Source of the DNA: an uncultured Opitutaceae bacterium
GTDB lineage: Bacteria > Verrucomicrobiota > Verrucomicrobiia > Opitutales > Opitutaceae
Assembly (NCBI GenBank): GCA_903891325.1
Contig: CAITEC010000068.1
Location: forward strand, 1 to 43,626
Length of the DNA: 43,626 nt
Direction of reading: 5' to 3'
In this document: piece after piece, positions 1-43,626 of the stretch
How the letters are laid out: each line of letters starts with the position of its first letter
Numbering within the stretch: position 1 is the first letter of the stretch
Translations under genes and position numbers: made by a program
Notes under the pieces: model-generated
Database searches by the model: none
Told to the model about the DNA's origin: nothing
The model's input: the letters and a program-made list of their open reading frames with translations, nothing else

Positions 1-88
1 AAGTAGCGGCGCGACCCCTTCCGAATACCTCCGAATATTCTTTTTTTGTCGCCCCAAACCCCCCGGGACGGTATTCCACCGGGCTCCA

Positions 89-1141
89 ATGAAAGCGAAA
101 GCCAAACGCGGAAAGCAGCTTCCGGAGCACGTCAATGCGGCCCTCGCGAAGCGCAAGGGGCCGGTTTCGCGGTTCGCGGCGCTGCATTTCCGGCATTTCA
201 ACGCGGCGGCCCTCATGGACGCGGCAAAGGGCTACGAGACCCACCTTAAAAAGGGCGGCCGGATGCTGGTCACCCTCGCCGGCGCAATGTCCACGGCGGA
301 GCTGGGGATATCCCTGGCGGAGATGATCCGCCGCGGGAAGATCCACGGGATTGTCTGCACGGGGGCGAACCTCGAGGAGGATCTCTTCAACCTGGTGGCC
401 CACGACTACTACGAGCGGGTGCCGCACTACCGGCACCTGACGCCCCGGGACGAGGAGGCTTTGCTCGCCCGGCACATGAACCGGGTGACGGACACCTGCA
501 TCCCCGAGTCCGAGGCCATGCGCCGGATCGAGGCGGCGGTGCTCAAGCTGTGGAAGGCGGCGGACAAGGCGGGAAAGCGGTATTTCCCCCACGAATTCCT
601 CTGCCAGGTGATCCGGGAGGGCACGCTCAAGTCGAAGTACCAGATCGACCCGCGGAATTCCTGGCTGGCGGCCGCCAGCGAGAAGCGGATCCCGATCTGG
701 GTGCCGGGATGGGAGGACTCGACCCTGGGAAACATGTACGCGGGCCACTGCATCTCGGGGAATGTCCGCAACGTCCACACGGTGCGCACCGGGATCGAGT
801 ACATGACGACACTCGCGTCGTGGTACCTGGCCAGCGCCCGGCAGCTCCGGGACGGCAACGGCTCGATCGGGTTTTTCCAGATCGGCGGCGGGATCGCCGG
901 GGATTTCCCGATCTGCGTCGTGCCGATGCTCGAGCAGGACCTGCGGCGAAAGGACGTGCCGCGCTGGGGGTATTTCTGCCAGATCAGCGACTCGACGACC
1001 AGCTACGGAAGCTACTCGGGCGCGGTCCCCAACGAGAAGATCACCTGGGGCAAGCTGAGCGGCTCGACGCCGCGCTTCATCATCGAGAGCGACGCGACCA
1101 TCGCCGCCCCGCTTGTTTTTGCGTGGGTCCTGGGCCATTGA
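89..1141 (+). CDS. deoxyhypusine synthase-like protein
   Basis: The 350-residue protein matches the deoxyhypusine/homospermidine synthase family over its whole length. These enzymes use NAD to transfer the aminobutyl group of spermidine, onto eIF5A in eukaryotes and archaea and onto small amines in several bacteria. The family's catalytic lysine is visible as K322 in the motif ITWGKL, and the glycine-rich [11 protein letters not shown] stretch at 264-274 fits the NAD/spermidine pocket. Bacteria lack eIF5A, so the substrate is more likely putrescine or another polyamine (inference). The ATG at 89 has no strong ribosome binding site but gives the expected N-terminus. The stop is 5 nt before the next gene, so the two are probably co-transcribed. 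Confidence 0.85.
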
Positions 1142-1146
1142 GTGTG

Positions 1147-3462
<2,316 letters not shown>

Positions 3463-3519
3463 TATATCTGGACGGCTGCGAAATAGAGTCCTATACGCAA
3501 TACGTAGTTACTCGTATTC

Positions 3520-3915
3520 ATGCCCTCCGTTCTCATCGTCGACGACAACACGTCGGTCCTCCAGTCGCTCGAGCTCTTCTTTCAATATGAGGGCTATACC
3601 GTGCACCTCGCGGCCGACGGCGCGACCGGGCTGAGGCTCGCCGCCGAGAAGGGTCCTGACATCGTGATGCTCGACGTTGAGATGCCGCAAATGTCGGGGG
3701 TCGCCGTCTGCAAGGCCATCAAGGAAAATCCCGCGCTGTCGCGGCTGCCCGTCGTCATGATGACCGGCCGCCCGCTCCGCGGGCTGGTCGAGCAGTCGCG
3801 GGCGGCGGGTGCCGACGAGGTGCTGGGCAAGCCCTTCGAGCTTGCGAGCCTGCGCAAGCTCTTCTCGGACCTGATCGCCTCCCGCTCCGCCTTACCGGTG
3901 GTGCCGAAAATATAG
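3520..3915 (+). CDS. stand-alone response-regulator receiver protein
   Basis: The 131-residue protein is a single CheY-like receiver domain with no output domain. The acidic pair D8/D9, phospho-acceptor D52 (VMLDVEMP), T82 and K104 (LGKPF) are all present, so it should be phosphorylated by a histidine kinase. No kinase is adjacent. Its last 24 nt overlap, tail to tail, the 3' end of the phosphatase-kinase gene on the opposite strand. That suggests a shared signalling role or antisense interference between the two transcripts (inference). The upstream 57 bp to the DUF255 gene shows no clear promoter. Confidence 0.88.
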   Translation: MPSVLIVDDNTSVLQSLELFFQYEGYTVHLAADGATGLRLAAEKGPDIVMLDVEMPQMSGVAVCKAIKENPALSRLPVVMMTGRPLRGLVEQSRAAGADEVLGKPFELASLRKLFSDLIASRSALPVVPKI

Positions 3916-5718
3916 GTAGGCGAGGCCGGCGAGCAGGAGCTCGATTCCCACGACCACGATCCAGAGGCGCATCTTCCCGCGCTTCCACGGCTGCGGCGCG
4001 CGCAGCCTCTGGTGGCGGTGGGTGATCGCAACGAGGGTCGGGTCGTCCAGGTCCTTCTTCATCTCCGCGGCGGTCGCGTAGCGCAGCCTCGGGTCGCGCT
4101 CCATCGCGTGCAGGATGATCTCCTCGACCGCCGGGTCGACCTCGAGCTTGATGCTGCGGGGCGCGGCCGGGTCGCCGGTCACCCGCGCGTTCATGATCAC
4201 GTAGGGGCTCTCGCCCTCGAAGGGCGTCGAGCCGGTCACCATCTCGTAGAGCATCGCGCCGACGCTGTAGATGTCGCTGCGCTGGTCGCCGCGCTTTCCC
4301 TTCACCTGCTCCGGGGAGATGTAGTCAGGGGTGCCCATCGCGGGGGTCAGGCCGACGAAGGTGAGCCGGCGGGCCTTCTCAACCCGGGCGATCCCGAAGT
4401 CGAAGACGCGCAGGCTCCCGTCCGTGCAGATCATCACGTTCTGCGGCTTCATGTCGCGGTGGACGATCCCGTTCTCGTGGAGATAGCCGAGCGCCTCGCA
4501 GATCCGGCTGGCGATCGAGAGGGCCTCGCCCTCGGGCAGCGGCTTCCGCTTGGCGAGGACGTCGGCCAGGGTCTTGCCGTCGAGAAACTCCATCACCATG
4601 TAGGGGCGGCTCTTCTCCGCCTCGACCTTGACGACCTTCAGGACGTAGCGGTGGTTGAGCTTTGCGCCGATCTCCTCCTCGCGCTTGAAGCGCTCGTACC
4701 CGGCGATGTCGCTCTCAAGGTTCATCAGCGGCACCTTGACGGCGACCACCGTGCCGGTCGCCTTGTCGTTGGCCTTGAATATCGAGGCCATGTTGCTGCG
4801 GGCCACCAGGTCGGTGAGCTCGAAGCGGTTGTCCAGGAGCATGCCCGGCGAGAGGTCGCCGCCCCCGGCCATCGTGGGGGCCTGCTTCTGCGCGGCGGCC
4901 GCCTGGGCGGCGGGCTTGGCGCCGCCGCTGGTCGCCGCCCGCGGCGGAAGCGTCGCCTGGGCGACCTTTTCCCAGTCCCGGACCTCGATCAGCTGGATGG
5001 TGATGTTGTCGTCGCCACCCCGCTTGACGGCCAGCGCCACGAGCTCGCGGCAGGCGTCGTAGGGGTGGTTCTTCGTGATGATCTGGCGCATCTCCTCGTC
5101 CAGGACAAAGGCGTGCAGCCCGTCCGTGCAGTGCAGGATGAAGTCCCCGTGGTTCAGGAACTGCGTGGCGTAGGAGGGCTGGCAGAAGGCCTCGGAGCCG
5201 ACGCTGCGCGTCAACTGGCTGCGCTTCGGGCTGGCCATGGCCTGCCGCTCCAGCATCAGCCCGAGCTTGACGGGAAGGGCGGTCGCGACGTGGTCGGTCG
5301 TCAGGCGCTTGATCGAGTTCTGGCGGATGAAGTAGGCGCGCGAGTCGCCGACATTGGCCACGCACACCGTCCGGCTCCTGAAGATCGAGGCGACCAGAGT
5401 CGTGGCCATCATCTGGCCGTTGAACTCGGTCACCGCCTTCTCGTGGACCGCGGCGCAGGCCCGCACGCACATCCGTCGCAGGACCTCATAGGGCTTCGTG
5501 TCGACGGGCGCATCCTTGAATTCCGCCAGGGCCTCGTCGATCGCCAGCTTGCTGGCCACCTCCCCCCGCGCATAGCCGCCCACGCCGTCGGCGAGCAATC
5601 CCACGCTGCCCTGCTGCTCGCGGACCAGGGGATCGGGCGACTCCCAGAAGTCCAGCCAGTCCTCGTTGTGCTCTCGGACCGGGCCGGTCGTGGAAATCTT
5701 GGCGTATCTGAGGCGCAT
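3892..5718 (-). CDS. PP2C phosphatase-Ser/Thr protein kinase fusion, membrane-anchored
   Basis: A 608-residue fusion. Residues 1-245 form a PP2C phosphatase with metal-binding motifs N18-E-D20, ADGVGG (43-48), CTDG (197-200) and GGDDN (234-238). An Ala/Gln-rich linker leads to a Hanks-type kinase (about 298-560) with K328, the catalytic loop HRDMKPQN (420-427), DFG (440-442) and SPE (468-470). The glycine loop is degenerate (VARSNMAS). A single membrane helix (about 584-604) ends the protein with a short basic tail, so the catalytic domains should be cytoplasmic. The ATG at 5718 is preferred over 5766 because the PP2C fold begins there. Having writer and eraser in one chain implies a self-tuning Ser/Thr phosphorylation switch. 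Confidence 0.9.
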   Translation of the reverse strand: MRLRYAKISTTGPVREHNEDWLDFWESPDPLVREQQGSVGLLADGVGGYARGEVASKLAIDEALAEFKDAPVDTKPYEVLRRMCVRACAAVHEKAVTEFNGQMMATTLVASIFRSRTVCVANVGDSRAYFIRQNSIKRLTTDHVATALPVKLGLMLERQAMASPKRSQLTRSVGSEAFCQPSYATQFLNHGDFILHCTDGLHAFVLDEEMRQIITKNHPYDACRELVALAVKRGGDDNITIQLIEVRDWEKVAQATLPPRAATSGGAKPAAQAAAAQKQAPTMAGGGDLSPGMLLDNRFELTDLVARSNMASIFKANDKATGTVVAVKVPLMNLESDIAGYERFKREEEIGAKLNHRYVLKVVKVEAEKSRPYMVMEFLDGKTLADVLAKRKPLPEGEALSIASRICEALGYLHENGIVHRDMKPQNVMICTDGSLRVFDFGIARVEKARRLTFVGLTPAMGTPDYISPEQVKGKRGDQRSDIYSVGAMLYEMVTGSTPFEGESPYVIMNARVTGDPAAPRSIKLEVDPAVEEIILHAMERDPRLRYATAAEMKKDLDDPTLVAITHRHQRLRAPQPWKRGKMRLWIVVVGIELLLAGLAYLYFRHHR

Positions 5719-5740
5719 TGGGGTTGGGGGCTGTAAATGA

Positions 5741-5777
5741 CAAGGCTCCGCGGCGCTGTCGCGCACGCGGAGCCTTG
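5741..5777 (-). terminator. hairpin after the APC permease gene
   Basis: A perfect 12-bp stem (caaggctccgcg/cgcggagccttg) with a 13-nt loop lies between the permease stop and the kinase start. On the minus strand it is followed by TCATTTAC, a weak T tract. It probably terminates permease transcription ahead of the kinase gene, though the poor T run leaves this uncertain. Confidence 0.5.
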
Positions 5778-5808
5778 GATGTTTATGGCGTAACGCCCCG
5801 GGTCAAAA

Positions 5809-7701
5809 TCAAACCGCGGGTTTGGCGGAGAGGAATATCTCCTTGCCCTGCTTCTTGCTGCCCCTGGCGAAGTAGATCCAGCCGTAGATGCCCCAGAGGA
5901 AGGAGACGCCCAGCGCGATGTAGCTTTCGTGCCAGCTCATGCCGGCCACCGAGAAGGGCCCGATGAGGTAGAAGAGCATGCAGGCCAGGTTCGCGAGGAG
6001 CCCGAACACCGGGATCACCACGTGCTTGATGCCGTTGAACATGTGGTGCTCCTTGAAGGCGACGATCGCCACGATGCAGGTGGTCATGTACAGCAGGAAG
6101 GTCCCGAAGTTGCTGACCAGCGTCGTGATGAGGAACGAGTTGGGCACCGTCGAGTAGAACGCGGGACTGAAGATCCCGAAGCTGTACCAGATGTTGTGCT
6201 TGTCCAGCGCCGCCGGGGTGGTGCCACCGAGGTAAGTCGTCACCGTGACCATCCCGATCACGATGGACAGGACCATCAGCGCCCAGATCGCCTTGTGGGG
6301 CGTCAGGGTCTTGCCGTGGAGGAGGCCGAAGTGCGAGCCAACCTCGTTGTCGCGGCCCATTGCATAGGTGACGCGGGCGCCCGTGTTCAGGCAGGCGAGC
6401 GTCGTGCCGATCAGCGCGAGGAAGACGGTGAGCGCCTGGATGAGCATGAAGGCCTTGCCCGCCGCGGCGGACCCGAAGAGCCAGGTGCCGGTTATGACCA
6501 TGAGGTCGCCGATCGGCGCCGATGAGGCGCCGGCGTTGGTCATGCCGTAGCCGGGATTGAGGAGGTAGTTGGTCGCGAAGTACTCGAAGAGGTAGCAGAT
6601 GGCTCCCTGGATCGTGAGGGACAGCAGGATGGCCCAGGGAAGGTGCCGCTTCGGGTCCTTGGCTTCCTCACCCATGGAGGTGACCGATTCGAATCCGACC
6701 AGGATCAGGATCGCCACGCAGGCCTGCACGAAGATGTAGCTGAACTTGTGCGGCCCGATCACGGACTTGGCGGTCGGATGGAAGTTGAAGGTCGTCGCGC
6801 CGGTCGAATCGGTGGTGTAAGCCGTCGAGTAGTCCAGCGTGTACGGGGCGGCCTTTTCGACGGTGGTGGCATTGCCGTTTGCGTCGGCGGGCAGCGGGTT
6901 GCCGTCCTTGTCCGTGCCGTCCTGCATCTGGTAGACCGGTTTTCCGCTCGCGTCGACGGTCGGCTTGTTGTTCGAGTCGAGGACGGGCAGCGGCTTGCCG
7001 TTGGCGTCGTTCACGGTCACCTGGGCAACCTGGTAGCTGACGGCGACGCCGTTTGAGAGGTGGAATCCCGTCGATCCCTGCTTGTGGTTGACCCGATAGG
7101 CGATCGCGATGCAGGCGAACACCACCAGTGCGGTGATCTGGATCACGTTGACGGCGATGTTGACCGCCGTGCTCCCGTTGACGCCGCGGTAGGCGATGTA
7201 GGAGACGCCGACCGAGAAGATGATGCAAAAGCCGTACATCTCAAGCGGGCTGTTGTAGATCTGGCTGAAGGTGTCGGGCCAGAGGTAGCCGGAGAGATAG
7301 CCGATCAACATCGCGGTCACGCCGACCATCACGCCCGGGTAGACCCAGTAATAGAGATGGCTGGCCCAGCCGGTGAAGAACTTCACGACCCGGGCGAACT
7401 TGAACGCCTTGGTCTTGGCCAGGAACGCCTGCTCGGCATAGAAGTAGGACGAGCCCGCTCCCGGATAGAGTTTGGAGAGCTCGGCATAGCTCACGGCCGT
7501 GGCGTAACACAGCGCCAAGGCCAGGAGAATGCCGAACCACATGGCACAGCCGGCCAAGGGCGCACCGTACAGTGCCTGCTCTTCGAATGTTAGCCAGAGG
7601 AACGCGCCGGGCGCGATCAGGGCCATAGCGTTGACCGTCAGACCGGTGAGGCCCAGGGTGGGCTTCATCGTCACAGTAGGGGTGGGGGAGGCTTCGGGCA
7701 T
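5809..7701 (-). CDS. APC-superfamily amino-acid permease with a long external loop
   Basis: A polytopic transporter of the APC family with about 12 predicted membrane helices, starting with the typical LGLTGLTVNAMALIAPGAF helix. Substrate cannot be assigned; the family mostly moves amino acids by proton symport or exchange. Starts at 7737, 7701 and 7668 are all possible and none has a good ribosome binding site; 7701 gives a 630-residue protein. A hydrophilic insertion of roughly 115 residues separates two helices in the middle of the protein. It carries repeated D-x-N-G-K-P-like units (for example DANGKPLP, DASGKPVY, DKDGNPLP, DANGNATT), unusual for this family. The gene appears to be transcribed alone. 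Confidence 0.85.
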   Translation of the reverse strand: MPEASPTPTVTMKPTLGLTGLTVNAMALIAPGAFLWLTFEEQALYGAPLAGCAMWFGILLALALCYATAVSYAELSKLYPGAGSSYFYAEQAFLAKTKAFKFARVVKFFTGWASHLYYWVYPGVMVGVTAMLIGYLSGYLWPDTFSQIYNSPLEMYGFCIIFSVGVSYIAYRGVNGSTAVNIAVNVIQITALVVFACIAIAYRVNHKQGSTGFHLSNGVAVSYQVAQVTVNDANGKPLPVLDSNNKPTVDASGKPVYQMQDGTDKDGNPLPADANGNATTVEKAAPYTLDYSTAYTTDSTGATTFNFHPTAKSVIGPHKFSYIFVQACVAILILVGFESVTSMGEEAKDPKRHLPWAILLSLTIQGAICYLFEYFATNYLLNPGYGMTNAGASSAPIGDLMVITGTWLFGSAAAGKAFMLIQALTVFLALIGTTLACLNTGARVTYAMGRDNEVGSHFGLLHGKTLTPHKAIWALMVLSIVIGMVTVTTYLGGTTPAALDKHNIWYSFGIFSPAFYSTVPNSFLITTLVSNFGTFLLYMTTCIVAIVAFKEHHMFNGIKHVVIPVFGLLANLACMLFYLIGPFSVAGMSWHESYIALGVSFLWGIYGWIYFARGSKKQGKEIFLSAKPAV

Positions 7702-7784
7702 GATGTGATAGGTTATGGGTTGAACGTGAACGGCCATTTATTAGCCGTTTATGTGCCAGCCATTCAGCCCACCCGCATTTTTTC

Positions 7785-7814
7785 CTTAAGTGCCGGTTTG
7801 GAGAGGCACTTGAG
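7785..7814. terminator. hairpin between purE and the permease gene
   Basis: An inverted repeat (cttaagtgcc at 7785-7794 and ggcacttgag at 7805-7814, one G-T wobble, 10-nt loop) lies about 25 bp downstream of the purE stop. On the purE strand it is followed by A-rich rather than T-rich sequence, so it is not a canonical intrinsic terminator. It may still stabilise the purE 3' end. Confidence 0.35.
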
Positions 7815-7838
7815 GGGTATTTTGCAGAAACCCGAGCG

Positions 7839-8324
7839 CTACGGCAGCTTTGCTTCCGTCACCTTCTTCGTCTGCGCCGCCCGGTAATCGTCGACGGCCT
7901 GCTTGATCCGGCCGTCCGTGTGGGCGAGCATTGCGCCGGCGAAAAGGGCGGCGTTGATGGCCCCGGGTTTTCCGATGGCAAAGGTCGCCACGGGAATCCC
8001 GCCGGGCATCTGGACCATCGAAAGGAGCGAATCGAGCCCCTTCAGCGATGCCGACTCGATCGGCACCCCGAGGACGGGAAGGGGCGTAAACGCGGCGGCA
8101 ACGCCGGCGAGGTGTGCGGCACCACCGGCCCCGGCGATGACCGCCTTCAGCCCGCGCCCGGCCGCCCCCTCGCACCACTCCATCGCAAGATGGGGCGTGC
8201 GGTGGGCGCTCATCACCCGCTTCTCATAGGGAATACCCAGCTCATCGAGCGTCTTCGCAGCATTCTGCATCGTGTCCCAATCGGAGGTGCTTCCCATGAT
8301 GATCCCGACAAGAGGAGTGGCCAT
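7839..8324 (-). CDS. purE: N5-carboxyaminoimidazole ribonucleotide mutase
   Basis: A 161-residue class I PurE. It interconverts N5-CAIR and CAIR in de novo purine synthesis, normally with PurK supplying N5-CAIR. The family signatures [13 protein letters not shown] (7-19), SAHRTP with H41 (39-44) and [13 protein letters not shown] are intact, and length is typical for the class. PurK is not in the window. The gene sits alone on the minus strand, 59 bp downstream of the nucleotidyltransferase stop, and could still be read from that upstream operon. Confidence 0.95.
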
Positions 8325-8383
8325 GGGGCCGAAGCAAACGGAGAAAAGCGGCCGAGGGAAGAGAAAATGTGCCGCGTTTCCCC

Positions 8384-8992
8384 TTAAATTTTCAACGCGG
8401 CGAGGTCCTCAGGCGTATCCAGGTCCGCCGCCAGCTCGGGCATGTCGACGGGGGCGACGTCGTCCCCTGCGGCGGTAATCAGGGAGTGGGCTCCCTCCTC
8501 ACCAGTGAGGGCGGCCAGCGCGGCAAAGTGGCTCCTGAGGAAGAGCACGGGCGCGCCCAGGTGGCCGCCGTACCGCGCCGCAGCGATGCTCCGGCCCGTC
8601 GCCCGCTGCGCCTCGATCAGCCGGGAGACCGAGCCGGCCGCAAAGCCGGGCTGGTCGCACAGGGCCAGGACGGCCCCGGGAAGGGCCCGGGAGAACTGCC
8701 TGAGGGTCGCGATCCCGGCGCGAATCGACGAGGCCATGCCCTCCGGCCAGGCGGGATTGTCCGCAATCAGGACGGGCAGCCGTGCCAGGAGGGGACGGAT
8801 CCGGTCCGCATTGGCGCCCAGGACGATCACCACCGGCCACGCCGGCGAGGCAAGCGCCGCTTCGGCCGCGCGCAGGATGAGCGGCTTGCCGCCGACCTCC
8901 AGGAGCTGCTTGGGCGATCCCATGCGGGTGGAGGCCCCTGCCGCGAGGATGATGCAGCCGAAACGGGCCTTGTCGGCCTGGATCTCCCTCAT
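8384..8992 (-). CDS. MobA/MocA-like nucleotidyltransferase
   Basis: A 202-residue NTP-transferase with the signature [13 protein letters not shown] (16-28) and an acidic metal site in ALCDQPG. The sequence most resembles the molybdenum-cofactor cytidylyltransferase (MocA) branch, which joins CTP or GTP to molybdopterin. No molybdenum enzyme or cofactor gene is near. Its ATG overlaps the stop of the upstream YfhO-like gene by 4 nt (ATGA), placing it last in a three-gene operon with two envelope-glycosylation genes. A role in making a nucleotide sugar or other activated group for that pathway is therefore possible (inference). Conserved C-terminal DLDTPEDL is typical of the family. Confidence 0.75.
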
Positions 8993-11277
8993 GGCGCCCC
9001 GTGATGAAGCAGCCGCCGGCGGAAGATGACGAGGAGCCAGCCGAGCCAGGCGGCGATCGACACCACGATCCCGACGATGAATCCCCCGGGGCTGTACTCG
9101 AGGCGTATCTCGTGGTGGCCCGGGGCCAGCGGAATGGCGCGCAGCACGTAGTTGGCGGGAAGCACATCATAGGCCTCCTGGACGCTGTTGGCCATGGGCC
9201 ACGCGTGCCAGCCCCGGCTGTAGGTGTCGGTGACCAGCAGGAGGGTGGGGCTCTCGATATCGGCGGTGATCGTCATCCAGTCCGGGGCCGATCCGGTGAT
9301 CCGGACGGTCCCGGGGTGATCCGAGGGCACGGGCCGGGGCAGCGGGAGGCTCTCCAGGATCACGGTCTTTCGCGGGTCGAAGCCCGCCTTCGCCAGCGCC
9401 GTGAAAATGTCATTTCTCCCCGGGATGACGCGGTAATCGGAGATGAGCTGGACCTCATCCATCGGCTTTTTCACCTGCTCGGTGACCACCGTGCCCTGCT
9501 TGGACGGAAGGAAGGAATACCGGAAGCGCAGCATCGCGTACACGGAGGGTATCTTCCTGAAGGTCGCAAATTGCGTGGTCTCGTCCGGGTTCGTGCCCTG
9601 GGTCGCGCTGATGAATTCGGCGTACCGCCTCAGGACGCCCGGGTCGTCCCCCCAGATGTCGGGCGCGCCCAGGAGAAACCCGTTGTTCACGTCCGCGGCG
9701 TCCAGCACCCGGTAGTTGCCGGGGTGGTTGGCGACAAAAGGCTTCAGGCCCTTGGGGAGCACCAGGTCGCTGCTCGACGCCGCAAAATGCGTGGTCGCAA
9801 ACCCGGCCAGCTCCAGGGGAAGCAGCGCAAGCGGCACCCAGCGCAGGATCGGCCGCCGCGCCGCGCCGAGGATGGCGGCGCCGGCGATGAAAAGGACAAT
9901 GCCGGCGTGGACCAGGCTTGACCCGGCCTGGAGCCCGGCCAGGCGCAGGAACTTGGGATCGGCCGCCACATCGGCCCTCAGGTAGGACTCCACGGTCGCG
10001 TGCGCCTCGGCGATGAAACCGGACAGGAGCATCGGGTGGTTGAGGAGGCAGGCCCCGGCGATCCCCGCGAGGATCCCGGCCTGCACGGCGCAGATCCCCA
10101 GCGTGCGCCGGGGCACCTTGCCGCGGATGATCGCGTCGGCGCCCGTGCCGATCGCCAGGACAAGGAAAAGCGTCGCCGGAAACGTGAACTTCGAGACCCC
10201 GCGGAAGCGGTCGAAGCCGGGCACATGCTCGTAGAGCACCCGGAAGAGCGGTGTGTGGTTTCCCAGCCCCAGGAGGAGGAGAAGCCCGGCGATCACCAGG
10301 TCGATCCGGGCCTCCCGCTTCCGGTCGGAGTCCAGGAGGGCGACCGCGGCCAGGGCCATTCCCGAGACACCCGTGAAGACCGACATTTCCCAGAGGTAGC
10401 CGCGGCCCCAGTAGGGATGCCCGGCCAGGTCCCCGAAGAAGCCGGGCACGACCGAGGTGATGAGGTTCTCGACGGGAAACGAGAACATGCTGGCAAAGTC
10501 AAATCCCAGCCGCGCGTGGCGGACGCCCTGCTCCAGGCTCGCGAGCCCGGGGAAGAGCTGGGCCGCCGCGAGCAGGGCGGCGGCCGCGTAGAGAATGGCG
10601 ACGCCGGGCAGCGCCCGGCGCCGGAGCGAGCCGTCGCAAAGCGTCAGCACGAGCGCCTGCACCCCCGCGGCGATCGCCGTATAGAAGACGTACTGGACGT
10701 GCCCGGCGAGGATCTGCAGGCAGGCGGCCGCGCTGGCCAGGATCAGCCCTCCGATTCCGGGCCCGCGGTGGAAATCCTCGATCCCAAGGAAGATCCAGGG
10801 AGCCCAGGCCATGGAGCAGACATTCGAGAGGTGCCCGGCGAACAGGTGGGGGAAAACCGCCCCGCTGAGGGGAAGCACCGCCGCGCACACCCAAGCGGCC
10901 AGGGGATGAAGCCCGCGCCGGGAGGCGAGCCGGTGCATGCCCCAGCCCAGGAGGAGCAGGTGGCCGAACATTGAGAAATTGACGGCCCGGGCCAGCGGCA
11001 GCACCAGGAAGACGGCGTTGGGCGGATACAGGAGCGCGGACTGGAATCCCCCGAGGAAGGGCTGCCCGGAGTAGGTGTACGGGTTCCACAGGGGGAGGTG
11101 GCCCGAGAGCAGCGTCTGCGCGGCGAAGGCCCGCCACGCCATGAATTGCTTGATAAGGTCCGTGTCGTACCCGCCGACCACCCAGTTGGAGGGGATTGCG
11201 TAGGCGCCCGCCGCTGCCGCCGCCACCAGGAGGGCCGCGACCAGGAGCGTCCGCCGGATCGGGTGCCGCTCGGTCAC
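8989..11277 (-). CDS. YfhO-like polytopic membrane protein (GT-C type)
   Basis: The protein has 762 residues with an N-terminal signal-anchor helix, roughly a dozen membrane helices and a C-terminal soluble region (about residues 500-720) before a last helix. The acidic-aromatic external loop after the first helix (YDTDLIKQF, then LPLWNPYTYSGQPF) is typical of YfhO/GT-C membrane glycosyltransferase-like proteins that use lipid-linked sugars. The reading frame is open further upstream, but that part only shadows the GT9 gene. The GTG at 11277 overlaps the GT9 stop by 4 nt (GTGA) and gives a good membrane N-terminus. The context suggests modification of a surface polysaccharide or lipid. Confidence 0.8.
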   Translation of the reverse strand: MTERHPIRRTLLVAALLVAAAAAGAYAIPSNWVVGGYDTDLIKQFMAWRAFAAQTLLSGHLPLWNPYTYSGQPFLGGFQSALLYPPNAVFLVLPLARAVNFSMFGHLLLLGWGMHRLASRRGLHPLAAWVCAAVLPLSGAVFPHLFAGHLSNVCSMAWAPWIFLGIEDFHRGPGIGGLILASAAACLQILAGHVQYVFYTAIAAGVQALVLTLCDGSLRRRALPGVAILYAAAALLAAAQLFPGLASLEQGVRHARLGFDFASMFSFPVENLITSVVPGFFGDLAGHPYWGRGYLWEMSVFTGVSGMALAAVALLDSDRKREARIDLVIAGLLLLLGLGNHTPLFRVLYEHVPGFDRFRGVSKFTFPATLFLVLAIGTGADAIIRGKVPRRTLGICAVQAGILAGIAGACLLNHPMLLSGFIAEAHATVESYLRADVAADPKFLRLAGLQAGSSLVHAGIVLFIAGAAILGAARRPILRWVPLALLPLELAGFATTHFAASSSDLVLPKGLKPFVANHPGNYRVLDAADVNNGFLLGAPDIWGDDPGVLRRYAEFISATQGTNPDETTQFATFRKIPSVYAMLRFRYSFLPSKQGTVVTEQVKKPMDEVQLISDYRVIPGRNDIFTALAKAGFDPRKTVILESLPLPRPVPSDHPGTVRITGSAPDWMTITADIESPTLLLVTDTYSRGWHAWPMANSVQEAYDVLPANYVLRAIPLAPGHHEIRLEYSPGGFIVGIVVSIAAWLGWLLVIFRRRLLHHGAP

Positions 11278-12560
11278 GGAAGCCTTGCGGGCCGGCTCGC
11301 GCGCTCGCGGTAGATCCGGCTCACGGTGTCGAAGACCTGGTCGACGGTGATCCGCTTCATGCACACGTTGTCGCGGCAGGCCGTCTGGCGGTTGTTGAGC
11401 ACGTTCACGCAGGGGCTGCAGACGATCCCCGCCCAGAGGGCGTGGTTGCGCGGGCTGGGCGCGGCGAAGAGCAGCGGGGTCTCCGGGCCGAAGAGGGCGA
11501 CGACGTCCACGCTGGTCAGCGCGGCGAAGTGCGCCGGCCCGCTGTCGTTGGTCACCAGGATTTCCGAGAGTCCGTAGACGACCAGGAGCTGCCGCAGCGT
11601 GGTCTTGCCGGCGAGGCACAGGCAGCGGTCCGACCCGACCGAGGCGACGAGCGCCTGGATGGCCGCCGCCTCGTCCGGGCTCCCGGTGAAGCCGACATGC
11701 GCGTCGGGAAATTCAGCGAGGATCCGGCGGGCCAGGGCGACGTAGTTCTCGCCCTCCCACTTGCGCAGCGGCAGGAGATCGCTCGCGTTCGCGTTGAGCA
11801 GGACCAGCCGGCAGCCGGGCTTGGGGCCCAGGTCGCGGATGATCCGGCGGGCGGCCTCCTCCTCGTCGGCGGTCGGCTGGAACTGGGGCAGGGGGGGGCT
11901 CGGCCGCGGGAGCAGGTCGAACGTGGGCAGCTTCGCCGGGTCCACGTCCAGGGCGGCGACCAGCGTGGCGAAGGTGATGCTCGTGTGCAGGTGCGGGTTG
12001 TAGAGGACCCGGTGCGTGAAGAGGTCCCCGCGGTAGGGTCCCTCGCCGAAGTAGGTGTGGAACCCGACCCGGGTCCGGGCGCCGGTCAGGGCCGCGATCG
12101 CCGAGGACACCCGGGTGAAGAATTCCATGTCGATGCACGTGTCGATCCCCATGCGCCGGATCTCGAGGATCCGCGAGATCCCGCTCGTGGCCATCGCCCA
12201 GGCCGAGTGGCTTCGCACCGAGAGGACGTTCGCCTCCGGGATGAGCCCGAGCACGTCGACGATGAAGCGGTTCTCCTCGAAGACCAGGAAGTAGACGTTG
12301 TCCCGGCCCACCCGCGCGACCGCCCGGCTCAGGGCCTCGTGCGCAAGGACGGTGGATCCCTGCTCGGCCAACTTCAGGAAGACGATCTTCCGGGGCGCCT
12401 CCCGCGGGCCGGCCGTCCGGAGGATGTCGCCGAGCCTGCGGAGCAGCGTGAGCAGCAGGCAGATCGGCACCCCCGCGATGTGGTCGATCCACAGGAGCGT
12501 GCGGGCCTTCCGGCTGAAGAAAGTCTTTGTCTCAGGGAGTTTCCCGGAACTCGGTGCCAT
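11274..12560 (-). CDS. glycosyltransferase family 9 (heptosyltransferase-like)
   Basis: A 428-residue protein of the ADP-heptose:LPS heptosyltransferase family (GT9, GT-B fold). The C-terminal half contains the donor-binding region with LVTNDSGPAHFAALTSVDVVALFGP, typical for the family. Near the C-terminus is a cysteine cluster (CSPC, then C and C in CRDNVCM) seen in a subset of GT9 proteins and possibly metal-binding. The N-terminus carries a hydrophobic segment (about 27-44) that may associate with the membrane. The ATG at 12560 is chosen because sequence further upstream in the same frame is arginine-rich and unconserved. It is first in an operon with the YfhO-like and MobA-like genes and is divergent from gspG across 130 bp that must hold both promoters. 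Confidence 0.85.
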   Translation of the reverse strand: MAPSSGKLPETKTFFSRKARTLLWIDHIAGVPICLLLTLLRRLGDILRTAGPREAPRKIVFLKLAEQGSTVLAHEALSRAVARVGRDNVYFLVFEENRFIVDVLGLIPEANVLSVRSHSAWAMATSGISRILEIRRMGIDTCIDMEFFTRVSSAIAALTGARTRVGFHTYFGEGPYRGDLFTHRVLYNPHLHTSITFATLVAALDVDPAKLPTFDLLPRPSPPLPQFQPTADEEEAARRIIRDLGPKPGCRLVLLNANASDLLPLRKWEGENYVALARRILAEFPDAHVGFTGSPDEAAAIQALVASVGSDRCLCLAGKTTLRQLLVVYGLSEILVTNDSGPAHFAALTSVDVVALFGPETPLLFAAPSPRNHALWAGIVCSPCVNVLNNRQTACRDNVCMKRITVDQVFDTVSRIYRERASRPARLP

Positions 12561-12690
12561 TCGGCGCTTTTCAAGACGATCGGTGGGCAAAACGCAAAGG
12601 AATTGCCCCGGCGCTCCCCGGGTCGCGCGGAACCTTCTCCGCTCCCGCGCGTCTCGACATTTGGGGCCGCATGGCCCACCCTCAACCATC

Positions 12691-13179
12691 ATGTCCCCAA
12701 CCCTATCCCCCACGCTTGACCTGCCGCTGACCGACCGCGAATTGGCCGAACCCCTCGCGAAGACCCGGCACACCGCGGCCTTCAGCCTCCTCGAGATCCT
12801 CGTCGTTCTCGCGATCATCGGCCTCATCGTCGGCGTCGCGATGTCGAACCTCGGCGGCGTCTTCAGCGGCGCCCAGGTCAAGGTCGCCAAGCTCTTCGTC
12901 ACCTCCGAGATGGAGATTCCCCTCACAAGCTACCGCGTGGACATGGGCGACTATCCCAGCGCCGACGACGGCGGCCTGAACGCCCTCTGGGTCGCCCCGG
13001 GCAACAAGGCGGGCAGCTGGCACGGCCCCTACGCCAAGGGAAATGCCGCCCCGCTCGACCCCTGGAAGCATCCCTACCAGTACAAGTACCCGGGCTCCCA
13101 CAACAAGGGCGGCTACGATCTCTGGTCGACGGGGCCCGGCGGAACCGACGGGGGCGAGGACAACATAGGGAATTGGTGA
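12691..13179 (+). CDS. gspG: T2SS major pseudopilin GspG
   Basis: The 162-residue protein is the main subunit of the type II secretion pseudopilus. After the class III hydrophobic helix it has the GspG-specific C-terminal region (YPSADDGGLNALW, then GPYAKG, DPWKHPYQYKYPG and a final GTDGGEDNIGNW), which carries calcium-binding aspartates in known members. The prepilin site is A-F-S-L-L-E, with alanine rather than glycine before the cleavage point and glutamate at +5, preceded by an unusually long leader of about 29 residues. An internal TTG would shorten the leader. It opens the + strand half of the T2SS locus; the next start overlaps its stop (TGATG). Confidence 0.9.
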   Translation: MSPTLSPTLDLPLTDRELAEPLAKTRHTAAFSLLEILVVLAIIGLIVGVAMSNLGGVFSGAQVKVAKLFVTSEMEIPLTSYRVDMGDYPSADDGGLNALWVAPGNKAGSWHGPYAKGNAAPLDPWKHPYQYKYPGSHNKGGYDLWSTGPGGTDGGEDNIGNW

Positions 13180-13667
13180 TGAGGAGGGGCTTCACCCTTC
13201 TGGAAGTCCTCCTTGCGCTCGCCGTCATCGCCCTGCTCGCCACCGTGCTCGTCGGCGGCTCGGCGACACTGCTGAGGGACCGCTCGGCGAGCATTGACGA
13301 TGTCTTCTGGAAGGCCTGCCAGGCCGCGCGGAAGGCCGCGGTGAAGACCGGCAACCCGTTCCTCCTCTCCTACGACGACAAGACCAAGGCCTTCGTCGTG
13401 GACGACGGGTCCGCGCCGAAGACCTTTCCCATCCCTCCCACCGCCAAGGACGTCGCCATCAACTTTCTGTCGACGAGCGGCGACCAGTCCGAGGTGCTGA
13501 TCGGCGGGGTCGCCGTCGCGACGGGCGATGCGCCGCCGGTCATCTTCTTCCCGGACGGGACCTGCACTCCCTTCAAGGTCCAGATCATGGAGTCGGGGAC
13601 CCCGCACATCCTTTCAATCGACCCGTGGACCTGCGCCCAGGTGCTCGCGAAGAAGACCGGCGCATGA
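13179..13667 (+). CDS. gspH: T2SS minor pseudopilin GspH
   Basis: A 162-residue type IV pilin-like protein with a short leader (MRRG) and cleavage motif G-FTLLE followed by the hydrophobic helix VLLALAVIALLATVLVGG. Position between gspG and gspI and length support GspH, a minor pseudopilin near the pilus tip. The sequence after the helix is divergent, so the H assignment rests partly on gene order. The start overlaps the gspG stop by 1 nt and the stop overlaps the next ATG by 4 nt, giving translational coupling. Confidence 0.8.
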   Translation: MRRGFTLLEVLLALAVIALLATVLVGGSATLLRDRSASIDDVFWKACQAARKAAVKTGNPFLLSYDDKTKAFVVDDGSAPKTFPIPPTAKDVAINFLSTSGDQSEVLIGGVAVATGDAPPVIFFPDGTCTPFKVQIMESGTPHILSIDPWTCAQVLAKKTGA

Positions 13668-14116
13668 AACGGGACGGCTTCACGCTTCTCGAGGTCATGA
13701 TCGCCCTGGTGATCTTCGCCATGACCGCCGTCGTGCTCGGGGCGGCGTACCTGAATGTGCTGATCAGCTACCAGCAGGCCGGTCGCGGGAACGGCGACGA
13801 CCTGGACCTGGGCTACGCCCGGCAGCTCCTGATGGCCCAGCCGGACCTGCCGACCGCCCAGGCCGGCGACAAGTTCGAGACTCCCGACGGCAACCTCGTG
13901 TCGTGGACCGCGGACATCGAGCCGACGACGACCGCCGACCTGTTCAGCGTGGCGCTGACCTGCGAGGTCACGCCCTCGGGCCAGGGCGCCAGCCGGAAAT
14001 TCATCCAGAACTTCATGCTCCTGCGGCCCACCTGGTCGCAGCCGACGGACCGCACCAAGCTCCGGCAGGACGCCGCCACGCGCATCGCGGTCGCGCAGGG
14101 CAAAAAGCCGCAATGA
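13664..14116 (+). CDS. gspI: T2SS minor pseudopilin GspI
   Basis: The protein has 150 residues with prepilin leader MKRDG and motif FTLLEVMIAL, the classic GspI-type N-terminus (VMIALVIFAM). The rest is a short globular domain with little conservation. GspI normally pairs with GspJ and GspK at the pseudopilus tip, and those genes follow immediately. ATGA overlaps join it to both neighbours. Longer in-frame starts (13625) only duplicate the end of gspH. Confidence 0.82.
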   Translation: MKRDGFTLLEVMIALVIFAMTAVVLGAAYLNVLISYQQAGRGNGDDLDLGYARQLLMAQPDLPTAQAGDKFETPDGNLVSWTADIEPTTTADLFSVALTCEVTPSGQGASRKFIQNFMLLRPTWSQPTDRTKLRQDAATRIAVAQGKKPQ

Positions 14117-14784
14117 GGCCCCCCCCGGACATCGCCCGCCGCGCCCGCGCCGGCTTCACGCTCCTGGAGATACTCCTGTCGCTGGCGCTCGCCAGCCTGG
14201 TGCTCGTGGCGATGAACACCTTCATCTTCTCCATGGGAGAACTCTGGGGCAGGAACAGCGAGACCCACCTCTTCAACCAGCACGTGAACGCGGTTGCCCG
14301 CTATCTCCAGGGAGAGTTCCGCACCGCGACCTTTCCCCCCGCGGCCCGCGCCAACTCCACCCCGATTGTCGTCGAGCAGATCAACGCGAAGAGCGGCGGC
14401 ACCGCCAACCTCCTGACCTTCGACCTGGTCAACGGCAGCCGGGTGCTGGGCTGGCCGGACAACCGCCCGCTCCCCGAGGTCGTGTGCTCGCTCCAGTTCC
14501 GCCCGGGCGAGGGCCTGTACCTGCTCTGGGAGTCCCGCCTCGAGAAGAAGTTCGGCGACGACCCGCCCCGCGAGACGCTCCTCACCCCGCTGGTCACGGC
14601 AATGGCCTACGACTACTACGACGACAGCTTCAAGCGGTGGACGACCGAGCAGGCCGTCCGCAACGACACCAACGGCAATCCCGAGGCCCCGCAGCGCCTC
14701 CGGCTCACCTTCACCTACGGGAAGCTGACGCGCGACGCGCTGGTTGCGATCCCGGTCGCGCAGCAGGGCATGCCCAATTTCTGA
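14113..14784 (+). CDS. gspJ: T2SS minor pseudopilin GspJ
   Basis: A 223-residue minor pseudopilin. The leader of 14 residues (MRPPPDIARRARAG) ends at glycine before FTLLEILLSLALASLVLVAMN, a standard class III cleavage site. The large beta-rich C-terminal domain and position between gspI and gspK match GspJ. Start overlaps the gspI stop by 4 nt; a single base separates its stop from the gspK ATG. The family forms the tip complex that primes pseudopilus assembly. Confidence 0.82.
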   Translation: MRPPPDIARRARAGFTLLEILLSLALASLVLVAMNTFIFSMGELWGRNSETHLFNQHVNAVARYLQGEFRTATFPPAARANSTPIVVEQINAKSGGTANLLTFDLVNGSRVLGWPDNRPLPEVVCSLQFRPGEGLYLLWESRLEKKFGDDPPRETLLTPLVTAMAYDYYDDSFKRWTTEQAVRNDTNGNPEAPQRLRLTFTYGKLTRDALVAIPVAQQGMPNF

Positions 14785-14785
14785 G

Positions 14786-15970
14786 ATGAACCGCCGCTCC
14801 CCGAAGTCCGGATCAATCCTCGTGATCGTCATGGTCACGCTGATCTTCACGGCGACCGCGCTGGTCATGTTCCTGGAAAAGGCGAACAACGACCTGGCCG
14901 TGGACGCGCGCGTGATCGTGGCCAACCGGCTCCGGCGGGAGGCCTATTCGGCCGTCGAGGTCACGCTGGCCACGCTCGTGGACTTCGGGCTCGCCGACAA
15001 CGGGCTGCACAGCACCGGCGAGGGCTGGGGCGACCCGCTCAAGTGGGCCGGCTGGACGCCGGACCCCGGGCACACGGTCGAGGTCTCCTTCCAGGATGAG
15101 AGCGCGAAGATTCCCCTCAACCACGCGGACTCCGCCACCCTCACCAATCTCTTCCAGGCCTGGAAGATGACCCAGACCGACTCCCAGCACCTCGCCGACG
15201 TGCTCCTGACCTGGATGCAGCAGAACTACATCCCCACGAACACCTTCAATCCCGACTACGAGCAGGGTTCGCTTCCCTACACCCCGCCCTACCGGGCGAT
15301 GCGCTCGCAGAACGAGCTGGCCGCGATCGACTACGCGAAGGACGTGTTCTACGACAAGCAGGGGCGGCCCAACGACCTGTGGTGGCGGTTCTGGAACGAC
15401 TGCTCGATCTACAACTTCCGAAGCCCGAACATCAACGCGGCCAACAGCGACGTGCTCGCCGCCGTCGGGCAGTTCGGGGACGACCAGCAGCAGACGATCG
15501 GCAACTACCTGGCCGGGACGGGCAACTACTCGAGCCTGGGGCCCCAGTGGTTCACGAACAGCACGGCGGTCCGTGGCGTGGTGGGGGTGGTCGGCAACAC
15601 CGGGTCCTTTGGGACGACCATCACCGCGCTGAGGATCCTGGTCACCGTCCGCGAGGGCCCCCACTCCCAGTACCGGCTGTCCGTCGTCGTCTCCCCGGGC
15701 ACCAGCGGCGCGAAAACCGTGCAAACGACGGCAACCAACGTGAAGGCTGGTGCGTCAACCTCGGCAACCGGTGAAACCACCGCGGCTGACAACACGCCCG
15801 GCACCCCGGCCCCCCCCATCAACCAGTCCCATGAAACACCCACCTCGGCGCAGGCCTCCGCCGCCGCGGCGGGCCCGGCCGCCCTGCAATATCCCTTTAC
15901 AATCCTAGAGGTTCTCGAGAACGATCAGATCCCCGTCCAACCGCCTCCGCCGCCGGCGAAGTCCGGCTAG
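14786..15970 (+). CDS. gspK: T2SS tip pseudopilin GspK
   Basis: A 394-residue protein of the GspK type: a short N-terminus, a hydrophobic helix (SILVIVMVTLIFTATALVMF) lacking the usual glutamate at +5, and a large alpha-rich domain. GspK members characteristically lack that glutamate and cap the pilus. Residues such as IPLNHADSATLTNLF and the NINAANSDVLAAV repeat-like segment fit the helix-hairpin-helix-like domain of GspK. The C-terminus is a long Thr/Ala/Pro-rich tail (about 320-394) that is probably flexible and not typical of proteobacterial GspK. ATG 14786 follows the gspJ stop directly. Confidence 0.82.
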   Translation: MNRRSPKSGSILVIVMVTLIFTATALVMFLEKANNDLAVDARVIVANRLRREAYSAVEVTLATLVDFGLADNGLHSTGEGWGDPLKWAGWTPDPGHTVEVSFQDESAKIPLNHADSATLTNLFQAWKMTQTDSQHLADVLLTWMQQNYIPTNTFNPDYEQGSLPYTPPYRAMRSQNELAAIDYAKDVFYDKQGRPNDLWWRFWNDCSIYNFRSPNINAANSDVLAAVGQFGDDQQQTIGNYLAGTGNYSSLGPQWFTNSTAVRGVVGVVGNTGSFGTTITALRILVTVREGPHSQYRLSVVVSPGTSGAKTVQTTATNVKAGASTSATGETTAADNTPGTPAPPINQSHETPTSAQASAAAAGPAALQYPFTILEVLENDQIPVQPPPPPAKSG

Positions 15971-15994
15971 GCGGTTGCCACCCACCCAACGTCC

Positions 15995-17158
15995 ATGCCC
16001 TCGCCGCTCAGCCTGCTCCGCGCCGCGCCGCCTCCCCCCCGGGTGGCGCTGCTCCCCGACGGGCTTTTCTTTGTGAGGGCCGTGCCGCTGGCGGCCGGCG
16101 GCGATGACGCCGGGGCCCCCCCGCAGGACGTGGCCGCGCAGGTGGAGCTCGCTCTTGAGGGCCTGTCGCCCTTTCCCCTGTCCCAGGTCTACCACGGCTA
16201 TTACTGGGTCCCCGGCTCCCGGCATGCGCTCGCCTTCGCGGCCTACCGGCGGCGCTTCCCGGCCGAGGAGGTCGCCGGGTGGCAGGGCGCGCAGGTCGTC
16301 CTCCCATCCTTTGCCGCGCTCCTGGGCGCCGAGGTTGCGCCGGCCACGACGATTGTCTCCACCGCGCCCGACGGTCTGACCGGGATCCACTGGGGCGACG
16401 GCCCGGTGCCCACCGGGGTCGCCTTCCAGTCCCTCCCCGCGGAGGCCACGGACGAGGACCGCGCCCGGGCGCGCAACGCCCTCTTTCGGGCGCTCGGGGA
16501 CGCGAAGGCGGTCGTGGAGCTCGCGGAGCCCCCGTCGGCCCAGTCCTCGCGCAGCGACCGCGAGATCGTCTTTCGGTCCGGCGAGACCGTTTCCCGGCTG
16601 CCGGCGGCGGCGGCGGCCGGCCTGGACGTTCGCGACAAGGTCGAACTCGCCGCCCTGAGGCGCGCGCGCAGGCGCGACGTCGTCATCTGGCGGGTCGCCA
16701 TGGGCTGCGTCGCCGCGTTTGTCGTCATGGCGGCCTGCGAGCTGCTCCTGGTCGGCGGCGGGATCTGGCAGGGGACCCGGCTCAAGGTCGTCCGCCTCCA
16801 GTCCCCGGTTGTGGACAACATCATGACCGCCCAGGACATCGCCCGGCGGATCAACGAGCTCTCGACCCAGCGGCTGCTGCCGATCGAGATGATCCGGCTG
16901 GTCCATCCCCGGCGCTTCGGGACGGGGATCACCTTCCTGCGCGCCTCCACGAGCGGTCTCTACACGCTGACGGTCGACGCGCAGACCTCGAACCCCGGCG
17001 AGATCAGCACCTACCGGAGCAGCCTGGAGGCGCTTCCGGCCTGCGACAAGGTGGAGATCCGGGACCTGCGCACCCAGAACAACGTCGCCTCGTTCACGCT
17101 GGTGATCGACTTCAAGCCGGGCAGCCTTGCGCCCGCGCCCGTTCCGCCCGCCTCATGA
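15995..17158 (+). CDS. gspL: T2SS GspL-like inner-membrane protein
   Basis: The protein has 387 residues with one membrane helix (about 230-250, WRVAMGCVAAFVVMAACELLLV), a cytoplasmic N-terminal domain of about 220 residues and a periplasmic ferredoxin-like C-terminal domain. This layout and its position before gspM fit GspL, which docks the ATPase GspE to the inner-membrane platform. The cytoplasmic domain is shorter and poorly conserved compared with proteobacterial GspL, so the assignment leans on topology and synteny. PilN-like proteins have a similar C-terminal fold. It overlaps gspM by 4 nt (ATGA). Confidence 0.7.
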   Translation: MPSPLSLLRAAPPPPRVALLPDGLFFVRAVPLAAGGDDAGAPPQDVAAQVELALEGLSPFPLSQVYHGYYWVPGSRHALAFAAYRRRFPAEEVAGWQGAQVVLPSFAALLGAEVAPATTIVSTAPDGLTGIHWGDGPVPTGVAFQSLPAEATDEDRARARNALFRALGDAKAVVELAEPPSAQSSRSDREIVFRSGETVSRLPAAAAAGLDVRDKVELAALRRARRRDVVIWRVAMGCVAAFVVMAACELLLVGGGIWQGTRLKVVRLQSPVVDNIMTAQDIARRINELSTQRLLPIEMIRLVHPRRFGTGITFLRASTSGLYTLTVDAQTSNPGEISTYRSSLEALPACDKVEIRDLRTQNNVASFTLVIDFKPGSLAPAPVPPAS

Positions 17159-17703
17159 TCGCCACACTGAGAGCCTATTTTTTCGGCCGGCCCGCGCGGG
17201 AGAAGATCCTGCTCGTCGCCCTGGTCCTGATCGTGGCGGTTCTCTGGCTGTCGAACCTCGCCCGCCGGATGGACCGCCTCCGGCATGACGTCTACCAGAC
17301 CTCGCTGAAGCTCGAGGAGCAGAAGACGTGGCTCTCGCACCGGCTGGCGATCGAGAACTCCGCCCGGAAGGCCGCCGGCATCTTCGACCCGGCCAAGACC
17401 CTGGACAGCACGCAGCTTCTCGCGGCCGTCAACTCGATCGCCGGCGACGTGGACCTGCGGACGACGACCAGCGGCGGCGCCCAGGACGTGAGCACCGGCC
17501 AGTTCGCGGTCCACACGGTGGAGTTCAACATCACCAAGGTGGACTGGGGCACGCTGCAGGCCTTCTACACGGCCCTCCAGAAGCGCGCCCCCTACATCGG
17601 GATCGACCAGTTCCAGCTCGGGGCGGACCGGGCCAACCCGAGCCTGCTCAACGCGAGCCTGAGGATATCGTCAGTCGAGATTGTCCGCGGCCAGCTTCCC
17701 TGA
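17155..17703 (+). CDS. gspM: T2SS GspM/PilO-like inner-membrane protein
   Basis: The protein has 182 residues with an N-terminal cytoplasmic stub, one membrane helix (about 19-37, ILLVALVLIVAVLWLSNL), a coiled-coil segment and a periplasmic ferredoxin-like domain. It has the size and shape of GspM, the partner of GspL in the assembly platform. Sequence identity to characterised GspM is too low to read directly; topology and gene order carry the call. It is last in the + strand half-operon and converges on gspF with a 15-bp gap that has no obvious terminator. Confidence 0.7.
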   Translation: MIATLRAYFFGRPAREKILLVALVLIVAVLWLSNLARRMDRLRHDVYQTSLKLEEQKTWLSHRLAIENSARKAAGIFDPAKTLDSTQLLAAVNSIAGDVDLRTTTSGGAQDVSTGQFAVHTVEFNITKVDWGTLQAFYTALQKRAPYIGIDQFQLGADRANPSLLNASLRISSVEIVRGQLP

Positions 17704-17718
17704 TCGGGCGCCGCGGGA

Positions 17719-18975
17719 TCACTGGAAGCTCGAGCTGACCGAGAACACGGCGCTCACGATCGCGAAGGCGATGAAGCCCACGAAGACGAAGACGGCCATC
17801 AGGACGCCGCTGGCGATCACAGTGGTGAAGGTGCTGAGCTGGTTCGAGATGATCTTCCGGTAGGTGACCGAGATCGCCTTCAGGCTGGGGACCACATTGC
17901 CCGTGTTCTCGCCGACGCTCAGCCGGTCCAGGACCAGGTCCGGGAAGCACCCGGTGCGCGTGAGCGCGAGCGACAGGGACTCGCCCTCCAGGACCCGCGC
18001 GGTCGCCTCGTTAAAGGCCTTCTGGTGGACCCGGTTTGAAATCTGCCGCTCGGTCATCCGCAGGGCCTCTGCCGCGGTGATCCCGTTCTCGAGGAGGACG
18101 CTCAGGGTCTGGCTGAACGACATCACCGTCTGCGCTACGACGAATTGCCCGACGAGCGGCAGCCGAAGCAGCCAGGCGTCGATGGCCGCGCGCCCCGGGT
18201 CGGTCGCGTACCAGCGCCAGAGGGAGACCGCCGCGAAGGCCGCCGCGCCCAGGACGAAGATGCCGTAGTGGAGCGCGAGGTCCGAGGCGCTGACCAGGAT
18301 CTGGGTGGAGAGGGGCAGCTTGCCGCCAAGCGAGGAGAGCAGGGTCTGGAGCCGGGGAAGCAGGAAAAACAGAAAGAAGAGGATCACGCCGCCGGCGACG
18401 AATACCATGAAGACCGGATAGGCGAGGGCGGTCAGGAGCTGGCGCCTGAGCTCGCGCTGCTCGGTGAGGTGGGTGATGATCCGGGCCACCGTGTCGTTGA
18501 GCGATCCGGTCGCCTCGCCCGCATGGATCAGGTTGACGGTCCCCGTGTCGAAGACCACGGGATAATTGCCCATTGCGCGCGAGAGGGGTGCCCCCTCGCT
18601 GATCTGCTCCCAAAGCCCGGTGCAAAGCGCGCGCAGCTTCGGCTCCTTGATCCGGGCCGACAGGAGCCGCACGGCCTCGCCGGCCGACAGGCCGCTGGTC
18701 GTCAGGTCGTGAAGCGACTCGAGGAAGGGGAGGCGCTCCTTGCGGCCCGGCGCCGCGGGGCCGCCCTTTGCGGCGGGGCTGGAGGCCTTTTCCTTCTTCG
18801 CCCGTTTCGATGAGACCGCCGCCGCCGCGGCAGCGCCGGCGGTCTCCTCAATGCCGGTCACCTGCATCCCGCGGCCGGAGAGGATCCTCAGCGCGTCCTT
18901 GCGGCTGGGGGCATCCAGGGTGGCGGCGGCGGACTTCCCGTCCCTGTCGCGGGCCGTGTAGGTGAAGCGCGGCAT
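17719..18975 (-). CDS. gspF: T2SS inner-membrane platform protein GspF
   Basis: A 418-residue GspF/PilC-type polytopic protein. It starts with the family N-terminus PRFTYTARDRDGK and has two repeated T2SSF domains (about 80-205 and 285-405), each with conserved GESL-like loops and three membrane helices in total. GspF couples the GspE ATPase to pseudopilin extraction from the membrane. An Ala/Lys-rich linker lies near 55-80. Its ATG follows the gspE stop by 4 nt, so gspE and gspF are co-transcribed on the minus strand. Confidence 0.92.
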   Translation of the reverse strand: MPRFTYTARDRDGKSAAATLDAPSRKDALRILSGRGMQVTGIEETAGAAAAAAVSSKRAKKEKASSPAAKGGPAAPGRKERLPFLESLHDLTTSGLSAGEAVRLLSARIKEPKLRALCTGLWEQISEGAPLSRAMGNYPVVFDTGTVNLIHAGEATGSLNDTVARIITHLTEQRELRRQLLTALAYPVFMVFVAGGVILFFLFFLLPRLQTLLSSLGGKLPLSTQILVSASDLALHYGIFVLGAAAFAAVSLWRWYATDPGRAAIDAWLLRLPLVGQFVVAQTVMSFSQTLSVLLENGITAAEALRMTERQISNRVHQKAFNEATARVLEGESLSLALTRTGCFPDLVLDRLSVGENTGNVVPSLKAISVTYRKIISNQLSTFTTVIASGVLMAVFVFVGFIAFAIVSAVFSVSSSFQ

Positions 18976-18979
18976 CGGC

Positions 18980-20707
18980 TCACTTCTCCGCGACAGTGAT
19001 GACGCGCAGCACCTCGTCGAGGGTCGTGTGGCCCGCCTTGACCTTTTCCCAGCCGCTCTGGCCGAGAGTGCGCATCCCGTTCTTGCGGGCGCACTCGGCG
19101 AGCGTGCGCGTGCTCTCGTGCTTGAGGACCAGCTCGTGCATCTCGTCGTTGAGGCGGAAGATCTCGAACAGCCCGATCCGCCCGCGGTAGCCCGTGCCGC
19201 GGCAGCGGTCGCAGCCCACGGGGCCCTTCAGCGAGTCGATCAGCTCGGCCTCGGCCTGGTCGCAGCCGAGGATCGCGAGCGCCTCGCGCAGTTTGACCCG
19301 GGGGACCGCGGCGGGCCTGGAGCACTCCGCGCAGAGCCGGCGGACCAGCCGCTGGGCGATCACCAGCTCGATGGCCGAGGCCACGAGGAAGGGCTCGATC
19401 CCCATGTCCACCAGCCGGGTGATGGCCCCGGGGGCGTCGTTGGTGTGCAGGGTGGAGAAGACCAGGTGCCCGGTCAGCGACGCGCGGATCGCGATTTCCG
19501 CGGTGTCCTTGTCGCGGATCTCGCCCACCATGATGACGTCGGGGTCCTGGCGCAGCACGTGCCGGAGCGCGTCGGCGAAGGTGAGCCCGATCTCCGGGCG
19601 GACCTGCATCTGGTTGACGCCCGGGACCTCGTACTCGATCGGGTCCTCGATCGTGATGATCCGCAGGTCCGTCGAGTTGATCTTCCTCAGGAAGGCGTTC
19701 AGGGACGTGCTCTTGCCCGAGCCGGTCGGCCCGGTGACCAGGATGATCCCGTGCGGGTAGTCGAGGATCTTGACGATCTGCTCCTGCTCGTTGGCGCTCA
19801 TCCCCAGCCGGTCCATCGTGTACGCCTCCTTCTTCTGGTTGAGGAGGCGCAGCGAGATGGATTCCGCGTAGATGGTCGGGATCGTGGAGACGCGGATATC
19901 CAGGACGTTGGTCCCGCTCTTGAAGTTGATGCGCCCGTCCTGGGGCAGCCGGCGCTCGGAGATGTTCAGCCGGGCCATGATCTTCAGCCGGGAGATGATG
20001 GCGTCCTGGAAGCGCAGGAGGTTCTCCGGGAGCGGGACGGGGACGAGCAGGCCGTCCACCCGGTAGCGGATCCGCAGCTGCCCCTCCTGGGGCTCGAAAT
20101 GGATGTCGGTGGCCTGGTCCTCGATCGCCTGGCTGATGACATCGCTCACGAAGCGCACGACGGCGGCGTCCTCGTCGACCACCTCCTCGGCCTGCTGCTG
20201 GGTCTCGGGGGCCACGTAGCTCTCGTCGCTGTCCTCCAGCGAGCCCGAGCCCACGCCGAAGTTCTCGATGATCAGCTGGTGCACGCGCTCCGGGACCGCC
20301 AGGTGCCAGGCGATCGGGCGGGTGGTGAAGGTGCGGATCCAGTCGTCCATCGCCGCGTCGGGGATCCACGCGGCGGCCAGGTGGAGCGGCAGGGCGGCCA
20401 GGGCGGCCGGCTCGGGCTTCTCCTCGCCGGTCGCGGCGCCGTGGCGGATCGGGACCACCTGGAACTCGTGGACCAGCCGGGCGGGCAGGACCCCGCGGGC
20501 GTTGGGGTCGGGCTCGAGGTTCGAGGCGATGTCCAGGCCCGCCGCGGTCGCCAGGGTCGCGAGCGCGTCGGCCTCGCTCAGGTGCAGCGCGGCCCCGAGG
20601 ACGGCGAGGCGCTCGCCGCGGGGCGCGTCCATGACCGCCTGGCGCTGGTCCTCGGTGACCCGCCCGGCCAGCGACGCTGGAAGCTGCTCGTCAAGAAGTG
20701 CTGTCAT
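18980..20707 (-). CDS. gspE: T2SS ATPase GspE
   Basis: A 575-residue secretion ATPase that powers pseudopilus assembly. The N-terminal T2SSE domain is followed by the ATPase core with Walker A GPTGSGKST (326-334), the Asp box, Walker B with LRQDPDVIMVGEIRD (385-399) and His box. A tetracysteine zinc site appears as CAEC (459-462) and CDRC (499-502), although the C-x2-C pairs are separated by a longer gap than in many homologues. ATG 20707 is preferred to the TTG at 20716. It lies between gspD and gspF; a terminator-like hairpin precedes its start. Confidence 0.95.
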   Translation of the reverse strand: MTALLDEQLPASLAGRVTEDQRQAVMDAPRGERLAVLGAALHLSEADALATLATAAGLDIASNLEPDPNARGVLPARLVHEFQVVPIRHGAATGEEKPEPAALAALPLHLAAAWIPDAAMDDWIRTFTTRPIAWHLAVPERVHQLIIENFGVGSGSLEDSDESYVAPETQQQAEEVVDEDAAVVRFVSDVISQAIEDQATDIHFEPQEGQLRIRYRVDGLLVPVPLPENLLRFQDAIISRLKIMARLNISERRLPQDGRINFKSGTNVLDIRVSTIPTIYAESISLRLLNQKKEAYTMDRLGMSANEQEQIVKILDYPHGIILVTGPTGSGKSTSLNAFLRKINSTDLRIITIEDPIEYEVPGVNQMQVRPEIGLTFADALRHVLRQDPDVIMVGEIRDKDTAEIAIRASLTGHLVFSTLHTNDAPGAITRLVDMGIEPFLVASAIELVIAQRLVRRLCAECSRPAAVPRVKLREALAILGCDQAEAELIDSLKGPVGCDRCRGTGYRGRIGLFEIFRLNDEMHELVLKHESTRTLAECARKNGMRTLGQSGWEKVKAGHTTLDEVLRVITVAEK

Positions 20708-20714
20708 GTCTCGC

Positions 20715-20748
20715 AAAAAAAGCCGGTGCGCCCCGGCCGGCCGGGGCG
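20715..20748 (-). terminator. terminator or attenuator between gspD and gspE
   Basis: On the minus strand a perfect 20-bp GC palindrome (20729-20748) is followed within 7 nt by seven T residues (20721-20715), and the sequence can refold so that a GGCCGG/CCGGCT stem abuts the T run. This is a convincing intrinsic terminator, yet it sits in the 48 bp between two genes of one secretion locus and ends 7 nt before the gspE ATG. Partial read-through would set secretin and ATPase levels apart. Confidence 0.65.
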
Positions 20749-20755
20749 TGGGGGA

Positions 20756-22870
20756 TCAGTCGCCCTTGAACCGGTCCAGGAAGTTGTCCTTCTTCGAGTA
20801 GGGCTTGTTGGCCGGGTCCTTGAGGAATTGCTCGATGTCCCCCTTGTTCGAAAGTTCCCGGATGTGCTTCATCGTGTCCCTGCTGCCCTCCTCGGGCGAG
20901 ACGACGTGGGGCCGGATGAAGAAGAGAAGCTCGGTGCGCGAGAGCTCGTCGGTGTGGCCGCCCAATAGCTCGCTGATGATCGGGATCTCGTAGAGGAAGC
21001 CGATCTTGTTCTGGTTGGTCGTCTTCTCAGTGCGCTGCAGGCCGCCCAGGACGATCATCTCGTTGTCCTTGCAGGTCACAAAGGAGGTCATCTCGCGGTT
21101 GCCGATGATCGGCTGCTGGTTCTGGTCAATCGTCGTCTCCCCGATGATGTCGTTGACCTTCTGGTCGATCGTCATCTGCACGTCGCCGTTCTCGCCGATC
21201 AGCGGGGTCACCTTCAGGTCGATGGCGATCGTCTCGTAGGTGACCGTCGAGTTGGTGGAGAAGCCCGAGTTGGTCGCGGTGCCGCCGGAGACCGGCGTGG
21301 ACTGGCTTCCGGTGATGACGGGGACCTGCTCGCCGACGATCGCCTCGCCGGGCTTGTTGTGGGCAGTCAGGATGACGGGGGCGGAAAGCACCTTGGTCAC
21401 GTTCTTGGAGCCGGCGGAGCTGGGGTTGAAGGCCGCCGCGAAGGAGAGGGGGTTGACGATGCCGCTCGTCAGATCCCAGCCGGCGAGGCTCGTCCCGGGG
21501 ATCGTGCTGCCGACACCGCTCGTCCCGCCGCCGGCAAAGGAGGTGATCTGGGTCGGGCCGCCGGCAATCCCGTTCTTCGGCCCGACCGTCAGGCCCAGGG
21601 CTGTGATCCCGCTCGCGTCCTTGTCGTCGAGGGTCACCTCGGCGATGATCACCTGGATGCGGACCTGCGGCAGCGCGACGTCGATGGAGTCGATCAGTTG
21701 CTTGATCAGCCGGATGTCGTCGACCGTCCCCGAGACGACGACCGAATTGCTCCGCTCGTCGTTGAACACGGTCGCCAGGCTGCTGAATTCATTGGTGGCC
21801 CCGCCGGCCTGGCCCGCGGCGCCCCCGGCCGCCGTCTGGGGGCCGTTGTTGGCGACGACCGGGCCGGTGTTGATCTCGCCGGGCCGCACGCCCTGGTTGA
21901 GCTTCTGGCTGGCGGTGTTCTGGCCGGATATCACCTGGGTGAGGAGCGTGGCCACGTCCTTCGCGTCGGCGTGCTGCAGGAAGACGACCTCTGTGCGGGT
22001 GTTCGGGTCGGCCCGGCCGTCGAGCCGGGTGATCAGGTCCTCAAAGAAGGCCTGCTCGCGCGCGTCGGCCAGGACGATCACCTGGTTGGTCCGGTCGTCC
22101 CCGTTGAAGGTCGTCGCGCTGCCGATCTGGCTCTGGACGGGCCCGGCGAGGATCGCGTGGAGCTTGGTGACGATGTCGCTGGCCTTGGCCGAGGAGTGCA
22201 GCTGGTAGAAGTGGGCCGTGATCCCGCCGGTCGAGGGCTTGTCCACGGACTTGATCAGCGACTCGATCCGCTGGAGGTTGGAGACCGTGTCGGTGATCAG
22301 GGCGGAGTTGGCCTTGTCCAGGACGACGATCCCGCCGCCCACGCCCGGCGTGAAGATGCCGGTGAGCCCGGAATTGAAGAATTCCGAGGCGCGCAGGAAA
22401 TCGAGCTGGAAAAGCTTGGTGGCGATCCGGCCGCTGGGCGGCAGGTCGAGGGTCGAGCCCTCGATGAACTCGGGGGCCTCGGCCTTGGCGGTGGAGAGGG
22501 GGACGACCTTCAGGAAGCGGTCGCCCAGGGGGATGACGCCGATCTGGTTGAGCGACAGTTCCGTCTCGATCGCCAGGACCAGCTCGGACTTCGGGATCGG
22601 CCGGTTGATGACCAGCGAGTAGGTGGCCGCCGGCAGCGAGCCGGGGCGAAGGACGGTCCGGCCCGTGTAGATTTCCAGGGCGCCGAGCATGCTGTCGATG
22701 TCGCCCTCCGGCAGCTTGAAGTAGGGCACGAGCTGGTCCGATCCGATGCTCGCGGCGGGCATCGAGACGGGAGCCCCATTCCGCCTCGGGAAGGCCACCT
22801 GCGCGCGCGCCGCGGTCCCCGCGGTTAAAACGCCGGCTGCCAGGCAGAAGAGGACGATACGGGGCTTCAT
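20756..22870 (-). CDS. gspD: T2SS secretin GspD
   Basis: The protein has 704 residues with a Sec signal peptide (MKPRIVLFCLAAGVLTAGTAARA), an N0 domain (about 40-125), N1-N3 repeats with Gly/Ala-rich linkers, and a C-terminal secretin domain. The secretin core shows VGEQVPVITG, then YETIAIDLKVTPLI and the VTCKDNEMIVLGGL segment. It forms the outer-membrane channel of the T2SS. The ATG at 22870 is chosen over 22924 because only it yields a clean signal peptide. No GspC or pilotin is adjacent. It diverges from aroC across about 125 bp that should contain both promoters. Confidence 0.92.
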   Translation of the reverse strand: MKPRIVLFCLAAGVLTAGTAARAQVAFPRRNGAPVSMPAASIGSDQLVPYFKLPEGDIDSMLGALEIYTGRTVLRPGSLPAATYSLVINRPIPKSELVLAIETELSLNQIGVIPLGDRFLKVVPLSTAKAEAPEFIEGSTLDLPPSGRIATKLFQLDFLRASEFFNSGLTGIFTPGVGGGIVVLDKANSALITDTVSNLQRIESLIKSVDKPSTGGITAHFYQLHSSAKASDIVTKLHAILAGPVQSQIGSATTFNGDDRTNQVIVLADAREQAFFEDLITRLDGRADPNTRTEVVFLQHADAKDVATLLTQVISGQNTASQKLNQGVRPGEINTGPVVANNGPQTAAGGAAGQAGGATNEFSSLATVFNDERSNSVVVSGTVDDIRLIKQLIDSIDVALPQVRIQVIIAEVTLDDKDASGITALGLTVGPKNGIAGGPTQITSFAGGGTSGVGSTIPGTSLAGWDLTSGIVNPLSFAAAFNPSSAGSKNVTKVLSAPVILTAHNKPGEAIVGEQVPVITGSQSTPVSGGTATNSGFSTNSTVTYETIAIDLKVTPLIGENGDVQMTIDQKVNDIIGETTIDQNQQPIIGNREMTSFVTCKDNEMIVLGGLQRTEKTTNQNKIGFLYEIPIISELLGGHTDELSRTELLFFIRPHVVSPEEGSRDTMKHIRELSNKGDIEQFLKDPANKPYSKKDNFLDRFKGD

Positions 22871-22995
22871 GCGGAACCGGGGATAAAAGAGGATCTCATG
22901 GGGTTTGTAAACGGTCTTGTCCAAGACGATATCGGCACGGGAAGGTTCCCCACTTTCCTCTTTCAGCTTTCCGCATTTAGGATTTGATTGTCCGC

Positions 22996-24099
22996 GTGCC
23001 CAACGTCTTCGGCAAACTCTTCACCGTTTCCACCTGGGGCGAAAGCCACGGCCCGGCGGTTGGCGTTGTCATTGACGGGTGTCCTCCCCGGCTGCCGGTG
23101 AGTTGCGAGGAGATCCAGGCCGACCTGGACCGCCGCCGGCCCGGCCAGAGCGACATCACGACCCCCCGCAAGGAGGACGACCGCGTTGAGATCCTCTCCG
23201 GGGTCTTCGAGGGCCGGGCGACCGGCGCCCCGATCTCCCTGATGGTCCGCAGCTCCGACCAGCGCCCCTCCGCCTACGACGAGATGCGCGAGAAGTTCCG
23301 CCCCTCCCACGCCGATTTCACGTACCAGGAAAAGTACGGCATCCGCGACCACCGCGGCGGCGGCCGCAGCTCCGCGCGCGAGACGATCGGGCGGGTGGCC
23401 GCCGGCGCGCTTGCCCGGAAGATCCTCGCCCTTGCCGGGAACGTGGAGATCCGCGCCTTCCTGACCCAGGTGCACGACATCGTCGCGCCCGAGGATTCGC
23501 TGGTGACGTTTCCGTCCCTCGCGGAGGTCGAGGCGACCCCCGTCCGCTGCCCGCATCCGGCGACCGCCGAGCGGATGATCGCGCGGATCAAGGAGGCGCG
23601 GGCGGCCGGCGACTCCGTCGGCGGGATCATCCGCTGCCGGATCCGCGGGGTTCCCCCCGGGCTGGGCGAGCCGGTCTTCGACCGGCTTGAGGCCGACCTG
23701 GCCAAGGCGATGCTTTCGCTCCCCGCGACCAAGGGCTTTGAGATCGGCAGCGGTTTCGCCGGCGTGCGGCTCCGCGGCTCCGAGCACAACGATCCTTTCA
23801 TCGTGAAGGAGGGGCGCGTCGGAACCTCCACGAACCATTCCGGCGGCGTCCAGGGCGGGATCAGCAACGGCGAGGAGATTTATTTCAACGTGGCGTTCAA
23901 GCCGACGGCGACGATCACCCGCGCGCAGAAGACCGTGGACGTCCGCGGCGCGGAGACCGAATTGGCCGCCCGCGGCCGCCACGATCCCTGCGTCGTTCCC
24001 CGGGCGGTCCCGATCGTCGAGGCGATGGCCGCCCTGGTCCTCGTGGACCACTGGATGCGCAACGCGGCGCAGAACGAGACGTTTCGGACAAAATTTTGA
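22996..24099 (+). CDS. aroC: chorismate synthase
   Basis: A 367-residue AroC, which converts EPSP to chorismate using reduced FMN in the shikimate pathway. Signatures [35 protein letters not shown] and [16 protein letters not shown] are present. The family usually starts MxxxxFGxxF, so the GTG at 22996 (MPNVFGKLF) is preferred to TTG 22984; an AGGA lies 13 nt upstream, a slightly long spacing. The last residues have lost any long C-terminal extension but the length is normal. No other shikimate gene is nearby. Confidence 0.95.
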
Positions 24100-24169
24100 A
24101 CAGGAAGGCCGGGAAGGGGCGGGAAGCCGGAAGTTTGTCATTTCCGCCCACTGGCCACTCCCTTCAACG

Positions 24170-24997
24170 ATGCCGCTTTCAAAAACCCCCCTCGTTTACC
24201 TGATCCTCGGGGCTGCCGGCTCCGGGCGCCGGGAGATCCTTGCGGACATCATCGAGGGCGGGCTGGCGCCCGGGGACCGGTCCGTTGTCCTGCTGTCCGG
24301 CGATGAGGCGCCCAGCCCGGCCGACGGGAAGCTCGGGGCGGTCGCGGCCTGGCGCCTGGTGGCGCTTCCCGTCCACCACGGCCCTCGTCCCGATCCCTCG
24401 GACGAGCCGCCGGAACCCCTTCACGTGATCGAGGCCGAGCCGCCGGAGGAGGCGACGCACCTTTTCTTCGTCACCGACGGCCGGCGCAACCCGGTCGACC
24501 AGATCGAGGCCTTCAAGGCCTGGCTCGCCGGCCGGAACGTGGAACTCGCCCACATCCTGTGCGTGGTGAACTGCCACCTGGCCGAGCAGCACCCGAAGCT
24601 GGCCCACTGGTACGACGCCTGCATCCATTTCAGCGACATCGTCCTGCTGACCCGCAGGGAAGGCGTGGCCAACAAGTGGGTGAGCGACTTCCAGGCCCGC
24701 TACGAGGAGCAGTTTTACCCCTGCCTCTTTGAGATCGTGAAGGGAGGCCGCGTCCGCAACCCCGCGCTCATTCTCGAGCCCCGGGCGCTGAGGATATCCC
24801 ACGCCTTCGACCCGGAACCGGAGTGGATATTCCGGGACGCGGAGGGCGAGGTGGTGGACGAGGATGAGGTGACCGAGGACGACGAGGAGGAGGTCACCGC
24901 CACCCAGGCTGTCGACCCCTACTTCGTCCGCCGGATCGGCGGCCGCCGCGAAAAGGAAGTCCCCGATATAGGGCGGTTTCTGGACGGCGCCCGCTAA
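24170..24997 (+). CDS. CobW/P-loop-like protein with degenerate Walker A
   Basis: A 275-residue protein whose start (LVYLILGAAGSGRREIL) resembles the beta-strand and P-loop of CobW/HypB-type GTPases. However, the Walker lysine and Ser/Thr are replaced by two arginines (GAAGSGRR, 14-21), so nucleotide binding may be lost. The middle (CVVNCHL, FSDIVLLTRRE) is reminiscent of the NKxD/switch regions of CobW proteins. The C-terminus has an acidic stretch (about 226-244) and a conserved-looking basic end. Function unknown; it lies 70 bp after aroC on the same strand, possibly co-transcribed. I would treat it as a hypothetical protein of metal-chaperone ancestry. Confidence 0.6.
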   Translation: MPLSKTPLVYLILGAAGSGRREILADIIEGGLAPGDRSVVLLSGDEAPSPADGKLGAVAAWRLVALPVHHGPRPDPSDEPPEPLHVIEAEPPEEATHLFFVTDGRRNPVDQIEAFKAWLAGRNVELAHILCVVNCHLAEQHPKLAHWYDACIHFSDIVLLTRREGVANKWVSDFQARYEEQFYPCLFEIVKGGRVRNPALILEPRALRISHAFDPEPEWIFRDAEGEVVDEDEVTEDDEEEVTATQAVDPYFVRRIGGRREKEVPDIGRFLDGAR

Positions 24998-25001
24998 CGG
25001 T

Positions 25002-25020
25002 CGTTAATTAAACGTTAATT
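25002..25020 (+). promoter_or_regulatory. direct-repeat box upstream of the KdpD/KdpE-like genes
   Basis: Two copies of CGTTAATT (25002-25009 and 25013-25020) are separated by 3 bp, so their centres lie 11 bp (one helical turn) apart. The first is also part of a TAACG-GT-CGTTA palindrome. This spacing is typical of OmpR/KdpE-family response-regulator sites, and the repeat lies about 30 bp upstream of the kinase ATG in an A/T-rich stretch. Autoregulation is inferred. Confidence 0.5.
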
Positions 25021-25051
25021 TGGCATATTAAGTGCATTGCAGGACCTGTGC

Positions 25052-26080
25052 ATGCCACGACCCTTGCGAGAAATTCTGGAGATTGTGGCCGTCATCGGTG
25101 TCGTGACCGTCGGCGGATGGTTCTCTCCGCTCAACTACCACGCCCTGGGGCAGGTTTACCTGCTCGGTGTCATCGCCTTGAGCATGCACGTGAGCCGCTG
25201 GTCGGCGACCTTCGCCGGCCTGCTGAGCGGCCTGGTCTGGAACTTTGTCTTCGTCCCGCCCCGCTTTTCCTTTTCGGTCCAACACACCGAGGACAGCCTG
25301 CTCTTTGGAACCTATTTCATCGTGGCGCTCATCGGCGGTCAGATTGCGGCCCTCCGGACGGCCAGCGATCGGGCCCGGCTCGCCGCCGAGTCCGATCGCA
25401 TCCATCGCACCATGCTTGACAGCGTCTCGCACGAGCTGAAGACACCGGTCGCCGTCCTGCGCGCGGCAAGCGAACAGCTTGCGACCGGCGACGAGGCCAA
25501 GCGCCAGCGGCTTTCCGGGGAGATCCGCACGGCGGTCGGCCGGCTGGACAACCTGGTGACAAACCTGCTCAACGAGGCGCGGCTGGGCGCCGGGGCGGTC
25601 AAGCCGCGGATGGACTTCTGCGACCCCGACGACGTGATCGCGGCGGCCCGGCGAGCGGTCGGCGGCCGGCTCGAGGGCAGGCCGCTGGAGGTGGTCATGC
25701 CGGTCGATCGCCCCATGCTCTTTGCCGACGAGGTGCTCATGGAGCAGGTGGTCACCAACCTTCTCCTGAACGCGGTCGTCCACACCCCCCCGGGCAGGCC
25801 GGTCCGGATCACCTACGCGAACACGGATAATCCGCCCCAGGCGTGCATCAGCGTCCGCGATTCCGGGACGGGTGTTCCCCCCCATCTTCGCGAACGGATC
25901 TTTGAGCGCTTCCAATCCGGCCAGTCCGGCCGGAGCGGAGGCCTCGGCCTGGGGCTCTCGATTGTCCGCGGCTTCATGCGCGCCCAGGGCGGCGATGTGG
26001 TCCTGGATTCCTCTCCGACCGGCTCCACCTTTACCGTTCACCTGCCCCGCGTGGTCCAGGATGAGGTTCCCTCCGAATGA
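25052..26080 (+). CDS. KdpD-like sensor histidine kinase (DUF4118, HisKA, HATPase)
   Basis: A 342-residue kinase corresponding to the C-terminal half of KdpD: a DUF4118 four-helix membrane domain (about 8-100, with the conserved FVFVPPRFSFSV loop), HisKA with phospho-acceptor H127 (SHELKTP) and HATPase_c with N box (LLLNAVVHTP), DSGTGVP and GLGLGLSIV. The N-terminal KdpD/Usp potassium-sensing domains are missing. ATG 25052 is chosen over TTG 25037. The stop overlaps the response regulator ATG by 4 nt. No kdpFABC genes are present, so the stimulus could be turgor, potassium or sodium (inference). Confidence 0.88.
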   Translation: MPRPLREILEIVAVIGVVTVGGWFSPLNYHALGQVYLLGVIALSMHVSRWSATFAGLLSGLVWNFVFVPPRFSFSVQHTEDSLLFGTYFIVALIGGQIAALRTASDRARLAAESDRIHRTMLDSVSHELKTPVAVLRAASEQLATGDEAKRQRLSGEIRTAVGRLDNLVTNLLNEARLGAGAVKPRMDFCDPDDVIAAARRAVGGRLEGRPLEVVMPVDRPMLFADEVLMEQVVTNLLLNAVVHTPPGRPVRITYANTDNPPQACISVRDSGTGVPPHLRERIFERFQSGQSGRSGGLGLGLSIVRGFMRAQGGDVVLDSSPTGSTFTVHLPRVVQDEVPSE

Positions 26081-26778
26081 GCACCGGCCGCAAACCCGAC
26101 GTGCTGGTCGTTGACGACGAGCCGCAGATTCGCCGGCTTCTCGGCGACACCCTTGGCGAGTCCGGCTTCACCGTCTCGGAGGCCGGCCTGGGCCGGATGG
26201 CGCTGGGCCAGATCGCGCTGCGATCGCCCGACGCGATCATCCTGGACCTCGGGCTGCCGGACGTTCCGGGCCTGGACGTCCTTCGTGCCCTGCGCCCGAT
26301 CTGCTCGGCGCCCGTCCTCGTCCTCTCCGTCCAGAACGGCGAGGAAACCAAGATCGCCGCGCTGGATGCGGGCGCCGACGACTACGTCGTCAAGCCCTAC
26401 AGCAACGGCGAGATCCTCGCCCGACTCCGCGCCCTCCTCCGCCGGCCGGATCCGGCCGCCCCGGACACGCGTTTCCGATTTGGCGCGATCGAGGTCGACT
26501 TCGTCCTGCGGCGGGTCCTTCGGGAGGGTCGTCCGGTCAAGTTGAGCATGAAGGAGTACGAGCTGCTCCGGCTGCTGGTCGACAACCGCGACAAGGTCAT
26601 GACCCACAGCGACCTCCTCAGGGAACTCTGGGGCCCGAACGCCGACGGGCACACCAATTACCTTCGCGTGTACATGATGCGGCTGCGGCAGAAGCTCGGA
26701 GACGAGGTCAATGCGGCCGGCCATTTCCAGACGGAGGCGGGCATCGGCTACCGCTTTGTCAGCGAACCGGTGCCCTGA
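26077..26778 (+). CDS. KdpE-like OmpR-family response regulator
   Basis: The protein has 233 residues. Receiver domain with D13/D14, phospho-acceptor D57 and the KPY lysine, followed by a winged-helix Trans_reg_C domain (about 130-228) containing the recognition-helix region HTNYLRVYMMRLRQKLG. The order and similarity match KdpE. Translationally coupled to the kinase (ATGA). It ends 16 bp from the convergent antiporter gene and might control that gene or its own promoter. Confidence 0.92.
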   Translation: MSTGRKPDVLVVDDEPQIRRLLGDTLGESGFTVSEAGLGRMALGQIALRSPDAIILDLGLPDVPGLDVLRALRPICSAPVLVLSVQNGEETKIAALDAGADDYVVKPYSNGEILARLRALLRRPDPAAPDTRFRFGAIEVDFVLRRVLREGRPVKLSMKEYELLRLLVDNRDKVMTHSDLLRELWGPNADGHTNYLRVYMMRLRQKLGDEVNAAGHFQTEAGIGYRFVSEPVP

Positions 26779-26794
26779 GCCGGAAATATTCGCG

Positions 26795-28264
26795 CTAGAG
26801 AAGCATGAAGGCCGCCGCCATGAAAAGCGTGGGGACCAGGGCGGCGACCAGCAGTTTTACCGGGGACACCCCGTCGGGAAAAAAGCGCTGGAGGATCGCC
26901 TGGCCGGCGGGGTTGGGCGCGTTGGCGATGACGGTGAGCCCGCCCCCCGTGACCGCGCCGGCGACAACCGCCTGCCGGAGGGCGTCGGTGAAGCCGGGTA
27001 CGAGGGTCGCCAGGTAGGTGACCGCCGCGTTGTCGTTGAATGCGGTGAGAATCGCGGCGCCGGCGTAGAGGGGGATGCGGCCCAGGCTTCCCAGGACCGG
27101 CTCAAGCCACCAGCCCTGCAGGCCCCCGTGGACCACAAGCCCCGCGAGGAAGAAGCCGACCAGCAGCGGCGGGCGCAGATCGATCCTTCGCTGGTGGTGG
27201 GCCGTGGCCTGGGCGAAGGCCAGGAAGAAGAGGAATGCGCCGATGAACAGGGCGGGGTAGTGCGCGACGAGGACGACGACGACCATGAACGCGATCTGGA
27301 CGGCCGTGATCCAGGCGGGGATCGGGCTTCCACCCAGGGTCGGCGCCCGACCGGCCCGGAGCCGCTCCTCCTCGAGTGCGGCGAACTCCCTCCTGAAAAA
27401 GGCGTAGTGGAGCAGGGTCGCGCCAATGATGCCGGCGGCGGCCTTCCACCCGAAGTGAACAAAGGCGTAGGCGCTGTCCCAGTGCCAGGGGCCGGCGACC
27501 ATCACCATGGGGGGCGCCGCAAAATGAGTCAGGGTGCCCCCGACCGACACATTGACGAAGAGAAGCCCGATTGTCGCATAGCCGAGCCGGGACGACGGGT
27601 GGCGGGAGTAGAAGTGCCGCGAAAGCAGGAGCGCGGAAATTGTCATCGCCGCCGGCTCGGTGATGAGGGAGCCGAGGAGGGGCCCGATGATGAGGATGGA
27701 AAGCCACCAGGCGCCGATCGTGCCGCCCCCCAGGACGGCGAGCGCATGGAGGCAGCGCTCGGCCAGCCGCACCATGGGGCGCGCCGAGGCAAGGGCCATG
27801 ATCACCATGACAAAGAGCGGCTCCGTGAAATCCACCCGGTGGCCGATGTAGCCCAGCGCGGCCGGCCATCCCTTTGCCAGGGCGATTGCAATCGCAAGCA
27901 CCGCCGCCCAAACCCCGAAGACCGCCTCCACCTCGCCGAGAAAATGGAGGATCTGCCCGGCGAAACTCACCTCGGCGATTGCGCCACCCTCATCGTCGAG
28001 GAGCGTCGCCTTCGCCGGCCTGGTTGCGGCCTTCTGGCGGGCCTCGACACCCCGGGCCCAGTGGCGAAACACCGGGGTCAGGAATGTATGGACGATCGCC
28101 AGCAGGAAGAGGGCGCTGGCGACAAGGTTGAACGGATCGGCGTGGATCCTGTCACCGAGGACCTGAAGGAGGCCCTCCCCGTGGGCCGCCGGATAGCGGT
28201 CAAGCGGAAGCGGGAATTCGGCTCCGCCAGGCGACGGGCACGGGGGTGTGGCGGCGCCCAGCAT
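26795..28264 (-). CDS. putative Na+/H+ antiporter (PF07399 type)
   Basis: A 489-residue polytopic membrane protein with about 12 helices, resembling the Na_H_antiport_3 family. Conserved-looking segments include ADPFNLVASALFLLAIVHTF near the N-terminus and AILTAFNDNAAVTYLATLVPGF, whose paired aspartate/asparagine residues in a discontinuous helix are typical of ion transporters of this class. ATG 28264 follows the stop of the upstream small membrane gene by 14 bp; ATGs at 28318 and an alternative start at 28354 would overlap it. Probably removes sodium in exchange for protons. The neighbouring KdpDE-like pair suggests a shared ion-homeostasis function. Confidence 0.78.
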   Translation of the reverse strand: MLGAATPPCPSPGGAEFPLPLDRYPAAHGEGLLQVLGDRIHADPFNLVASALFLLAIVHTFLTPVFRHWARGVEARQKAATRPAKATLLDDEGGAIAEVSFAGQILHFLGEVEAVFGVWAAVLAIAIALAKGWPAALGYIGHRVDFTEPLFVMVIMALASARPMVRLAERCLHALAVLGGGTIGAWWLSILIIGPLLGSLITEPAAMTISALLLSRHFYSRHPSSRLGYATIGLLFVNVSVGGTLTHFAAPPMVMVAGPWHWDSAYAFVHFGWKAAAGIIGATLLHYAFFRREFAALEEERLRAGRAPTLGGSPIPAWITAVQIAFMVVVVLVAHYPALFIGAFLFFLAFAQATAHHQRRIDLRPPLLVGFFLAGLVVHGGLQGWWLEPVLGSLGRIPLYAGAAILTAFNDNAAVTYLATLVPGFTDALRQAVVAGAVTGGGLTVIANAPNPAGQAILQRFFPDGVSPVKLLVAALVPTLFMAAAFMLL

Positions 28265-28278
28265 GGCGGAAATAGGCC

Positions 28279-28584
28279 TTAGGTCCGGCGGCGCAGCAAT
28301 TGCCGGAGGAGGCTCCATCCATAGCCCGCCGCAAGCCCGCCGGAGATCCACCACTGCACGCCATTTGCAAAGAGGAGCGGAAATACAATCTGCACCAGAA
28401 GAAGCGCCACCAGGAGGTAGGCGGTTCGCCTGCCCGACCCAAGGGCGTTGTGCAGGGTCGTCTTCAGCTTGCCTGCGGACGGCGGAGCGTCCTTTTTCGG
28501 ACGGGTCGAGCTGGAGATCGTGCCAAAGCCAAATCCAATCGCTCCGCCGACCAGGAGGGCCGAGGCGCTTCGAATCGCGGTCAT
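28279..28584 (-). CDS. small two-helix membrane protein
   Basis: About 101 residues from ATG 28584, with a glycine-rich first hydrophobic segment (ASALLVGGAIGFGFG) and a second one near 60-85 (LLVALLLVQIVFPLLFANG), ending in a basic tail. An ATG at 28596 is also possible; the longer open frame to 28728 starts with sequence lacking conservation. No family recognised. It lies 14 bp upstream of the antiporter start and is likely co-transcribed, so it may be an accessory subunit. Confidence 0.5.
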   Translation of the reverse strand: MTAIRSASALLVGGAIGFGFGTISSSTRPKKDAPPSAGKLKTTLHNALGSGRRTAYLLVALLLVQIVFPLLFANGVQWWISGGLAAGYGWSLLRQLLRRRT

Positions 28585-28720
28585 CAAGGGTACCATGGTT
28601 GGAATGGGCTTGTTCGTGGCAAACGCAGGCTCGTCGCTGGCACGGTTGACCGGATCAGCGACCAAGCTGGCGTGGGTGATGCATTCCGGGTGCCAATCAG
28701 CCTGAAGGACGCATATAAAG

Positions 28721-28743
28721 GGGCCCATCTTTTCAACGGGCCC
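28721..28743 (-). terminator. hairpin downstream of eda
   Basis: A GGGCCC/GGGCCC stem with an 11-nt A-rich loop lies about 33 bp past the eda stop. On the minus strand it is followed by CCTTTATAT, a modest T-rich tract. Probable weak intrinsic terminator. Confidence 0.4.
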
Positions 28744-28775
28744 TGCCGCCGCTCCAAGGGCTGCCGACCGGCCGA

Positions 28776-29423
28776 TCAGGCCTTAACGGAGGCTGCAGCC
28801 ACGGCCGCGGCAAAGGCTTTTGCCCGGGAGGTGATCAGCGGCCAGTTCTTTTCCTTCAACGACTTGGCATCCACCAGAGAGCTTCCGGCCGCCGTTGCCA
28901 TCGCCCCGGCCTTGAGGAAGTCCCCGACATTGTCGGCGGTCACCCCGCCGGTCGGGACCAGGGGAATATGGGGCAATGGCGCCTTGACCGACTTGATGTA
29001 GGCCGGCCCGAAGAATTCGGCGGGGAAGACCTTCACCGCGTCCGAGCCCGCCTCCCAGGCGAGCAGGATCTCGGTGGGAGTGAGCGCTCCGCAGAAGACC
29101 ACGGTGTTCAGGCTCTTTGCCGCCGCGACGACCTCGGGCCGGTAGGCGGGGGTCACAAGAAATTTTGCCCCGGCCGCGATCCCCTCGCGGGCGGTCTTGG
29201 CATCGAGGACGGTCCCCAGCCCGAAGACGAAGTTCGGGAGCTCCACGCTCACCTTGCGAAGCATCTCGATCGCCCCGGGGGTCGTCATTGTCAGCTCGAT
29301 GCTCGTCAGCCCGCCGGCCGCCAGCGCCTTCGCACAGTCGAGCAGCCCGTCCGGGCTGTCCGCCCGGATCAGCGCGATAACCTTCTCCGACTTAATCTTT
29401 GCGAGGACGGCGTCTTTGTTCAT
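28776..29423 (-). CDS. eda: KDPG/KHG aldolase
   Basis: A 215-residue class I aldolase of the Entner-Doudoroff pathway, cleaving 2-keto-3-deoxy-6-phosphogluconate to pyruvate and glyceraldehyde 3-phosphate (or 4-hydroxy-2-oxoglutarate to pyruvate and glyoxylate). The catalytic glutamate E43 (SIELTM) and Schiff-base lysine K131 (DAVKVFPAE) are present, along with the phosphate-binding TGGV loop. The usual SPG motif is replaced by TPAYRPE, common in the bacterial subgroup outside the Proteobacteria. No edd neighbour, so it may serve uronate catabolism. A single-gene transcript is likely. Confidence 0.92.
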   Translation of the reverse strand: MNKDAVLAKIKSEKVIALIRADSPDGLLDCAKALAAGGLTSIELTMTTPGAIEMLRKVSVELPNFVFGLGTVLDAKTAREGIAAGAKFLVTPAYRPEVVAAAKSLNTVVFCGALTPTEILLAWEAGSDAVKVFPAEFFGPAYIKSVKAPLPHIPLVPTGGVTADNVGDFLKAGAMATAAGSSLVDAKSLKEKNWPLITSRAKAFAAAVAAASVKA

Positions 29424-29520
29424 GGGAGGGACAGTATGGGACTTGGGGACTGGGGAGGGAAACCAATTTCACGGGTCCGGGATCTTTGTGGTGCGGTTGC
29501 TATTATTGCGCCGAGCACTC

Positions 29521-29757
29521 ATGCCGAAGGTCGATATCCCAGGTCCCTACCGCTTTCATTTCTTCAGCAATGAAGGTGACGAACCGCCTCATATCCATGT
29601 CAAACGCGACAATGCGATTTGCAAATTTTGGCTGGATCCCCTAACACTTGGTCGAAACCGGGGGTTTCCCTTTCACGAAATAACCGAGATCAAATGTTTG
29701 ATTGAAGAACATCGGCAAAAAATCGAAGAGGCGTGGCATGAACACTTCCAAGACTGA
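29521..29757 (+). CDS. DUF4160 protein
   Basis: A 78-residue protein of the DUF4160 family, recognised by RFHFFSNEGDEPPHIHVKRD. The family is often found beside DUF2442, and the pair is suspected to act as a toxin-antitoxin-like or regulatory module. The frame is open upstream, but ATG 29521 gives the family's usual length. The 3' end overlaps the DUF2442 start by 20 nt, so the two are coupled. First gene of the accessory region. Confidence 0.82.
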   Translation: MPKVDIPGPYRFHFFSNEGDEPPHIHVKRDNAICKFWLDPLTLGRNRGFPFHEITEIKCLIEEHRQKIEEAWHEHFQD

Positions 29758-30007
29758 GATACGGATCCTTTCCGTCGCTGTCACAAAGAGCCAATTGGTT
29801 GCTCGATTTAGCGATGGCCGGGAGGTGCGCAACCCCCTCAAATGGTACCCGCGTCTCCTTAAAGCAGGGGTCAAGGACCGTAAGACTTACCAAATCAGCG
29901 GTGAAGGGTACGGGGTGCACTGGGCGAAACTTGATGAGGACCTGAGCGCAAAGGGTATCGCCGAGGGTATTCCATCGTTCGAATACCGCGCGCTGGCCCG
30001 AAACTAA
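29738..30007 (+). CDS. DUF2442 protein
   Basis: An 89-residue protein of the DUF2442 family with the motif FSDGREVRNPLKWYPRLLKA. Partner of the preceding DUF4160 gene. The ATG at 29738 is preferred to 29702, which would add a lysine-rich unconserved stretch. Biochemical function unknown. It ends 6 bp from the stop of the broken integrase on the other strand, with no terminator between. Confidence 0.82.
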   Translation: MNTSKTEIRILSVAVTKSQLVARFSDGREVRNPLKWYPRLLKAGVKDRKTYQISGEGYGVHWAKLDEDLSAKGIAEGIPSFEYRALARN

Positions 30008-30013
30008 GTCACC

Positions 30014-30967
30014 TCAAAACCGGACCTTTGCGGCCTGGAGCGCGCTGTGCTCGTCGCGGAGGTGGCCGTAGGTCTTCATTGCGAGCGTTCCCCCGTCGGC
30101 GTGCCCGAGCCACCGGGAAACCGTTGGGATGTCCACGCCTGACTCGATGCACCGCGTTGCAAAGAGGTGCCGCAGGTCGTGGTGGGTCATGGGCGGGACG
30201 CCGACTGCCTTGCATGCCGCGCGCAGCGACCCGCGGCAGTCCTGGACCCGCGCAATCCGGGCCTCCTTCGGCTCCCGCGTTCATCGCCGCCGCATCTCGG
30301 CCAGCAATGCGGCCAGCGGCGGAAAATTGGGAATCGTGCGGAAGCTGGTCGCCGTCTTCGTCCCTGGAATCGTCACCCGCTGACCGCCTTCATCGATGTG
30401 CCGCCACTGCAACCCGGTCGCCTCCCTCAGCCGGGCTCCCGAGTACGCCAGGAGCCGGATCATGTCGGCGCAGTCTCGCGCCCATCGGTTCCGACCGCCC
30501 GCGACCGTCCTGACGATCGCCTCAAACTGGGCGGAGGAGGGGAGTTCCATCGGCGCGCGCCGGTCCCTGACCTTTCCGACTGCATCGGCGGGATTCTCGT
30601 CCACGGCGCCCTCCTTGACCGCGATGGCGAAGATCCCCCGCAGCGCATCGACGCATTTGTTGAATGCGGATGGCGACATCCCCTTGCGCACGGTTTTGAC
30701 CCCCGGCGCGATGAATCCAGTGCCCGTGCGAAACGCATGCATCGCCCATTGCCGGCAGTCCGCCTCGCTGATCCCCCGGGCGTCCCGACCTGGCAGTCCG
30801 GGCCAGGTCTTCACCAGCGCCTTCAGCGCAATTTCCCGCCTGAGTTTCGAGGCCGGAGCCAGGCTCAGGTCGTTCTCATAACGCTCCTGCCATGCGCGGA
30901 TGAAGCGCGCCATGGGCCTTGAGGCCTTTCCCGGCCGCCGCTTCGTCTTTGTTGGTCCCACCTTCAT
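30014..30967 (-). pseudogene. tyrosine recombinase/integrase interrupted by one in-frame TGA
   Basis: Reading the minus strand from ATG 30967 gives a phage-type tyrosine integrase: N-terminal SAM-like core-binding domain, then the catalytic arginine in AYSGARLREATGL and lysine region PGTKTATSFRT. A TGA at 30281-30283 stops translation, but the same frame continues without another stop through HHDLRH, WLGHAD and the tyrosine in KTYGHL to a normal C-terminus at 30014. So all catalytic residues are present and one base change (for example CGA to TGA) explains the break. Alternatively this is a sequencing error. Upstream starts at 31024 and 31204 are possible. Confidence 0.8.
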
Positions 30968-31048
30968 CGCGGGACATAGAAGCAAGGCGACCCAAGAGAG
31001 CCGTGTTTGCGTTTTGCGACGCATTTCATAACTCGAATGGCATCTGGC

Positions 31049-32785
31049 ATGCCTCCCATTCGATTCATCATCCCGGCGTTCGCCCTGAGTCTTCCGCTCC
31101 TTTCCTTGCCGGGCGCAAAATGCCTGGCGGCCGATCCGGGCCCGTTTGCCGGTGACGCCCAGCGCGGTAAAATCCTGTTTCAGCAGAACTGCGCACTTTG
31201 CCACTCCACCGGGTTGCCGGGATCACCCCCGTCCGGACAAGGGCCGCTTCTTGCCGGCGTCATGGGCCGGCCGGCCGCTTCCCTGGCCAGTTTCGGCTAC
31301 TCCAAGGCCTTGGAAGCCTCCGGCATCACCTGGAGTGCCGCCAGCGTTGACCGATTCCTGGCCGGGCCCGGGACGATGGTCCCGGGGACGCAGATGGCCG
31401 CGGTCATTCCGAGGCCGGCCGATCGGGCGGACCTGATCGCATTTCTGGGAAATCTGCGGCCCCTGCCCTTGCGGAAGGAACCGCGGTGGACGGCCGCGGT
31501 CGTCCGGGTGCCCACTCCGGGCGACTGGCAGAATGACGCGCCCGGAAGGCATCATCAGATTCGAATTGAGGATTTGCCGCACCCCTATGCCACGGTTTCG
31601 GCCGGGAATTCGCCCCATACCCGGAAACATCCGCCGGGCGCAGCCCTTTTGGTTCCCCCGGGATTCACCGTCACGTTATTCGCTTCCGGGCTGGCCGGAC
31701 CGCGCCTCCTGCGAACCGCCCCAAATGGGGATATTTTCATCGCGGAAACCCGCTCCGGGCAGATCCGGGTGCTCCGCGCGCCCGACGGCGCCGACAAGCC
31801 CTCTGAAATCTCCGTTTTTGCCCGCAAGCTCAGCGGACCCTTCGGCCTCGCCTTCTACCCCTTGGGCGCGCACCCGCGCTGGCTCTACGTGGGCAATCTC
31901 AATTCCGTGGTTCGGTTTCCCTATCGCGACGGCGACCTGAAGGCGCGCGGGCCCGCCGAGGTGGTGGTGCCCCGGTTGGTGGAAAGCACGGGAGGCCATA
32001 CCACCCGCGACCTCGCCTTCTCGCTCGACGGACGGAGGCTGTTCATCTCGGTCGGATCCGGGTCGAATGTGGCCGAAGGCATGACCCCCGGGTCGCCGGT
32101 CGCACTTCCGGCCTGGGAGGCCGCCAATGCGCTGGGAGCGGCCTGGGGCTACGAGGCCCGGCGGGCCGACATCCTTGTCACCGATCCCGAGGGGAGGGAG
32201 CCCCTTCGCGTTTACGCCAGCGGCATCCGCAATGCGGTCGGATTAGCCGTCCAGCCGTCCACGGGGCTCCTCTGGGCCTCGGCCAACGAGCGCGACGGCC
32301 TTGGCGATGATCTTGTGCCCGATTACATCACCCACGTGTGCGAGGGGGGATTCTACGGGTGGCCCTGGTACTACCTCGGCAGCCACGAGGACCCCCGCCA
32401 CGCGGGCGAGCGGCCCGACCTGGCGGGCCGGGTGACCGTGCCCGACGTCCCGGTCCAATCCCACTCGGCCACCCTCCAGATGACATTTTATCCGGCCGAC
32501 GCATCGGGCCCGGCGGCGTTTCCGGCCGACTATCGCGGGAATATCTTCGCCTCCTTCCACGGCTCCTGGAACCGGACCGGCCGCACCGGAAGCAAGGTGA
32601 TCCGGATCCGGATGCAGGGCGGCAAGCCGACCGGCGGCTACGATGATTTTCTCACCGGCTTCGTGATCGACGACAGCCACGTGTGGGGCCGCCCGGTCGG
32701 GGTGACCGTCGCCCACGACGGCGCGCTGCTCATTACGGACGACGCCAACGACACGGTTTGGCGGATTGCGTATTCAGGCCGCTGA
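31049..32785 (+). CDS. secreted cytochrome c-PQQ sugar dehydrogenase fusion
   Basis: The protein has 578 residues with a signal peptide (MPPIRFIIPAFALSLPLLSL...). A c-type cytochrome domain follows with haem-binding C48-A-L-C51-H52 and a methionine ligand candidate in the GTMVPGTQM segment. From about 215 on is a six-bladed beta-propeller of the glucose/sorbosone dehydrogenase family (GSDH) with the segment GGFYGWPWYY. It probably oxidises a sugar or alcohol in the periplasm and passes electrons to its own haem. The ATG at 31049 gives the cleanest signal peptide (31037 is possible). A flanked, apparently intact gene in a decaying region. Confidence 0.85.
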   Translation: MPPIRFIIPAFALSLPLLSLPGAKCLAADPGPFAGDAQRGKILFQQNCALCHSTGLPGSPPSGQGPLLAGVMGRPAASLASFGYSKALEASGITWSAASVDRFLAGPGTMVPGTQMAAVIPRPADRADLIAFLGNLRPLPLRKEPRWTAAVVRVPTPGDWQNDAPGRHHQIRIEDLPHPYATVSAGNSPHTRKHPPGAALLVPPGFTVTLFASGLAGPRLLRTAPNGDIFIAETRSGQIRVLRAPDGADKPSEISVFARKLSGPFGLAFYPLGAHPRWLYVGNLNSVVRFPYRDGDLKARGPAEVVVPRLVESTGGHTTRDLAFSLDGRRLFISVGSGSNVAEGMTPGSPVALPAWEAANALGAAWGYEARRADILVTDPEGREPLRVYASGIRNAVGLAVQPSTGLLWASANERDGLGDDLVPDYITHVCEGGFYGWPWYYLGSHEDPRHAGERPDLAGRVTVPDVPVQSHSATLQMTFYPADASGPAAFPADYRGNIFASFHGSWNRTGRTGSKVIRIRMQGGKPTGGYDDFLTGFVIDDSHVWGRPVGVTVAHDGALLITDDANDTVWRIAYSGR

Positions 32786-32807
32786 AATCGAAACGCGTCA
32801 GGAGCGA

Positions 32808-33020
32808 TCAGAGCATACTCTTCAACCCGGCCAAGTTCTCAAAGCGCACCGTCAACCCGTCGATTGACCGGGAGAACCCGCGATCGACGTCGTGGGCGAC
32901 GACGATGTTCGCTCCCTCAGGGTAGCGGGAACGGAACGTCTTAAACCCGGCCGGATCCAGATCGTCCACAGCCCACTTGCACTCGGATTGGCTATCCTGA
33001 CGAAGATCAATAGCTATCAA
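32808..33020 (-). pseudogene. C-terminal remnant of a DUF4143-type ATPase
   Basis: About 70 codons from a TTG. The segment ECKWAVDDLDPAGFKTFRSR and the following EGANIVVAHDV resemble the conserved end of DUF4143-containing AAA ATPases, in which the last domain carries a PD-(D/E)XK-like E-x-K. The N-terminal AAA domain is absent on either strand, so this is a decayed fragment. It is not a copy of the intact ATPase at 40416-41573. Confidence 0.65.
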
Positions 33021-33063
33021 AAATGATTGCTTAAAATCTATTTATGATATTTAACAATCATTT
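33021..33063 (+). promoter_or_regulatory. palindromic operator/promoter of hipBA
   Basis: A perfect 9-bp inverted repeat, aaatgattg (33021-33029) and caatcattt (33055-33063), ends directly before the hipB ATG. Allowing one gap, the arms extend inward through ttaaa and atc. TTTATGAT also occurs twice (33041-33048 and 33061-33068). The A/T-rich loop can hold a -10 element. This is the expected site for HipB autorepression, and the proximity to the start codon implies that the repressor also covers the ribosome-binding region. Confidence 0.6.
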
Positions 33064-33387
33064 ATGATGTCTAAAGATATCCTGCAATCGTTCGGCGATG
33101 GTTGCCGCCGGTTGCGTTTGGAGCGCAACGAAACCCAGGCCGCCCTTGCCAAACGGGCGAAGATCGGGGTGGCCACACTGCATCGATTCGAGCAAACGGG
33201 TCGAATCAATACCGCAGCGCTTGCCCGTCTGCTATTTGCCTTGGGCCGGGACGAGGCGGCCGGGGAACTCTTTAGGTCAGTCAACACCGAGGTAAAAAGC
33301 CTGGACCAATTGGAATTGGCTGCTGCCATCCGCCACCGCAGCCGCCAACGTGCTCGGGCTAGGAAGGGGGCGTCCCATGCGCGTTAG
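33064..33387 (+). CDS. hipB: HipB-like XRE antitoxin/repressor
   Basis: A 107-residue protein with an XRE helix-turn-helix (about 10-65; RLRLERNETQAALAKRAKIG). Located directly upstream of hipA, which it overlaps by 11 nt, matching the usual antitoxin-first order. HipB dimers bind operator palindromes and hold HipA inactive. ATG at 33064 or 33067. Base composition upstream is far more A/T-rich than the core genome. Confidence 0.8.
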   Translation: MMSKDILQSFGDGCRRLRLERNETQAALAKRAKIGVATLHRFEQTGRINTAALARLLFALGRDEAAGELFRSVNTEVKSLDQLELAAAIRHRSRQRARARKGASHAR

Positions 33388-34663
33388 GGTACTCATGGGT
33401 GATACCCTGGTCGGGCAATTGGCCGACATTGAAGGGACGATCTATTTCGAGTTCGACGCAGCATTTCTCCAATCAAATGTGGAGATTTCCCCGCTCCATT
33501 GGCGCCTCGCAGCCGGTGCGCGGGCATGTCGCAAAGGGCATTTACACAACCTGCCAGGCTTTTGCTATGACAGTCTGCCGGATGCCTGGGGCGAACGGAT
33601 CATGGCCAGGTGGTTCCTAGCCGAACAAAAGAGGGCCATTGAGTCAGTCACGCCCTTGGAGCAACTCTGTTTTGTAGGAGACCGCGGGGTGGGGGCGCTA
33701 CGCTACGAGCCTGTGCTCCTCAAGGACGATCCGCTTCGTGATGAGGCGCGAGACGCCCTGGACCTCCGCCGCATCGAGAGCGAAGCCCGGGCCGTTCTTG
33801 ATGCCCCGGAAAGCGAAGCTATTCCCGGATTAATTGAGCTCGCGCGGAACGGCTCGGCCGGCGGGGCGCGCCCAAAGATCTGGATTGGCGTAAAGGAGCG
33901 TGGCCCGTCCGGTGAAGAGCCTCGTCTAATAGCCAGCCCCCACAAGTTGCCATCGGGGTACACGCCTTGGCTCCTTAAACTGGACGTACCCAAGGTTGGC
34001 GCCCAATACCGGGAATACGGCCGGCTGGAGCACGCCTACGCACTTATGGCCAAGGCCGCCGGCCTGCGAACCTGCAAGACGCGAATCTTCACGGCCAAAG
34101 ACGAAAACGGACACGACCGGGCTCATTTTGCCATCGCTCGCTTCGACCGTGAACCCGCCGGGAAGCGGATCTTTTTCCACAGCCTGGCCGGCATCACCGA
34201 ATCAGATTTCGATGCCGATCTCGGATACGAGCTACTCCTCGACACGACCCAGGAGATTACCCGCGACCATACAGAACTAGTGGAGGCCTTTCGGCGGGCC
34301 GTATTCAACGTGGCGGCCCGAGTACGGGACGACCATGCCAAGAATCATGGATTTCTTTACAGCGGCGGGCGCTGGCGCCTTTCCCCGGCATACGACATGG
34401 TTTACGCGTCCCCTGGGAGATTTCAGCGCCACGCAATGAGCGTTGGTGGCAGCGTTCAACCAGGCGTGGCTCACCTGCAAACCCTCGCATCTTACAGCGG
34501 CATCAACGCGAAAGAAGCGGCCGCGGTAATGGAAAAATGCCGCCGAGCTGTGAAGGGTTGGCGGAAATTCGCCACCCAAGCTGGAGTGTCGGAAGCTCGG
34601 CAAATTGAAGTCGAAAAGAACCTGCCAGGCCAGACTTGGGACAAGGTGGTCGGCCGACCTTAA
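33377..34663 (+). CDS. hipA: HipA-family Ser/Thr kinase toxin
   Basis: A 428-residue HipA-like protein. The N-subdomain is followed by the kinase with the nucleotide loop GGARPK (162-167), catalytic loop RDDHAKNHG (around D319 and N323) and metal-binding D340 in LSPAYDM. E. coli HipA phosphorylates GltX and induces persistence; this family member's target is unknown. ATG 33377 overlaps hipB. It may also serve phage defence. All catalytic residues are visible so it should be active. Confidence 0.88.
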   Translation: MRVRVLMGDTLVGQLADIEGTIYFEFDAAFLQSNVEISPLHWRLAAGARACRKGHLHNLPGFCYDSLPDAWGERIMARWFLAEQKRAIESVTPLEQLCFVGDRGVGALRYEPVLLKDDPLRDEARDALDLRRIESEARAVLDAPESEAIPGLIELARNGSAGGARPKIWIGVKERGPSGEEPRLIASPHKLPSGYTPWLLKLDVPKVGAQYREYGRLEHAYALMAKAAGLRTCKTRIFTAKDENGHDRAHFAIARFDREPAGKRIFFHSLAGITESDFDADLGYELLLDTTQEITRDHTELVEAFRRAVFNVAARVRDDHAKNHGFLYSGGRWRLSPAYDMVYASPGRFQRHAMSVGGSVQPGVAHLQTLASYSGINAKEAAAVMEKCRRAVKGWRKFATQAGVSEARQIEVEKNLPGQTWDKVVGRP

Positions 34664-34851
34664 GAAGTCGGGTCTTACATTTCACCCTCTCCCCTCCAAT
34701 GCCCCGTTGTCGGGATTTTAGCTTGCCGCACCTAAGCCCTGGAGGGTAATACTCGCCTTCTGACGGTAGCGTGACCATCCCGTCCGTCTGTTCTTTGTCC
34801 AGAGGTCACGACATTGTCAGTTGGCTAAGCTGTTACAGTTTAGTTTTTTAC

Positions 34852-34933
34852 GCCCGGGTGGTGGAATTGGTAGACACGCAGGTCTCAGAAGCCTGTGCCT
34901 AACCGCATGGGGGTTCGAGTCCCCCCTCGGGCA
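34852..34933 (+). tRNA. tRNA-Leu (anticodon CAG)
   Basis: An 82-nt cloverleaf can be drawn: acceptor stem gcccggg/ctcgggc with one G-U, discriminator A at 34933, anticodon stem caggt/gcctg around loop ctCAGaa, a long class II variable arm, and the T arm ggggg-TTCGAGT-ccccc. CCA is not encoded. The anticodon reads CUG leucine codons. Its position inside the accessory region makes it a plausible integration site. Confidence 0.93.
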
Positions 34934-34934
34934 T

Positions 34935-34957
34935 TTCCCTTCGCAATGCGAAGGGAA
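34935..34957 (+). terminator. hairpin directly after tRNA-Leu
   Basis: A near-perfect palindrome ttcccttcgca-a-tgcgaagggaa begins 2 nt past the tRNA. As RNA it forms a stem of about 10 bp with a 3-nt loop. No T run follows, so it is either a factor-independent processing/terminating hairpin or part of an integration site. Confidence 0.45.
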
Positions 34958-35085
34958 TCCGCCGAAGCCCAACGGGCGAAGGAGGAAGTTGCCCTCATTT
35001 GGATGAAACCGGTAGGTAAGCCCCAATGCCGCCGAAAGTTCATCAACCTTGATAAACGCGTCTCGCCAGGCTAATTTCAAATCAG

Positions 35086-37023
35086 ATGAGGCTCTATTCC
35101 GGTACGGCCACAGAATTCACGGAAGACGCAGCCCACAATCGAATCGCTGATAAACTTCGATCGGCATTCAAGGCGAGTTTTAGATACGAACCCGGTCCGG
35201 CCGAGGTCAATTCATGGCGCAATTCTTTGCGCGCAATGGCCATGGTTTTCGAGCGCGCGCACCTCAAAGACAACGGAGTGCTCCTGGAATATCAACTTCC
35301 AGCGATGTCACGGAGGCTCGATTGCATGATTACCGGGCGCAATCGCGAAAAATCCGCACAAGCCGTCATTGTTGAATTAAAGCAATGGGAGAAATGTGAA
35401 GAAGCCGAAGGAGAGAGCATTCTCACGTTCACTGGCGGGGCGAAACGTGACGTCTTGCATCCATCCGTTCAGGTTGGCGGATACCGAAATTATCTCGCGG
35501 ACTCCCATACTGCTTTTGACTTCGATACTGATCCCATTGGCCTCGCAGCGTGCGCTTTCCTGCATAATTACTCCTTTAACGAAAACGACCCCCTCCTAGC
35601 GCCAAAATTTGAACCATGGGTTAAGGACTTTCCGATATTCTCCCAGGACGATACGGAGAAATTGATTGAGGACTTAAACAGTCGGCTTGGAGCAGGTGAT
35701 GGAATGCCACTCCTGGACCGAGTCGAGCGCAGCAAGTACAAGCCCAGCCGAAAGCTGCTCGAGCATGTAGCGCAAATGATAGACGGGCGTCCTGAATATG
35801 TGCTGCTTGACGAGCAACTGATTGCGTTCGACAGGGTACTTTCTGCGGCAAGGGCAGCCAAGAAGAGCCGACGAAAGAGCGTTATCCTTGTGATCGGGGG
35901 GCCTGGAACCGGAAAATCCGTGATCGCCCTAAATTTGGTCGCAAAGTTGGCGAGCGAAGGAATCTCAAGTCACTACGCGACGGGATCGAGCGCGTTCACC
36001 CAAACGCTTCGAAAAATCGTTGGGCAAAGGGCTAGCTCGCTGTTCCACTACTTCAACAGCTACTCGGATATGGAGGCGGAGGCGCTAAATGTCGTCATTT
36101 GCGACGAAGCCCATCGGCTGCGTAAAACCAGCTCGAATCGGTATACGCCTGCAGCTAGGAGAACCGGAAAGGCCCAAATTCAAGAGCTGATCGACGTGGC
36201 CCAAACGGCCGTTTTCTTTATCGACGATCGGCAGCTCGTGCGCCCGGACGAGATCGGCTCGACCGCCCTTATTCGCGCTGCCTCCAAGGAGAACAAGGCG
36301 GAATTCCATGAAATCAAGCTTGAGGCACAATTCAGATGTTCTGGCTCCGATGCCTTCATTCAATGGATCGACAACACTCTCGAACTCGATCGCACCCCGA
36401 CAGTTCTGTGGAATTTAGGAGATCCGTTCGAGTTTCGCATCGTCGATTCGCCGGAATCCCTTGATGAATCAATTCGATCGAGATTGGCCGGCGGATTCAA
36501 AGCGCGGCTAACAGCAGGTTTTTGTTGGCCATGGTCGAATCCTGCGGCAGATGGAACGCTGGTTCAGGATGTGAATCTGGGTGCCTTCAGGAGACCTTGG
36601 AACGCTAAACCGGATGCCAGTGGTTTGGCGAAAGGCATCCCGAAGGCGCCTCTATGGGCCTACAGCAATGGCGGAGAGGACCAGATCGGGTGCATCTACA
36701 CGGCCCAGGGATTTGAATTTGACTACGTCGGTGTAATTTTTGGCACAGACTTGGTTTACCGCAGTGGGCGAGGGTGGGTCGGCCAGCGCGAGAATTCATG
36801 CGATGGCCCAGTGAAACGAGGCGGCGATCGCTTTGCCGAACTGGTCAAGAACACCTACCGGGTGTTGCTTACGCGCGGATTGAAGGGCTGCTATGTCTTT
36901 TTCCAAGACAAGGAGACGGAAATCTTCTTCAGGAGCCGCACTGAAAGTCTGCGGGGAGGATATTCAGAATCGTCAGATGACTCCGGACTAAATGCTGCTG
37001 AAGATCCTCCGGATCGAAAATGA
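35086..37023 (+). CDS. PD-(D/E)XK nuclease-DUF2075 SF1 helicase fusion
   Basis: A 645-residue protein. Residues 60-100 contain a restriction-nuclease-like core: E69, D79 (RRLDCMITG) and E97-L-K99 (AVIVELKQW). From about 260 follows a DUF2075 (schlafen-group-3-like) superfamily 1 helicase: Walker A GGPGTGKS (271-278), Walker B VVICDEAHR (337-344), the FFIDDRQ motif, the LEAQFRC motif (412-418), and IYTAQGFEFDYVGV with NTYRVLLTRG near the C-terminus. The combination suggests a DNA- or RNA-cleaving, ATP-driven enzyme. It overlaps the following HNH endonuclease gene by 4 nt (ATGA), so the two proteins probably work together, most likely in defence. Confidence 0.82.
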   Translation: MRLYSGTATEFTEDAAHNRIADKLRSAFKASFRYEPGPAEVNSWRNSLRAMAMVFERAHLKDNGVLLEYQLPAMSRRLDCMITGRNREKSAQAVIVELKQWEKCEEAEGESILTFTGGAKRDVLHPSVQVGGYRNYLADSHTAFDFDTDPIGLAACAFLHNYSFNENDPLLAPKFEPWVKDFPIFSQDDTEKLIEDLNSRLGAGDGMPLLDRVERSKYKPSRKLLEHVAQMIDGRPEYVLLDEQLIAFDRVLSAARAAKKSRRKSVILVIGGPGTGKSVIALNLVAKLASEGISSHYATGSSAFTQTLRKIVGQRASSLFHYFNSYSDMEAEALNVVICDEAHRLRKTSSNRYTPAARRTGKAQIQELIDVAQTAVFFIDDRQLVRPDEIGSTALIRAASKENKAEFHEIKLEAQFRCSGSDAFIQWIDNTLELDRTPTVLWNLGDPFEFRIVDSPESLDESIRSRLAGGFKARLTAGFCWPWSNPAADGTLVQDVNLGAFRRPWNAKPDASGLAKGIPKAPLWAYSNGGEDQIGCIYTAQGFEFDYVGVIFGTDLVYRSGRGWVGQRENSCDGPVKRGGDRFAELVKNTYRVLLTRGLKGCYVFFQDKETEIFFRSRTESLRGGYSESSDDSGLNAAEDPPDRK

Positions 37024-37931
37024 AACTCTTCGTTGGTGTAACAAATAACGAGTGGTTCCGATTTCTCGCCAATCAAGAGCCGGATGAAGTGAACTTCTGG
37101 CGCCCACGCAGTCAGATGGAGTTTAGGGCACTCAAGCCCGGTGACCTATTTCTTTTCAAGTTGCACTCGCCACTCGATTTTATCGCTGGTGGCGGAGTAT
37201 TTGTTCGGCATACCTTCCTTCCACTGGCGCTCGCGTGGCAGGCATTCGGAGAAAAAAACGGTGTGCCTGACTACGATACCTTCGAGCGCCGAATACTTGA
37301 GCACCGGTCACCTGCCGAGCTGCACCAGCAACTAGGCTGCACGATCCTTGTCGAACCGTTCTTTTGGCCGCGCGATGCCTGGATTCCGATCCCAAAGGAT
37401 TGGAGCAAAAATATCGTCACAGGCAAAGGGTACCCGGTTAGCTCTCCATCAGGCGCGGCACTTTGGGCAGAGGTGCAGGCTCGCCTTTCTCGCGAGACAA
37501 TACTGCCTACCAGCACCGCCGAAGGCACCAATCGATTTGGTGCACCAATCACGGTTAGGCCTCGGTTGGGCCAAGGGGCGTTTCGCGTAGAGGTCACCGA
37601 CGCGTATGCCCGGCAATGTGCAATTACCGGTGAAAAGACCCTGCCCGCTCTCGAAGCGGGCCATATTCGTCCTTATGCCAAAAATGGACCACACGAAATT
37701 CGTAATGGCCTACTCCTCCGGTCGGACCTGCATAACCTCTTTGATTTGGGGTACCTTACCGTGACATTTGACTACCGGGTTAAGGTTAGCCGGCGAATTC
37801 GAGATGAATTTCAAAATGGACGGCACTACTATGCCTTAGATGACCAGCCGTTGGCTGTCCTACCTCGCGGAGAGGAATTTCGGCCGGCGGCGGAGTTTCT
37901 TGAATGGCACCACAGTATCTTCAATGGGTGA
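37020..37931 (+). CDS. HNH endonuclease with PUA/EVE-like N-terminal domain
   Basis: The protein has 303 residues. The C-terminal part is an HNH nuclease of the predicted-restriction-enzyme type (COG3440): CAITGEK, H215 (AGHIRPYA), N229 (IRNGLLL) and H238 (DLHNLFDLG). The N-terminal 130 residues (VTNNEWFRFL, MEFRALKPGDLFLFKLHSP, IAGGGVF) have the strand pattern of EVE/PUA-like domains, which read modified bases in type IV restriction enzymes; this is a resemblance, not a firm domain call. Coupled by ATGA to the nuclease-helicase gene. Likely recognises and cuts modified or foreign DNA. Confidence 0.8.
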   Translation: MKLFVGVTNNEWFRFLANQEPDEVNFWRPRSQMEFRALKPGDLFLFKLHSPLDFIAGGGVFVRHTFLPLALAWQAFGEKNGVPDYDTFERRILEHRSPAELHQQLGCTILVEPFFWPRDAWIPIPKDWSKNIVTGKGYPVSSPSGAALWAEVQARLSRETILPTSTAEGTNRFGAPITVRPRLGQGAFRVEVTDAYARQCAITGEKTLPALEAGHIRPYAKNGPHEIRNGLLLRSDLHNLFDLGYLTVTFDYRVKVSRRIRDEFQNGRHYYALDDQPLAVLPRGEEFRPAAEFLEWHHSIFNG

Positions 37932-37938
37932 CTCAAAA

Positions 37939-38673
37939 TCACCCGGAAAATGATGCGCGATGCTTGGCGAGATACTCTTCGTTTGGCCTGAGTTTAGCCT
38001 GGGAATGGAAAAACAGGGGGCGCCCATGGCGGGTTGCCAGATTTTGACTATCGGGACTCCAGTCCGAATAACCGCGCTTGGATACGACGATTCGAAGCTC
38101 CTCGTCGACGGTCCAGAGGAATTCGTCAAATGTCCAATGAGCGTCCGGGGTAAGGGCGAGCCCATTTCGAGGATCATTACTTCGGCTGGTTGAAAACGGC
38201 GCAATATGTGCAGCCTCCACTATGGTCGCGCCGGTCGTGGTCGTCAGAGTGTACCCGGTGAGGGCGCACGTGTAGAGGTATTCAGTGATGACCTGAATTC
38301 TAAAACGGGCGTCCCGGCCGGTGGCGGCTCCATATGCGGCGGCCTCCTCTTCGAGTGTTGCTTTCAACGCACCATCGTCGGGCTTTGTACCGTAAAGAGC
38401 GTAAAGCCCGGCTTGCTCCTCAGCTGGAAACCAGGTTTGGATCAGGACATGGCGCGCCAGATCCCGAAAGATTGGTGACGCGATTTGAGCCGTAAAGTCA
38501 GGGTTTAGTTCGATCGCGACGGTGGAGCGGGGGTCTTTTGCAGGTATACGGTTGACTTGTAGCGGCTTCCAGAAACCTTGCGACGACAGGTGATAGAAGG
38601 GGAGGCTGACATCCGGTTTTGTGGTCCAGCGGCGGACGACAATCGCCCAGGACTCAAGGAACTTGAGTTGAGA
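37939..38673 (-). pseudogene. HNH endonuclease lacking its N-terminus
   Basis: The frame is open from 38673 to 37939 but has no proper start at its beginning. It encodes most of a COG3440-type HNH nuclease: LKFLESWAIVVRRWTTKPD, the QGFWKPL region, then CALTGYTLTT, H in VEAAHIAPFS, NDPRNGLALT and the catalytic histidine in DAHWTFDEF. The first part of the gene has been replaced by an EEP-nuclease fragment. A shorter product from ATG 38367 could be made and would keep the HNH motif, so residual activity is not excluded. It converges on the intact HNH gene, 7 bp away. Confidence 0.75.
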
Positions 38674-39071
38674 TCACCAACAATGGCATACCGGTCTCCA
38701 GCCAAGAAACCCGCAAAGTGATCAAGGGCGGTGTTCAGCAACTTGCTGTAGCAGGAGCCTGCCGGGTATTGAACCGGCCAAGCGGCCAAGAGGTTCATTA
38801 AGACCGCTCCTTTTATGGCGAAGCCGCCGAACAGGGTGGGCGCCCCCGAATTGAGGTCCGAAGGTGTGAGCGAATACCCATTCCTTGCGATGATGCCCAA
38901 TCCAGGATTGTTACGGCCTATCCAAGCGATGTGTCTCAGCTCCTCAGTTACGGGTCTCGCAACCTCGGATAATACTACGACGTCTGCCCCCTCAGCAAAA
39001 AGAAACTCGGCATCCTCGAGAAAGGTGCGCTTGTGGGCGTTATAGTTGGCGTTCCATGAGATGATGCGCAT
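38664..39071 (-). pseudogene. endonuclease/exonuclease/phosphatase (EEP) family fragment
   Basis: From ATG 39071 the frame encodes an EEP/DNase I-like N-terminal half: MRIISWNANYN, then FLFAEGADVVVLSEVARP with the metal-binding glutamate, a central IGRNNPGLGIIARNGYS and AIVGDLNSS. Homology ends at the GDLN motif, exactly where the HNH frame opens; the remaining frame (to 38505) is out-of-register HNH sequence. The catalytic C-terminal SxH histidine is therefore missing and the protein should be inactive. Confidence 0.75.
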
Positions 39072-39296
39072 CCGGAATCGGGGTAGAGTTAATTATGTTC
39101 GTCGGCAAGTCGACGTTTTGCAACCGCCGGGCCGTTGCTTTGGGCGGAGATGGGTCCAGAAAGCTGAAGTGCTGAGGGAGTTTCTTCCGACTTTCCTGTT
39201 GCCCTCGAGCGGGGCGTCACAGTGCTGGCCCATCAAGAAGCAGAGGTGTACGAAGACCTCTGGCCTAACCGGCAATTTTAGCCGCTTTCATTCATA

Positions 39297-39313
39297 ATTA
39301 CGCTTGACGTAAT
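39297..39313 (+). promoter_or_regulatory. palindromic operator upstream of higBA
   Basis: ATTACG-cttga-CGTAAT is a perfect 6-bp inverted repeat with a 5-bp spacer, ending 18 bp before the toxin start. It fits a HigA dimer site for autorepression of the higBA promoter. Confidence 0.55.
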
Positions 39314-39331
39314 AGCGCTTAGGGTTAGTTT

Positions 39332-39619
39332 TTGAAGGTGATCAAGAGTTTCGCCGACTCCGAGGCGGAGAAGATATTCGCCGGGATATCGTCACGCCGA
39401 TTGCCACCTGACATTCAGCGAGCAGCCCGTAGAAAACTTCTCCAACTCGACGCCGCCGATCGGCTTGATATCATGCGTTTGCCACCAGGAAACCGCCTCG
39501 AGGCGCTCAAAGGTGGCCGGCGAGGTCGGTACAGTATTCGAATAAATGACCAATGGCGCATTTGCTTTCGTTGGCACGAACAGGATGCGCTAGCGGTCGA
39601 AATCGTGGATTACCATTAA
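39332..39619 (+). CDS. higB: HigB/RelE-type toxin
   Basis: A 95-residue ParE/RelE-superfamily mRNA interferase. The conserved core (YSIRINDQWRICFRW, then AVEIVDYH) is that of HigB/GraT. TTG 39332 has an AGGG 7 nt upstream; GTG 39338 would give the typical family start MIKSF but with a worse ribosome-site spacing. Toxin precedes antitoxin, which is the standard higBA order. Gap to higA is 6 bp. Confidence 0.88.
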   Translation: MKVIKSFADSEAEKIFAGISSRRLPPDIQRAARRKLLQLDAADRLDIMRLPPGNRLEALKGGRRGRYSIRINDQWRICFRWHEQDALAVEIVDYH

Positions 39620-39625
39620 ACTTCT

Positions 39626-39931
39626 ATGAAGACCAAAGCTCCGGATCTTGCAAATATCACGCCTGGCGAAATTTTGGCTGAAGAGTGGATCAAACCCAAT
39701 CATCTCACCTACAGAGCGGTTAGCCTGCGCACGGGTATCCCGGCTTCCCGGTTGACGGAGATTATCAAGGGTCGGCGAGCCGTTACTGCGGATACGGCGC
39801 TGCGGCTCGGCCGCTTCTTTGGAACCGGCGAACGATTTTGGCTTAATCTTCAGCAGGCCTATGACGTTGAACAGGCCAAAGCCGGCCTCGGACAACGCCT
39901 ATCCCGAGAAGTCGAACCGCTGGTGGCATAA
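39626..39931 (+). CDS. higA: HigA antitoxin
   Basis: A 101-residue XRE antitoxin of the HigA/GraA type: N-terminal PGEILAEEWIKP and helix-turn-helix VSLRTGIPASRLTEIIKGRR. It binds HigB and represses the operon. Length and the RLGRFFGTGERFWLNLQQAYD end are typical, so the module looks functional. Confidence 0.92.
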   Translation: MKTKAPDLANITPGEILAEEWIKPNHLTYRAVSLRTGIPASRLTEIIKGRRAVTADTALRLGRFFGTGERFWLNLQQAYDVEQAKAGLGQRLSREVEPLVA

Positions 39932-40016
39932 TCGACCGACAAGGAAAATAGGGGGACAGGCTATCTATCCAGCCCCGCCAATCCCATCGCCCATACATTC
40001 CGAGGAGTAATTACCG

Positions 40017-40337
40017 ATGCATAGGAGAACGACAGCCGATGCCCTGAAGATTCTGGCTCAAATCGCGGGCAACGATCCTGCCCGCCAACAGCGATTTGAA
40101 GAGGAAGTCGCCAACCGGGAAATTGCTTCGCAGATCCGCAGCCTGAGGCAGAAGGCCGGCCTATCGCAGGCGGCCTTGGCACGCCGGATTGGAACCCAGC
40201 AGTCGGTCATTTCACGGCTGGAGGATGCCGATTATGAGGGGCACTCCCTTGCAATGCTCAACCGAATCGCAACTGCGCTAAAGCAAAGGGTTGAAATCCG
40301 TTTTGTTCCTCTTACCCGACGCCGGAAGGCGGCTTGA
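40017..40337 (+). CDS. orphan XRE-family regulator
   Basis: A 106-residue protein with a helix-turn-helix near residues 39-92 (IRSLRQKAGLSQAALARRIGTQQSVISRLEDADY). It resembles antitoxins that pair with RelE-like (Gp49) toxins, but no toxin is adjacent. A strong ribosome binding site AGGAG at 40003-40007 lies 9 nt before the ATG. It could be the surviving half of a toxin-antitoxin pair, or regulate the neighbouring higBA. Confidence 0.75.
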   Translation: MHRRTTADALKILAQIAGNDPARQQRFEEEVANREIASQIRSLRQKAGLSQAALARRIGTQQSVISRLEDADYEGHSLAMLNRIATALKQRVEIRFVPLTRRRKAA

Positions 40338-40415
40338 TCGCGGCAATCGCCGAAAGGGTCGTGTTCCCAGACGTTACCACCTGCCCGCCGCCCAAAGGCT
40401 CTGCGGTGTGGTGAA

Positions 40416-41573
40416 TTATAACTCCCGGAGGAGCGTCCCGAGGTCGACCGTTTGAACGCCGGGTGCCAAGGTGGTGATTCCGGCCGGCGTTCTCGACTTC
40501 CGATGCACCAGCCACATTTCTGCGCGGTTGCCGAGGGTTCGGCCCAGCGACTGCAGAGGCCTCGCCATGGCCGGGGTCGGCGTGCGGGTCGCCTTCACCT
40601 CCACCAACCGCAGTTTTCCATTGTCGCCGGGAATGATAAAATCCACCTCCAGGCCCTGTTCATCCCGAAAGTGGTAGAGTTCCCTTCTTCGCCCGGCGTT
40701 AATCTGGCCCTTTACGATCTCGGCGGCAACGAATCCCTCCCAGAGCGCACCGTAAAAAGGAGAGCGCTCGAGTTCAGAACGCGATCGCAAACCGAGGAGA
40801 TGGGAAGCGAGCCCCGAATCGAGCCAATAAAGCCGGGGTGACTTGAGCAGCCGTTTGCCGAAGTTTTCAAAATAGGGCGGAATCAGCGCCAGGAGTCCCG
40901 TTGTCTCCAGGACCCCAAGCCATTGCCCGATCGTCGGGACAGATATGCCGAGTGGTCCGGCAAGGTCGGTCTTGTTGAGGATCTGGCCGTGCCGGCTCGC
41001 GACTAGTCCCATAAACCGGCGGAAGGTCGCCAGGTCCTTTACCTGGGTCACCGCGCGCACGTCGCGCTCCAAGTAGGTCTGAAGGTATGATGAAAACCAG
41101 AGATCGCGCGCACCCGGGCGGGCGATGACCTCCGGAAAGCCCCCCCGCCATAGATCAACCTTTGCGCTTTCCAATACGCCGAGGGGCAGCATGTGCAGAA
41201 TCGCGGCGCGGCCTGCCAGCGACTCGCTGACACCCTGCATCAACGCTGACTCCTGCGACCCGGTGAGAAACCATTGGCCGGTCTTCCTGGGCGCCGCGTC
41301 GATCCGAGTCCGAACGTAGGACAAGAGCTCCGGGGCATTTTGGACCTCATCGAGAATTACCGGGGCCTTAAGTTCGTCGAAGAAGCCCCTGGGATCGGCA
41401 CGCACACGCGCCAGGACGTCGGGATCCTCGAGGAGGCGGTAGTCCGCCGTCGGAATCAAATGCCGCAGAAGCGAGGTCTTGCCGACTCGCCTGGGCCCTG
41501 TGAGGACAACGGCGGGGAAATTCCGACGAGCCTTCAGCAAGGTGGACTCTATGGCCCTGGAAAGATACCTCAT
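40416..41573 (-). CDS. AAA_14/DUF4143 ATPase
   Basis: A 385-residue ATPase. The AAA domain has Walker A TGPRRVGKT (about 25-33) and Walker B APVILDEVQNAPELL followed by the sensor-like WFLTGSQ. After an HTH-like linker (TDLAGPLGISVPTIGQWL) the C-terminal DUF4143 domain contains a PD-(D/E)XK-like motif: FRDEQGLEVDFII then LRLVEVKAT. Members are common in accessory regions and are mostly uncharacterised. ATG 41573 gives the family start MRYLSRAIE. It is intact, unlike the related fragment near 32.9 kb. Confidence 0.88.
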   Translation of the reverse strand: MRYLSRAIESTLLKARRNFPAVVLTGPRRVGKTSLLRHLIPTADYRLLEDPDVLARVRADPRGFFDELKAPVILDEVQNAPELLSYVRTRIDAAPRKTGQWFLTGSQESALMQGVSESLAGRAAILHMLPLGVLESAKVDLWRGGFPEVIARPGARDLWFSSYLQTYLERDVRAVTQVKDLATFRRFMGLVASRHGQILNKTDLAGPLGISVPTIGQWLGVLETTGLLALIPPYFENFGKRLLKSPRLYWLDSGLASHLLGLRSRSELERSPFYGALWEGFVAAEIVKGQINAGRRRELYHFRDEQGLEVDFIIPGDNGKLRLVEVKATRTPTPAMARPLQSLGRTLGNRAEMWLVHRKSRTPAGITTLAPGVQTVDLGTLLREL

Positions 41574-41668
41574 TTGAGAAAACAAATACTACACTTTATA
41601 AAACTCAATTTAAAAGCATTCATCTGAGAGCGTCAGACCGGGGCCTCAGCAAATTGAGGTCGATTGAA

Positions 41669-41755
41669 GGGGCATGTCCCAACTTTTTAAGTCCGGGAGT
41701 TGTGCGGTTGCCTTAATGGGAGGCCAAAAAAATAAGAAGTTGGGACATGACCCCT
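41669..41755. repeat. REP-like inverted repeat pair 1
   Basis: Arms ggggcatgtcccaacttttt (from 41669) and aagaagttgggacatgacccc (to 41754) match as an imperfect inverted repeat with one mismatch and one inserted base, separated by about 40 bp. The ggggtcatgtccc head is the kind of sequence moved by REP-associated (IS200-like Y1) transposases. No transposase remains in between. Confidence 0.6.
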
Positions 41756-41800
41756 AGGATCGACTCGCACGTCGTCACCGCTCGTTTTTGGGCCGACCTA

Positions 41801-41884
41801 AGGGGTCATATCTGGACTCTGGACAAAAGGGCAGCTGGAACCTCCGACGGGCTGATTTTTGTCCAGAGTCCAGATATGACCCCT
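41801..41884. repeat. REP-like inverted repeat pair 2
   Basis: A perfect 28-bp inverted repeat (41801-41828 and 41857-41884; arm starts aggggtcatatctggactct) flanks a 28-bp spacer. It shares the ggggtcat head with pair 1. It probably represents a non-autonomous element or the collapsed ends of a lost RAYT transposon. Confidence 0.75.
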
Positions 41885-41940
41885 TTGCCTTGGTCCTTCG
41901 GTTGTTCGTACCGCCTCGGTTTCCCACTAGCGGGGCTGCA

Positions 41941-42348
41941 CGTCGTCTCGGGCACACGGACTGGTTCAAGAAACTCGGAAGGGGAGCCATAACGGCCGAG
42001 GAGATCGCGCGGACACCAGAACGGTTCGTTGTTCTGTTCAGACAGTCGATGCGGGAGGGACTCTTTGGCCGCCAGCTACCCCAACGGACGACATGCATCT
42101 TCTCATACTGGCCGGGATATCTGAGTGAGCCGAGACTTCAGCTCTTGGATCAAGAGGTCAAAGCGGCGGTCGGTCGGATGCTTAAGCGGCACGCTAGCGG
42201 ACATGCCCACCCGGACGATTTACGGCGGTTTGTCGAAGATGTGAATCCGCGCCGACTTGTGCCGGTGCACACAACCAGCCCAGAGACATGGGCGCGGTGG
42301 TGGCCGACGACGAAGATTGCCGAAGATGGTAAACCTTTGGTGCTCTGA
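41941..42348 (+). pseudogene. C-terminal remnant of an MBL-fold RNase J-like hydrolase
   Basis: The encoded segment matches the end of RNase J-type metallo-beta-lactamase proteins: IFSYWPGYL, KRHASGHAHPDDLRRF, and NPRRLVPVHTTSPE carrying the final metal-site histidine. The N-terminal hydrolase core (HxHxDH) is missing and is replaced by the REP-like repeats just upstream. An ATG in the same frame at 41788 lies in the repeat and does not restore the domain. Presumed non-functional. Confidence 0.65.
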
Positions 42349-42381
42349 GCGGCGCGGCAGTACGTGGGAAATATCCCACCG

Positions 42382-43164
42382 TTATGCGGCCGGATCAAAC
42401 GGCCAGTAACCATTGTCTCCGTGACCGCAAATATCCCACCATCTAAGATCAGACAATCCCGTGCTCGGAGTCCCGCGCACACTGGAAAACCGCACCGGAT
42501 ATCCGGCGTTGCTAAGTCTCGCAGCCAAGCTCCTTAACTTGGGAAGCGCACCTCGTGATCGTTTCGATCTGTTGAGTTTGGCCCAGAATCCCTCCGGTGC
42601 CATCACCACAACCCATATCTTTGTTGCTTGGCCGGAATCAATAGATGCCCAGGTGAGCCTAGTCGGGAGTTCAAGTTGGCCTAGGTATTCCTGATGGTTA
42701 TTGCGGATGGACACTGCATATCCGACACCCTCGATGATTGCGCGTAAAGGAGAGTCTGCCGCCCTCCCAGCCTTTAGCTCGATGATGACTGGTTCGCCTG
42801 CGGGTGACATTCCGAAAAGATCGACCTTTCCCCAACCCCTGGCAGCCCGTGCCGCTGCTAACGGCACCTGCTTGGTAAGCAGCCACGGGCACAATGCGTC
42901 CAAGAACGTTTTCTCTGTTTCGGGTCCCCATGCCGCTATGACCGTCGCCTCCAATAGCCGTTCTCCTTTGTCTCTCATCTCAGCTGCTGATATCCTACCG
43001 TTTGATCGCAACAGTTTATTGGTACGAATCTGGGCAGCTTCCCGAGTAAGCGACAGATACTTATCAAGGTGATCGCAAATTTCCGTTGCGGCTTCAGCCA
43101 TCCTGCTTCGCGTCAAACATTTGCTGTCCTTCAGCACATGAAAGCCCGCGAGATCGATTGCCAT
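42382..43164 (-). CDS. PD-(D/E)XK nuclease-like protein
   Basis: The protein has 260 residues. A restriction-like nuclease core is visible as D115 (GWGKVDLFG) and E129-L-K131 (VIIELKAGRA), followed by the helix RAIIEGVGYAVSI that completes the fold. The N-terminal 80 residues are helical and basic; the C-terminus has conserved-looking tryptophans (LRWWDICG). No family recognised. ATG 43164 is preferred to TTG 43179. A gtggga-aata-tcccac hairpin at 42364-42379 lies just past its stop. It may be an orphan restriction or DNA-repair nuclease. Confidence 0.65.
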   Translation of the reverse strand: MAIDLAGFHVLKDSKCLTRSRMAEAATEICDHLDKYLSLTREAAQIRTNKLLRSNGRISAAEMRDKGERLLEATVIAAWGPETEKTFLDALCPWLLTKQVPLAAARAARGWGKVDLFGMSPAGEPVIIELKAGRAADSPLRAIIEGVGYAVSIRNNHQEYLGQLELPTRLTWASIDSGQATKIWVVVMAPEGFWAKLNRSKRSRGALPKLRSLAARLSNAGYPVRFSSVRGTPSTGLSDLRWWDICGHGDNGYWPFDPAA

Positions 43165-43179
43165 GTGTCGATGGTTCAA

Positions 43180-43484
43180 CCTTTGAATTCCCGGAGCAAA
43201 ACTATTCCAAATACCGCACGGGGCTGTGGAGCCGATCCATGAGTTTGGGCTAGGACCACTGCAACTTTACCGACATAGGAGTCCGTGAAACGGCCTAGGT
43301 TGCTCCCGTTCACCGATCGGTAGTGGATTCGGTGATGCGCAGACCAATGCAGGCAAACATTACCGGGTTCGATTTTGACCCGAAGGGCACGGCGGCCGCC
43401 CTGATCTCACAGCGTCAGCCCTATAAGACTCGGCACAATCCGCCACCAGCCGATTCCCGTTGCTGCCATCCAGCGACCTTCAGG
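43180..43484. other. about 300 bp without a recognisable gene
   Basis: I see no convincing coding region, RNA or repeat here. It lies between the PD-(D/E)XK gene start and the transposase fragment and may include the decayed 5' part of the latter. Confidence 0.5.
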
Positions 43485-43626
43485 ATGTCCGCGGGCTGGG
43501 AGGATCTCAACGATGCGGAGGAGCTGGGGCAGGATCCGGTGCACCAGATGGCGGCGGGAGAGGAGGAGCTCGGCAGCGTGCCGACCTTATCGCGCTTCGA
43601 GAACGCGCAGAACCGGGCGAGCGCGT
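43485..43626 (+). mobile_element. IS1380-like transposase fragment, cut by the window edge
   Basis: The frame reads SAGWEDLNDAEELGQDPVHQ and then VPTLSRFENA, which corresponds to the GYEDxNDxxxLxxDP and PTLSRxEN motifs near the N-terminal third of IS1380-family DDE transposases. Sequence upstream of 43485 does not resemble the normal N-terminus, so the copy looks degenerate at its 5' side. The 3' part lies outside the window. Confidence 0.6.

Follow-up and report, generated by a model that had tools for sequence, protein, structure and literature searches.

An intact nuclease-helicase and PUA-HNH gene pair beside a tRNA-Leu gene in an uncultured Opitutaceae bacterium

The DNA analysed here, a stretch of 43,626 nucleotides from an uncultured Opitutaceae bacterium (contig CAITEC010000068.1 of assembly GCA_903891325.1; hereafter, the window), carries, in a defence island beside a tRNA-Leu gene, an operon of two intact genes. 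Its first gene, N, joins a PD-(D/E)XK-like nuclease motif to a helicase, and its second, H, encodes a PUA-superfamily domain followed by an HNH endonuclease domain. Every component is of a known kind; the combination is that of an HNH type that reads modified DNA with a nuclease-helicase resembling Nhi. Our preferred reading, to which we give about as much belief as doubt, is that a portable and probably modification-dependent H has docked behind a Nhi-like N, the two jointly degrading modified phage DNA. The analysis establishes gene content and order, the motifs, a predicted fold for the first half of H and the recurrent linkages among relatives, whereas all activities, a functional coupling and a role in defence are inferred. 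Below, M and H2 denote two further gene families (MazG-like and HNH proteins, respectively), X a gene standing between N and M in one relative, and L numbers individual loci.

Table 1. Features of the operon and its surroundings (positions in the window)
Feature	Position	Strand	Description
HipB/HipA-type toxin-antitoxin genes	33064..34663	+	left of the tRNA; HTH_31 4.7e-6, HipA_C 1.3e-43
tRNA-Leu (CAG)	34852..34933	+	ARAGORN; 152 nt upstream of N
Gene N	35086-37023	+	645 aa; PD-(D/E)XK-like nuclease and Schlafen-group-3 (DUF2075) SF1 helicase
Putative PD-(D/E)XK core of N	35275..35385	+	residues 64-100; D79 codon 35320-35322, E97/K99
SF1 helicase domain of N	35875..36909	+	residues 264-608; Walker A K277 codon 35914-35916
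Gene H	37020-37931	+	303 aa; PUA-superfamily (ASCH/EVE-like) domain and HNH endonuclease
PUA-superfamily domain and linker of H	37020..37496	+	about residues 1-159
HNH domain of H	37554..37916	+	about residues 179-299; H215 codon 37662-37664, also N229, H238, D242
Second HNH gene remnant (H2 family)	37939..38604	-	converges on H; PF13391 4.7e-13
HigB/HigA-type toxin-antitoxin genes	39332..39931	+	HigB-like_toxin 5e-18, HTH_3 1.6e-6

Two intact genes in a defence island

The two genes share 4 nt, where H starts and N stops, and the catalytic motifs of both are intact, as the initial annotation had reported; its picture of the neighbourhood, with a tRNA gene, flanking toxin-antitoxin genes and nuclease fragments, also holds (Table 1). 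Across N and H the GC content falls from 66-67% to 52-54%. In 3 of 11 congeneric loci (from 10 genomes; several of the loci are cut by contig ends), Phage_integrase genes (PF00589) adjoin the same tRNA (L222, L224 and L217), and an HNH_2 gene does so in a fourth (L221). Because such genes stand beside it in related genomes, the tRNA-Leu(CAG) seems to be a preferred site of integration within the genus. We considered an integrative element at the tRNA and set it aside: the window holds no far-border repeat of the tRNA 3' end, only the tRNA itself matching its 22-nt end with up to three mismatches, and the border may lie beyond the window. The H2 reading frame is a remnant, since in alignments with intact relatives the match begins no earlier than their residue 79 or 82; for example, tblastn with the H2 protein of L178 places residues 79-301 at 38604-37966 with 29.9% identity. 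Its match to PT-DNA_restrict falls below the cut-off.

Judged by its domain and motifs, N is a Schlafen group 3/DUF2075 SF1 helicase. Pfam PF09848 matches residues 264-608 with 283 bits (cut-off 24) over the entire profile (1-354 of 354), and the Walker A and B residues K277, D340 and E341 are present. Ahead of the helicase, E68, R77, D79, E97 and K99 are invariant in a 10-sequence alignment, and the predicted strands 64-70, 77-85 and 91-100 fit a PD-(D/E)XK fold, albeit in a weak model (mean pLDDT 60, below 50 past residue 415). A Pfam search with residues 1-220 gave no match, the structure-search lists were filled by the helicase part and barely probed the nuclease fold, and a PDB sequence search with the N profile returned one short HelD stretch only. 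The global superposition of N on human SLFN11 is poor; N gives no sign of a Schlafen RNase core, and its nuclease motif is instead PD-(D/E)XK-like.

Nhi of Staphylococcus epidermidis is a nuclease-helicase immunity protein with helicase and nuclease in one chain, as in N. The PADLOC profiles that match N do so partially: PDC-S41 at 4e-20, Nhi at 4e-11 and AbiO at 9e-11, the last two only over the ATPase part (residues 237-418). We did not assign N to Nhi, as the match covers positions 180-330 of a 470-position profile; N is also the longer chain and has other partner genes. PDC-S41, a PADLOC phage defence candidate for which we know of no function, has its helicase superfamily in common with N, and each of the ten proteins in alignment A3 hits its profile with E <= 1e-3. 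Membership was rejected here too: N matches in three partial stretches with 69.7 bits, against 877 for the helicase of L130, a full-length PDC-S41 protein to which N is 19% identical. On sequence similarity, then, PADLOC already lists a distant relative of N as a single-gene candidate.

In H, HNH_2 (PF13391) matches residues 200-248, and conservation supports the HNH residues. The first half takes a PUA fold in a predicted model of moderate confidence (mean pLDDT 68, the HNH half poor) and fits ASCH structures better than EVE ones. The superfamily given in the initial annotation (PUA/EVE-like) holds, and within it the domain is best called ASCH/EVE-like. It has been suggested that ASCH domains read 6mA, but the experimental evidence to date lies with modified cytosine alone (PMC11037411). 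The best Foldseek match of the H model is VcaM4I, with TagI also among the matches. A PDB search with the H profile likewise returned VcaM4I (structure 6yex, 6e-13, residues 176-269), weakly TagI (HNH part) and one weak unrelated stretch.

VcaM4I is an EVE-HNH modification-dependent endonuclease with a PUA-superfamily domain at 1-147, a linker and an HNH domain at 179-309; its PUA domain flips the modified base, and domain and linker together restrain the HNH domain (PMC7897488, as far as the text is available). H has the same order of N-terminal PUA-superfamily domain, linker and C-terminal HNH. Paired by spacing and not by alignment, its H215, N229, H238 and D242 (14, 9 and 4 residues apart) correspond to H224, N241, D250 and D254 of VcaM4I (17, 9 and 4) in the same portion of that source. 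In contrast, sequence matches are confined to the HNH part, the global superposition is poor and H, unlike VcaM4I, sits in an operon with a helicase. The structural comparison suggested in the initial annotation yielded VcaM4I as the best match for H; the superpositions on VcaM4I and, for N, on SLFN11 were poor. Sequence and model give H the PUA-superfamily-HNH layout of modification-dependent endonucleases, and by analogy it is probably one. A phosphorothioate-dependent enzyme was also considered and rejected, given that PT-DNA_restrict (NF045808) scores 66.5 bits against a cut-off of 180 and covers the HNH part only.

How often the two genes meet

Loci fetched twice were counted once (L054 = L002, L003 = L175, L017 = L182, L012 = L123), L015 was merged with L124 on equal scores and coordinates, and we dropped copies of the window (L001, L020, L037, L044, L162, L214) as well as matches to the HNH part only (such as L025-L035, L038, L039 and L119-L122). 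The 53 unique H loci, 13 of them with M, were compiled by hand, some of them with an H gene that is broken or cut short (such as L009, L018, L043, L057 and L182), and the 24 Gemmatimonadota loci among them are the phylum sample plus L010. Cut or broken genes are also included in the 33 N loci (such as L067, L074, L076, L086 and L158-L160). As a control we used McrC, taking 30 of 44 McrC matches from the same draw of genomes as the H sample; at least one near-identical genome pair (G439, G488) is present on both sides.

The initial annotation had proposed the pair as a new defence system and looked to conserved co-occurrence for support, which the counts do not give. A Schlafen-group-3 helicase stands in 5 of the 53 H loci, the window included (4 of the 52 others), and H in 1 of the 33 N loci, so the N-H linkage is a minority arrangement, which counts against our preferred reading. 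Among 57 relatives, H of the full family occurs in 5 genomes (16 have HNH-only matches) and strong N in 4 (10 have weak ATPase matches), the two together only in the genome of the window; the same holds for 387 genomes of its phylum (N in 12, H in 4, at E <= 1e-20). In the window's family H was found in 14 of 252 genomes. In a Gemmatimonadota sample of 249 genomes, H occurs in 26 and N in 10, and one genome has both by these profiles (L132). For eighteen H loci from one search, the flanks, a few of them short, are free of N, and searching the 18 genomes, with no positive control specific to that search, gave 0 with an N at E <= 1e-10. We therefore rejected N-H as a fixed two-gene system.

Could the two simply be independent defence genes, placed head to tail by chance at a tRNA hot spot, their overlap a product of recombination and their bond co-transcription at most? 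We regard this as rather unlikely, though it was our first inference about the pairing. Defence genes cluster anyway; in the window's family, 12 of the 13 other H loci lack a Schlafen-group-3 helicase within the flanks that were retrieved, the nearest loci included (L002, L055, L176, L177 and L180), and the closest relatives of N (L074 and L076, both fragments, L085 and L070) have no H. Chance is weakened, however, by four loci, L178, L132, L130 and L140, which together with the window are spread over the H tree on several branches. In particular, L178 from the window's family carries N-X-M-H-H2 in a row, its N being an S24-tailed form, and L132 from Gemmatimonadota has N-M-H-H2 on one strand, with an N 51% identical to that of the window. 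The order in L130 is N'-H-M, with the full-length PDC-S41 helicase (1.5e-264) directly before H, and in L140 a similar helicase (PF09848 1.7e-77) lies within a type I restriction locus that holds H. In the first three of these, helicase and H are adjacent or parted only by M, or by X and M. Within matched 1.5-kb windows, a helicase lies beside 2 of 26 H loci against 0 of the 30 listed McrC control loci, a difference that is not significant (p = 0.21). What remains of the proposed defence system is that both genes are of defence type and that H recurs with such helicases on separate branches, in no fixed pair.

Searches of viral contigs with the window's N and H and with the L132 helicase found nothing, and the L085 helicase found only its own locus; none of 19 stretches compared with the H profile is a relative, and the N profile gave three loci, one of them merely an ATP-binding stretch. 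Matches resembling N occur in 4 phage records, in 3 of which they span most of the query, and 11 records match the HNH part.

The company of H: restriction modules and a MazG-like partner

H genes also stand beside a range of other defence modules. H directly follows McrC with a 4-nt overlap, behind a McrB-like ATPase, in L176; it follows a type I R gene (HsdR) in L017/L182 and SIR2-HerA in L004, where an Eco57I-type gene lies some 4 kb before it. In L042 and L057, the latter with a broken H, the preceding genes are of type IIG. In L008 it comes after ZorA-ZorB with one gene between, whereas in L011 and L019 it precedes MmeI and a type IV gene, respectively, and a C5 methyltransferase gene is part of locus L138. 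L176 and L178 carry sister H genes (support 99/93), each accompanied by H2, yet the module ahead of H is McrBC in L176 and N-X-M in L178. Because sister genes follow different modules, H, with or without H2, may be a cassette that moves between NTP-driven modules; this pair of loci is the strongest single hint of such mobility. Taken together, the arrangements suggest from sequence that H can be added, as a portable unit, to antiviral systems of many kinds.

The same company allows H to be read as an ordinary type II-like restriction nuclease that depends on no modification and is shielded by the methyltransferases of the modules it joins. Type IIG, MmeI and C5-methyltransferase genes adjacent to or near H (L042, L057, L011 and L138) and the Eco57I-type gene of L004 would fit this role and to that extent tell against our preferred reading. 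In the window, however, none of ten proteins scanned around H is a methyltransferase, and the PUA-superfamily fold and VcaM4I-like layout also speak against it; we find it very improbable.

M is a frequent partner of both families. Since it is absent from the window, the initial annotation could not have seen it; this absence, too, counts against our preferred reading. M is a MazG-like protein whose profile best matches an unspecified bacterial pyrophosphatase (4qgp, 1e-33) and, behind it, dCTP pyrophosphatase 1/RS21-C6 (6sqw/2a3q, 2e-29). On the N side, M is the neighbour of N and shares its strand in 15 of 33 loci (a count made without a control gene), including L085, a locus in a viral contig with the closest full-length relative of N that we found (54%). 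On the H side, 11 of 26 loci in the Gemmatimonadota sample have M in their 1.5-kb flanks, compared with 0 of the 30 listed McrC control loci (p = 5e-5, treating the loci as independent, which they are not wholly), and both this excess and the sharing of M by N and H argue against a chance pairing. Over all unique H loci it is adjacent in 13 of 53, made up of 12 of the 24 Gemmatimonadota loci, one of the 14 from the window's family and none of the other 15. In L127, H and M even share one 414-aa reading frame, the M part being recognized by our own profile (74 bits) and not by Pfam.

These linkages raise the question of a larger unit. One version, which we think doubtful, is an N-M-H(-H2) modular system against modified-cytosine phages, in which M would police the nucleotide pool and the nucleases would destroy modified DNA, the window being a pared-down version that keeps N and H and whose H2 has decayed. 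In the narrower version of an N-M-H device, M would hydrolyse modified dCTP, thereby keeping host DNA clean or starving the phage, and the window would have lost M or would use a genomic copy; we consider this unlikely. The co-directional sets of L178 and L132, the N'-H-M order of L130, the fused frame of L127, the frequency of M beside both families and its dCTP pyrophosphatase match are all in keeping with such a device, and the window's genome does carry M elsewhere (G000:C49:8690-9034). Against it, all three genes occur together in those few loci (L178, L132 and L130), and the H-M linkage is found almost only in Gemmatimonadota.

A working model and its implications

Under our preferred reading, H would dock behind NTP-driven restriction and defence modules of many kinds, its gene overlapping or closely linked to theirs; in this operon the module is N. 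The available text of PMC10732053 describes Nhi as activated by phage replication complexes and as degrading DNA; N might similarly be set off by such complexes, acting on the ends or replication intermediates of invading DNA, which it would unwind and degrade. By analogy with VcaM4I (PMC7897488, available text), the PUA-superfamily domain of H would flip out and read a modified base and, with the linker, keep the HNH domain in check, after which the HNH domain would cut the DNA. Acting together, N and H could break down modified phage DNA against which ordinary restriction fails. M joins in among many relatives, perhaps clearing modified dNTPs, a non-standard dCTP being suggested by the family to which M belongs.

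The claim that the pair is undescribed stands in part: the open literature searched, preprints on bioRxiv aside, yielded no description of an N-H or N-M-H set, while PADLOC's PDC-S41 already covers a distant relative of N. The accessible portion of PMC7641849 treats EVE-HNH architectures and makes no mention of DUF2075, Schlafen or MazG; nor is the set described in the accessible portions of PMC12839542, PMC11514479 and PMC12923530.

For the families concerned, the finding means that a PUA-HNH nuclease gene turns up repeatedly, as a portable end-piece, next to restriction and defence modules of many kinds, and that a nucleotide-pool enzyme links two gene families of defence type. If that link is functional, it would amount to a defence that couples policing of the nucleotide pool with the cutting of modified DNA.

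Gene neighbourhoods and composite forms of H

The PUA-superfamily/HNH gene of the pair, H, also occurs next to other modules and nucleases (see table). In a genome of the window's own family (G749), it follows McrC with a 4-nt overlap and precedes H2, a second HNH gene family; in L138, the genes after it encode a further HNH protein and a C5 cytosine methyltransferase. An HNH_2 protein of a different kind from H lies near H in G015, and the same kind adjoins tRNA-Leu in G008.

H can also form part of a longer ORF. One such ORF (L127) looks like a fusion of PUA-HNH with a MazG-like stretch, which scores 74 bits against our own profile of M (the MazG/dCTP-pyrophosphatase-like partner gene of relatives) and has no Pfam match. 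In another (L142), the H family domain forms the C-terminal end, and a Pfam search of the first part returned no match.

Coordinates of features in relative loci (L) and in the window
Locus (genome)	Position	Strand	Feature
L176 (G749)	5425-11280		McrB-like ATPase, McrC, H, H2 (consecutive)
L138	6327-9293		H, HNH gene, C5 cytosine methyltransferase
L055 (G015)	5795-6766		323-aa HNH_2 protein
L221 (G008)	397-1368		323-aa HNH_2 protein
L127 (G489)	6563-7807		414-aa ORF
L142	6686-8791		701-aa ORF
L178	5694-6536		HExxH-like ORF
L085	3833-4639		HExxH-like ORF
L056 (G006)	7145-8314		ORF near H
Window	40416-41585	-	AAA_14-DUF4143 ATPase
Window	38505-39071	-	ORF
Window	41800-41885		Perfect 29-nt inverted repeat, 28-nt loop
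Window	41844-41868		25-nt stretch

Features to the right of the pair

The AAA_14-DUF4143 ATPase of the window is equal in length, and very similar at its start, to the ORF near H in a congener (G006). For the shorter ORF, the match to Exo_endo_phos is weak and falls below threshold (E 0.024). The 25-nt stretch shows 80% likeness to 34780-34804.

Additional ORFs and domains at N loci

Among loci of N, the nuclease-helicase gene, the ORF immediately upstream of MazG carries an HExxH-like stretch in L178 and L085; Pfam and PADLOC searches with these ORFs gave no match. Pfam places a Peptidase_S24 (LexA/UmuD-like) domain C-terminal to the helicase in the N forms of L078 and L178, and the aligned C-terminal tails of the ~800-aa forms (L075, L077, L079-L084) place it there in these as well. 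The Peptidase_S24 tail suggests that the N forms carrying it are regulated via cleavage.
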